From Polytrichum commune (taxonomy: Eukaryota > Streptophyta > Polytrichopsida > Polytrichales > Polytrichaceae), in assembly GCA_950295325.1 (NCBI GenBank), contig OX485804.1, positions 3,596,001 through 3,660,000 on the forward strand: a DNA stretch of 64,000 bases, read 5' to 3'. The notes beneath the pieces were generated by a model, which was given only the letters and a program-made list of their open reading frames with translations, did no database searches and was not told the origin of the DNA. The position numbers and the translations under genes were made by a program. This document shows, one piece after another, positions 1 to 64,000 of the stretch (position 1 is its first letter; each line of letters starts with the position of its first letter).

Positions 1-1262
1 GCGCTACACATACTTGCCATGACAAGGGTCTAGTCAGTGAAAACTTGGCACCACTCCAAAGCTCATGCTCACTTCCCCTTTGTGAAGATGAAATGAAATT
101 GATATTAAAGTTCAGGAAGCCAAACATTGACAAGAAGACTCCACGTCAACATTAAGAAATTCTAATAAGCACCCATCTCCTAGAACAATCAACTATCAGT
201 ACTGGAATCCATTGGATTTAATACCATATTCGTTTGTCAACTTTGTGACATTCTTAATTTCAATTGAGAGAAAATGTCGTATTTGTGACATTATTATGCT
301 TAATAAGTTGACATTAATGCAGTCAAAGCGCATTACTGTATGGTCTCAGTGAGTGTGACCATGGCGGTCACCATAAATGATGAAGATAAAATCACCAGAG
401 GAGTTGGTTTTGGCAGCCCATAGAAACTGCAACCACTGTGCTATGGGCCTCAGTGGTCTCAATTTCTGAAGCTGGAATATTTGCAGAGTGTCTCATCACA
501 TGAACATGTATTTTGAGGTGGAGGGCGTTTTCATTTCCCGCACATATCTTGTGTGAAAATATGAAACTCAGTGTACATTTTGGGATCATTCGAAACCTGA
601 ATTCTGGTTTCCAACTAAATTGGCGGGTGATTTGTGTACCCTGTTTTTACTGCATGCAGCTTTTGCGAAAGGAATTTTAAGTGATGAACTTAGTTTAGGT
701 GATATGGAATTCGTCACTGGCCTGTGATTTGTTACTCTGGGACATGATCTACAACTTATTTGGAAATTTCAAGATGCATTTTCCGTTGAGATCGGTGCCA
801 TGTACTTAGGGGAGTGACGACCAAATCAGGGGGGATTAATCTCAGGATATATTATTTAACCATGATCGGCTTCATTAGCATCATGTAAATTAGAAATCCA
901 CCCACATCCATCTTTGTTTTCCAGCATCTGAAGACTTACCAGATGCTCATTTTGAAGTTGATGGTTACAATTATACCATACTTGAATTGCAATGTGCTCG
1001 AGTCCTACTTGTGTACAATTCCCGGAATTTCAAGGCCACGTACATAAGCATGGAAGGTTTTGGTATGGTAAACATGAAAGCTGAAACGTGCAGGATGTGC
1101 ATTGTAAGTTAGATTGCGATTCAACCCCTTAGAGCAAATTCCTTCAGCTTTGCTACTTACAGCTAGGAGATTTATTGTGACTTAAAGGTCACATGGAATA
1201 ATAACAACCGCAATGTTGAAAATTCCATGCTTGTTATGTATTTAAGCATCCAGGCAGATTCT
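1..1262. other. gene-free stretch
   Basis: No open frame with recognisable domains, RNA gene or transposon terminus was seen. Only short frames occur on either strand, none longer than about 65 codons. Confidence 0.5.
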
Positions 1263-1267
1263 GACAT

Positions 1268-1500
1268 TCTGCAATAATGTCCGGGGGAGATTTTTGGACA
1301 TAATTGGTCGAGATCCTAGTGTTTCCAAGTCCAACTGGTAACATGTTGACATCTTTTGGTTTACCTTTACAAATTTGAGGAATATTTGCTTTATTCCTCT
1401 AAAATTGATCAGTAATTTTCCTGAAGTCTTGAACTTCAACCGGTTATTTCTCAAACTGAACCGGTTCAGCTGTAACTAGTTGTCAGTTCTCCCTGTTCAG
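1268..1500 (+). repeat. dispersed repeat family A, copy 1
   Basis: About 230 bp that starts near ATGTCCGGGGGAGATTTTTG and runs through CCAACTGGTAACATGTTGAC to an AACCGGTTCAGCTGTAACTA-like end. Diverged copies lie at 7083-7262 (same strand) and at 1785-1872, 14185-14560 and 18228-18450 (opposite strand). No coding potential. It could be a MITE or part of an LTR; the ends are not sharp enough to call a TSD. Confidence 0.65.
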
Positions 1501-1784
1501 GGTTCTGCAAGCATTGGTGTTGCACGAGTTAAGCTTTTAGGACTGCAATTCCTGGCACAACATAGGCTTACTGGGAATTATTGCAGAAACTTTTCTATCA
1601 AAGTCATGCTGAAAAGGCACTGGCAATAAATCTTATCCTTGTTATATAAGCAACCACATTCATGTTGCGAGTGTAAGAAGGAACATGTCGGTTGTCACAG
1701 TTTCTTTATGCTCCTAGAAACTAATCACATGGGCATGTACATAAACAAAGGATAAGGGTAGTAAAGGGTAGTGATTTTTGACAA

Positions 1785-1872
1785 TAAAGAAAACCCAAAA
1801 GATATCAACATGTAACCAGTTGGACTTGGAAACACTAGGATGCTGACTGAATAGGCATGCCCAAATATGTCC
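1785..1872 (-). repeat. dispersed repeat family A, partial inverted copy 2
   Basis: Reverse-orientation partial copy of family A (the AACATGTAACCAGTTGGACTT segment). It lies about 400 bp from copy 1, so the two can pair as an inverted repeat. Confidence 0.6.
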
Positions 1873-1959
1873 TAGACAATTCATGAAGGCTTGGAATTTG
1901 GAAGACTGCACCATGTATGGTATTTAGTGTCCCATGTGTAATAGTGTCACTTACCCTAT

Positions 1960-2450
1960 TTTGAGGCGTATGCTACATTACACTAATGATTAACAACTTC
2001 ATCATGAGTGTCACCTCATGACACTTGGCGTTCAAGTGCGGTTACTAATATCTTGGCATGAGTATGTTCAAAAGTATTATGAGGTGCAAGCCTATGTTTC
2101 ACAAATGTCTAGTACAAGTTGACTAAAGTGTAGACAAACGACACTTGGCATTATTATGCTCAAGAGTATCTCCCTCTTGCATACTAAAATGTAAACACAT
2201 GACACTTGTGATTAGTACTCTAAAAAATATCTTCCCCTTGCATGCTAAAACACAAGACTATCATCTAAAGTATCCCAATGTGCTACTCTAAATGTCAGAA
2301 TGTAGATAATTTTTCACTTGAAGAAGTTACTTATGTGGACAAATGAAATCATATTGGCAATTAGCAACCATGAAACTTTGAGACCTCTAAGCATCTAGTT
2401 TAGGCCCTTTGCAAATAGTGTACGTGACACTAAATACCATAAACATTGTA
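1960..2450 (+). repeat. dispersed repeat family B, copy 1
   Basis: About 490 bp, of which roughly 2040-2450 aligns by eye with 12945-13340. Shared segments include GGCATGAGTATGTTCAA, GTTGACTAAAGTGTA, AAGTATCCCAATGTGCTACT and AGGCCCTTTGCAAAT. No open frame is conserved, so this is probably an old non-coding transposon segment. Confidence 0.65.
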
Positions 2451-2614
2451 GTACCTGTAGTAATTAAGTACAATTAAGTCAATAAAGTCTTTGTGACTAG
2501 AAGTAGCTTGAAAGTTGTGAAGGGTACGCTCATTTTTGGGAAACTGCCATGACTTTGAGTTCTCCATTATAAGTCCTTGTACAACACTTTAAAGTTCCAA
2601 TGTTGAGTAGGACT

Positions 2615-2885
2615 TGTATGCTAGTATTGAAGCTCTCCATGTTCTGTAAGTTTTTGGTGCATGCTTGGAGTCAGTATGAAGGTTTGAGAAAAGAACATTT
2701 TACATTGGTTCATTGGAGGCCAAACTCATTATAGCACCTATTGGGATGGGATGCAAAAACGAGGTTGGCCCTCAATAAACCATACCAATATGAAAGGTTC
2801 TTTGTTCTCAAAGCTTCACACCGACTCCAAGCATGAACCGAAAATTACCAAACATGGAAAGTTTTGTATGCAAAAACAGCCAACA
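2615..2885. repeat. long imperfect hairpin (about 120-bp arms)
   Basis: 2615-2735 and 2763-2880 are imperfect reverse complements separated by about 30 bp. The best-matched core is GCATGCTTGGAGTC in the left arm against GACTCCAAGCATGAA in the right arm. It could be a foldback MITE or a young hairpin-RNA locus; the sequence alone does not separate these. Confidence 0.6.
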
Positions 2886-2889
2886 TCCA

Positions 2890-3930
2890 ACCACAACTCC
2901 GGTGGAATTAAAGAATAACTAGACTAAAGTTACTGTTATATCCTATATCATCAGAAGTGACTACCCGACACACCACCTTCATAGCTACTTGTGTCACGTA
3001 TGAAAATTCTAGAAAACTAGAATTTGATGGCATGCAAATCGGTTAAAAGTGATCCATAATTTCACTTTCAAGTTAGACTCTTGAACATATCAACGTGAAG
3101 TTGAAGTATAGGTATACAAGCTCAGCAGGAACTTCAAGTTCGAAGTCGCTCTAAAATTCAGCCATGATCTGTACAACAGCCAAGGTTAAAATTGTGCAAA
3201 GAATAAAAGAGATCCACAACTGTAAGGAGTCACGCATTGAAACGCGCCTACTGGTCAACCTCTTGAATTCTGTAAGAATGTTTGCTATTCTCAAATGGTT
3301 GATATTTGTACATCTGGCTTCCGAAGCTACAAGCCAGCTACTTCACCATATATCTTTACATCTTCCTAGCTGCAATCTTCAACCCTGTGTACTTCTTCAA
3401 TTGTGGCCCTTCGGAACATCACAATTTGATATAAATATTTTGAGTCTACAAAACATTTTGAAATATGAGGAGCGCCTCTCGTACATCGGCCATCATAGAT
3501 CCATCGATTGCTCCAAAACGACAGCAGCTACATTACGAACGATCAGATTGCTCAGATGCCCCTGGTGAACGCAACCTCAGTTAATTACTAATTTAACCTC
3601 AGCAATAAAAAACCACAAGTCTTCGCAAGACTTTGTCTTGATTTTAAAGCTGGGTCCCCGTGACATCATTCCGGGTTATGGACATGGCTGACAAGATGCA
3701 CTCATGTGCAGGAGCAGCTAGCCAGCCATGTCGATTTGCAAAACAAAAAGTTGCAAATCATATCGAATATAAAAATTATGCTTCTCGAGAAGTATACAGG
3801 GTTGATTGCACTATCACATATTGATTTCAGGCTATCCCACCTGGTTTTCGGAGGTTAATTGCCACTTCCTGTAGAAGAAACATGACAAGCACAACAACAG
3901 AAACAGGAACAGGATAAACTCCCGCCAAAC
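2890..3930. other. gene-free stretch downstream of the AP2/ERF gene
   Basis: Presumably contains the 3' UTR of the minus-strand AP2/ERF gene next to it. A 134-codon plus-strand frame at 3164-3568 has no recognisable domain and is not called. Confidence 0.45.
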
Positions 3931-6066
3931 TCAATAGAAGAAACCCAACGGAGTTTGGTGTTGCCATTGGTCTCCTCTGCAAGTTCTCTTCACAGACTGC
4001 TGTTGTTCCCATGACTGTAGAGATTGATCAGCCCACCATGATTTATTACACTCCCGAGTACCACTCGACCGTTTGGTACCTCTTGACTGAGATTGATGAT
4101 CTGCCGCATTAACGAATGGGTCACTTGCAGGAGCCTGATGCAGAATGCTAGCAGTCGTCTGGCGCTGACGAATCGCGTCGAAAACCTCATGTTGGAGGGT
4201 TAACCCTCTCATCGACTCCGGAACCTGCAAAAAATCTTCATAGGCGGCAGCAGCGGGGTACAAATTCGCTCGGCTAATAATCCGCTGCCAATTCAGATTC
4301 AATTGCTGTATGTACGAGGACAACGAACTAGACGGCCCCGATGACCACTCCGAAGCTCGCTGCCACAATGCCGCTCGTAACATCAGCATCTCAGGGTCAA
4401 GGTGGAGAGCGGTTGCGATACCTTGCAGCGATCTGTCATCAGCAGTTGGAGGAATCTGGTGGCCACCTGAAGACAGAAGCTGATTCGGCACAGGATTGAT
4501 ACGGGTGAGACTGGGGAAATTTAAATTTGTCCCGGGGGGCACTGAGCCGAATTGCAAGCTTTCTGCACTCGCATCTGCCGACTGCAGTTTATTGCTGCTG
4601 CTGTTGCTGTTGATGATGTTGTGATGATGATGATGATGATCTCTAATCTGCATCTTCTCCGAGGCAACAGAAGTGTTTGATGTTGCTGCGCTGTGAGGGA
4701 GGTCACGGGATTTGGCAGCCAAGTTGGCGGAGTAAGTGCTGGCCTTGAGAGGGAAGTTGAGGAGCGCCTTGCAGCCTCGCATCTGGAAGGCAGCCTGGTC
4801 GTATGCCATGGCCGCGTCTTCTGCGGTGTCATAGGTGCCCAGCCACACTCTTGCACCGTTCTGCCCTGAGTCTCGAATCTCGGCTGCAAATTTGCCCCAA
4901 GGTCTCCGTCTCACACCACGGTAACTCAGCGACCGACTCCGTTTCCCCTGGGGTACTACTGCGGCCGGCTGCTCCTCCGATTGCAGCAAGCCGGGCAAGA
5001 TGATCTTATCCTCGATCGAATCCGAATGCAAATCCAAATTCGACTTCGACTTCTCGTCGTCATCATTATCCAGTGAGTCTTGTAGTACTGCTGCTGGTCC
5101 TGCGTGATCCTCTGCAATCTGGTGCAGCGTCACGTAATCCACATCATGATGCGCCACTTGATCATCATCATGGAGTTTCATCGAACTCGCAGGTGCAGCG
5201 GACTCGATGCCATCACCATTTGCATGATGAATATGCTCTTGCAGCTGCGGAGAGAGACACGTAAAGGATTCGATCCAAGCTTCCGCGTCCATGTCGTCCT
5301 CTTCCAACGCATCCGGCAGGCCGATGAACGAAGTCGACATGATGGACATACTATGCTCATCATTCTCTACTGTGGTTAAGTCCTCTGGACCATCATCATC
5401 GTTATCATCATCATCATCCTTGATTAAGCGAGACGAAACCGTGGACCGAGCATCTGAGGAACTCGACTCAGTGGCACTACTCTGCTGCTGCATGCGAGAA
5501 ATCTTACCACCACCATCCTTTGTACAGGAATGTACTCCTAAGCGAGGAAGATCAGATTTGGGAAGTGCCAAATTCGGCAACACTTTCCCGGTTCGATTAC
5601 TGATAAGTACTCTTCGGTGCAAATTGTCGCCATGATGGTTCAGATGGTTTCTCAAATCTCGAGAGGTGGCCGTAGTAAAGCCTGACTCCGACTCAGCTTG
5701 TTGCGTACTCATCGTCCGTAACTGTTCTGATGCAGCAGACGACGAGTCTGCACCACAAGCTGCTGAAATTTCTGAAAGGTTAGAGCAACTCCATACACTC
5801 GGTAGTAGCGATGGGTGGGGAATAATGTGCTTGGGAGACTGGATCGGAGACATGAGGCTCCTGAAAAATGCCTCCACGCTGTACTCGGATTCTCCTCCTC
5901 CTCCAGCTGCTGCTGCTGCAAGTGAGGATCGGTCGTGCAACGCAGACAGGAAATCATCCTCCATCAGCCAATTGTCTTCGTCCTCCAGAAGGTATTGACG
6001 CACCTCCTCAATCAGCCCCCTTTGCAAACCACTCCTTCGAGGGGTGTCCACCAACACTGTGGCCAT
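3931..6066 (-). CDS. AP2/ERF-domain transcription factor
   Basis: Single uninterrupted 711-codon frame from an ATG at 6066 to a TGA at 3931-3933. A single AP2/ERF domain occupies about residues 381-440 (4747-4926). It shows the YRGVR start, [14 protein letters not shown], the [14 protein letters not shown] core and AYDQAAF, ending in LLNFPL. The Ala and Asp in the AEIRD and [10 protein letters not shown] blocks mark the ERF rather than the DREB type, and the [16 protein letters not shown] wording resembles group IX ERFs. Such proteins bind GCC-box promoters in the nucleus. The basic KRSR stretch just before the domain is a candidate nuclear localisation signal. The N-terminal half is acidic, with [11 protein letters not shown] near residues 28-38 and an Asp run near 217-225, consistent with activation (inference). 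Low-complexity Asp, His, Ser and Gln runs make the protein long for an ERF. No intron is needed. The family call is firm; the orthologue is not known. Confidence 0.93.
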
Positions 6067-6222
6067 TGTATATAGGTCTCAATTTACCCTCAGATTCGAG
6101 TACTCTGGACACAAATTATCCTCAATTGCTCGATGATGCAGCAACGCAAACAGATCTTCTGTTTGAAGAACCTCTCGGTACCTAAGTATTTAAAATTGGA
6201 TGTCAGGTTTCTGTAAGCATTA

Positions 6223-6275
6223 CAACAACAGGAACAGCAACAGCAACAACAGCAACAACAACAACAACAACAATT
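6223..6275. repeat. CAA/CAG trinucleotide microsatellite
   Basis: ACAACAACAGGAACAGCAAC followed by CAA/CAG units, about 160-210 bp upstream of the AP2/ERF start codon. It is probably in the promoter or 5' UTR. On the gene's own strand it reads as TTG/CTG repeats. Confidence 0.85.
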
Positions 6276-7082
6276 GGCAGCGTCCATTGACAAATTCGGG
6301 CTCCAGATATGGAGAATTTACTGAATAATTTCAACTGCTGATGTCCGGAATCATCTGCTCCTACCTTCAACGTTGATTCCCCGAATTAACCCTCTCTCGC
6401 TAAACAGTACAATTGTCGCCTACCTTACCCCTTGTCGCTGCAGCCTGGACAGCACCTCGCAAGTCAGGCTACTTCCGACCACTCTGCACCTCTCACAAGT
6501 TGATGATCATTGAGCTCTACTAGCCCAGTATGCCCTCCATCACTAGAAATGCACACCAAGTTAACCCTTTTTGTCACTGCGGAAACGTAGTTTACTTTCC
6601 CTCTACTTCTAAGATGGATGTCAACCCCTTGGGTTATGAAATGTGCGACGACAGAAAGGATTCAGCTCTCAAATATTACATGTCAATGATTATTGCATGA
6701 TTACATGTCAATGCATGTCAACCCCGAGTATATCGATGAGTGAGTAGGGGTAGCAGTGTGTGACCTGACATGTGGTTTTCCTGCACCTCTCCGGCGAATT
6801 CGGATGTGATCCTGCTGAAACTGGTCCCGAAGCTCTGGTATCCTGTACTATATGTAGACCTGAAGTTCTGGCTTTAAAAGTTGTGTGGTGTGACACAACG
6901 TGCACTGTTGCGAACGAGCGACCCTCCAGCCCTCCTTCGGAAACCTGAATGAATGTCTGACACTCATTCACCAAATCTTTCTTCTGTAGGCCAGGGCTCG
7001 ACACGCACCTGCGCCCCCACCACCGCTCTCACCGAGCTTGGTGAAACGCAGTCAATAATAGGCTTATGCATCATATGCCAAT
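6276..7082. other. upstream region of the AP2/ERF gene
   Basis: No coding sequence recognised. This is the likely promoter side of the AP2/ERF gene. I could not identify a TATA box with confidence. Confidence 0.4.
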
Positions 7083-7262
7083 GATGTCCCGGGAGATTTT
7101 GGGACGTAATCGGTCGAGATCCTCAACCCTAAACCGGTTACATGTTGACGTCTTTCGGTCCTTCATCATGAATTTGAGGAATATTCTCTAAGTTCCTCTG
7201 AATTGATCGGTAACTTTCTTGAAGTCTTGAACTTTCAACCGGTTCATCTGTAATTACCATTC
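7083..7262 (+). repeat. dispersed repeat family A, copy 3
   Basis: Starts at ATGTCCCGGGAGATTTTGGG and carries the TAAACCGGTTACATGTTGAC and CAACCGGTTCATCTGTAATTA blocks shared with the other family A copies. It is uninterrupted where the 14-kb copy carries a 147-bp insertion. Confidence 0.7.
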
Positions 7263-8409
7263 ATTGTTCTGCTTCATAGGAGCTTCTCTCCCCTCTTTCA
7301 TTTATTAGATGATTGACTCCGGAATTAGCTTCACAAGTCTCAAATCAGTCTAAAGAGACCCACTTGAGATGAATCAATCACAATCTATAGGGGTCAAATT
7401 TTTAGCAGACCCCTTTTACATGGGGACTTGAATTATTGCACATGAGGTGAGTGAATCGTACCTCTCATTTGAAGGGAAAATAATAAATATAAATATAAAA
7501 TAAAATAAAATAACATGATCATGTGTTAAAGGTTTGTGTATCTTATGTGGTTGTTGTGATTCGATCTTAATTGAGCACCTAACATATATGAGTGGTTTGT
7601 GGTGAGGTTTGCAATTAAAATTGAGCTCTAAAAGGACATGTGCTTTAGGATGAGATCGGACAACGTGTTGAAAATATAGACACCATTCTAAATTCAATAG
7701 TGAACATGATTGGGAGGGTTTACGTGATTGTTCGAGGCGGTTTTATTTGAGGGGGGAAGGGGGGAAGGTATCAATACACACGCACTCCTATTAATCATAA
7801 CTAAATCAATGGAAAGTCCAATGTTCAATCTGATTTGAAATTCAATTGATCTTGAAGCATTGTAGATTTGCAAAGTCAACACAAATTTCCAAATGCCACA
7901 CACAAAGCCTACAATGCACAGTATCAACATAGGTGTTGAAAGTAGGATGCAGGTGACCAAGTTGTGTCGATAACTACCTCAAAACCTAGTAATGATGTAT
8001 GATCAATAACAAGTGGACAACCGAAAAAAACAAAAACAAAAATAAACAAACCAAATAACATGATACACCCACATGACATTGCGTACCTTAGATTCTTATA
8101 TTTCATGCAGGCCCTCTCAATCAAAATGTTGTGGAATAGAAAGTGGCCTTGAAGGTAAGCTAATGTGGGCCACAGTACTTGTGACTATAGTGTACGACCA
8201 AGCCTATGGAGCAGGTATGTAAGTGACTGCCGCCGTCACCAGTGTCACCATAGAGACAAAAGCCTTACCAATCGGTCTTTGTGGATGAAAAGGTAGACTC
8301 ATCCATCATGGATGAAAGGTAGCAACAACTGAATATTGTATTTCGTGCCGCCCGATCTATTTGTCTTGCTCGAAACTAATTGTAAACCGCCACTGTAGTG
8401 TCACCAACA
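7263..8409. other. AT-rich gene-free stretch
   Basis: Contains a short AAATA/TAAAA microsatellite near 7478-7515. A segment at 7680-7735 (CATTCTAAATTCAATAGT) recurs at 21450-21500. No gene seen. Confidence 0.45.
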
Positions 8410-8595
8410 CTAAAATGTACATTGTTGCAATTACTGTCACTTCCTAAGTGATTTTTCATCCAAATTACAATCATTCGTGATAATGTTTCATTATAGACAT
8501 GTTAGGATGCAGAATATACCAAACTTTGTTTCCATAGTTGACATGGTTTTCATCTAAATTTCAATCATCCATGACAGTACTTGTAAACTCATTCA
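8410..8595 (-). repeat. dispersed repeat family G, copy 1
   Basis: In reverse complement this aligns with 19905-20070 over about 165 bp, roughly 75 percent by eye. Shared blocks include TACTGTCATGGA, AAGTTTGGTATA, CATCCTAACA and ATTTGGATGAAAA. Non-coding. Confidence 0.65.
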
Positions 8596-11373
8596 TGAGA
8601 AGTGTCATTAGAAAAAGTTGCCATAGTGACATCAAATACCATGCATTGACACTACTAAATCTAGTGTAGTATTTGTGTTATTTTAGAAGCCTCTTATAGG
8701 GTGAGGGCCGATTCATGGGACTGACATCATTCGATCTGGATCCCATTAGATAAATTTGAAGTTTCTTATGTAATTTTAGCAATCTATTCATGGTCCTCAA
8801 ATTATTAAATAATAAACAACTAAAAATCACATGTTAAAGTCTAATGATTTTTATAAAAAAAAAATTTGTATTCTCACCTTCCCGCCAATGGATGCGTTTA
8901 TTTAGACACCACGAAGTCTTAGCCAAGTCTTATTAACCAGGTTGATGTACATGTAAGGTATGTTACTTTCTTGTAGCCATGCAAGTTAGAATTCTCAGAG
9001 TTTTGGCTTAAGCTTCATGGTTTCCATGGAAACTCATCCACCCATCATCCATAGGAAGGTGAGAACGCAACTAAGCCATTCTTTAACATGAAAATTTTGC
9101 AATTTTTATTCTTTTAATTATAATATTGGCACCATAAATGTGGAAACAGTCTATTGAAATTTGGTGGGAATGAACCAGCCTTCAACCCAAAAGGAAATTG
9201 CCTTTTACTAGGGTCCCTTTGAATCCATAATGAATGATTTTACCTATACACCATGAAATGGGCCCCTCCAGAGCCACACCAATTTGTCCTATTAGTGCAG
9301 GTGACCATTTGAAATTTTATGTTGCTATAACATTTTGCTTAGAATATCTATATTATTGCGTAAATTCTTTCGTATTTCTTGATGTGCATATTAGATATGT
9401 ATGTGATCTGGGCTAATAGAGATATGCTCGGTAAAATGTTAGAGCTCGTTAGCTCATCATGCGTATACATTAAAGTTGGGTGAAACTTTCAAGACCTCCT
9501 CTTTTCACCTCTCAAACTTTGAGAGAATTTAAAATAAGGCATTCGCATGGGACCCACTGTCTAAAGTCCTAGATCGACCTATGCGCAGCTAGTTTGGCAC
9601 ATCCATCTTAATACGACAAGTCGGAAAGCCGGTTTTTAGTAACCCAACTTCACTCTTTGTGTATGACGATTCAAGCATTGAGTAAACTTGAACGACTTTT
9701 GTATAAATTCTCATAAACTTAGGGTTTGGGACTAAACCCGTGGTTTCATCTACTTTACTTTACAAATAACTCTATAAATCATATGAAAAGTGGATGCCGA
9801 ACGAAATTATGCACATATATATTCCTTACATAGATGATGGCCCACCACTTTTAACAACTCTTGGAAACAAGATTGTCATCTTGATGTCCGGGGTGTGGAC
9901 TTGTGTCGGAAAAAGTGTGAAGGTGGAGCCTTAGACCAGCCTGACTTTGGCCGGGCTCTTGTTTTTTAAGCTTATTTTTGTGGCTTTGAAGATGTGATTT
10001 TCTCCAAAGCGGTCGTGGCCAATTGGTGCTAGGCAAAGTCGAAGGTCCACCTAGCTATTAGGGTGGGAAGGGAAAGGGAGGAAATGGAAAGGAGAGGAGG
10101 AATATTACTTAGTACCCACACCCGCGTTGCATTTCAACAAAGATTCAACGCAAAGTCGACATATTTCAACTCAAACTTTTCAATGGCTCACGAAAATGAT
10201 ACGGTGCATGTAAGTACAAACATAGAAATAGAATTAAAAACACATATATCAAAGTTGCAGAAGTCTCAAGTGCATAGCGAGGCCCGCATTGGCAAAATAC
10301 CCCCCCTCGGTAACTAAAATTTTATTGCTCGCATGGGCATTCCAATGACCTTGGAATGACCTTGGAACTTCCGCATCATCCTTGCATCACATTCTTCGGA
10401 AGCGTGTACCTTCGTTTACAAGAATAAGCATCACCTTGGTTATTCTTGAAAAAATTTCATTGTTTTTCGTCTTCAATCTAAAGAATATACATATAAACCT
10501 TAAGGGGGGCAATGTCCTTGAACTTTGGAGAATCCAAGGTATTGATGTGTGAAGGAAATTTTTTATTCATCTACGGTGGTTGGGTTGGGTCGATTAAGGA
10601 AAGGAAAAAGGGTTAGTAAACATCTTGTTCAAGAATGCTACGTGATGTTGAGGGCAATTCAACCCCTATCACCAACATATTCTATGATCAACCACTTGTT
10701 TGACGAAACCAACTCTATTTTTAAAATTCATGAACAAAATTTAAGCCTCAACAGTCGCAAAGTGTAAGGTTCTCAAGTTGGAGGAGCTTGTGAAACTATT
10801 ATTTGTTTCAAAATAAGGATGACATGATGGACGAGGACCCTCATTGGGAAAATAAAAATAAATTAAAAACATGTTGTGCAAATATATGTATTTTAATAAT
10901 TTAATTTTTTAGATTTAGAGTTCATTTGCCTATCTTAAAAGTGTCTCTCACAATGAGCTTGAATGTCTTTTTGGAAGCATGTTTGGTTTGGGATGTTGCT
11001 CACTCTACTAAATATGGTTGATTTTAGAATGGGAAACACCCACAGGCAAGAGAGTTTGCTTTCTCACTCAAATCTTATTGACTTTCTACAAGCTTCAAAA
11101 TCATTTCAAAGCATCGTTCCTATTCAAATTAGAGAAAAATCAAATGGGATTTGCACCGATGTATTCTTGAAACCTAGAATTTTTTGAATGCCGTGTGGGG
11201 ACCCAAATGAAGTCATGTTGTGCCTCCATGGTGCTTCTCTTTTATAAAGAGAGTCCATTGAACTCTCACAAACAAAAAAGGGTTAAGTATGACTTTGGAG
11301 ATCAAAAGCACGGTACTAAAGTAGGCATATCCAGAACCATGACATAACCTACAGACAAATAAATAAATAAATA
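8596..11373. other. gene-free stretch
   Basis: AT-rich, with only short frames and no recognisable domain. No transposon termini were identified. Confidence 0.4.
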
Positions 11374-11487
11374 GCCAACGTCAGGCACTCTGACGTGAAT
11401 TTGAGCCCGTTGGCCCTACCCTGCTCAAGAATCCTCTTGGTGCAGGGTGAGGTTAACTACCTACCTTGCGGTGGGTGGACTCTTGGC
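11374..11487 (+). repeat. short dispersed repeat family F, copy 1 (SINE-like)
   Basis: About 115 bp containing GGCCCTACCCTGCTCAAGAA and CTACCTTGCGGTGGGTGGAC. It is followed by a CCTA run and a T run at about 11490-11515. A roughly 80 percent identical copy lies inverted at 16506-16625. The short length and T-rich tail suggest a SINE 3' part, but no A or B box was found, so the class is uncertain. Confidence 0.6.
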
Positions 11488-12944
11488 TTCCTACCTACCT
11501 ACCTAATTTTTTTTCATCAAGTAGAGAGAAGATTTCACAAAGGGAATTGAACTACCAACCACTTTGTTGACGATACTCAAGGGACTCAAGATTGAATATC
11601 ATTAATTTTATAAGAATGGCTCACCTTGCCATATTACCGTTAAAGTTCAAGAACAAAATCAACTTTAAAATATCGATGTTCATTCATTTGAAAATGTTTC
11701 TAGAGAGCTTTTATTTTCAACGAATATCTTGGAATAGAATGCAATGGCTTCATCCTTGTGATTCATACACACATAGTCCAATAAAATTAAGGGGACTTTT
11801 GAACATGATAGAGTTAAGATGCTCACATTCACATTGGTGAAAATGTTAATGTTCATTTTTTTACTTTTTTTTCTAGTCCATTCGAAATGACATCCGTTTA
11901 ATATCTTAAGAGCATTGTATATGCATGGGATTTGCTTAGAGGCACGATCATTTGGCATATTGGATGTGCTAGTTGAAGACGGGTTTTACCGGGGATACTA
12001 CATGGTCAAGATTTGTTCAAAAATGTCTACTAAATGGTATCATTTTATTTAGCATATTAATTGGTTCAAGAGCTATATAGGTTGGTGTTATGCCTATGAT
12101 AGACACTCTAGATTCATCTTTAAGTTTGTTAGAACTGAAAGGACAACTTTACTATCAACATGTGAGAAATTGCCTCGAGCTTTAGCTCTTTGTGAGCTAA
12201 TGAAATAAGGTAAGGTAGGCATACCCAAGCCTCGCACTATGTATCGTTCACATACATTGGAAGCCCCAAATGGATGCCTCTAGTAAGTAATATTTGTTTT
12301 AAGTTTCTTGTTGTTTTGAAGTGATAGTTTTAGCACCATCTACCTTAAGGTTGGACTCTCCGTGTCGACCATGGAATTGAAACAAGAAAAATGGGAGCAA
12401 AGGGCTTTGGCTACAGCAACAAAATGTGATAAGGAAGTTGTCAACTACACTGATTTGTGTAATTAAGTTGACCTCACACATACGTTGACTATTTACCCAT
12501 GCAAATTATAGTGGGCCAAATCAGATCACAAAAACTTATAACTTTGTTTACCCATTTGTATAACAACCATGATAATAGAATATATAAATCATGTAGCTTG
12601 CTACAATCATAATAAGTTATTATAATGGTATGGAATGCCCATAAATTAGTGTGGGTCAACCTAATTGCAGATATCAGTGTAGGTTGTGTCTAGGCACATT
12701 ATTAATTTACTTCAGACTCCAAGGAATGTTTCCATGCAAATATACCAATCAATGCAAGTCCGTTAAGAATGTGTGTTGAATGTACGGTAGACCACCAACT
12801 AACTTACACAAGGCAAGTGGACTTGGAGCAAAAGGCACTAGTTCACAAAAAAATACGGCTCGATTGGTCAACAAGCCGCACTAAATACAAACATAAGTTG
12901 CCACGTCGCCAATAAATTACACCATCCAAGTGAGCTTATTCATA
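11488..12944. other. gene-free stretch
   Basis: Short frames only. A segment near 12645-12690 (AACCTAATTGCAGATATCAG) recurs near 17205-17240, so more old repeats are present than can be delimited here. Confidence 0.4.
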
Positions 12945-13340
12945 TTGGCATGAGTATGTTCAATAGTGCTATGAGATCTATGCCTATGTTACACACTGTG
13001 CTATTAGTTGACTAAAGTGTACACAAATGACACTTGGCATTAGTATGTTCAAACATGTCTTCTTCTTGGATATTGAATTGTAAACACATGACATATGCCA
13101 TTAATGTGCTCAATAATCTTTTCTGCTTGCATACTAAAACACAAAACAATCATCTCAAGTATCCCAATGTGCTACTTTGAATGGTCATAATGTGAATAAA
13201 TTCTCACTTTAAAAAGTTACTTATGTTGACGAACAATATCATATTGGCAATTAGCAAACATGGCACTTTGAGACCTATAGGCATCTAGGCTAGGCCCTTT
13301 GCAAATGATGTACGTGACAATAAATACCATAAACAGTGTA
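12945..13340 (+). repeat. dispersed repeat family B, copy 2
   Basis: Same orientation as 2040-2450 and matching across its length with many substitutions and small gaps. It ends in the shared AGGCCCTTTGCAAAT / ATAAATACCATAAAC blocks. Confidence 0.65.
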
Positions 13341-14184
13341 CTCTCTTTATGGTAAGTATTGTGGGCATACTTATAGTGTGGCTTCCCCTTTGATGTGCTA
13401 TGGTGTGGCCCACAATATTCACCATCGCACATCACAATAGCGTGAAATCTAATGCTTGAGGAGACTTTGTCTACATCACTCCCTCTACATTTATATTACT
13501 TCCTAATATGAAAATTTTTAGGGAATTTTTATTTTTAGATCAATAACATTTAAGAAGATGTGGTATGAAAAATACAAAATCTTTAATTTTGTTGAATTTT
13601 TTTTGGAAATGTATTGAATATTCAAATCTTAGATTAAATCTTATGTTTTTTAAGCAATCCAATCTTATGTATGTCAAACAAATGCCCTAAGCTTGCATTC
13701 TCATAAGATTTAATAACGATGTTAGCCCTCTTACACCTTTTATCACCGGAGGTTCCTAGAGCTAAATGGGAACCTCATAGTTGCTAGATTCCAGCATTAG
13801 AATGTGACCCAACACGATCGATCGGAACTGCTTGGTCTTCAGGCCTTTGAAGAAATCCATGATTAACGGTAATCGATGGATATTGAAGTTACTTTAGGCG
13901 AAGGCCATAGAAAAATATTAAACAAGTGAATCTTAGATTCAAAACCGTCAAGGTCAGATAGTCTCTCAAATTCATATTATTTTCCATCCAATAGAAGTAC
14001 TGTAACATACAACATAGACCTCTGATTTCATGTATTGTGGGTTGGAATATAATGTGCACCCTCAATAGTATCCTGAATGTTTTCAAAGGCGATTACCTCG
14101 AATATAGTGTGACCCATAGTATACACCATAAATAGTGCACTTTGTAAATCAAGAACATGGTAAATAACATCCACTTACATTTCA
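13341..14184. other. gene-free stretch
   Basis: AT-rich, no domain-bearing frame and no RNA gene seen. Confidence 0.4.
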
Positions 14185-14560
14185 ACAATGAACAAGGAGA
14201 ATCGACTGCTAATTACAGATGAACTGGTTGAGTTTGAGAAATAACGAAGTTGAAGTTGACGATTCCAAGAAAATTACCGATCGTTTTAGAGGAATTTAGA
14301 GAATGTACCTCAAATTATTAAAGAAAACACAAAGCTGCCAACATGCATGACATTATTCATATTCATAATAGTGGTTTGTGGGACTAGCAGTTTTTTACAA
14401 AATATTCCTCACATTCAATCTGAATGTGGAGAATATTCCACATAACATTGTCAATCCCACATAACATTGTTATGGATCTAAATAATGTTATGTGTAACCG
14501 GTTGGGTTTGGAAACACAAGGATTTTGACCGATCATGGCCAAAAATCCACCGGGACACTG
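14185..14560 (-). repeat. dispersed repeat family A, copy 4, interrupted
   Basis: Reverse-orientation family A copy split by an insertion at 14346-14492. Outer parts match 18228-18450: GATGAACTGGTTGA and AAAATTACCGATC on one side, TAACCGGTTGGGTTTGGAAA on the other. Confidence 0.7.
14346..14492. mobile_element. 147-bp MITE nested in repeat family A
   Basis: Ends CATGACATTATT and AATAATGTTATG, whose reverse complement is CATAACATTATT (11 of 12 matching). It is flanked by TG on both sides (14344-14345 and 14493-14494). The uninterrupted family A copies at 1268, 7083 and 18228 read straight through this point as ACATGTAACC or its equivalent, so they are empty sites. Superfamily not assigned; the 2-bp duplication is too short to be decisive. 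It contains an internal direct repeat CACATAACATTGT. Confidence 0.6.
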
Positions 14561-16505
14561 CATTTCAAGCCAAAGAGGTCAACAAAGAGTTGACCTGCCC
14601 TCATTTGGGGGATCCTTAATATTGCACCAATGCATTTTTGAAGTTTGTCGGATACGGGCCATTACTTCGGACCTATAGGAGCATGACAACTGTACAAGTT
14701 TTTTCCTCCGGTCTATCATATAAAAAATTAGTGGACGTGGATGACTACACATAACTTCAAATTGTTAAGGCCTTGAGGGAGGCGACCACCCGGTGCCTTT
14801 ATGTTGAAATTATAAGCCTTTGTCACAAAGAATAATGCACCATTTCAATTGAGGCACGTTACCCCACATGCCACTAGGGATGATTGTGGGTCCGAGTGGG
14901 TCTTTTGGGAGCCCTTTAAAATTCCGGGGAAGTTCTCAACCGTTCCATATTTTGAGCTTGAAACACGTAAAGACATGTGTGAAGAATTGGGGACAACTTT
15001 TGTAAGAAGCTTGGATCAATTTAATGTCGCTAACTTGACCTCTAAAGCCCTCTCCAAATGACCACTAGAATCAGAGTTTTCTAATTCTAAGCCAAAAATG
15101 TAGAGTAGTACATGGATAGGTGCGGAGCAAGGTGACTATGATAATATTGTCTTAAATTCTCAACTTACTTTGTAAAATGGGTAAGTTTACAAAAAGAAGA
15201 AGAAGACATGATATGCTTCCCACCACCACACCAAAAAAAAGCAAGGATATTATTTTAAGGAAATAATGGTCGTGTTATACGGACGTAAAGAATTGACAAT
15301 GTCAACCTTTTACAAGCTTGAATTAACTTCGCCAATGTCAACATCATGTTGGGATCTATTTAAGAGGCGTACTAATATGCCAGCGGTGAGATTTCTTATT
15401 TTTCACTCGAGCTGCGCTATTTCGGCCATGTTAGTTGTATTGTGGGTTCTTTTTGCGATTGATTTTTCAATTTGTGCCCAAAAACAAACCAAAAAAAACA
15501 AAAAACAAAAACATGCATGCGGTGAGTGGTGAGCGGTAACACGTGAGCAGTGAACGGGAAAAAAAAGTCGGTCCAGCAACAACAATGTTCCTATAACCAT
15601 GGAATGTAGGCCATGGTTGACCACTTGAATTGGTAGATCATGGTGTTGCACAATTGTCGAAAGTTGCAACAATCATACATATTTGGAATTCCAATTGTCT
15701 ATGTCACTCACTCTCAAGGTGACTTTCTACAAGTTTGTCAAGTTCATCGCATAAATCATGGTTCACATTATCAACTCCAAAATTTAGAGTGCACATCATC
15801 AATGTTAGTTGTGAAATTTTAGACGACTTTCGTGATAGAATAGACTACTTAGACTTCACTGGGTGGAGTCTAAACTACATAGCAGACTCTCTTAACAAAA
15901 CTTCTACATCAATTTGAAAGGAGGAATATTCAAGTATTTAATTTGGACAAAAAAATGTCCAAAAATACCAATGCATATGAGTCGAATATCATTTGCATTG
16001 TAGATACATGCACAATGGGAGATCACAGCTGCACATGCAACACAACATGATGTGAATGCCTCGCAAAACTAAGACCGAATATCGTTTAGAGACAAGGTGT
16101 TGCATATGAACAAAATGGTCCTAATCATTGGATTCACCTTTACGCATGATAAAATCCTTGACCAAGCCATACAAACAAAAGAAGACAAATACAACCCGTT
16201 AATAAATGCAATAAGAGCACAAAGGCTGCAATATTAGACCCCTCATAGTTATCACCGCGAGAGTAAGGGGAGCCATTCACACAAGAAGCATAGAACTCCT
16301 TGAGAACCTACATATCCCCACATCACTACTTTAAAAACCAATGAAAACCATCCACCAAATAGCCATCAAATATCTCACATACCTAGTACTTAATAAGGGA
16401 AAACTCAACAATAAACAATAACCAATACCCCCCCCCACCCCCCACCCCACACATAGTAAATGGACAACAAAATAAATGTATATTACTTCTTCTTTTTTAT
16501 ATATT
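14561..16505. other. gene-free stretch
   Basis: Only short frames, none with a recognisable domain. A C-rich run lies near 16430-16450. Confidence 0.4.
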
Positions 16506-16625
16506 TTTACAAACAAGAGCCCACCCACTGCAAGGTACGTAGTAAGCCCCACCCTGAATCAAAGGGATTCTTGAGCAAGGTAGGGCCAATGGGCTCCAAT
16601 TCACGTTGCATTGCCCGACGTTGGT
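16506..16625 (-). repeat. short dispersed repeat family F, copy 2 (SINE-like)
   Basis: Inverted copy of 11374-11487, sharing TGCTCAAGAATC and GTGGGTGG-type blocks in reverse complement. It is flanked by an A/T-rich tail on the expected side. Confidence 0.6.
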
Positions 16626-18227
16626 TTTCCTCTCCTTTCTTTCAAAATATCATCATATAGAAAAGCTACACAGATGTGTGCAATTAGGTGATCCACACTA
16701 ATTTATTGACATTCCCCATTATTTTGAAAATCTATCACCAAAGTAGTAAAATATATGAAACGTGTTTTTGTTGTGGTTGCTCACTACACTAAATAATCCT
16801 ATTATTGTGGGTCATAGTAACTTTCTAGATCCCACGTCAAATCTAATAATGAGAATTAATATGAACACATAAATTTATTTCCCACACTCAGTTCTAGTGA
16901 TAAATTGGCATGGGCCACATTGATTGTGTCTCAAGAAAATTATGTGGGTGATTGTGCTACTTTTGTCATGTAACTAAATATTCAATGTGTTGGTCAGTAG
17001 CCTTCATGAAGACTTAGCGTCTTGGACCCACATTAGTTCCACCTTGATTAGAAAATTAGTGTGGCCAATTATTTTCACACCAATTTTCTATCCATACTAA
17101 TAGGACTAAGTAGTGGAGTGACGGATGAATAAACAAATGTCATGATTTATTGTGCTCTAGTTTTGATCCAAGGTAATTTGCACGGGTAAAGAGGTAACGT
17201 GTTCATGGGGCCAACCTAATTGCACAGATCAGTGTAGATTATTGTGGTGGTAGTGGCCCAACATTTCCTTCAAATGCTTTTGAAGTTGTCAATTTGAAAT
17301 TTGAAGGGTCAAACATTCTATCACGATGCCCAAAGTTTAAAACCATAGAGGACACTCTAGTTTGTCTGTGCTTGTTTTGAAATGCAATGTCCACTTGGGA
17401 TTCAAGAGGGTCTCAACCAAATGTAGGATTTTCACATGGAAAAACTTGAGGGAAAAATAAATATTTTTTATCGGAATAGAGAGCTCTCTAAGTTAACCCT
17501 TAAAGGACAATGCTGCCCCACGGGCTTGGTATTATTTTGGGAGAATCTTGTTCAAAACTTCTACTCCATTGCACCAAATGGGGTTTTTAGAATGCCAAAT
17601 CGAGCACCTTAGCAAGATCTATACTTCTTTAGACCAGAGCTTGAATCTACCATTATACACCATGCTTTTCATGTTCATTGCCCTAAACTGCACTAGCCAT
17701 CTGATTTAGTGTGACCCACATTATTCATCATCACCTCATACTAATTGCCTTGCAATTTCTTTCAGTGACATTTATGTTCATGTTAGTTGGTTATTATTAA
17801 CAAATGCAATGTCCATAAATTGTTCATAATATATAAAATGTCTATTCTAAGTCGCCTCCTGCATATGAACACGAACATTCTATTTGGTGTCTCCTTTTCA
17901 ATGAAACATACTTGTAATTAGCATAAGGGAATTGTTGCATACAAGCGTATCTCTCATCCATCCATGTTGAAAACTTATCCACTATAAGTATGTGGTTGAT
18001 TTACTTCAAAGGTGATTTAGTGGACGAATTTGGAGTCTTTGAAGCTAAGTGTGATGTAAAATGAATAACCTTTTATTTTTAGATAATGTTTTGGGAAATT
18101 AAAATGCACTACAAGGATCGGGTTGATAAAGTATTGGTCCGTTGCCACTACATGGCGCCTACATCTACCATGCTAGTAGATTTGGATACCATCTTGTGGT
18201 CGGGATTCAATGCTTTTGTCCATGCCA
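16626..18227. other. gene-free stretch
   Basis: AT-rich. Contains GTGGGCC/TGTGACCCACA-type short motifs shared with other gene-free parts of the window, probably old MITE remnants that I could not delimit. Confidence 0.35.
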
Positions 18228-18450
18228 ATGATCAAGGAGAACCGGCAGTTAGTTGCAGATGAACTGGTTGATTTTGACAAACAACCGTTTGAAGTTCAAG
18301 ACTGTAGGAAAATTACCGATCATTTTAGAGGAATTTATAGAATATACCCCAATTTCATAAAAGAACCCCGGAGGATGTCAACATGTAACCAGTTGGACTT
18401 GCAAACACTAGGATCTCAACCAATTATGCCCAACAATCTCCCCAATCACT
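18228..18450 (-). repeat. dispersed repeat family A, copy 5
   Basis: Uninterrupted reverse-orientation copy with GATGAACTGGTTGATTTTGA, AAAATTACCGATCATTTTAG and CAACATGTAACCAGTTGGAC. It is the best uninterrupted comparison for the 14-kb copy. Confidence 0.7.
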
Positions 18451-19060
18451 GGTCCATGCTTTTGATCCTTTTAGTGATGGATGAATGAGAGGTACGCTCA
18501 TATGCAACAATGCCCTCTTGTCATACTTGTCCCATTGGCAAATCGCCGTATAGTGTAATTGCCCAAGGACGTGAAACGCCACCATCTCAATAAAGATGAT
18601 AGGAGGAGTCACAACAACCATGAAATAGAAAAGGAACACACAATAATATCTTACATGCATCACACGAGCAGGTAGCCAAAATATTGAAGATGGTTTCAAA
18701 TACCATTGGCCCTTCCTTTGTACATGTCATTCATTTGGTACATGGCATTCATCTTGGCATTCCTTTGCGAACAACGGAGATCTCGTTGTTGTTGTCCGCT
18801 ACAAACATAATGTGTACTTCCAAAGTGGTTTCTCTTTTTGGATAGAAACACACTTTCTAGTAAAGATGGAGGCCCACCCAAAAAAACTCTTTTCTTACTC
18901 CTTTGTGAGGCACATGTTTGTTATTGTGCACCATAGGGTAACCTACATAGGGATAAATGGTCGAGGAGGATTTCAAATGACCATAGGGATTATCCAACCT
19001 CACATTTACCCTAAATGGAGGGTCCTCATGTGGATACTTTTAATGCTCACCTTTTCAGTC
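18451..19060. other. gene-free stretch
   Basis: Two to three short frames on each strand, up to about 92 codons, without recognisable domains. Confidence 0.4.
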
Positions 19061-19665
19061 CTCTCCATGTGCGACATAAATTAGATTATAACACAATTTT
19101 GAATATAAGAGAGGTCACCTGTGGATCTTTATGGATTCCATGTTATAACAAATATTGCTTGAAGGACCACATGGAACTCAAAGAAAAAACTACAACATTT
19201 TGCACATTTTCAAACATTGATGTGAAAACATTGCAATAGGCTCTACCTCCTTGTTAACCCTCTCAACCCTCTCCATGTGTGACATAAATTAGATAGTAAC
19301 ATAATTTTGAATATAAGAGAGGTCACTTGTGAATCTCTATGGAATCCATGTTATAACAAATAATGATTGAAGGACCACGTGACACTCAAAGAAAAAACTA
19401 CAACATTTTGCATGTTTTCAAACATTGATGTGAAAGTATTTAAGAGGCTCTACCTCCTTGTTGCCCCTCTCAACCCTCTCCATGTGCGACATAAATAAAA
19501 TAGTAATAGGGATTTGAATATAAGAGAGGTCACTTGTGGATCTCTATGGAATCCATGTTATAACAAATAATGCTTGAAGGACCACATGGAACTCAATGAA
19601 AAAACTACAACATTTTGCACGTTTTATTTCACAGTAGGCTCTACCTCCTTGTTACTAGCATATTA
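19061..19665 (+). repeat. three tandem copies of a 207-bp unit
   Basis: Units start at CTCTCCATGTG at 19061, 19269 and 19476 (spacing 208 and 207 bp). Each carries GAGAGGTCAC, ATCCATGTTATAACAAAT and CTCTACCTCCTTGTT. The third is slightly truncated. No conserved reading frame. Confidence 0.85.
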
Positions 19666-19904
19666 CCTTTTTAAATTTTGGTATGTATGTGTGTGTTTGA
19701 TTTCAAGTTGTCCAAAATCTTCCTTTATAAGGAAGTACATAATTTGACAAAAAATATTATTAAGATAAACTTCATGTGTGTGGTATAAGTTCGTGGCTTT
19801 TGTTGAATGTTGTTTTGAGTGTGTCCATCATGCCTTGCTAAGCTTAAATATTGTATTCAATGTCTCTACTAAGAACTTTACAAATGACACTTCATTCGAA
19901 TAAG

Positions 19905-20070
19905 TATACAACTACTGTCATGGACAATTGAAATTGTGATGAGACTCATGCCAATTATTGAAACGAAGTTTGGTATACTCTACATCCTAACAATCATGTA
20001 ATGAAATGTTGTCATAGATATTTGAAATTTGGATGAAAACCCACTTAATAAGAGACAATAATGGCAACAT
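19905..20070 (+). repeat. dispersed repeat family G, copy 2
   Basis: Matches the reverse complement of 8410-8595. It includes AAGTTTGGTATACTCTACAT and ATTTGGATGAAAACCCACTT. Confidence 0.65.
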
Positions 20071-20902
20071 TATAAATCTATAATGCCCATAATTTACAAG
20101 GAATGACAATAACATAAAGTATACATTTAGTGTTCATGACATTGCATGGGCGATTTGCAACTAGTATTGAGCGAGACAAATAGAATTGGTGACGATAAAT
20201 ACAATATTCAGTGTAGTGTTTTTGAAGCTTCCTCTCTCCCTTAAATGGGCAACCCAACCTTAAGATATCTTCTAGTTGCATTTTGGCAATGAATTGACAG
20301 TTAACAAATTCCAATAGAATTAAAGTTGGAATTGTTGTTTCCTTTTCCACTATCTTATCTGATCAAACAAAATTTTGAGCTCATTTTTTTAATTATGTGT
20401 AGCACATTGTTACATTAAACTGACCTGTGAAGATTCCAATGGTATTTCACCCTTTGTACGTAACTAAACTTTGTACATGAGCTGACAAACTTGATCTAAA
20501 AGATACACTTTATTAAAAAAAACGTGTTTCATGTGAGATGTACTCATGAGGTCAACGTGGGGTTAATTGGGCGAGAGCTTCGTGGTGTCAACATAACTTG
20601 TGACTAGGAAAGGCGAAATATTCCATGAGCTCATGCATAGAATGATAATCCAATCCTAGTTCATTTGCTATCAAGATGACATAATAGAAACCGGGTTAAG
20701 CTACCCTAAACATGCCAATTAGTGAGGGTGGTACTAATTCAAGTCACAACACACAAATCTAACCAAATTTTAAAGTTATCGAGGGTCGAAGTTGCTATTG
20801 AGTGAAGCTAAATTTATGACTACAGAGGATTCTATACTCGTTTACCATAGATTTCAAGAAAATTAGTGTGTGTTTGTGATTTGTGCATGCCACATGCTTG
20901 TC
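20071..20902. other. gene-free stretch
   Basis: No gene or transposon terminus recognised. Confidence 0.4.
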
Positions 20903-21085
20903 AGTGAATAGGGCCAAGCGATGGTACTTTAAGTGAATAGGGCCAAGTGTTGGTACTTTAAGTGAATAGTGCCAAGTGCCAATACTTTTAGTGATTAGTG
21001 CCAAGTGCCAATACCTTTATCGAATAGTGCCAAGTGCTAGTACTTTCATGCAAAGTGCGGTGTTTTAAGTAAATAGTGCCAAGTG
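20903..21085 (+). repeat. 29-bp minisatellite, about six units
   Basis: Unit of the form AGTGAATAGKGCCAAGTGNN followed by NGTACTTTA. The first five units are 29 bp and the later ones are shortened or diverged. Confidence 0.85.
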
Positions 21086-22324
21086 TTGAGATGAACAATG
21101 CTTCCTAGATCTTTTGGTGGCTGTAATTTATAGCATGAAGAATTTTTTTTATCAACTTCACTAATTTCCCACCCTTGCTATTTTCCCACACTCACAAATT
21201 GTTATATTTAGTGTAGTCATATCCATTTGAAATTGGTGGGAATTTGTTTTTACTGCAGCCCTTTCATCCATGTTTGATCACTTACCCTAGACAAACATCA
21301 CTTGAGGTAGATGAGTCTTTATTCGATTATTTATCTCAGTCACACACTTATAATTGAGTAGTGGATGGTTAGGCTTAATTTTGAGAACAAACGCCATGAA
21401 GACACAACTTTAAAAGAGGTTTGACTGTACATGTTCAAAATTTGTAAAACATTCTAAATTCAATAGTCACCATAATTGGAGGACCTCTTGGACATTGTTT
21501 TATTTATTTTTATTAATGGTTCAATGTTAATGGACTTCCATATATTATAACAATTCAACATTAGCTTCAAAACCTTTTGGAGTTGATCTTGGCTTCTCTG
21601 TATGCCTTTATGGTTGGACATAATCTAAACCTTGCAAATCTAGGTCATATAATAGTAGGAACAACAAAAGCAACCAAAGGTCCATCTAGGGTGAATGTTA
21701 ACAACACCTACCGAATGGGGGGTGAAAAAACTTAGTACTATTGTTGAGCCCGGAGGTTGTTATTTCTAGTTAGATCCCCCCCCCCCTCCCTTTGAATTCG
21801 TATGATGAGGCTAAATTGGTATGAATCGACAACCGGTCTATGGGTGTCACTTTGCATTATTACCCCCATGGTAGGTGTAAGGAAACCAATCCGGACCATC
21901 TACCCTAAATGAACTTTATGCTCAAACGTCATCCTCTAATGAAATGCTATTGAAATACTCAAAGTTCATTGGAGTCAACTGACCCTTTCTTCACCGGTTG
22001 ACCTTGCTGAACGTATCAACCATAGAGAGTTCTTACATACATTTCATTTATTTTTACTAGTGTCACTATAGTAGGAAGGAGGGTTACTTTATCATGTAGC
22101 CACCACATAAAAAACTTTCTTGTCGGAGTTTGAGCTCCGCGCAATTTATTTTACATGTGTGGGAGTTGTGTCACTTCATTGTCATCCAAAAGGTCCGTGA
22201 AGGAATGCTATATCTTTGTTTAGTTTTATAGATCTTCTAGTTAGATCTAGACCTAGATGTGAGTCATCTTCTTCATTAACTACTAAGGTAGAAGAGAGGC
22301 AATTACCGCATACAAATGTATCTT
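21086..22324. other. gene-free stretch
   Basis: AT-rich with a C run near 21777-21788. A segment near 21450-21500 resembles 7680-7735. No gene seen. Confidence 0.4.
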
Positions 22325-22498
22325 TCATTCATCCGACATTAAAACATTGTAATAGTAAATAGTAAACAATAAATATCTCACAATGTACAACAAAAAATAA
22401 AAAATAAAAAGCATAAAATAAATACTAAACAACAAATATAAATACTAAATACTAAATAGTAGATAATAAATAATAAATAGTAAAGAGGAATAGTAGGT
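22325..22498. repeat. A/T-rich degenerate TAAATA/ATAGTA simple repeat
   Basis: Runs of AATAGTAAATA, AAAATAAAAA and ACTAAATACTAAATAGTA, very similar in wording to 29625-29930 on the other side of the Gypsy element at 22499-29640. Confidence 0.75.
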
Positions 22499-23045
22499 TG
22501 TCGTATAAATAGCGATCATGTGTCATTGCAACTCGAGTACCAACCGCCATTAATAAACAACACTAAAACATAGCAAAGTTACATAAACAACACACCTCGA
22601 CAAAGAAGGAAGAGAGTCAAACCCTTGCAAAAGCTTTAATTCTCTCTTCAAATGCACACAATAAGTCAAGCTATCTCTTACTTCACCACGGGAGAATCCA
22701 AGAGTATAAGAAAGGGGAGAAGAACTCAAGATTTATTGCAAAAACATGCAATCTTCACCTCACACAAGCTCTCTTCACACACTCACTCACAAGACTTGAC
22801 TTGGCAAGAATATCAAGTCAAGAAAGAGGCTCCTCACTTAGGAGCCTCCCTCTCTACATCTAAGATTCATTCATCTAAATCTAAATGAATGAAACCCAAC
22901 GGATAAGGTGCAGCCGCCGACGCCGCATATCGTGACAGTTGTCGTGTAAATAATGATCGTGTGTCACTGCAGCTCGAGTACCAACCACCACTAATAAAAA
23001 ATACTAAAACATAGCAAAATCACACATAAACAATACACCTCGACA
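22499..23045 (-). repeat. 3' LTR of the minus-strand Gypsy element
   Basis: On the minus strand it starts TGTCGAGGTGT at 23045, right after a purine-rich AAGGAGGGGCA, and ends TATACGACA at 22499, giving 5-bp terminal TGTCG/CGACA. It contains a direct duplication of about 105 bp (22499-22602 and 22940-23045), each copy itself bounded by TG and CA. Between these, an AATAAA on the minus strand is a candidate polyadenylation signal. An alternative is two tandem short terminal repeats (TRIM-like). No partner LTR was found at the right end, so a TSD cannot be tested. Confidence 0.6.
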
Positions 23046-23056
23046 TGCCCCTCCTT
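23046..23056 (-). other. polypurine tract
   Basis: TGCCCCTCCTT on the plus strand, that is AAGGAGGGGCA on the minus strand. It abuts the TGTCG start of the LTR, as expected for the plus-strand primer of reverse transcription. Confidence 0.6.
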
Positions 23057-23393
23057 AGCTGACTATGGAGTCCCGCCAAACAACTAGGACCAATGTCAAT
23101 CTAAAGGTCATGGATAATGAAAGATTGCTCTGCAACCAACTAGTGTGGTGAACATCATTCCAAAGAACTGTAGGTTGGGTGTAATATGAGCCTCATTTTT
23201 AATCGCCTCTGATGTTTGGCCATTAGATTCCAAAGAATTAATTCCACCGTCTTATGTTTGATTGTGTTTCTAATCTATAACTCATCATTTTCCATTTGGA
23301 CAGAGACAAGATGACGAAAACCACACAAGATCATTAAGTACGATTGGTGGAAACACCAAGTACTGAAGATCATCGACAGCGAGGACAACTCCA

Positions 23394-23755
23394 CTATCCA
23401 GATGGTAGAAAAGTCAAGGGTGGCCTCAAGCATGTTATGTGCCAACCACGTTGACACTGATCACACAAGGGTATAGTAGCTGCTTTTTTCTTCTCTCCAT
23501 ACACAAAACATGGAAAACCCTCTAGTACGACGGCCGGTTCAAGATGAACTGTACCCTTAATGGGTAGATGACATGGGGCACAATTTTTGGAATGCTCGCG
23601 ACATTCCTTGCCTTCCAACAATAACAAACCACTCGGCAACACCTTCTTCACCCAAATGATAGTGCGCCCTGCCCTGACATCCAATGTTGTAGGCGCCTCA
23701 TGTTGGAGATAAACATGATCCCCCTGTCAGAATCTCCGCAACTGAGGTCGGTAAG
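23394..23755 (-). pseudogene. Gypsy integrase C-terminal part with PHD-like finger (fragment)
   Basis: Minus-strand frame continuing the integrase after the hAT insertion. At the start the codons for AYRPQLRRF follow directly from the left flank, then a stop, then QGDHVYLQ. The distal part carries CFVYG, a spacer, CDQCQRGWH and CLRPPL, the wording of a PHD zinc finger. One of the first Cys pair is Tyr, so it is a damaged finger. PHD modules read histone H3 tails; in a retroelement one could steer integration to chromatin (inference). It is followed by about 340 bp of non-coding sequence and the LTR. Confidence 0.7.
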
Positions 23756-24547
23756 CAGGGTTGTCTATTGTGTCGTGACGGAGGCTAATCCCGACATAAT
23801 GTCGTGGCGTCACGACATGTATCTGTCACGACATTATGCCGGATGCCGTCTTTATCCTGACGAACTTGAATTTTACCGTATTTTTTTGTGTAATTACATT
23901 ACCCCAATCAGGACACGTAGGATTTACGATGTCCACGTATGGTGCCATGTTAGCAAAGTAGAGGTAAAGTGGGGAAAAAAATTACTAGCGCCCGTCCCCC
24001 CCCCCCCCGTTCCCCCCGCTCCCTACGTTCCCCTCCCCCATCCGGCCCCCCCCCCCAATCCGGCACCCGGCCCCCCCCCCCCATCCGAACCCGCCCTCCC
24101 CCCCCATCCGAACCCGCCCTCCCCCCCCAACCAATCCGACCCCCCCCCTAATCCGAACCCCCTCCCCCCCCCCAATCCGAACCCCAATCCGGCCCCCATC
24201 CGTACCCCATCCGGCGTTCCCCCCGTCCGCATCCGTTCCCGCCCCCGTCCCCGTCCGCTCCGTTCCCCTCCCCCCCACACCCTCATTTGTCATATTTTAC
24301 TACTTTGATTTTAACATAATGATAAACACAAAGGCAAAATGATTTACCTGGCAAGGGAAATATACACATCCACGTCGGATTTTTTTGCCACATTGGATGC
24401 CACCTTGGCAAGAAGGTAAGTATTTTACCCACCCTACTAGCTTCCCCCTAGTATGACCCTACGTGGACCCTATTATGTCGTGACGGAGGGGTCCGCCCCG
24501 ACACGACACGTCATGACGGTGGCAGGACGTCGCGATAGACAACCCTG
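23756..24547. mobile_element. 792-bp non-autonomous hAT transposon
   Basis: Perfect 13-bp terminal inverted repeats, CAGGGTTGTCTAT and ATAGACAACCCTG, with a perfect 8-bp target-site duplication TCGGTAAG at 23748-23755 and 24548-24555. CAGGG termini and 8-bp duplications define the hAT superfamily. Both subterminal regions are rich in GTCGTGACGG/CGTCACGAC motifs, as expected for transposase binding sites. There is no transposase; the middle is a C-rich tract. It lies inside the integrase of the Gypsy pseudogene, and removing it restores a continuous frame across the joint. Confidence 0.92.
23993..24285. repeat. extreme C-rich strand-asymmetric tract
   Basis: About 290 bp on the plus strand made of C runs of 4-12 broken by ATCCG, AATCCG and AACCCG. 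G occurs almost only in CG or CCGG contexts. The minus strand is correspondingly G-rich, with many runs of four or more G and clear G-quadruplex potential. It lies within the hAT element and makes long proline-rich or glycine-rich frames by composition alone. Confidence 0.9.
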
Positions 24548-25367
24548 TCGGTAAGCACCACTGCAAATGTATGCATAACGCAATGTGTCATGGTGCTGAG
24601 CAATGGACAAATTCTCTATGGCCATAGGCATGGCCCTCTGGAAGAATTGAGCCCACTCCTGCAAACACTCTGTCCAAATGTTTGGGTTATCCAAATCCAT
24701 GACATGAGCTAATTTCTCCCGAATAAAAGTCGGGAGTACAGACTCACGTCCATACAACAATTAATATGGGTTGTAAGACGCCAAAGAGGCATGCCTACTA
24801 AATTAATAGCCCATAGCAATCCAAGGTAACATAAGACTCCCAATCCCGGTGGCTCCCTCGAAGTAATCCAAACTTCCTCAAGCCACGCTTGATTATCTGA
24901 ACAACCCGTTCAGCCAAACCATCAACCTCCGGATGATCCCGAGAGGTGGTGCGGTGATCTATGAGCGCTTTAATGCACAACTCCTCAAAAACACCGAGGA
25001 ACTCCTTCCCTTGATCCGTCAATATCTTAGCCGGTACTCCAAAACGTGCCAACACACGATCCAAAAAGGCGGCCGTGGCCAACTCTGCAAATTTTTGACG
25101 TAGAGCAACAAGTTCAATTCACTTGCTAAAATGCTCCACCATCACCAACACGTACTTTGCTTCACGTAGTGTGGCAACCAACGGTCTTGCAAAGTCCAAC
25201 GACCAACGGTAGCCTAATCCAAGTTTCTCGTACACTTGTCGCACCAAGGACGCCCTCTGATCCGGCCTAGGGACGATACGCTTTGTCCCATCCGGCCACA
25301 ATCGAAATAACAAACCATTCTCCCAACGGAACCTTATTAAACGATCTCCAATCCTATCCCTCTCCAT
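24473..25367 (-). pseudogene. Gypsy integrase (degenerate)
   Basis: Minus-strand pieces of the DDE integrase core. SLDFARPLV holds the first Asp (about 25210), ILTDQGKEF the second (about 25015) and DHPEVDGLAERVVQ the Glu (about 24910). Downstream LLYGRES / PTFIREKLAHV and YAYICSGAY wording is the usual C-terminal stretch. The upstream HHCC zinc-binding domain is missing: the frame jumps from VRQVYEKLG straight to LGYRWSLDF, so about 50 residues have been deleted. The core has stops and frame breaks, and the hAT interrupts it at 24547. Confidence 0.85.
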
Positions 25368-25568
25368 TGCCGAGGTAGACGAAGGAAAAGTCCTTTGCTG
25401 AAGCTTATGTAATACGGGAAAATCCTCTCATATATCCGCAATAGCTTAAGGTCGATCAGTCTCATCATCCGAGCCCTGTATCGGAACTTCAACAGCCATA
25501 CCAAAAAAAAAAATGAGATAAGCAGCCGCGTGCAAACCTGGAACCGTCTCCCAATCACAATCTACATG

Positions 25569-25859
25569 CTACTTGGCCCCAGTCAAGTCCTCATCCGAAG
25601 GACTTGGATTGCGTGAGAGTCCATCTACATTCAAGTTGGTAATCCCAACACGGTGCACCACCTCAAAGTCATACTCCTGGCGCAACAAAGCCCACTTGGC
25701 GAGCTTGCCAATAAGCTTATTTGACTCCATGAGCCACCGTAAGGACTGATGGTCAGTCACCAAAGTAAAACGTTGACCATAAAGATATGGCCGGAAATGA
25801 ATAACAGCCCATACCGCCGCCAATGTTTCTCCCTCGTAGGACGAATAATTGGCCTCCAC
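25569..25859 (-). pseudogene. Gypsy RNase H domain (degenerate)
   Basis: NYSSYEGETLAAVWAV, LVTDHQSLRWLM and EVVHRVGITNLNVDGLSRNP are the standard Gypsy RNase H blocks on the minus strand. The upstream part carrying the first catalytic residues is broken across frames between 25860 and 26050. Confidence 0.85.
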
Positions 25860-26052
25860 TATATTATTGCTTCACGAAGCGTAAGCAACAACATACTTCC
25901 GGCCAAAATCATCCTTCTAAGTGAATGCAAACCCAATGAATTTCAGTCCGTATGCAACTGGAAGGATTTGGAGGCATCTAGACGTCGAAGCATTGGAGCC
26001 ACACCCAATTTCTGCTTCAATGTCTCAAACGCATGTTGTTGCTCACGACCCC

Positions 26053-26892
26053 TCAAGTCCAAGGTTGGTCATTGTTTATGAAAATGGTGAGAGGCTTGGC
26101 GATCAAACTAAAGTTCTTGACGAATCGACGATAATAATTCACCAAGCCCAAGAAAGCATGAAGTCTCGGCACATCGACTGGTACCGGGATCTTCCGCAAA
26201 GCATCCACCTTAGCTTGTTGAACCCCAAGACCTCCTAGAATAATCATATGACCTAGATATGCTAGTCGGTCACGGAAAAACTTGCACTTGCCATGGTGCA
26301 AGCGTAATCTTCACCGCCACAACCGCTCAAAAACGGCTTGCAGATGCCTTACATGCTCCTGTGGTGTTTTGCTGAAAATGATCACGTCATCAATGTAATA
26401 CCGAGCAAAGGGCAAGCCAGAGAAGACTTGGTCCATCATTCTCTAAAACTCAGCAAACGCATTCTTGAGTCCAAATGAAAGAAACTTCCAATGATACAGT
26501 TGATCCTTCCCATCATAATCAACTCCCCAAAATACGGTTTTCACTTGATCTCCCGAAAGTAATGGGAGTTGGTGATAGCGGGATCTCAAGTCTAGGGTGC
26601 AAAAGACTTGAGAAAATCCGATGGCATCAAACAACTCCTCGGGGATTAGCATGGGATACCGATCCAACTTGGTTTTCCGATTAACTGAACAGTAATCCCC
26701 GCACATTTACTTCTTTGTCCAATTTCCAAATATATCATTCTTTGATGGCATGATCGTAGGACAAACATACTCCCCGTTGGAAAGTTCGGTTAGCTTTGTT
26801 GCTAAAAGCTCTCGACAGCGAGCATGAACGCCAATCCGCTCGGAAACAATGAGCCTATAAGGTCTCCGAAAAATGGGATGGTCATCCTCCAA
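26053..26892 (-). pseudogene. Gypsy reverse transcriptase (degenerate)
   Basis: Starts with EDDHPIFRRPYRLIVSERIG and continues through MPSKNDIFGNWTKK, MCGDYCSVNRKTKLDRYP, LDLRSRYHQLPLL and WKFLSFGLKNAFAEF. The catalytic box reads YYIDD, with codons at 26386-26400, in a frame next to the longest open pieces. The last part, KFFRDRLAYLGHMI and AFLGLVNYYRRFVKNF, leads into RNase H. Several stops and frameshifts are present, so it is inactive. Confidence 0.88.
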
Positions 26893-27375
26893 TTGAATGT
26901 GGATGGGATTTCCTTTATAACCTTCAAGATCCTAAAGGCTAAAAGCAAAACACCTCCGGTACGAGCAAATAAACGCTCGCACTTTCCATGCCTTAGCACC
27001 AGTGAGATGAAGGCCTAATTCCAATGGTCAATCATCAAACTTTGTGGTCTCCTTCTCCACCTAAGGGGAGCCACCTGATGCTGACACGGACTTTAACTGC
27101 GACTAAGAGGAGGGGGCATTAACCATGCCCCCAACCTCCGTGCTAGCAATAGAATCCGTCCCCTGTTCATCACCACCAATGTATGATTATGAAACCACTA
27201 CCGGAGGTGAAGAAGCCAAAGCAGTATAAACCCATTGAGCTCGAAGCTCCTCCATCACCTGCTATTCGAATCGAAATATTTGTTCAGCTTCTCCAATCAT
27301 GATCTCAATTTCCTTCTCTATGGATGTGGACCGATGTGCCCCCTGACCAAAGTCCTCTGCCTCCAGAGACAACAA

Positions 27376-28420
27376 CTAATCATCATGATGCCATTGCAAT
27401 GCAAGGCATAAACCAACAATCCACACCAGGGTATGAAGATCCATGGTTTGGCCTAACACAAAACGTCGTTGGCCCTCAGAAAAGCCAGAATTTGCGGTGG
27501 TGCTAGTGCGAAATCCCATGGCACGCTCCCGTTTGTCAGCCAATAATTCGGTGTGGGTTTTGGTGTGAGCATCCCACACCATACCCGGCCCCCAATCGCA
27601 AAATGTGAATAATTGTGGAAACGTTATGAACGTGGGGAAGGCCCTCCGTGGTGTCCCCACTTTGTTGACCAATGCCAACGGGAGTAAATCATCTCGAACA
27701 ACCGGCAAAGAGGTCTGGTTTGGATCCAAGATGTCATCCATCTTCTTATCAAAAGATGGAGGCACTACAGAAAATGTTGCAACTAAAGTGGATAACGGTG
27801 CGAGGTTGGTCCAAATCCACTGAGGTCGGTGGGAATAAGAACCAACGCTCGCGGCATCCACAAAAATGGGATTTCCAAGGTGTTGACAAACATAATGTCG
27901 GCCTTCCAAAACCTTGGCCCGAGAGTCTCCCAACAGAGGTACATTCTCAAAGATATACCCTCGAGGGGAATGTTGGTGGGCAAACCATCACTACATGAGC
28001 CAGATGAGGTCTCAGAATATACTAGACCTGGGATCCTCTAGATCTCGGCCTGCTCCAGCACGGGAGTGGCTCTGGCATGGCCATCCCGCGATCACATATC
28101 CACCGGACCCAAGTGTCGTAAATCTGCCTCACTGAGAAGTGTAACATCACGAGGGAGACGTGCAAAACACCCATGAATGGCAGTCGGGTGTAACTACTAT
28201 GGGTATAACACCATCAACTAGTCGAAATGGTGACGAGCCACACGGGTGGACACTTGACTGTTGTCCACATAGACATACCGTCGAACCGTGAGTCCAGCGT
28301 CCAATACGGCCGTCAATCCTGTTCCAATGCCCCCAAACACTTCCACCAAAGTAATCCCCTTGTCTGGTGGGCGCCACAAAATGGGTGTACCAATACCGAT
28401 GGGCTATCCAATATGACCGG
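27376..28420 (-). pseudogene. retrotransposon-encoded cytosine-5 DNA methyltransferase (DNMT3-like, degenerate)
   Basis: Located between the protease-like and RT segments on the minus strand. Visible methyltransferase motifs: motif I as LVEVFGGIGTGL (about 28316-28350, SAM binding) followed by YVYVDNSQ (motif II); motif IV as IAGWPCQSH (about 28066-28092), with the catalytic Cys of PCQ; motif VI as FENV (about 27940-27951); HRPQWIWTNL (about 27804-27835), resembling the HRARYFWGN block of DNMT3-type enzymes; and a C-terminal ERAMGF...EGQRRFVLGQ block (27451-27550), like the ERxFGF...ARQxLLGxS end of DNMT3/DRM proteins. A stop after ARHHFD and frame changes near motif IV show it is dead. A functional ancestor would transfer methyl groups to cytosine in DNA; here it would be part of the retroelement polyprotein. 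Confidence 0.85.
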
Positions 28421-28743
28421 TGTCGTAGAACCAAGAGAGAGAATAATGTCCTCACATCGTCGGAGTAGCTCTGTGAAATCGCGCCAAGGAAGAAGAGAGG
28501 ATCCTTGGGATGACGTACCAATGCACTTTGAGGTGCCATCTCCTGTTGATCCTCAACACTCCCCATAAATGCCAAACACTCCTCCAATAATGAAGAACCA
28601 TAGGGCAATGTGCCAATAAAAACACCATACCTAAAAACCATGAATAATGCTACTATGGTAGTGGCGGCCGCAAATGCCACAGGAAGAAATTCGTTGCGGC
28701 CATCTCTAGCCGACCAACCTAGTTGGATCCACGCCTCCTCAAT
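28421..28743 (-). pseudogene. Gypsy polyprotein linker between protease and methyltransferase
   Basis: Minus-strand frame with VAFAAATTIVALFMVFRYG, SLLEECLAFMGS, EDQQEMAPQS and RHPKDPL wording, then frame loss before methyltransferase motif I. No catalytic domain recognised. It appears to be the spacer joining the protease region to the methyltransferase in this element. Confidence 0.6.
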
Positions 28744-29073
28744 CTAGTTGTCCAAACCAAAACCGAGGGGGTAAAATGCTTGTTGACCAACTAAAATGTC
28801 ATAGTTGGTCGCATCTGTTACCGTACACCTGAGAAAAAGAGGTGCGGGTGGATCTTCAAGCTTCACTTGGAAGCTACGATGTAGTGACTCCTGAGTATAA
28901 CCAGTGGCTGCTCCACGTGGCCAATGGATGTGACTATGGTAAATGGGCAAGGAACCAAGTTGTCGGCCGTCAACCGCATCGACTACGCAAGCTTTTTGCC
29001 AATCATAACACACTAGGAAGCAAGTCAAATAATGTTGCCCGAGCCCGACTAACCACTGAAACGCCGGAATCAT
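28744..29073 (-). pseudogene. retropepsin-like region of the Gypsy polyprotein
   Basis: Minus-strand frame containing RSFQVKLEDPPAP, FLRCTVTDATNYDILVGQQA and YPLGFGLDN. The YDILVGQ block resembles the C-terminal half of retroelement aspartic proteases; the DSG-type catalytic loop is not clearly preserved. Upstream (29074-29640) only scattered matches in broken frames (e.g. NDSGV, NGQELT) are seen. Confidence 0.6.
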
Positions 29074-29624
29074 TCATCATACGTACGACGCTAGGTCGAA
29101 TGCCTTGATTATCGCAAGCAGGTCAAACAACTACATCTGAGAGATAAGTTGCGTCTGCAGAGGATGGTGATTCATAAGATGATGTTAGCTCTTGGCCATT
29201 CGAGGCGTGTGCGTCAAAAGACGCAATGGCCTCCGCTGCAAGCTTCGTTGTTGTCTGGCCGTTTCTTTAGATCCTCCGTGGTAGGAAGGTCAGCGTTGGC
29301 TTGAGCTACAGTTGAGTAGAAGACGGGGGTGCCTTTTCTTCCAAAATCCTACTTGCTAGGTGAAAAACCTTAGCTAGTTGGATGTCGGATGACGACCACT
29401 CCATCGTTGTGAGCAAAGTTATGTATAACACTTTGGATGCCAAAGTGTACACCACGTTGGTCGCCGAATTCGAAGCCTCCAAGTTCGAATTACGACCACT
29501 GACAGATTGGACAACATCCGCCCATCCAGAAGACAATGACAGACGTGTCTGACAAATCTGATCCGCAGGACCATTGTCTCGAGCTCGTAAGTTGTCTACA
29601 TACTGTCTATTAATTATTATTACC

Positions 29625-29932
29625 ATGATAAGATAGTAATTAGTAAATAATAATTAATAGACAATCATTATTAAAAAATAGTATATAATCAATTATATAT
29701 ATAATATAGCCCAAATAATAAATAAAATAGTAAAATAGTAAATAGTAAAAATAAATAGTAAATAATTGACTATAGATAGTAATTAATATACTAAAAACAA
29801 TACATAGTAGACAATAGATAATAAATAATAGACCGTAAATAATACATAACATACTACAAACAATAAACAATAGGTATTAAATAGTATATAATATACTACA
29901 AATAATAAATAATAGACAATGTATAGTAATCG
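29625..29932. repeat. A/T-rich degenerate TAAATAGTA simple repeat
   Basis: Long run of AATAGTAAATAG, AATAATAAATA and ATAGACAATA-type words, similar to 22325-22498 on the other side of the Gypsy element. Confidence 0.75.
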
Positions 29933-29964
29933 TCACATACAAAAGTTTGGAGCACTCTCCACTT

Positions 29965-30150
29965 ACCATGTGTGGTGTGATGACCTAGTGGTTAAGGCCG
30001 GTAAGTGGGAGTCACGAGGTGCAAGGTTCGAATCCCTTGACCTCCGACTAGACTTAACTTACTAGGTGGCTACACCGAAGGTAACTAGCGTGCGGTAGGC
30101 ACATACAATAGGAATCTTCTTGTCAGCTATACATAGCTTCTATTGAGATA
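29965..30150 (+). mobile_element. tRNA-derived SINE
   Basis: Contains an RNA polymerase III A box (TGACCTAGTGGTTAAGG, about 29974-29990) and a perfect B box (GGTTCGAATCC, about 30024-30034) at normal spacing. The flanks cannot form a tRNA acceptor stem, so it is a SINE head rather than a tRNA gene. It is followed by a non-tRNA body and an AT-rich end. A 9-bp CACATACAA at 29934-29942 and 30100-30108 could be a TSD, but the body seems to continue past it. Confidence 0.75.
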
Positions 30151-30929
30151 AATATGTAAATATGAATAAAATTACCACCAAATTTACCCATACTAAAAAA
30201 TTACCGCCATAGTGAAATTTGTACATGTGTTTATCACGACATGATTTTGACATCCCGTTTCTTAAAATATAAGACAAGTGCAAGAAGACAATATTTCTAC
30301 AGTGGTTGCAACTTCTACGACATGTGTTATGGTCCTTGAAAAGTGTTAGTTTTGTGTCCTTTTTTGTGTGGGAAAGGACCCTCTTTCCTACTAATGTGTA
30401 CGCCCTTTTGCCTGTGAAACTAGTTCATTGGCAACAAAACACACACGGAACCCCGAACCGAAAGGAAGACGTCAACTTCAAGCCCCATCCATGCAAGCCT
30501 TGCAAAGCCAATACTAGGTAGGTAACTTATGGCCCATGTTCTTTTGAGATCCAAAGGAGGGGCTCCAAACCCACATGGGCCATCGAGGACCCAAAAATGT
30601 CATTCGCTCGAAAGGGCTTGAACTAACCCCACCCCCCAATTTGCGGTCGAAACCGAGGCCCCACTTCTTCTTCTCAAGTCCAAGTTCGGCAACCGCATTA
30701 ATGAGATCTAAGAGCTTTCGCATGCCGTCATACATTTTCTATCGTGCCCCCGAGGTTGGTACAATATAGGGTGACATTCTCCCCTTGCATGTAGCTTGTC
30801 AAGCGGCATGACGTAACTTGTATAGATAGCTTTGTGTCAAATCAATGCGAATGTGTGTGCCCACTATTAGGTGTACCTTTTTGTGAATAATATACTCTCA
30901 TTGTCACCGTCTTGCCACCACACCACATG
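30151..30929. other. gene-free stretch
   Basis: A few short frames (about 70 codons) on both strands at 30510-30770 without recognisable domains. Confidence 0.4.
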
Positions 30930-30938
30930 GATCACGTG

Positions 30939-31922
30939 GGAGGATGTTAAGTTCCCCCGAACTTCTCGGGGGAGGTGGATTCGGGCAGAGCAGCCGACTA
31001 TCCAAAAAAACCATAATTTTTAGACCTGACCGAAATTTTTTGCCCGCCCGCCCGATTTCGAAAAAATCATGGCCCTTGCATTCTTGAAGGCCACTTATCC
31101 ACAAAGCCCATATTGAGTGCACTTCACCTTTAAGATCCAAAATCCAATATGTATATTCACTTCCATTGAATAAATAAGCAATTGACTAGGATTTCATTTT
31201 CAAAGTGAAACCGCCAATAAAGCATGTAATTAACTTGGAAGTCAAAAATATTACAAAACCCTCATTACATTGAGGTTATAATTTCTGTGACTTACCATTG
31301 AAAAGGTCTTAATTAGGCTTAATTAATTTGGTAAGCATGCTTTCTGATTTAATTGGGCTTAATTAAAATTAATGAGGATTCATTAGAATTAATCATATTC
31401 AATCACACCTAATTAGTTAAATGCGTATGAAAACTTTGTGAAAGTAGAGGGTATTAACTAAACAATTATTATTAATATTTAACATATAAAAAACAAATCA
31501 CTAATTTTAGTTCCATTCTAGAATGACAAAGACCCTTTCAATGGTATGTCACAAAAATTATAACCTTAGTGCTAATGAGGGTTTTGTAATATTTTTGACT
31601 TCCAAGTTAAATACATGCTTTATTGGCAGTTTCACTTTGAAAATGAAATCCCAACCATTTTCTTATTTACTTAATAAAAGTGAACATATATTTTGGATTT
31701 TGGACCTTGAGTGAAGTGCACTCAATATAGGATTTGTGGATAAGTGGCCTTTAAGAATGCAAGGGCCATGGTTTTTTCGAAATTGGGTGGGCGGGCGGGC
31801 ATGCAACAATTTTTGGTTGGGTCTAGAAAATTTGGATTTTCTAGACGGGCGGATGCCCCTACCCGAATCTACCTCCCCTAAAAAGTTCATGGGGGGGGGG
31901 GTGGGGGAACTTAATGTCCTCC
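30939..31922. mobile_element. Mutator-like foldback element (non-autonomous)
   Basis: 984-bp element with long terminal inverted repeats of about 380-400 bp (30939-31315 against 31525-31922). The ends read GGAGGATGTTAAGTTCCCCC and, in reverse complement on the right, GGAGGACATTAAGTTCCCCC. It is flanked by a perfect 9-bp duplication GATCACGTG at 30930-30938 and 31923-31931. Nine-bp duplications with long TIRs starting in GG are the hallmark of Mutator-like elements. The AT-rich loop (about 31316-31524, TTAATTA-rich) has no transposase. A G run near 31890-31906 lies in the right TIR. Confidence 0.88.
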
Positions 31923-31931
31923 GATCACGTG

Positions 31932-32379
31932 TAGCAAGTGAATTCCAAATTCATATTCTATGGATTTTGTAACCATCTAGTGGTCAGGAACTAGTGCTAA
32001 CACCTTTGGCATATTTCCAAGCTATCATAATTTAAGTCATGTTCCTTTGGATGCGAGTCTATCGAGCATGAACATGATATGTAGAGTAGAGGCACTCATA
32101 ACCGATCACTTCAGAGATTTTGCGCCAACTTTGGAGAAGTATAAGGCAATGCAAATTTTTCCCGCGTAAGATTTACAAAGACGAAAATCAAGCGGACTGT
32201 GAATTTTTGGTATTTTTATTCATTAGATTGAAATTACTGTGACTTTTTAAAGCCAAAAGTTGGCCTGAACACATTACCAATGTCTACAGTCTATCATAAC
32301 TGCTCTTTTTTAGACGAATTCCTTCTCACTTGAGTAGGGGCATATGTCAAAGCACTATCCAATCCTTCGTGATACTTAA
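31932..32379. other. gene-free stretch
   Basis: Short spacer between the Mutator-like element and the large inverted repeat; nothing recognised. Confidence 0.4.
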
Positions 32380-35300
32380 TTTAGAGACCCACGGTTAGTT
32401 TTCATGTAGATTGCTTGGAGCACTTTTGGGCCAACCTCCTCCGAGGGAGCCTAAAAATGCCAGACAAGTCCTTCGGTGAGGGTGGCTTGCACTTGCAGGT
32501 GCCCAAGTCGAACCTGGGTGATAGGTGTAGAAGGTGAATGCTTAGATTTTTGGAGGGGGATTGAAATTACATTTTTAGTACCTCCTAAAATTGGACCTTA
32601 GTTTTTACTATTGTGGCTTTAAACTTCACTAATCCATTTCATACCTAGTTTTAACCTAGATCTACAACCTAGTGTAAGTGCAGACGCATCAAACTTGGAA
32701 CTAAAACAATCCTAACCTATGAATTGAGATGACTTTGGCACACACCAACTGGATGTGACTCAAACCGCTCAATGAACAGAATAGCGACGGTTTGATCGAC
32801 CATTTAATTCTTTCCTACTTTCTTATTTTATTATATTTAAATATTCTAAGTGAGGGGATTTTGGCTTAAGTCTCACCCTTAATACAACTTTCTTTTTACT
32901 TAGTTAATTTTGATTACACATCCTATTTTACTACATTCATATATTAGGCATCACCCCTTATATGATTGGTGCATCCTTTAGCTTCGAACCTTCTAGGGCC
33001 TCGTACAGGTCCCTTAAAGGTTGAGTGACATCTCAAACCCTTCGGACTTCAACGGTCCAAAGGGTGGTGTCACTCTACCGAATTAAGTTTCCAATTTGTG
33101 TTTTTTTGCCAACAAGGGTTCACGATATATATTTTTTATTTTTTTATCGTTAAGTGTGTATACACTGAATAGATCCCGAAATGCAACTTAATAGGACTAG
33201 GGTGACGGACAACCCGTAGTACAATCTTCATAAATTGGGACCATTACTCCCAATCCATTGGGCCAACAACATAATAGTGGATTCGCGGGTCATTAATTCC
33301 ATCTTTCCACCAACAACATTCAGAGTGGTCGTGTTGGTGATTAATCCGACATACCACACACTGAACTTGCTAATGAATAAAACTACTACTACAAAACATA
33401 CCAAGGGGCTCAACAACAATGCAATTGGGTACCCCCTTGGCGGTTTAGTGGTCAAGCCACTTGACCTTACGAGATAGGTAAGTGGATTTAGGGATGCATA
33501 CATTGGCCGCGCTCCCTCCAACCCTAAATGAATGGCTAGGATTAGTTCGTTTACCTCAATTCTCCTCGGTTGATTGGGCTCGATGTAGGCCGACTTGCTA
33601 CCTCCTTCTTTGCTCCATTTCCCAGGCATTGACCTTGTCTCTTTCCTTGTAACTAGTTTGATTGTAAGGCTTACATTAGTTAACAATTAAAATATCAATT
33701 GTTTCTTTTGCACTTTAATTTAGACCTTAACATAATAAATTTATTTAGTGCACGTCATTATCTTTCCAACGATCAAAAAATTACTTCAACCAGACAAAAA
33801 ATGCAAAAGTTATGAGGGTTGGAAGTGTGAGGTCGATTTAACCGATCCTTCCAACCCACCTATCCAACTTCCAACTTCAAAAACTTATAGCAAATTAATT
33901 ACTATTTTGATATGGGTTTTCCTTACACCATTGAAAAACTATCAACAAGATTCAATTAAGAAAAATATGATATTAACATGATAAGCTAAGATGAATCCAA
34001 CAAACTCCTTGGAACACAGCAGTCAACCAAGAAGTTTTAAACTATGTATCACGTCTTTACAAATTCGTATCTAATTAATTTTTATTCAAACCAAATTTTC
34101 TAAATAACCATAGAAATATATTTAACAAATATAATTAACAAATATAATTAACAAATATAATTAAGAATATATAAATAAGAAAAATATATTATCAGCAAGT
34201 TAAGCTAAGATGAATCCAGCAGACTCTCTGTAATGCAGTAGTCAACCAAGAAATCTCAAATTACATATCCCGCCTTCAAAAATTCACATCTAATTCAAAT
34301 CTTATTCAAATCAAAATTTCTAAACATCATTGGAAAGCTAGAAAACATATCTACTTGGGAAAAATATAACTTTCTAAAATTTTAACTTTTAGTGGGCTAG
34401 CAGGTCTGATCCAGCAACCGCTACTCAAAGAAACACCATGTCTTTCTATTCCATCTTTGAAAATTCATAACTAATTGTCATCTTAACCAAATTACAAATG
34501 GAAAATGGCTACAGATAGCTATAAAAAATCCTTATAAAGAAAAAATAATAAATATTTTATTTTAAATCATGAACTAAGCTTTCAGGACATTAGCAGTTGA
34601 GGTCTACAATGCCTCCACTTGCAATCCTACAATCCAACCTACCTCTACAAAACAAAAGAAGATTTTTTTTGTATTAACAAACACACATTCTAACTAGGAG
34701 AGATAGTAGAGTATTTTCTCAAGCCTTATTATTAGGCCATTGAGAATGCAAGATAGAAATTTTTCTAACTACATTGAAGCAGGGCTTCGCCCAAGCATTA
34801 GAGGAAGAATAATACTATAAAATTATGAGCCCAAAATGATGTTCACATGTGTTCTTAAGTCTTTGAGATAATTAGAAGTTATGTATTAACGGTTATTAAT
34901 TATTCATAAAAATATAAAAAGAATAAAGTGTGGTGTGGATTAAGTTTAGACATTAGGGGGTGTTGTGTGATTGTCTCAAGGTTTAAGTTCAATGAGGTAA
35001 CGCCTTGACTAGATGAGCATGGAGTAAGGTGAGGCGAGAAGGGATCCGCGGGTTAAATGCCTATATTAGGATCCACATTGTTGGTTTAGGAATCGAAGAA
35101 CCTTGTGGATGGGATAAGTTCCTACTTAGAAGGAGAATGTTAAGGGGTTGTGATTGGAGGTTCTAATCCTCTCACCCTATCCTTACTTCATGCCCTTTCC
35201 TCCTCTTTGCTATTTAAGACCTCGTTCTTCCCTCATTCATCCTCTCTTTCTTTCGTGCTCCATGGCACCCCACGTGTTATAAATGTAGATGCGTGGGAAG

Positions 35301-36480
35301 CAAGATAGGAGCACGTGTGTGTGAATGGGTATAAGGTTAGGAGCCAAGGCTAGTTGGCCTTGAAGAGGGCTTAACCTCTTGTTAGTAATAGTTGGGCATG
35401 AATGATTTAAAGTTCAATTTATGGCTTAGTTTGAATACTTGGATTTACATTGATTAGCCTTATACTTATGTGGATGTGCAAAGTCTCTTATTGGACCATT
35501 TAGTTTTGTTGGACTTCATATGAATTTTTTAGAGCCAAAAAACCGAGACTATGTCCAAACTTCCAAAAACTAGTGAAAAAATGCAGATTCAAAGGGAACA
35601 GCGTAGAATTTCAACCATATACTTTGTGGCAGTAGAAATATTATTTCATATTCATGTAGAGGACTTCATTACCTATCCATGGATACCAAGAACTCGTTTT
35701 TTGGACTTCATATGAATTTTTGAGAGCCAAAAAACCGAGACTATGTCCAAAATTTCAAAAAAATAATGACACACTCTTATAGTTTTTTACTTATGATGTT
35801 TAGACTTAAAGTGTTGGATTCATTAGGTAGGAAGGGGTGTGTGTAACTTTTGAATGTATTGGTGATTGACCATTGAGGTTGAACTTAGTAATGGAATGTG
35901 AAGGCCTGTAAAGGAGAGGCCACCATAAGTTACACAAATATTTGTTAATACTTAAACTTATGTGTTTCATGGAATCAATAAGCAAAGGTTCGTGCTGTAG
36001 TGTGGAATCAACGGCGAGGACTCGATTCACACGAGGGAAATCATTGAAGGCAGGCGTAGCCAAGGCGGCTGGGTGGACATTGGAGAAGGCTAAAGTTGTG
36101 ACCTTACCCGAAGTTAAGGAATATAAGATGACATAGTGTGAAATTAGTCAACTTGTGTATATTCCAAGGGTATATTGGAATCATACATTGGATTACCGAG
36201 GAAGGATTTTCTACGTGTCATTATAACTTTTTCACTCGGGCTAGGACGAAATCAAAGGGTGGGGAATTTTTGGTGACAAAAGTGGAATGATGGGGGTTTT
36301 TAAACCCTCTCAAAAAATGGTTGGACACCTCCGCCACCAGTTCCATTGTTCGAGCCCTTCTCCAAAATTTCGGCTCGAGGGTTTTCCCAGTTGAGGTTGT
36401 CACCCTCTCGCCGAGGTGGCTCCGACGAGAAACTTTAGAAATCTTTCTAAATTTTCGTCATCGAGTTGACATGCGAGCAA
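32380..36480 (+). repeat. left arm of giant inverted repeat
   Basis: Reverse complement of 36905-40508, imperfect (roughly 80-85 percent by eye). Matching landmarks from outside inwards: CACTTTTGGGCCAACCTCC, CTTGCACTTGCAGGTGCCCA, CCTTCGGACTTCAAC, AACAACATAATAGTGGATTC, CTTCCAACCCACCTAT, GCAGTAGTCAACCAAG and GGGCTTCGCCCAA. With its inserted solo LTR (34824-36278) removed, the arm is about 2.64 kb. It contains two to three tandem units of about 220 bp around AAGCTAAGATGAATCCA (33960-34430). No transposase or other coding sequence recognised. Confidence 0.85.
34824..36278 (+). mobile_element. old solo LTR, same superfamily as the young Gypsy LTR
   Basis: 1455 bp starting TATGAGCCCAAAATGATG and ending near GGTGACA. 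It follows the 46258-48060 LTR in order: CATAAAAATATAAAAAGA, GGTTAAATGCC, CTTCCCTCATTCATCCTCTC, GCTCCATGGCACCCCACG, GAGCCAAGGCTAGTTGGCCT. It is flanked by AAAAT (34819-34823) and AAAGT (36279-36283), a TSD with one mismatch. The right arm of the inverted repeat (about 37103-37129) lacks it and shows the empty site. Confidence 0.8.
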
Positions 36481-36904
36481 GAGCTGGTGTTCGTAACGCT
36501 CGAACTAGCAGCTCCCCTGATGGCCGACATATGTGAACCCTTTTATTGGTCCACCACTCCGCAGGATCACTTTTAGTTAGAATGTTAGCATTAAATTTTA
36601 GAATTGATAGGGAATTTAGTGAAAATTAGTTCATTTAGCATTTAGCCTAAAAAAAGAAGGTCAAAATAAAACTAAGTAGTGCTAGAAGATAGCAAAGTAG
36701 AAAAAAATATGCTAGCTAGTAAAAACATCTAGCTAAGCAAATATTAGTAGATGCTAGCTATTAAGCAAATGTTAGTAGATGCTAGCTAAGTAAATGTTAG
36801 TTTATTAGTTAGTGTGAGGCACACAAGACTATTAAAGGTATTTTATGTAAGAAGACAAAATCGGCTTGAAGATATTTTAAGACAAAAAATAAAGAGAGCA
36901 AGGG
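36481..36904. other. central spacer of the giant inverted repeat
   Basis: About 425 bp, AT-rich, with a short tandem AGTAGATGCTAGCTA / AGCAAATGTTAGTAGATGC motif at 36710-36810. No gene. Confidence 0.65.
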
Positions 36905-39900
36905 GGCTACTTGCCCACTTACCAACTCGATGGCGAAAAATTAGAAAAATTTCTAGGTTTCCCGTCGGAGCCACCTCAGCGAGAGGGTGGCAACCTCAAC
37001 CGGAAAAACCCCCGAGCCAAAATTTCGGGAAAGAGTTTGAAAAATGGAGCCGGTGGAGGAGGGGTCCAACCCTTTTGTGAGAGGGTTTAAAAACCCCTCG
37101 TTCCACCTTGTATACTCTCTCTTCCTCTAATGTTTGGGCGAAGCCCTGCGTCAATGTAGTTAGGAAAAAATCTTTTAGTATGCATTCTTAATGGCCTAAA
37201 GAAAGGCTTGAGAACCTCCTCTATTCTCTCTTCTACTTAGAATGTGTGTTTATTAACACACCAACAAAATTATTCCTTCTTTTGTAGAGGTAGGTTGGAT
37301 GGTAGAATTTTGAGTGGAGGCATTGTAGACCTCATCTGCCAATGCCCTGAAGGCTTAGTTCAGAAGCTAGAACAAGATACTTATCATTTTTCACTAAGAG
37401 AGATTTCCTATAGCTATCCATAGACATTTTCTATTTGTGATTTGGTTAAGATGACAATTAGTTATGGATTTTTAAAGATGGAGTAGAAAAACTGGGTGGT
37501 CTTGTGGGTATCGGCTGCTGGATCAGACCTGCGAGTCCAATAAGAATTTTAATTCTAAAAAGTTATATTTTTTCCAAGTATAACTTTTGTGTAGCTTTCC
37601 AAAATGGCTTAGAATATTTGATTTGAGCATGATTTGAATTAGATATGAATTGTGGAAGATGAGACACATAATTTGAGAACTTTTGGTTGACTGCTGCTTT
37701 ACAGAAAATCTGCTGGGTTCACTTCGGCTTACCTTTCTAATCACATATTTTTATCAAATACATCTTTTTAATATCTCTCCAGGGTCATATAGAACGTTTG
37801 ATTTGAGTAATATTTGAATTAGATATGAATTGTTGAAGGTGAGATACATAGCTTAAGTCTTCTTGATTGACTGCTGTGTTACAAGGAGTCTGCTGTATTT
37901 TTATTAGCTTAGCTTGCTAATGTCATAATTTTCTTAGTTAGAACTTGTTTATAGCTTTCCAATGGTATAAGGAAAGCCTATATCCAAGTAGTAAGGAATG
38001 TGCTATAAATTTTTGAAGTTAGAAATTATATAGGTGGGTTGGAAGGGTCGGTTGAATCGACCTCACACTTCCAACCCTCATAACTTTTGCATTTCTTATC
38101 TGATTAAAGTGATTTCTAGATCATTGGAAAGATAATTAGGTGCAATAAGTATTATATTATGCTTAAGATTAAATTACAGTGCAAAATAAATACTTTATAT
38201 TTGAATTATTAACTAAGGTACGCTTACTACCAAACTTGTCGCAACCCTTGGTAGCCCCCCCTTGACCATCTTGCCAATTTTCAATTCTAGCAAAGGTTAC
38301 GAGTGGCTAACCCTTCGCATACCGCCATGCTAATGGTTAGCTCCTCTAACCCCGGACCAATAGTTCATAGGAGGGAACCAACCCTCCTACTTTGCTTTCG
38401 GGACTCACCCCTTAATCGGTAACCCATTTCCCCAATGTGGACTTCCATCCATGGAAGTCCAATCCTATGTTGATCATCGCGTTGCCGGAGCAACACTACA
38501 ACAACCCGAACCATACTAGGCAACTATGGCCTCACAATAGGCCAAAGCCCATGGAGGCCTTGCCGTTCGGCCTCGGGTGGGTGAGGCCACACCACCTCAC
38601 CCATATAAGCCTCTAGGACTTCACGCGGGGCCCCTACCCCACCGTCAACCAACCTCTTGTCTCTCTACCAAGAGTTGGGGCCAAGTGGACATTTTCCTTT
38701 AGCTGCTGGGCCTAGAACCCCCCAGCAGCTTCAGACCATCATAACTTCCTTGTATGATGTCTGATCATAACAACCAACCACTCCATCTTCATCTACGTTT
38801 CACGTAGATGCCGATGGACTCCTCACTTGCCCCATTTGGGCAAGTTATGAGGACGTTATGCCTCTTTGAACCTTGGCAGTCCCGGGAGTCACTCCCAGGC
38901 ACTGCTGCACCAGGGCGCTGTCCCGGGACAGCGCCCCACTCAAATGGCCATAACTCCTAGCTCACACCTCCGATTGAGGTGTTCTTGAGCATTCTAGAAT
39001 CACCACGCTATGAGCTAGGCATAGCTCATGGCCTTACCCTCATGCTTCCTAGTCTCAGTGGGTGGGAGGCGTTCCCAACGCCCGGGGCCCTCACCCACAC
39101 TAGGATCACTTGGGCCCTCTCACCAATGGCGCCACAAGTCCCGGGTGTCACTCCGGGGTCCCCCTTGTGCCCATGGTGTTTCGGGCACTCCTTATGGGGA
39201 GGTGCGCGACAAAACTAATTACAAAGAAGGAGGCAAGGTCGACGCTCGGGAAGTGGAGCAAGGAAGGAGGTAGCGGCTCGGCCTACTTCAAGCCCAAATC
39301 AACTGAAGAGAATTGAAGTAAATTAACTAACCTTAGGCCTTCCATTTAGGGTTGGAGGGAGCGCGGCTAAGGTATGCATCTCTAAACCCAGTCACCTATC
39401 TCATAAGGTCAAGTGGCTTGACCACTTGACCGCCAAGGGAATACCCAACTCCATTGTTTTCGGGCCCCTTGGTATGTTTTGTGATAGTAGCTTCATTTAT
39501 TAGTAAGTTTCGTATGTGGCAAGTCAAATTAATCACCGACATAACCACCCTTAATGTTGTTGGTGGAAATGTGGAATTAATGACCTGCGAATCCACTATT
39601 ATGTTGTTGGCCCCATAGATTGGGAGTAATGGTCCTAATTTATGAAAATTGCGCAACAAGTTGAACCTACAGGTCGCCCGTCACCCTGGTCCCATTGAAT
39701 TGCATTTCGTGGTCTATCCAGTGTAAACACATTTAACAATCAAAACATACAAAATAAATCGTGAACCCTTGTTGGCAAGAGACCCGAATCAGAAACTTAA
39801 CTCGGTAGAGTGATACCACCCGTCGGATTGTTGAAGTCCGAAGGGTTTGAGATGTTACTCGGCCTTCAAAGGACCTGCACGAGGCCTTAGAAGGTTCCGA

Positions 39901-40508
39901 GGTAAGAGGTGCACCAACCAGGTAAGGGGTGATGCCTAATATGTGAATGTAGTGAAGTAGGAGGTGCAACCGAAATTAAATAATTAAGAAAGAATTTGTG
40001 TAAAGGGTGGAACTTAGGCCAAGTTCTCCCGCTTAGAAAACTAAATAAAACGTAGTAAAGAAATAGGAATAATTGAATGTTCCATCAAATTGTCGTTAGT
40101 CCGTTCATTGAACTTGGGTGATATGAGTCACACCCGGTTGGTGTGTATCATAACCATCCTAATTCACAAATTAGGATTGCCTTGGTTTCAAGGCTGGTGC
40201 GTCTGCGCGTAGAATAGGTTGTAGGTTAAGGTTAGAACTAGATATGAAATTGGTTACTGGAGTTTAGAGCCACACTAGTAAAAAACTAAGGCCCAACCTC
40301 CGGAGGTACTACGATGCATATTTAATCTCCCTTAAAAATCTAACTACTCACGTTATACACCTATCATCCGGGTTCGGCTTGGGCACCTGCAAGTGCAGGC
40401 CACCTTCACCGAAGGGCTTGTGTGATATTTTTAGGCTCCCTCGAAAGGGGGTGGCCCAAAAGTACCACATCCACCACCTTAACATGAAGCTACCGTGTTG
40501 GGTTTGGC
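36905..40508 (-). repeat. right arm of giant inverted repeat
   Basis: Partner of 32380-36480. With the solo LTR at 38237-39211 and its duplication removed, it is about 2.62 kb, nearly the same length as the left arm after the same correction. It holds the tandem units of about 185-220 bp (37540-37950: GAATTAGATATGAATTGT, TTGACTGCTG). Confidence 0.85.
38237..39211 (+). mobile_element. solo LTR, family LTR-B
   Basis: 975 bp beginning TGTCGCAACCC and ending GTGCGCGACA, with 6-bp terminal TGTCGC/GCGACA. Perfect 5-bp duplication AAACT at 38232-38236 and 39212-39216. No internal retrotransposon sequence is present, so it is a solo LTR from unequal recombination. A second copy is at 57292-58265 in the other orientation. 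The left arm of the inverted repeat (about 33655-33662) keeps the empty site. Short open frames in it are not protein-like. Confidence 0.9.
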
Positions 40509-43192
40509 TCACCTACCAATAAAAGGTTGAACCCATACTATGTTTGCATATGGAAATTTCAAAGGTGACAACTCTTGGCACGTTAAATCCCCTCTCAATT
40601 GCTGATAATATTCATCATAATATAATTGAAATCCCATAGTGTTTTCTAAGCTTGATTGATGCTTCAAGAGGCGGTGTTAGCATCCTCTGCCTTTTTTTTA
40701 ATTATTTATATTACTAGTATTATGACTATTATTAATTACTGATTATTGTCATCTAGTTTCTTTGAGACAAACAAAAAAATTTGTTCACTACTTGAAAAAC
40801 ACTATATTTGAGATCTTTTCATAAATTGAAGACTAGTAAAATGACTTGAAGTTTGATTTACATGACACACATTAAGAGAAAGACAAACAAATCACATGAA
40901 AAAATATCATTTACAACCATATAATCAAATTAAAAATCATAAAATGTTCGAGATTGCACCCATGGCATAGCATCCAATCCAATTCCCAAACACTTAAGAC
41001 AGTAAAGATGCATCCAAATGGTTATAATGCAAAAACAAACAACATATGAAGAGCCAAAATGAAAGATTAATATATTATATACTTAATATAGAGGCAGTTT
41101 TTAACAAATGATTTGAAAGCCAAATTCACATTTGAATCCACATTATCTATTTAAGCACTATGGAGCTTAATAATTCACTTATTGATGCTAAAGCCATTGT
41201 AACCGCATCTTTTCTTTTCTTTTACTTTTTCTCATTGTGCCTCAACAACCCTAAAAATCTTATTTTTGTAGTTGTAACTTTTTGGTGCGGAGCGGGCCAA
41301 TTGATCTGAGGGCATTCAAACATTTCCAAAGAGAGACAACACTATGTGGGTATCCGCAACTTGGTGTAACATATGTTGAGGATTGTATAACACTCGTGTG
41401 AAGCGCAAGAAAATACTCTGACTTTGATGGGCCACCTATTGTGGGAGCAGAGATCTATAAGGTTCAAACAACACCACACAACACAACATTTAGGATGCAA
41501 GTCTGTAACATAGATTTTCTAGTCATTGTGAGTAAAGAACATATCATTAAGAGCGGCTACTTTGGGATGCGAGTTTGTAACCTTGGATCAAGGCCAACAA
41601 ATTTTGATAAAATGAAAGCATGATGGATGTTACCAAATGTTTAACTTTTAGATGCAATACCAATAACTAGTAAGCTAGAAAATGGAATGAAGAGGAAGAG
41701 CACACCTTGGTTGTGGGTATATCATTTGTGGACTCTAGAACAAGGGTATCAATGTCGAACTAGGCAACAAAGACATTTGCAAGTTCAAACATTGAAGATG
41801 AATATCTTCCATTTTGGGACTGGGCGAGACAATGGTTGGACTCAAATTGGCCGATTGTGAAAATAAGTGATGAAGGAGGGTGTACAATGAAGAGCAACAA
41901 GGGGGGCATTGACGCATGCAAACCCCTTGATTGGGGGCAGGTTTGCGAAACACAAACGGGGATTGACATGTACTTTGCATGGGGAAACGTCCATGTGGAG
42001 ACGCTTGCTCAACCGTTGACGAGCTTCATCATCATCCCTAAACGGCGAGGTGTCTCAATGGCGTTCGAGCACTCATTTGTCTTTCCAAAAGGGAAAGGAT
42101 GATATAGCATATGTGAGGTTGACAACTCTTGCAGGTGGGTTGTCTACAATATTGTTGTTGACATGGGCACCTTTGGAGTAATTAACGGCAAAGGCTGCAT
42201 CCACCGCCAAAAACTAGTAAAGTGAGGGTAATTGGAAGTTGCTCATGCCATGAGAGGGGGAACCATGCAAAGATGGGGACACAAAAGGGCCATTGGTGAT
42301 AAGAATCACACTTTGAGGAGACAACTATGAGAGCACAAATCCATGCCAAAAAGAAAGATTAAATATTAGATGGAACAATGTCAAGGAAACTTAGTTTACA
42401 ATCACAAACATGGAGGGTTTTCAATTTAAATTATTGAATTTTGGGAGTTTTATGTACATCACTAGTGGGACATTACCAATAGGGTTGGAGAGAACAAAAT
42501 TTGGGATTCTACCGGGGTGGCTCATAAGCCTCCTAAGAAGGGAGCAAACTCATTCAATAGGAAGGTGTCCTTTCTATCAACGGTCCATGTGCCGGGGAAG
42601 ATGGCAGGTCAAAGGGGGTTAATGACCCTCTTGGTGGGGTTGTCGTCTACAAGGAGAGTATTTTCTACAGTAGGCTACCACCCATGAGGGACCCTTTGAA
42701 CCAAGGGACACCAACCCAGAGGTTGATCTTGAGGACCTTGAGGATTTGTTGCCCCCCAGCCCCTCCAAACTTGGGCACTAATGCACCCCTTTTGTTGAAC
42801 AAATTATCACACGACTATCGTCTGTGAATTGCGCAAAGGCTTTGGAGATCACAACTAAAAACTCACGATGGGCTCCAAGTTGTCCAACATCATGGAGCTC
42901 TATATGACAACGTGAGCTAGTCAAGCACCTCACAAAAGAAGGTCCACAAGCCAGAACATGCTCAGGTTACCTTCCAATTATTGATAGTGTCTAGTGCTCC
43001 ATCATAGCTGGTAGGAAATCATGGGTCATGGGTCATCTATCCAGTCAAACTAGATACAATGTAGGTCCCATTAAGACATATGGATGCACATCCACAACTA
43101 GAAAGGGACGGTGGCAGACAAACATGCATCAAGCAAGGTTGGTTACCTCAACATGCGGAGGTGATGCGCCACGAATGCCCCCCTTGTCGAAG
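40509..43192. other. gene-free stretch with unrecognised short frames
   Basis: 40509-41280 is AT-rich and empty. 41281-43190 is less AT-rich and carries plus-strand frames of 60-90 codons (41441-41623, 41836-42102, 42410-42622) that could be pieces of a decayed gene or retroelement. I recognise no domain. The 43198 solo LTR is inserted at its right edge. Confidence 0.4.
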
Positions 43193-43197
43193 TATGG

Positions 43198-44945
43198 TGT
43201 GAGCCCAAAATGGTGCCCACATGTGGTGATTAACTCTTCGGAACCAATTTTAGTTTGACTTTGATGAGTTATGATTATTCACAAAACATAAAAAGAGTGA
43301 AGTGTGGTGTGGATTTAACTTTAGGCATTAGGTGGTGTTGTGTGATTATTTCAAGGTTGATTTCAATAAGAGTATGCCTTGATAATGTGAGTAGGGGGTA
43401 AGGTGAAGCAAGGTGAGCTCCGCGGGTTAAATGCCCACTTTTGGATCCACCTTGTTAGTTTAGGAAGAAGCAAGCTTGGTGGATGGGGATTAGTCCCTAC
43501 TTTGGAGGTGAAGGTTAAGGGATTGTGATTGAAGGTGCTAATCCTCTCACCCTATCCTCACCTCTCTCTCCCTCTCTCCCTCTCTCCCTCTTTGCTACTT
43601 AAGGTGTTTTCTCTCTCATTTACCACTCTCTCCATCAAGCGCTCTCAAGGGAGCAAGCTCTTAAGAGCTTGAGCCACATGTGTGGGTTATTAGTTTTTAG
43701 TGAAGTTAAGTAGTTAAGCTCTCTCTCTCACACCTCTCAAGCGGAGGAAGCTCTTAGAGCTTAGTGTCATATGTGGAATTAGGTAGAAGTTAGTGGAATT
43801 AGAATGTTAGGACTAGCTTGGACCATTAGGGAATTTGATGGGATTAATGTGTGTAGTTAGTTGCTTAGAGGGTTAGCTTAGGGTGGTCAAGAGCTCACAA
43901 GTCGGCACTTAGGCAAAAAACCTGATTAAGAGCTGGGTAGGATTGATTAATGAGGCTTAAGCCAACTCTGCAGCACCCGGTTTAACTCTGGTACTGTGGC
44001 CGAATTGGTGGCTGGTAGGGTTGATTAATTAGGCTTAAGCCAACTCGGAAGCGCTGGAGGCTAACTCTGGACCTGGCCGAGGGACTGGTCTCAACTTGGA
44101 AGCGTTGGAGGCTAACTCTGGACCGTGGCCGAGGGACTGGTCTCAACTTGGAAGCGCTGGAGGCTAACTCTGGACCTGGCCGAGGGACTGGTCTCAACTG
44201 GGAAGCGCTGGAGGCTAACTCTGGACCGTGGCCGAGGGACTGGTCTCAACTTGGAAGCATTGGAGGCTAACTCTGGACCTAGCCGAGGGACTGGTCTCAA
44301 CTTGGAAGCGCTGGAGGCTAACTCTGGACCTGGCCGATGGACTGGTTGAACTTGGTAGCGCTGGGGCTAACTCTGGACCGTGGCCGAGAGCTACTACTAG
44401 CTGGGATTGGTTTAGCGGAGACTAGTTAGTGGCCTTAAGCTTGGCTTAATTTTGGGTGGTATCACCAAGATTAAATGACGGGCACGTCATACTACCTTTT
44501 GATGACGTGGTACATGTGTGGGTGTTGGACTTATTAGACTAGATAGTTTTAGGCGTTGCTCCACAAGTAAGTGTAATTGAGATTGATTATTGAGAACAGT
44601 GTTTTTAAACACTTGCATCCTCTTGGTCAAAATAACTTACATTTACAAGAATGGAGAAGATGAATGATCCTAACAAGGGGAAGGCAAGGGGAGTGAAGAT
44701 TAAGGGTGCTAGAGGCATATCTTTAATGGCATGTGTGGCCAAAGGTGCAGGGTGGACCCTCGAGGAGGCTAATGCCCCACTTGTTCAAGAAACAAGCAAT
44801 AATAAAGTATCACAATCTTGAGCCATGGGATGTTCATTAATATGAAGGGTACCTACCATGCTATTGTGAATTTGGTGCTACACATGTGACTCACAAAGCC
44901 ATCACCCGGACTAGGACGCTTAAGGGTGGTGGGTTTGGCCTCACA
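43198..44945 (+). mobile_element. solo LTR of the young Gypsy family (diverged)
   Basis: 1748 bp starting TGTGAGCCCAAAATGGTGCC and ending GGGTTTGGCCTCACA, matching both ends of the 46258-48060 LTR. Perfect 5-bp duplication TATGG at 43193-43197 and 44946-44950. The interior aligns in part (CATAAAAAGAGTGAA, GGTTAAATGCCCAC, CACTTGCATCCTCT). Its variable region holds a 51-bp tandem array (44044-44390) where the intact element has 18-bp repeats. CT-rich stretch at 43560-43595. Confidence 0.9.
44044..44390 (+). repeat. 51-bp tandem repeat inside the solo LTR
   Basis: About seven units of GGAAGCGCTGGAGGCTAACT + CTGGACCTGGCCGAGGGACT + GGTCTCAACTT, 51-52 bp each. They give repetitive open frames by accident of unit length. 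Confidence 0.9.
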
Positions 44946-44950
44946 TATGG

Positions 44951-46019
44951 GGCAACTTGCAAACATGCACATGTCTCCTCAACCAATATCCAAGGGAGGC
45001 ACCTCACATGCTTGATGTCAACATACTTTTGCCCATCATGATCCTCTTCTTCTTTTTGGCTCCCGCACATATGTAAATCGTTGTTCGACCACTCATATGT
45101 TTCCTCCATCTCTCTGCCAATTTTTTTGGCAGGTATCGAGTTCTTTTGCAATTCCTCCACACGTTCAATGTGTATCCTAGTGTCATAGCCAGACATATCT
45201 ACACCCCTCCTGACAATGGTGAAACTTGTAGAGTCATCTTCTAAAGGAAGAACTACAATGTTGCACCCATGACAAATGAGGGAGGATTGACTTGCAAAGT
45301 TATAGATGCACATCCATAACTCTTTGTCTTAATGTTGTTACACTACTGGGATCAAGGGTTGGATTGATACAAAAGGTGGGGTTTGCACCCCTTGGGGGAC
45401 TAGCGTAGAATGCGTGGCCAGTAGGGGGCAACAAGATGAAGGTGGGCACTTAGGAGCCGATCGGGAGAGGAGCAGAGACCATTTGCGGTCTATTCCATGA
45501 GCTCAACGTGGATCTCTTGGCACTTCCCTTTGTTGTCTCTCCTGCTCCAATAAGATGGATGTCATCTTTAACATGTGCTCTTGGTTGTTTTGGGAAATCA
45601 TTTGGGTGATTTCGTCATCAGTGTAGAAGATAGAGCATTAGATTGCTTGTAGTCAATAAAAATGTAATGAAAGAAGCAAAAGAAACAATAAGGTTATAAT
45701 AAGGCCATAACGCTAGTCCAAAGAGGGAAAACAATTATCCCTTATTGATTATATGAACCAAAGAAAAAAAAAAAAAAAATCAAAATAATAAAAGGCAAGG
45801 CAAGAAGAGCATGAGACCATCTCACTCCAAGCATTGTACATATGCCTTTGTGTATGTGTATATGCTTATGCAATTTCATCTCTAGTCTTATTGACTTCCA
45901 ATAAGTTATGGGCCCACCCTACAAATGAAATACCTAAAGATTTGATTGTTTTGAGGTTGCGGGTTGGTGCTTTGGAGCTTTGGAACATTGGAGGTGTCTG
46001 AGGGCGCATTTGGTTGTTG
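44951..46019. other. gene-free stretch
   Basis: A 140-codon minus-strand frame (44891-45313) starts in this spacer and ends inside the solo LTR, so it is not a natural gene. Poly(A) run near 45763-45780. Confidence 0.45.
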
Positions 46020-46257
46020 TAGGTGTTTCTTTGTCTTTTGCTTTTGTTTGATGCAAGAGCATGTGACTTGAGTAATTTGAATGTTTAAGGGTCTATTTGA
46101 GAGCTTTGAAGGTGTTTATACTCCAAAAACATCTAACTTGAGAGGCTTGAGTGTTGAAGAATTTATGTGAGAGCATTGAAGGTGTTTAGATTCCAACAAC
46201 ATTTAACTTAAGAGGGTTAAGTATTGAGGAGTTTATTTGAGAGGTTTGGAGGTGTTT
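46020..46257 (+). repeat. 70-bp tandem array, left part
   Basis: Units at about 46020-46110 (diverged), 46111-46180 and 46181-46250, each GGTGTTTA...AACTTGAGAGG...GAGTGTTGA...TTTGAGAG. The fourth unit starts at 46251 and is cut after 7 bp by the Gypsy insertion; it resumes at 57078. Confidence 0.85.
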
Positions 46258-48060
46258 TGTGAGCCCAAAAGGGTGCCCACATTTAGTCTTAGACCCTTGA
46301 AACGTTAGTTGATGCACTTTGAAGTAGCATGTTACTTCACAAAAATATAAAAAGAGTGAAATGTTAGTCTTAGAAGTACCATGTTGTAAGAGGCTAGGAT
46401 GTGAGTTGTTATTGTGTTTTTACCTTCGGAAGGATTTGAGTGAATGAGGATAGGTAAGGAGAACTTGGATTGAGTAGTTAGTGAGTAGGCTAGTACAAAT
46501 GGATGGAAACAACCAAAGTGACTCAAGAGGCAAGTGCATTCGAATTGGGATGAATGGAGGATCACATGGAGCGCACAAGTGGACCACCTCATCATGGCCA
46601 CTTAATGGGGAAGGCCCAAGGAAGAATGCAAGGTGGAGGATAAGCAAATTCTCAAAGCACCAATCAAATCACGAGTTAAGCATCGTGGTTTGAATTAAGT
46701 GGTGAGCGACGATTTGGGAAAGTAAGGGGAGAAAGTTATGGCGGCGGAAAGCGAAGGAGGCTAAGTTTGGGTTGAAGCATCCCAAGTTTGGTAAAGTGTG
46801 GTAGGTAGAAAGCCAAGGCTAGTTAAATGTTCGAATTAGGATCCTTGTTGATCATTTGAGGGAGGAAGGCTTAGAAGATAGGATTGGCGCCTACTAAGTA
46901 GGAGGAAATCTCAAGGGCTTATCGTGAGCCTTGAGGGTGCTCACCCCCTCAAGCTTACTATATAATCCCTCATTCTTCCCTCACTCATCCTCTCTCTTTC
47001 CTTTGTGCTCCAAGGCACCCCACGAGTTATAAGTGTGGGTGTGGGAAGCCATATTGGAGCACATGTGTGTGCTTAGTTTTTAGTTTGAGAGCCAAGGCTT
47101 GTTAGCCTTGAAGAGGGCTTGACCTCTTGGTAGAATTAGTGTTGACGTGAAGGATTTTAAAGTTAATTCATGATTCCAATTTGTGGTACTTTAAGTTCAT
47201 GTTTTGAATACACGTGGTTGCAAGTTCCATGTTTAAGAGTTGAGCACTTGATGTTGTGATGAGTGCAAAAATATACTTGTGTGGATTAGTTAGTCTTAGT
47301 GAAGTTAGGAAATTCTCTCTCCCCCTCTCCTCTCTAGGATTTTAGGATTTTAGGATTAGAGAAGAATTGTGTGATTAGAAAGGGGTTGTTAGTAGAATTA
47401 GGGAAATTAGGTAGGAAGATTAGTTAAGGGCTTGAATAATTAGTGAGGTAGTTGGGGATTACAACTACAAAGTTGTGGGTTCATGAAGGACCTGGGTTTA
47501 TGAAGGACCTGGGTTTATGAAGGACCTGGGTTTGTTTAGTTAGAAGCTAAGGAGCTGGGTTCATGAAGGAGCTGGGTTTATGAAGGAGCTGGGTTTGTTT
47601 AGTTAGAAGCTAAGAAGCTGGGTTTATGAAGGAGCTAGGTTTATGAAGGAGCTAGGTTTATGTAATTAGAAAGTAAAGAGATGGGTTCATGAAGGAGCTT
47701 AGTAGATAGCCTACCTAATTAGCTCATAGACAAGTAGTTAGTTACATTATGCTAGTTAGTGTTATGGGTGGCTTTCACAAGTAAATGTATTTGAGATTGA
47801 CTATAGAGAATAGTGTTGTTTTTAACACTTGCATCCTCTCTTTAAAAATAAACCACGTGCACAACTTAATGGAGAATATGGAGCACTCTCGCGATGGCAA
47901 GACAAAGGAAGCAAAGACCAAAGTTAAATCCAAGACCACTTGAAGGGTGAACCTTGCACTATAGACTCATCCAAGTCCAAATCCAATACCGCGGAGGAAT
48001 GTGAGCCCAAACCCACTACTCGGACTACGGACGCTTAAGGGTGGGGGGTTTGGCCTCACA
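46258..48060 (+). repeat. 5' LTR
   Basis: Begins TGTGAGCCCAAAAGGGTGCC and ends GGTTTGGCCTCACA. A TATATAA at 46959-46965 is a candidate core promoter. Downstream there is a stem-loop TGTGCTCCAA...TTGGAGCACA and a hairpin CAAGGCT-TGTT-AGCCTTG. 47480-47700 is an 18-bp tandem array (TGAAGGAGCTGGGTTTAT). The first 12 bases TGTGAGCCCAAA recur at 48000-48011. Confidence 0.97.
46959..46965 (+). promoter_or_regulatory. candidate TATA box of the LTR promoter
   Basis: TATATAA followed by CT-rich sequence (CCCTCATTCTTCCCTCACTC). The same position in the two diverged solo LTRs reads TATTTAAG or TACTTAAG. The 3' LTR has the identical box at 55971-55977. Confidence 0.5.
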
Positions 48061-48061
48061 T

Positions 48062-48080
48062 AATTGGTGCGTCTGCCGGG
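48062..48080 (+). other. primer-binding site (putative)
   Basis: AATTGGTGCGTCTGCCGGGA directly follows the 5' LTR and has the TGGYGC...GCCGGGGA look of plant Gypsy primer sites. The matching tRNA was not identified. Confidence 0.55.
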
Positions 48081-49271
48081 AGCGAAGCGGAAGGTAGTTA
48101 CAAGACTTGGAGGCGACTAGGAGACTTGGAGGCAACTAGGAAAAATTGGAGACACAAACTTGAGAGAAAGGAAGGAGCACCCGAAACTCGGTAAGTATTC
48201 TCTCTTTGGGTTACATTTGAATTCATTGTATTTCAACTATTCCTTGGAATGAATTGCATTGTCAATTACGCAAATTCATTTTTGAGGAAGGAGCGCGGCG
48301 AAGGTACGTCCTCAACCTTTTTGGGGATTTGCTAAGAACTTAAAAGGAACCTATAACCGAGTAGCTCATTAAAACATTAGAGGGTAAATTCACCTTAGGA
48401 CATTGAACTTTGACACTCACCTCGGGGTGAGTCTCAAAGTTTTGGGAGTTGTCATTTCATGCTCTAGATTAAATTAATATTTCACAAAGTTTATGGTGTT
48501 GTTACATTGAGTCACGATTGAGGGGAGTGCTAACTCACAGGGGGATGCGATTGCTCAAGGTATGTTTATTTCTTCAAAGTGAACTCATTAACTAATTAAG
48601 GAATGCCTTTTGTACTCTTGATTGTTGTTATCCGTTGTAGAGGGTAATTCCCGAATTGTGGATGGTGTGAGAAGTTGAAGGGTGAAGCCTCGACTTTTAA
48701 TATAATCTACTCGGAAGGTCACCCCCTCACAATCGGTATTGTGGTGAGTGTTAATTTGCGGGAAGGTGCGGAGGTGATGCTCCGACTTAACCAAAAAATT
48801 AACATGAACATGCCTATCCCCTATTGGGATTCTTTCACCTAAGTGGGCTTGCAGGTTCTTTTCCTCACCTCCTAAAAAAATTATAACCACACCAAGACAA
48901 GTGAAAAGATTAAGAGGGGAATTGCTAGGATTATGTGTGGTCAAGTGAGGGTCGATCGATTCTTATGGAATGCAAGGTAGGACTCGCTCACAAAAACCAA
49001 GTTGATAGTAGGACTAGAGAAATCTACTCGAAAGAGGCGGTCCTCTAAAATCAGTGATAGATTAGAACAAGATAATGTTAGAATAGAGAGTTGTTTGAAC
49101 GTCGAACCTAGGACTAGGTCAATTCTAGACACCTTAGAACTTGGAGCTCAACTTGAAGAGGAGATCACTCCCTCCAAATTGAGTGGTGAAACTTCTTCGG
49201 AAAATTACACACTTAGAGAAGAATTCCCGGTAGAAGTTGATAGGGGATTGTTGAATAGTTCACCGGTCACC
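48081..49271 (+). other. 5' untranslated leader of the Gypsy element
   Basis: About 1.2 kb between the primer-binding site and gag; short frames only. The gag frame is open from 48981 but has no ATG until 49272. Confidence 0.6.
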
Positions 49272-50606
49272 ATGGCCGAGGAACGGGGGATGGATCCACC
49301 ACCCATACCCCCAATTCCGCCCATACCTCCTATACCTCCAATAGACCCATTGGTTAGGCCAAGAGGCCTACCAATTGTGGTTCCACAAAATTTAGCGGCG
49401 ATGGATATGCCATCTCATCTCCCTAAATTTTATGGGACCAAGGATGAGGACCCCTCTCGGCACATGGAACGGTATATCGAACGGTTGGCTAGCTTCCTCA
49501 TAACCGACCCGGGTTATTGGTTAGTGTGGTTTCCTACCACTCTAGAGGGGGAAGCCTATGAATGGTATCGGGATCATGCCGAGGAACATTTTAGGGGATG
49601 GGAACAATTACAAAGGAAGTTTCTTAACGAATTTAGGCCGGAAGTGGGTCAAAGTACCGCATTAAGGGCATTGTCGTCATTGAAGCAAGGAAGGGAGGAA
49701 GAAATTTCGGCTTACATTAGGAGGTTTGATTTAGTGTGCACTAGATTTGTGGGTACCATGCTCAACGACGACACGCTAAAGCAATTTTTCATTCAAGGGT
49801 TTTTTAAGTCCGGAACTATTAGGGGTGTTCTAGAAAGGAATCCCTTGACCTTGGCGGATGCCAAGCGTGCGGCTAGAGATATTGAAAACTTGGATAAAGA
49901 TCACGAAAGGCTATGGAGAAGGGAGGATGAATTGATCCCACAATTCATCCCCATACGCCCTAGGGTGGTAGCGGTAGAACCCGCTAAGTATGAGAACCAA
50001 ATTCCATATGCCATTGTGGACACCGGTCCCCGACCTTTAGCGGTTAGGGAACCGGCACCTCTTTTGGCACTACCGGCCCCTAGAACGGATCCACACTTGG
50101 AGGAGGTTGAGAGAAGACTAGGTGCTAGCCAACTAGGATTCCAAGAGGCTATGATAAAACAAATGCAAAGCCTCACGGATCAAATGTCATTAATGATCCG
50201 GAGTCAACAACCAGGGCCTCCACCCCCGGTTGAGTCGGGTAGGCATTCTTCCGGATTATGGTGTGTCCAATGTGGCCAACCGGGCCACACGCGTCAATTT
50301 TGTAGAAGTGGACAAAACCGTGACCAAAGAGGAAACGGTAACCCACCTCAACAAAATCAACGAGGTCAAGCGCCACCTCACTATGGAAATGGAAGCAATA
50401 GAGGACCACAACCTAGAGGGCAAGGTGGCCAAAATTTAGAGAAGAAGGAATTTCATCCCTTTTGTGGAAGGTGGCACGCTCAAGGACAATGTTGGTCCGA
50501 AGGTCAAGAGTTTAATTGTAGCAATTGTGGAGGAAGTCATCCCTCGGATACGTGTCGCCAACCGGACAAAATAATTAATGTCCCTTACCCGGTGGCTAAT
50601 CCATAA
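49272..50606 (+). CDS. gag: Gag polyprotein of the Gypsy element
   Basis: 444 codons from ATG 49272 (context GTCACCATGGCC, a near-ideal initiation context) to TAA at 50604-50606. The frame is open further upstream but without ATG. N-terminal proline/isoleucine repeat PPIPPIPPIPPI. The retrotransposon gag domain runs from HLPKFYGTKDEDPSRHMERY through EAYEWYRDHAEEHF and ALSSLKQGREEEISAYIRRF, forming the capsid-like part. Two C-terminal zinc-knuckle motifs: CVQCGQPGHTRQFC (CX2CX4HX4C) and a variant CSNCGGSHPSDTC (CX2CX3HX4C), for RNA binding. It assembles the virus-like particle in the cytoplasm. The pol frame follows in the same frame after the single TAA, with CAA CAA next, so stop read-through could yield Gag-Pol. 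Confidence 0.93.
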   Translation: MAEERGMDPPPIPPIPPIPPIPPIDPLVRPRGLPIVVPQNLAAMDMPSHLPKFYGTKDEDPSRHMERYIERLASFLITDPGYWLVWFPTTLEGEAYEWYRDHAEEHFRGWEQLQRKFLNEFRPEVGQSTALRALSSLKQGREEEISAYIRRFDLVCTRFVGTMLNDDTLKQFFIQGFFKSGTIRGVLERNPLTLADAKRAARDIENLDKDHERLWRREDELIPQFIPIRPRVVAVEPAKYENQIPYAIVDTGPRPLAVREPAPLLALPAPRTDPHLEEVERRLGASQLGFQEAMIKQMQSLTDQMSLMIRSQQPGPPPPVESGRHSSGLWCVQCGQPGHTRQFCRSGQNRDQRGNGNPPQQNQRGQAPPHYGNGSNRGPQPRGQGGQNLEKKEFHPFCGRWHAQGQCWSEGQEFNCSNCGGSHPSDTCRQPDKIINVPYPVANP

Positions 50607-50624
50607 CAACAAGCAAGGGATAAT

Positions 50625-53600
50625 ATGCGAGGTGCTAGGCCACAAGGAGTACCGGCCAATGAACTTAGGCCACCTAACTTATACTATGACCATAGTAATG
50701 CTAGGCAAACTTTTCATCCACCGGCGGGCTTGCAAACTACAACCGGTTACATTCCAATACAAAATAGACAAGGAGTTCCACCTAATGGTAGTAACGGGAG
50801 ACAAGCGCCTCCAACGGATCCGGGACCATCTAACTCCCAAGATGTTAGGTTCATGGATGGAGTGTTGGAGGCCACATGTGATGACATGCTTCCTCTCCCA
50901 ACGAGAATTGGAGAGGAGCAAAGTCAATGGCCTCCTCACACCAATGCTATTACATATGAGTTAGTGAAGGGTAAGGGTGTGGTTGAAGAAGCACCTGCAC
51001 TAGCGGTAACTACTAGGGCTAGGAGAGGGGATGCCCCGTTGGAGGTAGGAATAGGAGAGCAAGGAAATTACTCTTCGGATGAAGAGATTAATCTCTCCGA
51101 GTTGGATAGGGTAGCTAGAAGAGCTACTAAGGATGTGGAGAGGGAAAATATAATTTTACAAGATAGGGAGAGGACTAATGCGGTACATGACTTGGATAAT
51201 AGCGATGTGGGTGAATGGGAAGGACCGGGGGTTCCCGTAGACGAATTCGACGTAGTGGGTAATTCTAAGGTGGAAAGATCTACCGGGTACGACTTGTGGG
51301 CGGACCTTAGTACACTCAAGGCGGATATTACTTTCGGCCAACTATTGGAAATTTCACCCACGGCAAGGAAAACATTAAAGGAGGGAATGCCGGTACACAA
51401 GAGGATGAGGAAGGTGAAAGCTAAAATAGCCGCTAGGATCCAATCACAAGGTGGAAGAGACGTGAAAGCTATAGAAATAGAAGTTGTTATAGTAGATAAG
51501 GTGGTTCCTAATGTGCTAGTCGACGGAGGGAGTAGTCTAAATATACTACCGGAGGATACTATGAAAAAATTGGGACTTGGACTCACGGGGCCTTCACCTT
51601 TGGTCATAAATATGGCAAATCAAAGTTCGACTACGCCTTTGGGGATGATCAAGGATTGTAGAATGACTACGGGAGGTGAGGAGTACTTGGTCACCTTCCA
51701 TGTCATTAAAATGCACTCCAACAAGGACACCTTCCCCATTTTGCTAGGTAGGCCTTGGTTGCGGATGGCGAATGCTATGGTCAATTGGGGTGGACCTAAA
51801 CCATCCATCACTTATGGTCCGGAGGGTAATAGGGTCATAGTGTCCATTGGTTCATTAGAAGGATGGATGAAGAAGGAGATGTATTTGCCATTGGAGAAGG
51901 AAATTGATGACTTAAACGAGAATGAGATTGGCAAGGCATTGGTGGGAGTCGTCCATCCCGAAGGTCAAAGGGTTGTTATAGATTCGGGCTCGGGAAGTCT
52001 AGGTCCTAATTTTTACAATTATGGGGATAATGGGGATTATGCCCAATGGCTAAGGGAGTACCCCGAGTCCGAGGTTGATGTAATGGTTACATTTCACCAA
52101 GTAGGCTTAGGGAGTGAATTTCCTAGTGTTAGTTTAGGAGAGGGCTCATTGTTGGAGCCATGTGAGGTGCTCACCGAGGAAGAGTGGGTTAGCGGTGGGT
52201 TAACACCTTGGGTAGATGACGTGGAAGAGGGTGAGGTTAGTTTAATTCATGTAGATGGGACTCAAGAGGAGGATGTGATTATTGAGTCATCGAAATTGGA
52301 GGAGCCTTTACATTTCAAGACCACGTCTACGGGGATAGTTGTAGGTCAAGATGTGAAAGATTACCCCAATGTGCCTTCCGATTGGTATCGGAACAAAGAG
52401 GAACAAGCACATGTGTCGGAAGCGGATTGGCGGTACGTAGATGTGAAATTAAAGAATGGAAAAACCCGACAAATGAAGATGGGCTCCAAATTGGGGGAAA
52501 AAGAGGTTAGGGAGTATAGCAATTTGGTGGATGAGTTTAGTGATACTTTTGCATGGTCCTACGATGAGCTTAAGGGAATTCCTAGGGAAATGGTAGAGCA
52601 CCGGATTCCTTTAATTCCGGGGGCGAGGCCAATTAGACAAAAGGAGAGGAGGATGAATCCTCAATTGCAATTGTTGGTGAAAGCGGAATTGGAAAGGTTA
52701 TTGAAGGCCGGGTTTATCAAGCCGGTGGAAATCACGGATTGGGTTTCTCCTATGGTCTTAGTAAAGAAAAAAAATGGGAAATTAAGGGTTTGTGTCGACT
52801 ATAGGAAATTGAATTCGTGCACACAAAAGGATCACTTCCCCTTACCTTTTATCACCTTGTTGCTTGAGGAGGTTGGAGGTCATTCGCGATATACCTTTAT
52901 GGATGGGTATGCGGGTTATAATCAAATTTCCATAGCCCTCTAAGATATCCATAAAACGGCTTTTACTACACCTTGGGGTACTTTTGTGTGGGTAGTGATG
53001 CCATTTGGGTTATGTAATGCCCCGGCTACTTTCCAACGATTAGTAATGTATATCTTCACCGACTTGTTGTTCAAATCCGTGACCGTCTTTGTGGACGATT
53101 TTAGCACACAAAGTAATGTGGATGATCACCTACATTGTGTTAGGGAGGCATTGGTTAGGTGTAGGAAGATGAGGTTAGCATTGAACCCGGATAAGACATT
53201 TTTGGGAGTGAATAAGGGAGTGTTGTTGGGTTATGTTGTTAGTGAGAAAGGTAGAGAACCCGATCCGGATAAGATTGCGGCCATAAGCGACTTGGCAACT
53301 CCAACCAATTCCAAGGGGATCTCTAAGTTGTTAGGACATGTGGGATGGTACCGGGAACTTATTCCTAATTTTTCAAAGATAGCGGTGCCCATTACCCATT
53401 TGCTCAAAAAGGATGTCAAATTCGAGTGGACGGATGCTTGTCAAAAAGCCTTTGAGGAATTGCGGGATAGGTTGAGCACCTATCCGGTGTTGATACCACC
53501 CAATTGGGGTAAACCTTTTCACGTCTATTGTGATGCTAGTAATGTGGCAATAGGGAGTGCGCTTTGTCAAGCAACGGGAGAAAAAGAGAAGGATCAACCT

Positions 53601-55208
53601 ATAACTTATGCGAGTAAGCAATTGACCCCCGCCGAAAGAAACTACTCTACAACGGAGAGGGAGTGCCTAGCCATGGTGTTTTCCGTTAAAAAGTTTAGGC
53701 ATTACCTCATGTGCAACCCGGTTGTATTTTTTGTTGACCACATGGCTATCAAGTATCTAATTAACAAGGCGGAGTTAAGTGGTAGGTTAGCTAGGTGGGT
53801 TTTGTTATTAGAAGAATTCGACTACACGGTGGAATATAAACCGGGTCGTATGCATTTACAAGCGGACCACTTGTCTAGGTTGTCGGAGGAGATAGGAAAA
53901 AATCCGGTAAATGATATGTTAGTAGATGATAGCCTCTTTGTGGTCACTTCTACACCGGAGTGGTATGCGGGCATAGTGGAATTTCTAACAACCCACAAGT
54001 TGCCCAAAGAGTGGACAAAAGAAGAGAGAAGGAAGGTGAGGGTAAATAGTAGGCAATTTGTTGTAGTGGGCCATAGGTTGTTTAGAAGGGGGTCCGATGG
54101 TATTTTACGACGATGCGTGTCAAAAACGGAGGTTGAAGCGATTTTAATCGCTTGCCACGATAGCGCTTGCGGCGGTCACTTCTCGGGTCAACTCACCGGG
54201 CAAAAAATACTTAGAGCGGGCTACTTTTGGCCTACACTATTTAAGGACGCCCATGACTATGTAAGGAAATGCGACGCTTGCCAACGGTATGCACGAGACG
54301 ACCTTAGAATGGAGATGCCTTTACATGTATCATTACCCTTAATTCCTTTCGAAAAATGGGGCATCGACTATGTGGGTGAGGTCCATCCCCAATCTTCAAA
54401 AGGAATGAAATATATTGTGGTGGCAACCGAGTACCTCACCAAGTGGGCGGAAGCCAAAGCGGTGAAGACCGACACGGCGGAACACGCGGCAACATTTATG
54501 TACGAAAACATAATTTCGCGGTTCGGGGTGCCGAAGATCCTAGTAAGCGATAGGGGTACTCACTTTTTGAATGACTTGATTCGAGAGATGACAGAGAAAT
54601 TTAAAATTGATCACCGGAAGACTACTCCCTACCACCCACAAACCAATGGACAAACGGAAAGGGTTAACGGAATTTTGGTGAGTATACTACGCAAGACGGT
54701 TATAGACTCGAAGCGGGATTGGGATACGAAACTAACGGCGGCACTTTGGGCATACCGTACAACCTATAAGGTAACTACGCGTGCTACACCATTTTCCTTA
54801 GTCTATGGTCTTGAAGCGACACTACCAATCGAATATGAAGTCGAGTCACTTAGGGTGGCCGTGAGTACGAGACTTACCGAAAGTCAATCCTTACGAAATC
54901 GACTAACCGATTTGGAAGCACTTGACGAAGGGAGGAGAATGGCGGCTCAACATATTGAGGCAATCCAAAGAAGGAGAAAGATTACTTTCGACAAACGACA
55001 TAAGAGAAGGGCCCTAACACCGGGAATGATGGTCATGATTCAAGACGCACGAAAGCTTGAATTTCCGGCGAAATTCAATGCGGTATGGTTAGGACCTTAC
55101 CTTGTCTATGAGGTCTTTCCTAATAATTCAATTCAATTGGAAACGTTGAATGGTGAGCTCTTTCCTACCCGTACATCGGGAAGTAGATGTAAGGAGTACC
55201 GAGCTTGA
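50625..55208 (+). CDS. pol: Pol polyprotein: protease, RT, RNase H, integrase (one in-frame stop)
   Basis: 1527 codons in the gag frame, with one in-frame TAA at 52941-52943. Protease: VLVDGGSSLNILP, catalytic Asp at 51522-51524. Reverse transcriptase: FIKPVEITDWVSPMVLVKKK, LRVCVDYRKLN, then after the stop KTAFTTPWG, MPFGLCNAPATFQRL and the catalytic box FVDD (53088-53099, Phe in place of the usual Tyr). RNase H: VYCDASNVAIGSAL, TTERECLAMVF, FVDHMAIKYL. Integrase: zinc-binding region with CHDSACGGH and KCDACQR; core Asp 54366, Asp 54549, Glu 54657, that is D-60-D-35-E. C-terminus LGPYLVYEVFPNNS; no chromodomain. The stop replaces the residue that is usually Glu/Asp in the RT motif before KTAF, so a GAA-to-TAA change is likely. 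Confidence 0.93.
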
Positions 55209-55269
55209 CTAGGCAGCTTACCCTTGGAGCAAGAGATGTTTGGATTCATCCCCCGATGGTCGCCAATTA
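55209..55269 (+). other. pol to 3' LTR spacer without a clear polypurine tract
   Basis: 61 bp. The bases just before the LTR are CGATGGTCGCCAATTAT, not purine-rich. The only purine-rich word is GGAGCAAGAGA, about 30 bp upstream of the LTR. Confidence 0.6.
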
Positions 55270-57072
55270 TGTGAGCCCAAAAGGGTGCCCACATTTAGTC
55301 TTAGACCCTTGAAACGTTAGTTGATGCACTTTGAAGTAGCATGTTACTTCACAAAAATATAAAAAGAGTGAAATGTTAGTCTTAGAAGTACCATGTTGTA
55401 AGAGGCTAGGATGTGAGTTGTTATTGTGTTTTTACCTTCGGAAGGATTTGAGTGAATGAGGATAGGTAAGGAGAACTTGGATTGAGTAGTTAGTGAGTAG
55501 GCTAGTACAAATGGATGGAAACAACCAAAGTGACTCAAGAGGCAAGTGCATTCGAATTGGGATGAATGGAGGATCACATGGAGCGCACAAGTGGACCACC
55601 TCATCATGGCCACTTAATGGGGAAGGCCCAAGGAAGAATGCAAGGTGGAGGATAAGCAAATTCTCAAAGCACCAATCAAATCACGAGTTAAGCATCGTGG
55701 TTTGAATTAAGTGGTGAGCGACGATTTGGGAAAGTAAGGGGAGAAAGTTATGGCGGCGGAAAGCGAAGGAGGCTAAGTTTGGGTTGAAGCATCCCAAGTT
55801 TGGTAAAGTGTGGTAGGTAGAAAGCCAAGGCTAGTTAAATGTTCGAATTAGGATCCTTGTTGATCATTTGAGGGAGGAAGGCTTAGAAGATAGGATTGGC
55901 GCCTACTAAGTAGGAGGAAATCTCAAGGGCTTATCGTGAGCCTTGAGGGTGCTCACCCCCTCAAGCTTACTATATAATCCCTCATTCTTCCCTCACTCAT
56001 CCTCTCTCTTTCCTTTGTGCTCCAAGGCACCCCACGAGTTATAAGTGTGGGTGTGGGAAGCCATATTGGAGCACATGTGTGTGCTTAGTTTTTAGTTTGA
56101 GAGCCAAGGCTTGTTAGCCTTGAAGAGGGCTTGACCTCTTGGTAGAATTAGTGTTGACGTGAAGGATTTTAAAGTTAATTCATGATTCCAATTTGTGGTA
56201 CTTTAAGTTCATGTTTTGAATACACGTGGTTGCAAGTTCCATGTTTAAGAGTTGAGCACTTGATGTTGTGATGAGTGCAAAAATATACTTGTGTGGATTA
56301 GTTAGTCTTAGTGAAGTTAGGAAATTCTCTCTCCCCCTCTCCTCTCTAGGATTTTAGGATTTTAGGATTAGAGAAGAATTGTGTGATTAGAAAGGGGTTG
56401 TTAGTAGAATTAGGGAAATTAGGTAGGAAGATTAGTTAAGGGCTTGAATAATTAGTGAGGTAGTTGGGGATTACAACTACAAAGTTGTGGGTTCATGAAG
56501 GACCTGGGTTTATGAAGGACCTGGGTTTATGAAGGACCTGGGTTTGTTTAGTTAGAAGCTAAGGAGCTGGGTTCATGAAGGAGCTGGGTTTATGAAGGAG
56601 CTGGGTTTGTTTAGTTAGAAGCTAAGAAGCTGGGTTTATGAAGGAGCTAGGTTTATGAAGGAGCTAGGTTTATGTAATTAGAAAGTAAAGAGATGGGTTC
56701 ATGAAGGAGCTTAGTAGATAGCCTACCTAATTAGCTCATAGACAAGTAGTTAGTTACATTATGCTAGTTAGTGTTATGGGTGGCTTTCACAAGTAAATGT
56801 ATTTGAGATTGACTATAGAGAATAGTGTTGTTTTTAACACTTGCATCCTCTCTTTAAAAATAAACCACGTGCACAACTTAATGGAGAATATGGAGCACTC
56901 TCGCGATGGCAAGACAAAGGAAGCAAAGACCAAAGTTAAATCCAAGACCACTTGAAGGGTGAACCTTGCACTATAGACTCATCCAAGTCCAAATCCAATA
57001 CCGCGGAGGAATGTGAGCCCAAACCCACTACTCGGACTACGGACGCTTAAGGGTGGGGGGTTTGGCCTCACA
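55270..57072 (+). repeat. 3' LTR
   Basis: Same length and sequence, as far as read, as 46258-48060; followed by the TGTTT duplication. The 18-bp array is at 56494-56712 and the TATATAA at 55971-55977. Confidence 0.97.
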
Positions 57073-57077
57073 TGTTT

Positions 57078-57291
57078 ACACTTCAAAAACATATGACTTG
57101 AAAGGCTTGAATGTTGAGAAGTTTATTTGAGAAGTTTGAAGGTGTTTAGACTTTAAAAGTATATGACTTGAGTGTTTTAAGTGATTTAAGGTTTATTTGT
57201 GAGGCTTGAATATTGAACGACTTGTTTGAAATCATTCACAGTGTTTTCAGTTGAACAAGGTGTTGTTTGACTGTCTTGAGACCTTTCTTGA
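57078..57291 (+). repeat. 70-bp tandem array, middle part
   Basis: Rest of the unit cut by the Gypsy element (57078-57140), then unit 57141-57210 and degenerate units to 57291, where solo LTR-B is inserted. Confidence 0.8.
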
Positions 57292-58265
57292 TGTTGCACA
57301 CCTCTCCATGAGGAGTGTCCAAAACACCATGGTCACAAGGGGACCCCGGAGTGATACCTAGGATTTGTAGTACCGTTGGTGAGAAGGCCCAAGTGATCCC
57401 AGTGTGGGTGAGGGCCGGGGGCGTTGAGAACGCCTCCCACCCATGGAGACTGGGAGGCACGAAGATAAAGCCATGAGCTTTGCATAGCTTATGCCGTGTA
57501 GATTCTAGAATGCTCAAGAACACCTCAATCGGTGGTGTTAGCTAGGAGATATGGCAATTTTAGTGGGGCGTTGTCCCGAGACAGCGCCCTGGTACAGAAG
57601 TGGCCTGAGAGTGGCTCCCGGGACTGCCAAGGTTTGAACATGCATAACTTCCTCAATACTTGCCCAAATGGGGCAGGTGAGGAGTTCATTGGCATCTACA
57701 TGAAGCGTAGATAAAGATGGAGTGGTTGTTTGTTAGCATCAATTATCAAATAAGGAAGTTATGATGGTCTGAAGCTGCTGGGGGCTTCTAGGCTTAGCGG
57801 CTAAAGGAAAATGTCTACTTGGCCCCAACTCTTGGTAGAGAGACAAAAGGTTTCTTGATGGTGATGTAGGGGCCCTGCCAAAAGTCTTAGAGGCTTATAT
57901 GGGTGAGGTGGTGTGGCTGAACCCACCCAAGGCCGAACGGCACGGCCTCCATGGGCATTGGCCCAATGTGAGGGCATAGTTGCCTAATATGGTTCAGGTT
58001 GTTTTAGTGTTGTTTCGGCAACGTGATGATCAACATAAGATTGGACTTTCATGGATGGAAGTTCATATCTAAGAATTGGTTACCGATTAAGGGGTGAGTC
58101 CTGAAAGCAAAGTAGGAGGGTTGGTTCCCCTCCTATGAACTATAAGGTCTGGGGTATGAAGAGCTAACCATTAGCATGGCGGAATGCGAAGGGTTAGCGC
58201 TCGTGACCCTTGCTAGAAATGAAAATGATTAAGATGGTTAAGGGGAGCTAGTGAGGGTTGCGACA
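57292..58265 (-). mobile_element. solo LTR, family LTR-B, inverted
   Basis: 974 bp, reverse complement of the LTR at 38237-39211 with scattered differences. The outer ends on the plus strand are TGTTGCACACC and GGTTGCGACA. Perfect 5-bp duplication CTTGA at 57287-57291 and 58266-58270. No internal retrotransposon sequence. One terminal TGTCGC is changed to TGTTGC. Confidence 0.9.
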
Positions 58266-58450
58266 CTTGAGGTGTAGAAGATCTAACTTAAGGAATTTAA
58301 AAGTGTAAGACACATATGAGGGGAAGGGGATTTTGTTGGAGTGATTTGAATTTTTTAAGATCTCTCGGAAGGTGTAGAAGATCAAACTTGATATATTTGA
58401 GGTGAAGGAGGTCTTATGTGAGTGATTTGAATGATTTAAGATGAAATGAC
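58266..58450 (+). repeat. 70-bp tandem array, right diverged part
   Basis: GGTGTAGAAGATC...AACTT and GTGAGTGATTTGAA motifs repeat at about 60-100 bp spacing and continue the array interrupted by the solo LTR. Confidence 0.55.
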
Positions 58451-58619
58451 ACATTCTAGAGACCATACCCATTTGAGAGGATATGGACATGTCTTCACTA
58501 TATTGACGTGCAAACGTATATTTAAATGTAAGAGGTTATCTTTTATTTTGGATTGGATTGATTGTAGGCCCAAAAATGACAATTTAAGTATTTTGAGAGT
58601 AATTTAAATATATGTTGAT

Positions 58620-59977
58620 ATCATTTGATAGTGAGGCCGCTAGAGTCATTGACAAGTTTAATGGAGGGAATTTTAACCTTTGGAGTTCAAAATTAAAATG
58701 TTATTGACATCCATGGATTTTTGAGATATTGTGGACGGATCCGAGAAAGCCTCGTCTTCCAATGTGGATTTGAAAATCAAGAAGGTCATGTTCATCATTG
58801 GCCTCAACTTGGCGGACAACCAATGTGCGTACATCAAAAGTTGTAAAGGATTTGCGAAGGCGTGGAAAACCCTTTGCAACATTTATGAGACAAAGAGTTT
58901 GTCCAACATCCTCTTTGTTTACAACAAGTTCGTCAAGTGCAAGATGTAAAAAAACCACGACTTGGTCAACTACGTCAACAAGGTCAAGGAGCTCGTAGAT
59001 CAACTTGCTTATTTAGAGGTATCCGTGGAAGACGAAAACATGGTTATAACTTTGCTCGAGAACTTGTCGGCGTTGTACAAGTACTTACTTGGTCACTACC
59101 TTGGAGATGATGCCGATGAAGGAGCCTTCGATGGTCTATGTGATGGCGTGTTTGATGTACGAGATGTTGAAGCGCAAGAAGAAAGAACCCAATGTGAAGA
59201 TGGTATCATGGTGTAACGACAAAGTGGACAACTCATTTCCACGCCAAGGCGCAAGTTCGTGCTTTTATTGCGGCAAACCGGGCCATATTGCATGTTTTTG
59301 TTACAAACCAAAAAATAAGGGGCGCAAAAATGTAAAGTATGCAAAGGACGATGAGGACTACGCATTTGTATTGCATAATGGGGTACAATCTAAGAGCATG
59401 TGCAAATAAATCATGGATTCAGGAACCACCAAACACATGACTTTGTATTGGGCTTCATTCAACACATATAAGATAATCGCTATATGCAATATGCATTTGG
59501 ATGATGGTAGTATTGTGAAAACCATCGGAATGGAATTTATTATCATGGTAGCAATCGTAGGAGGTAATATCAACCGAATTCAAATCAAAGATGCGGTACA
59601 CGCACCTAAGTTGCAAAGCAATTTGCTCCCGGTGAGTAATTTGTGTTGAATGGTTTGAAAGTAGAATTATAAACAAATGCCTTGTAAAAAATTGTGATGT
59701 CAAAGCCATTGCAATTGTGCCATGTAAAGGTAGCATGTACGAGATGAATTTCTCAAAGGTAGACAAAGCGGATGCCGCCAACTTGGTGCAATCTCTAATA
59801 GGAGATGGTGCGCTTGAGCTTTGGCACCACCACCTCGGTTTTTTGAAGATAAAGGGTGTTTATACGCTCCAAACCATGGTGAGTGGCACAAACTTTGGCA
59901 AATTTTTTTGCCCCACATATCTTTGTTGCTTTGCGAACCATGCATTGAAGGCAAATAACACATGGTTGTATTTTTAA
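58620..59977 (+). pseudogene. Ty1/Copia gag, protease and pre-integrase fragment
   Basis: Plus-strand pieces in shifting frames. Gag: KFNGGNFNLWSSKLK (about 58650-58700), then MFIIGLNLADNQCAYI, FAKAWKTLCNIYE, and LVNYVNKVKELVDQLAYLEV after a stop at 58949. Zinc knuckle CFYCGKPGHIACFC (59262-59303) is CX2CX4HX4C. Protease loop IMDSGTTKHMT (about 59411-59443), with stop codons on both sides. Pre-integrase wording ALELWHHHLGFLKIKGVYTL (59810-59870). It ends abruptly near 59977 before any integrase core or RT. It is a dead 5' part of a Copia element; no LTR was recognised. Confidence 0.85.
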
Positions 59978-60190
59978 ATAAGGGGGGAGCTCGGGTAGGG
60001 CACTCACGAAAATTTATTAAACCATGTGAGAAAGAATGTAGGGTATTTTTTATTCATTTGTGAGAAAATTTGTACAATTCTTTGATATAATGAAGGACCT
60101 CTTCAATTACAATGGGGATATTAACTAAAATGAGCCAATTGGGCCATTATGAGACAATTCGTACCAATGGGAACGTGCATTGGGAACGTG
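59978..60190. other. gene-free stretch
   Basis: Short spacer between the Copia fragment and the palindrome-bearing region; nothing recognised. Confidence 0.4.
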
Positions 60191-60339
60191 GTTCACGAGT
60201 AAATATCCGTGAATTGCCATCATTGACAAGGTTTAGAACAAGAGGAAGGTCATCAACATAGACTAGGGCACTATTTCATGCACATTGGTGTATATATATA
60301 AGCTAAAATAATGCTTATTCTAGCCCACATAAAAACTTA

Positions 60340-60750
60340 GCCCAGTTGTCACCATGGGTGTTCACTCGTGACCAACCAACACCCCGCAACAGATGAGCCT
60401 AGTATATCCATAATACAACATAAGTCGATACCACTAAAGAACAACCATGCGCATGTCAACAACTGTATGCAAATATAATGGGTCTAATCATAAAAGCTAT
60501 CATGGGCACTTAATACTACTCAGAGAATACAAATACATCTAACCACGAGTGAACGCCCGTGACCAATCAACGCCATGCAACACACGATGCAAGATCCATA
60601 ACACATGAAGGAAGGTCTACATGTCATATCTGACTACACAAATGAGGGTCAAAAAATCATTTGATTGAATCATAGATGCCACAGTGGGCACAAAAAATGT
60701 GAACAAAGTATATGAATTGTTGTATCCACGGGTGAACACCCGTGGAAAAT
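60340..60750. repeat. three tandem units of about 185-190 bp with palindromic heads
   Basis: Palindrome heads at 60352, 60541 and 60724. The first two are followed by GACCAAYCAAC and CCATAAYAC, and the units close with GGGCAC. The heads are hairpin copies of the CACGGGTG palindrome, increasingly perfect from left to right. Confidence 0.7.
60725..60746. repeat. hairpin palindrome, copy P4
   Basis: TCCACGGGTG-AA-CACCCGTGGA: 10-bp perfect stem with a 2-nt centre, just downstream of the unrecognised minus-strand gene. Confidence 0.9.
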
Positions 60751-60770
60751 CTATCACCATAAAGGTCCGG

Positions 60771-61373
60771 CTATCTACAAGAGGAGTATGAATCCTTAAT
60801 CATTTTCAACATCTTGTCATGAGGTTGTCTTTGAGCTATAGTACATTGCTTGCGCTTGACTTCTTCAAGCCGTTTTTTCTCCTCCATCAAAACTGTAGCT
60901 TCTCGAAGTTGTTTCACCCTTGCAGCCACGTAATCAGACATGGATGAGGTGGTATTGGGTGAACTACACCTCCAACATCCAGAACTATTTCCCGAGCCCG
61001 TGGGCTCATTGGGGTGAGTGGTTTGGAGAGAAAGGTGTCTCTTCACCCGAGCGCGTGTGACCGGACCCGCAACATCGACCGGAACAGCCTCCTCAACCGC
61101 GACCGGAACAGCCACCGCGACCGGAACAGCCACCGCAACCGCGAGCGCAACATCGTGTGTTTGGAGCATATGTGTCTACCACAACAAACGACAAATTGAT
61201 ATTAGAATCCCTGGGATGAAACACAACTAAAAAAATTGGGATTCATGTGGAAAATGAATTACCTTAGGGCATGGAGATGTCACTTCGGCGAAGTCGGCGT
61301 TAGCATCCGGAGGACGTTGTCGACATGGTGGACTGGCAATATAGTTCTTAGGTCGCGTTTGGAATGGGGAATG
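60771..61373 (-). CDS. unrecognised spliced gene, 3' exons
   Basis: Two minus-strand exons can be modelled. Exon 61263-61373 follows an acceptor (TATCCTAACAG) and ends at TAAG|GTAATTC. Exon 60771-61175 follows TTGTGGTAG and ends with a stop at 60771. The 87-bp intron (61176-61262) keeps frame; the first exon is 111 bp, phase 0. The protein part contains ASPPCRQRPPDANADF, an Ala/Val/Pro repeat made by an 18-bp GACCGGAACAGCCACCGC-type repeat, and a Lys/Glu-rich helix (EEKKRLEEVKRKQ). No domain recognised. The start lies upstream, undetermined, between 61374 and 61857. It could instead be an alternative 3' end of the neighbouring gene. Confidence 0.5.
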
Positions 61374-61857
61374 CTGTTAGGATACAATAACATAAGAGTC
61401 CATGGAAGAAGGACATTATGTGCAAGAGGAGCCCGTCCGTTGCCCTTTAGTAAAGATGAACATGTTCAAAACATATGAATTATAGCCGACTAAGTCCTAC
61501 ATATTAAAATTCGCTATGACAACCATAATTCCCAAAAACACAACTAACATTGTCCAAGTGGCCTGATACATTCATTGAATCAACTACCACATTGCCACGG
61601 GTGAACACCCGTGGGACAATGCCAGACATTCACTGTGGTCGGAAATAGTCGGGTATTCTCTAACACCGCAGTGTTGCAAAGTAGTAGACTCCCAGTGAGA
61701 TACATTCATGACCATGACATGTTTGCATGAAGAAAATCCACAAAACCAAAACAAGTTTCAAATGAAGTTGAAAGGCAACAAAGTTTCAGATCCACTCATT
61801 TCAAATACAATGTACCGATAGTGCAAATGTACACTATAGGCGGCCCCAATAGGGAAT
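61374..61857. other. spacer between the two right-end genes
   Basis: May hold the first exon of the unrecognised gene; includes palindrome copy P3 at 61595-61614. No clear exon seen. Confidence 0.4.
61595..61614. repeat. hairpin palindrome, copy P3
   Basis: CCACGGGTG-AA-CACCCGTGG, 9-bp perfect stem, in the spacer about 245 bp downstream of the FCP1-like stop codon. Confidence 0.9.
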
Positions 61858-64000
61858 CTACATTAACATCTGAGCCTCTGGAACCATACGGGCAGAAGTC
61901 AGTATTTTATGTCTAACTAATGATTGCTTATAAATCAGAGAACTTGGCAGCTCTAGATTGAAGGGTCCCTGTCCTGATGGATAAGGGTTGCTCCCCACAA
62001 AATCTGGCACATACTGTTGAGAACTCAAGAGCCTTTGCAGGTAACTATGCAGAGTATCCAAGCTTTGGTTTGACATAAATGGTACAGGGTTAATGTAGCT
62101 CCCAGGAGGGTTTGGGATGCATTTGTAAGGGGAGTCATCAACAAGTAATGTAGTCCTATGACTGGGTTGCTTCGTATGCGGCACTGGATGCGTCCGGCTC
62201 CACTCAAAAAATGCGCACAGGTCTTTCATGAAGAAGCTTGAATCAGCATTCATAGGACTAGGAAGAACTTGTCCTCTCTCATCCTTCAGAGTGTGACACA
62301 ATTCTTGCCCAAACACATACTCTGGATGTCTACAACCATTGAAGAAGTGCCGGACAATTGGCTGAAGATTCTTCATAAGCTTCGACGACCAGATGACAAC
62401 ATGGAAGTTTGAGAGAACAAAACGCAGAAAGCGTCCCAGTCCTCTCCTAGGTATGAGGGCACTATATGGGAGAAAGAGTGGAACCAACTCCCCAGTTATC
62501 TGAGGGCTATGTTGTGATTCAAGAGTCTTCCTGGTGTTGACATTGTCGCACTTTGTTGACCTCACCAGGATCCCGTTCACATCCAGCACTAACCATATCT
62601 TCTCTCTCCGATGGACAACAGTGGTTGGAGAGGTGAGGATCTGGCGATGACAAAATTGAAAGTCATTGTAAAGAATTTCTATCTAAGGAAAAAGTATATT
62701 CTACATGATTTTTATCGAATGAAACAACACGTTGGGTACACATGAGTATGCAAGATAAAAGAATGCCTCCACATTTATGGATTAGTTTTGCGAGATCGAG
62801 GAAAATATCGTACCGAAGGTGGTATTCCGGCAGTGGCTGTATGACCTGTGACCACATGCACACATGACTTATGAGATCCACACGCTCAAACCCATAATCT
62901 CCCACGGGTGAACACCCGTGGGCACAATATCAAAAGTCCCTTATATAAATATTACTCGAGAGATAACAATTTGTATGGAAATTGAAAAGTATAAACAGGG
63001 GGTCCCACGGGTGTTCACCCGTGGGACCAATTGCATTCAAATAACACTATATATGATACCTTGAGCTTGGCTTAGGGGGGGATCCCCACCATGTGCAGGG
63101 TCGTCATGAGAACTCGGTGGAATGACATCCCGTTCTGCCGCAACCAACACCTGTTGCAAAGACACTTTTAGAAATCTTGACGAGTTTGCTTCCACCACCA
63201 AACACAATATAGCATTGGAAAGGGAGTATGTATTACCATTTCGGACGATGCCGGTTGACCCTCAGCAACACGTTCGACATGAGGGCTTGAGGACTCCGCA
63301 ACTGCAACATCGACTTCCCTCCTTGGAGACTCTGGCACTCCAGTAATGTCAATGATCTCCAACGTAGAGTCCACAACACTGCCGGCTTGAGCGGCCGAGG
63401 ACCCCGCGAATTGACCTCGTTCATCACGATGTTTGGGAGCTTCGAACGCTGTCCATCTCTTTCTCATTTTCTTTAATGCAGCGGCATGAAGAATATGTTT
63501 CACCCTCACTGCTTCACAAAACACTGGTGTGGAGAGATAAGCGAACATCTTGTGATAGTCGTACGACGTGTACAAATGCGCAAGATTCAATCGCACGTTC
63601 TCGGGCACATCTACCAAGTATTTGTCCACAAATGGGGCAAAATGCACCTTGTCCTTCCCATCCGATTCCTTGCCCATGTCAGGTCTCCCAGCAAACACCG
63701 GGTGAGGGTCATCAACAAAGTTGAGTTTCACTCTGTTGTACCCAGGCTTCCCATAATCCTCATCCTCGGAATCATCCGTCATGTAGTCCGCAAACGTCCC
63801 CCGAACCCGATGTGGAACTCGATCTCTCACCTTCACCCTCACGTCTAGTTCTACGCATCTTTCGGGCACATCGTCATCACTATCCAAGCATATGACTTCG
63901 GTTCGAATAACCTCCTCTGCTTCATTGGATGGTGCCGCTACAGTAGGCTCTTCTGCAACCACAATACCAGGTGAATCACGATTTGATCGCCCATGTCCTA
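61858..64000 (-). CDS. FCP1/NLI-interacting-factor-like phosphatase, 5' partial
   Basis: Four exons modelled on the minus strand with matching phases: 63237 to beyond 64000 (donor ATG|GTAATAC, phase 0), 63060-63150 (acceptor CAACAG, donor CAAG|GTATCA, phase 1), 62814-62845 (32-nt exon, acceptor GTCACAG, donor TTCG|GTACGA, phase 0) and 61858-62640 (acceptor CGCCAG), ending in TAG. The last exon encodes a HAD-type FCP1 homology domain: LVLDVNGILV (motif I), FHVVIWSSKLMKN (motif II) and TLLVDDSPYKC (motif III). FCP1-type enzymes dephosphorylate Ser/Thr, for example on the RNA polymerase II tail. Motif I has the first Asp but Asn instead of the second Asp (DVNG, not DxD), so activity may be altered. 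The N-terminal exon is acidic with EVICLDSDDD, which resembles a SUMO-interacting motif, and no other domain. Introns 86-360 bp; the second holds two palindrome copies. Confidence 0.75.
62901..62922. repeat. hairpin palindrome, copy P2 (intronic)
   Basis: CCCACGGGTG-AA-CACCCGTGGG, 10-bp perfect stem, inside the second intron of the FCP1-like gene. Confidence 0.92.
63001..63028. repeat. hairpin palindrome, copy P1 (intronic)
   Basis: GGTCCCACGGGTG-TT-CACCCGTGGGACC, a perfect 13-bp stem with a 2-nt centre, about 30 bp inside the 5' end of the second intron of the FCP1-like gene. Opposite centre orientation (TT) to P2-P4 (AA). Confidence 0.93.

Follow-up and report, generated by a model that had tools for sequence, protein, structure and literature searches.

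The minus strand of the window, the whole 64,000-nucleotide stretch analysed here, carries a Ty3/Gypsy-type retrotransposon of a streptophyte, truncated at its 5' end and pseudogenised. The lineage of this element carries a DNMT3-type C5 cytosine methyltransferase and a C-terminal PHD finger as its own protein parts. That we are dealing with an element that has its own methyltransferase is close to certain, and we give a probability of about 0.7 to the explanation as a whole, in which the enzyme was kept by selection, a stop codon is read through, the element's cDNA is methylated and insertion is guided by the PHD finger. A sequence-only reading had already proposed a Gypsy element with a captured C5 methyltransferase, dead in this copy; profile matches and an intact relative, called L001 below, support that proposal.

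A broken methyltransferase

A C5 cytosine methyltransferase, now broken, is encoded at 27376-28400 on the minus strand. From 28400 to 27376 one meets FGGIGTGL, YVDN, GWPCQ, FENV, HRPQWIWTN and EGQRRFVLGQ, which is the order of C5 cytosine methyltransferases. All the blocks named in the sequence-only reading are therefore present on the strand and in the order it gave, though they are spread over two frames: FGGIGTGL and YVDN lie in one, and the remaining four in the other. With this split and the internal stops, the window copy is dead.

Profile searches bear out the claim of a C5 methyltransferase with significant matches. A single unjoined frame matches PF00145 (DNA_methylase) at 6.2e-6 (26.3 bits, cut-off 22, residues at 27916-28095), while neither the other methyltransferase frame nor a 203-residue open stretch matched Pfam by itself. 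When the region was read as a single protein through the frame change, with X in place of stops, DNA_methylase was matched at 4.4e-8 and the NCBIfam model dcm at 1.1e-7, the latter with 31.8 bits, under its curated cut-off of 100.65. The best solved relative in the PDB of this read-through protein is DNMT3A (1.3e-9).

An intact relative

Scanning the contigs of GTDB genomes with the reverse transcriptase (RT) piece of the window gave 30 pattern matches and three relatives. Two of these (L002 and L003) were set aside, having RT identities of 35% and 30% and no convincing methyltransferase match (best E 0.21). The third, L001 (CADCWO010000201.1, 9285 bases), is titled uncultured Synechococcales cyanobacterium, AVDCRST_MAG81, and its RT is 79.2% identical to that of the window over all 207 residues. 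We infer that L001 must be a eukaryotic retroelement inside a cyanobacterium-titled bin. Its contig ends overlap exactly by 127 bases, giving a closed circle, the pattern expected if identical ends of a repeat are joined during assembly. The occurrence of this circle (1-9285) in a cyanobacterial bin may be explained by a high-copy repeat that contaminated the bin, or by an extrachromosomal circle.

The other scans added no relative of this kind. The window methyltransferase piece gave 50 pattern matches and no relatives in the GTDB genomes. In IMG/VR, no relatives emerged from the pattern matches obtained with the window methyltransferase (2), window 28147-28743 (1) or the window RT (6), and the L001 RT region gave neither pattern matches nor relatives. 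The sole IMG/VR relative, found with the L001 methyltransferase, is a C5 methylase on a viral contig (L004), which was rejected with motif IV only in common.

The coding part of L001 consists of two open reading frames in the same frame. The open frame of ORF1 covers bases 3 to 3491, with its start at the other end of the contig, from 8582, and contains two zinc knuckles, a protease match with the residues LDSGA (Asp_protease_2 7.8e-4, below cut-off) and, at its end, the methyltransferase (DNA_methylase 6.8e-12), one in-frame UAG before the RT. ORF2 (3492-6635) contains the RT, RNase H, the integrase zinc-binding domain and core, with D-D-35-E spacing, and the PHD finger. A pattern search found no initiator-tRNA primer site in L001, and a bacterial-code scan found no tRNAs in the window or in L001.

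All six window pieces were found on L001 by tblastn, in the same order and on the same strand, which rejects a chance neighbourhood of a host gene and a transposon. The two halves of the methyltransferase are 63.2% identical over 87 residues and 55.1% over 245, the protease-side stretch 58.6% over 58, and the integrase piece 61.1%, across a deletion. On the minus strand of the window the order is methyltransferase, RT, RNase H and integrase core; in L001 it is complete from the protease on.

Could a host DNMT3 gene or pseudogene simply lie beside, or be inserted into, an ordinary Gypsy element? The window copy, broken in several frames, could not by itself exclude an adjacent host DNMT3. However, L001 has the same order, with the frame open from the zinc knuckles through the methyltransferase, and a chimeric assembly of L001 is opposed by both the exact 127-base end overlap and the collinearity. 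The chance of such an arrangement is in our judgement nearly negligible. The methyltransferase and the RT belong to one element, as had been claimed, and are not separate host genes, since L001 carries both.

Extent and decay of the window copy

The element, whose surviving parts are collected in the table, is longer than the sequence-only reading had made it: homology to L001 spans 29587 down to 22665, the repeats extend to 22497, and a PHD finger is additionally present. As for the protease-like part described there, no protease profile matched in the window (Pfam), although the region can be aligned with the protease side of L001.

Features of the window, with positions numbered from its first letter; the element is listed in its own 5' to 3' direction and the AP2/ERF gene last
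Feature	Position	Strand	Evidence
Surviving stretch nearest the 5' end, homologous to residues 328-507 of L001 ORF1 (flanked there by zinc knuckles and protease)	29045..29587	-	tblastn 32.7%
Protease-side region and spacer before methyltransferase	28495..29009	-	tblastn L001 ORF1 529-568 (55%), 563-700 (50%)
DNMT3-type C5 cytosine methyltransferase, disrupted by stops and by one or more frame changes	27376..28400	-	PF00145, DNMT3A, L001 alignment
Linker between methyltransferase and RT, holding the place aligned to the L001 UAG (not a stop here)	27001..27375	-	dN/dS 0.43
Pre-RT segment and reverse transcriptase	26050..27099	-	RVT_1 3.8e-20; L001 ORF2 1-350, 75% identity
RNase H	25560..26069	-	RT_RNaseH 1.4e-23; L001 77.8% over 126 residues
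Integrase core	24838..25379	-	rve 3.6e-12
Integrase C-terminal part	24548..24838	-	tblastn L001 ORF2 811-907, 69%
Nested 789-base insertion, not part of the element	23758..24546	.	terminal inverted repeats GGGTTGTCTAT, 11-base target duplication
Integrase tail and PHD finger (PHD match 23376-23492)	23364..23757	-	PF00628; tblastn L001 ORF2 895-1038, 72%
Repeat B, first copy	22938..23045	-	86.1% identical to 22497-22602
Segment A between the B copies, 335 bases	22603..22937	-	L001 7228-7390 aligns to 22665-22822
Repeat B, second copy; probable 3' end of element	22497..22602	-	repeat and L001 comparison
Single open AP2/ERF gene, 715 residues	3931-6078	-	AP2 domain vs Arabidopsis ERF1 4.9e-29, 48/64 residues identical

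At the 5' side, residues 1-327 of L001 ORF1 have no match in the window (tblastn, E up to 1e-3), so that the N-terminal part of gag is missing from this copy, as is the 5' terminal repeat; the stretch that survives nearest to it has, joined with the neighbouring pieces, a tblastn E of 1e-169. The two best solved relatives of the RT are 4ol8 (RT/RNase H, 4.8e-43) and Ty3-G Gag-Pol (3.6e-42). About 176 bases of L001, comprising most of the integrase zinc-binding domain, are missing in the window at 25216-25228 (blastn breakpoints), and the H2C2 zinc-binding domain, found in L001 at 9.6e-18, is without a Pfam match in the window pieces. The PHD finger remains beyond the nested insertion (PF00628 3.2e-7, 30.7 bits, cut-off 24), and the tblastn segment covering it together with the integrase tail is reported from 23786. 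The insertion itself, between the integrase and the PHD finger, has C/G-rich repeats inside. A weak match in the neighbouring frame of the PHD region and a T-antigen match at 28750-29600 (E 0.0095, below cut-off) were both taken as chance. Rfam at gathering thresholds gave no match in the window.

Stops in the coding frame were compared with 500 dinucleotide shuffles. The RT frame has 4, with 14.4 expected and no shuffle as low; the 3' part of the methyltransferase (27376-28128) also has 4, with 9.0 expected (21 of 500 shuffles as low). At 28147-28743 there is 1, with 7.3 expected (4 of 500 as low), a signal that comes out too strong, since in the L001 alignment the coding frame shifts between 28495 and 28382. 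The linker gives no signal (5 stops, 5.6 expected, 256 of 500 as low). The CpG observed/expected ratio of 0.75 in the element, against 0.59 in the window, shows no special depletion and so gives no ground for claiming decay driven by methylation.

No LTR pair was found around the coding part in the window, and what is seen is a 3' end of the form B-A-B, with two copies of repeat B (108 alignment columns) around segment A. In L001 repeat B is single, at 6955-7063 (best score 78, next 29; shuffles mean 28.8, maximum 37). From these repeats one may picture an element of the plan A - coding - B - A - B that has lost its 5' end in the window and collapsed to a circle in L001; the 5' A of this plan would fall in the lost part of the window copy. 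A DIRS retrotransposon was considered and rejected: a DDE integrase core is present instead of a tyrosine recombinase.

Selection

Codons of the window copy and L001 were compared with stops and gaps excluded. The dN/dS ratios, which are rough because synonymous sites are near saturation (pS 0.57-0.74), are 0.11 for both methyltransferase blocks and for the PHD side, 0.07 for the RT and RNase H, 0.05 for the integrase, 0.14 for the protease side, 0.25 for the spacer before the methyltransferase and 0.43 for the linker. In the 3' block of the methyltransferase, 36, 21 and 61% of codon positions 1, 2 and 3 differ. These values argue that the methyltransferase was very probably under purifying selection while the lineage was alive, and they suggest that the PHD finger, too, was kept by selection.

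Type and origin of the enzyme

The sequence-only reading had likened the last two blocks to DNMT3/DRM enzymes, and of the two it is DNMT3 that stands. The motif order, I, IV, VI, VIII, X, is unrearranged, which speaks against a DRM, where VI-X come before I-V, and the relative scores point in the same direction. For the read-through window piece the PDB bit scores are 40.9 for DNMT3A, 35.2 for DNMT3B, 23.2 for 4onj (deposited under the title 'DNA methyltransferase', and which we take to be a DRM) and 19.5 for HaeIII. A profile of L001 and the window pieces gives DNMT3A 44.8, DNMT3B 41.2, HaeIII 28.2, 4onj 24.9, HhaI 23.4, DRM2 19.8 and DNMT2 19.5, the match to DRM2 being limited to the first motifs; DRM was rejected. 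The enzyme is thus of the unrearranged DNMT3 type, with the DNMT3s as its best relatives.

Capture of a bacterial or phage C5 methylase, instead of a eukaryotic DNMT3, has to be weighed here. With L001 alone the lead of DNMT3A is smaller, as HaeIII (27.8 bits) and HhaI (27.3) trail it (37.0) by only about 9 bits, and a phage methylase has 22 of 37 residues in common around motif IV. However, the bacterial matches lie mainly around that motif, whereas the DNMT3 matches run from motif I to VIII, and with the window piece the gap widens to DNMT3A 40.9 against HaeIII 19.5. We regard such a capture as very unlikely.

Catalysis in these enzymes depends on the Cys of motif IV, the Glu of motif VI and the Arg-x-Arg of motif VIII. 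L001 keeps all of them; the window copy keeps PCQ and FENV and is without the second Arg of motif VIII. No DUF3444 occurs among the Pfam matches of L001 ORF1 and ORF2 up to E 0.1, the domain described as the partner of the methyltransferase in plant DNMT3 (PMC6453930). According to the same study, DNMT3 occurs in non-flowering streptophytes but is absent from angiosperms, which would make a non-flowering donor natural.

The UAG boundary and the PHD finger

The boundary between ORF1 and ORF2 of L001 reads TAG CAA TCA, a sequence that fits UAG-CAR-YYA, the context of stop-codon readthrough in tobacco mosaic virus. Only 2 of the 190 TAGs on both strands of L001 precede CARYYA, and one of the two is the ORF boundary. 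At the place in the window aligned to this boundary the six bases CAGTTA fit the pattern; the codon that pairs with the UAG in the alignment does not encode a stop, and the stop may therefore be particular to L001. Judging from this context, readthrough would rather probably yield much Gag-protease-methyltransferase and, in small amount, a longer product that continues through RT, RNase H, integrase and PHD finger.

Among the best 60 of 96 matches of the L001 PHD finger, the leading ones are CHD4, Cph2, PHF12, UHRF1, an MLL3 homologue, KMT2D and KDM5B/A. Several PHD fingers of these types read the unmodified H3 tail, as does the ADD domain of animal DNMT3. Chromoviruses carry a chromodomain after the integrase, and so likewise place a chromatin-reader module there; the module of the window element and L001 is a PHD finger and not a chromodomain. 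Assignment to the chromoviruses was rejected, ORF2 of L001 having the PHD finger (4.3e-10) and no chromodomain up to E 0.1.

Known systems and the host

A Dnmt3 inside a Gypsy element has been published for Klebsormidium (de Mendoza et al. 2018, PMC5890265). This element, KnitGypsy-Dnmt3 of Klebsormidium nitens, is the closest published one, and has in common with the window element and L001 the Gypsy type, an unrearranged Dnmt3 in the coding region and purifying selection. Its repeats are arranged as in DIRS elements (PMC5890265), and the window shows a B-A-B 3' end. Its enzyme lies in the Pol ORF (PMC5890265), whereas that of L001 precedes the UAG, on the Gag side; and a PHD finger follows the integrase in the window and L001, whereas the string PHD is absent from the main text of that paper. 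SymbioDIRS-Dnmt3 of Symbiodinium is a second retroelement-encoded Dnmt3, which methylates CG in yeast, but it belongs to the DIRS class with a tyrosine recombinase (PMC5890265), in place of the DDE integrase seen here.

Other comparisons are more distant. Plant DNMT3 likewise has an unrearranged methyltransferase domain (Yaari et al. 2019, PMC6453930), but it is a host gene with DUF3444, for which the L001 ORFs have no match. Ty3/Gypsy elements of orchids have similarly captured a nucleic-acid-modifying enzyme, in that case an m6A RNA demethylase domain and not a DNA methyltransferase (PMC9289625). According to a 2025 survey, DNMT3 members have been reported in retrotransposons of streptophytes and dinoflagellates, and the LTR elements among these are given there as Copia (PMC12344493). 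Among the extra ORFs and domains of plant LTR elements covered in the accessible text of PMC7264820 and PMC9289625 there is no DNMT. Within the literature searched, bioRxiv and most subscription papers being outside its scope, the accessible texts describe no such land-plant element (PMC9033089, PMC13398078, PMC12477816, PMC9998398 and PMC10538959 included).

Compared with the published elements, what appears new here is the probable land-plant host, the PHD finger on the same element and the methyltransferase on the Gag side of the UAG. The claim that the capture was made in a land-plant genome is likely to be right, given the ERF gene in the window. The element could also be a close cousin of KnitGypsy-Dnmt3 in a charophyte host, which would not extend the known host range; the published DIRS-like repeats of that element and the B-A-B end of the window fit together. 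Against this stand the ERF-type AP2 gene and the GC content of the window, about 42%, both of which we take to point to land plants, and we consider a charophyte host unlikely.

The window contains other features as well. A second Gypsy element (46255-57073, plus strand) encodes gag, protease, RT, RNase H and integrase in ORFs at 48981-55208, which lie between repeats that are 99.945% identical over 1807 bases, marking a very young insertion; its ORFs have no methyltransferase match. At 30954-31895 there is a large palindrome-like foldback, 77% identical to its own reverse complement and possibly an inverted-repeat transposon, and 32422-34808 and 37120-40463 form an inverted pair, 77-80% identical. 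A piece of an NLI/FCP1-like phosphatase lies at 61858-62682 on the minus strand (Pfam NIF 4.6e-11).

What the element would do with its enzyme

How might such an element use a methyltransferase? As part of the Gag product, the enzyme would be packaged with Gag. If the proposal of de Mendoza et al. and their yeast assays (PMC5890265) are taken as a model, the packaged enzyme might methylate the element's own double-stranded cDNA before integration, a step to which we give somewhat less than an even chance; the enzyme of K. nitens had no activity in yeast, a result that the authors call inconclusive (PMC5890265). Arriving already methylated, a new copy would resemble host DNA. The PHD finger on the integrase would in turn steer insertion by the state of histone H3, probably unmethylated H3K4, and this guidance we hold to be an evenly balanced possibility.

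The methyltransferase may instead have been kept for another use: for instance, it might methylate RNA, bind DNA, defend against other elements or viruses, or hold back the spread of the element itself. RNA methylation (for LINE elements) and reduced transposition are listed as options by de Mendoza et al. (PMC5890265), and antiviral defence has been proposed in a review (PMC6338049). However, the enzyme is closest to the DNA-acting DNMT3 type (DNMT3A 44.8 bits, DNMT2 19.5), and its catalytic motifs are intact in L001, which leaves these other uses on the unlikely side, if not far out. Returning to methylation of the element's own cDNA, its boldest form is a land-plant Gypsy lineage in which, now or until recently, a Gag-packaged DNMT3 writes methylation onto the cDNA, the PHD finger tethers integration, new copies arrive silenced, and the lineage extends over charophytes and land plants by descent or transfer. 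This version we offer as speculative and would sooner bet against.

A 2019 review stated that land-plant transposons are without DNA methylases and built an argument on that absence (PMC6338049); if the land-plant host is confirmed, the window copy contradicts it. L001, for its part, could be taken straight to the laboratory, as its methyltransferase domain is open and its PHD finger and UAG boundary are there to be tested. DNA methylation is a main weapon of plants against transposons, and an element that encodes both a writer of methylation and a histone reader would turn that weapon into a part of its own life cycle.
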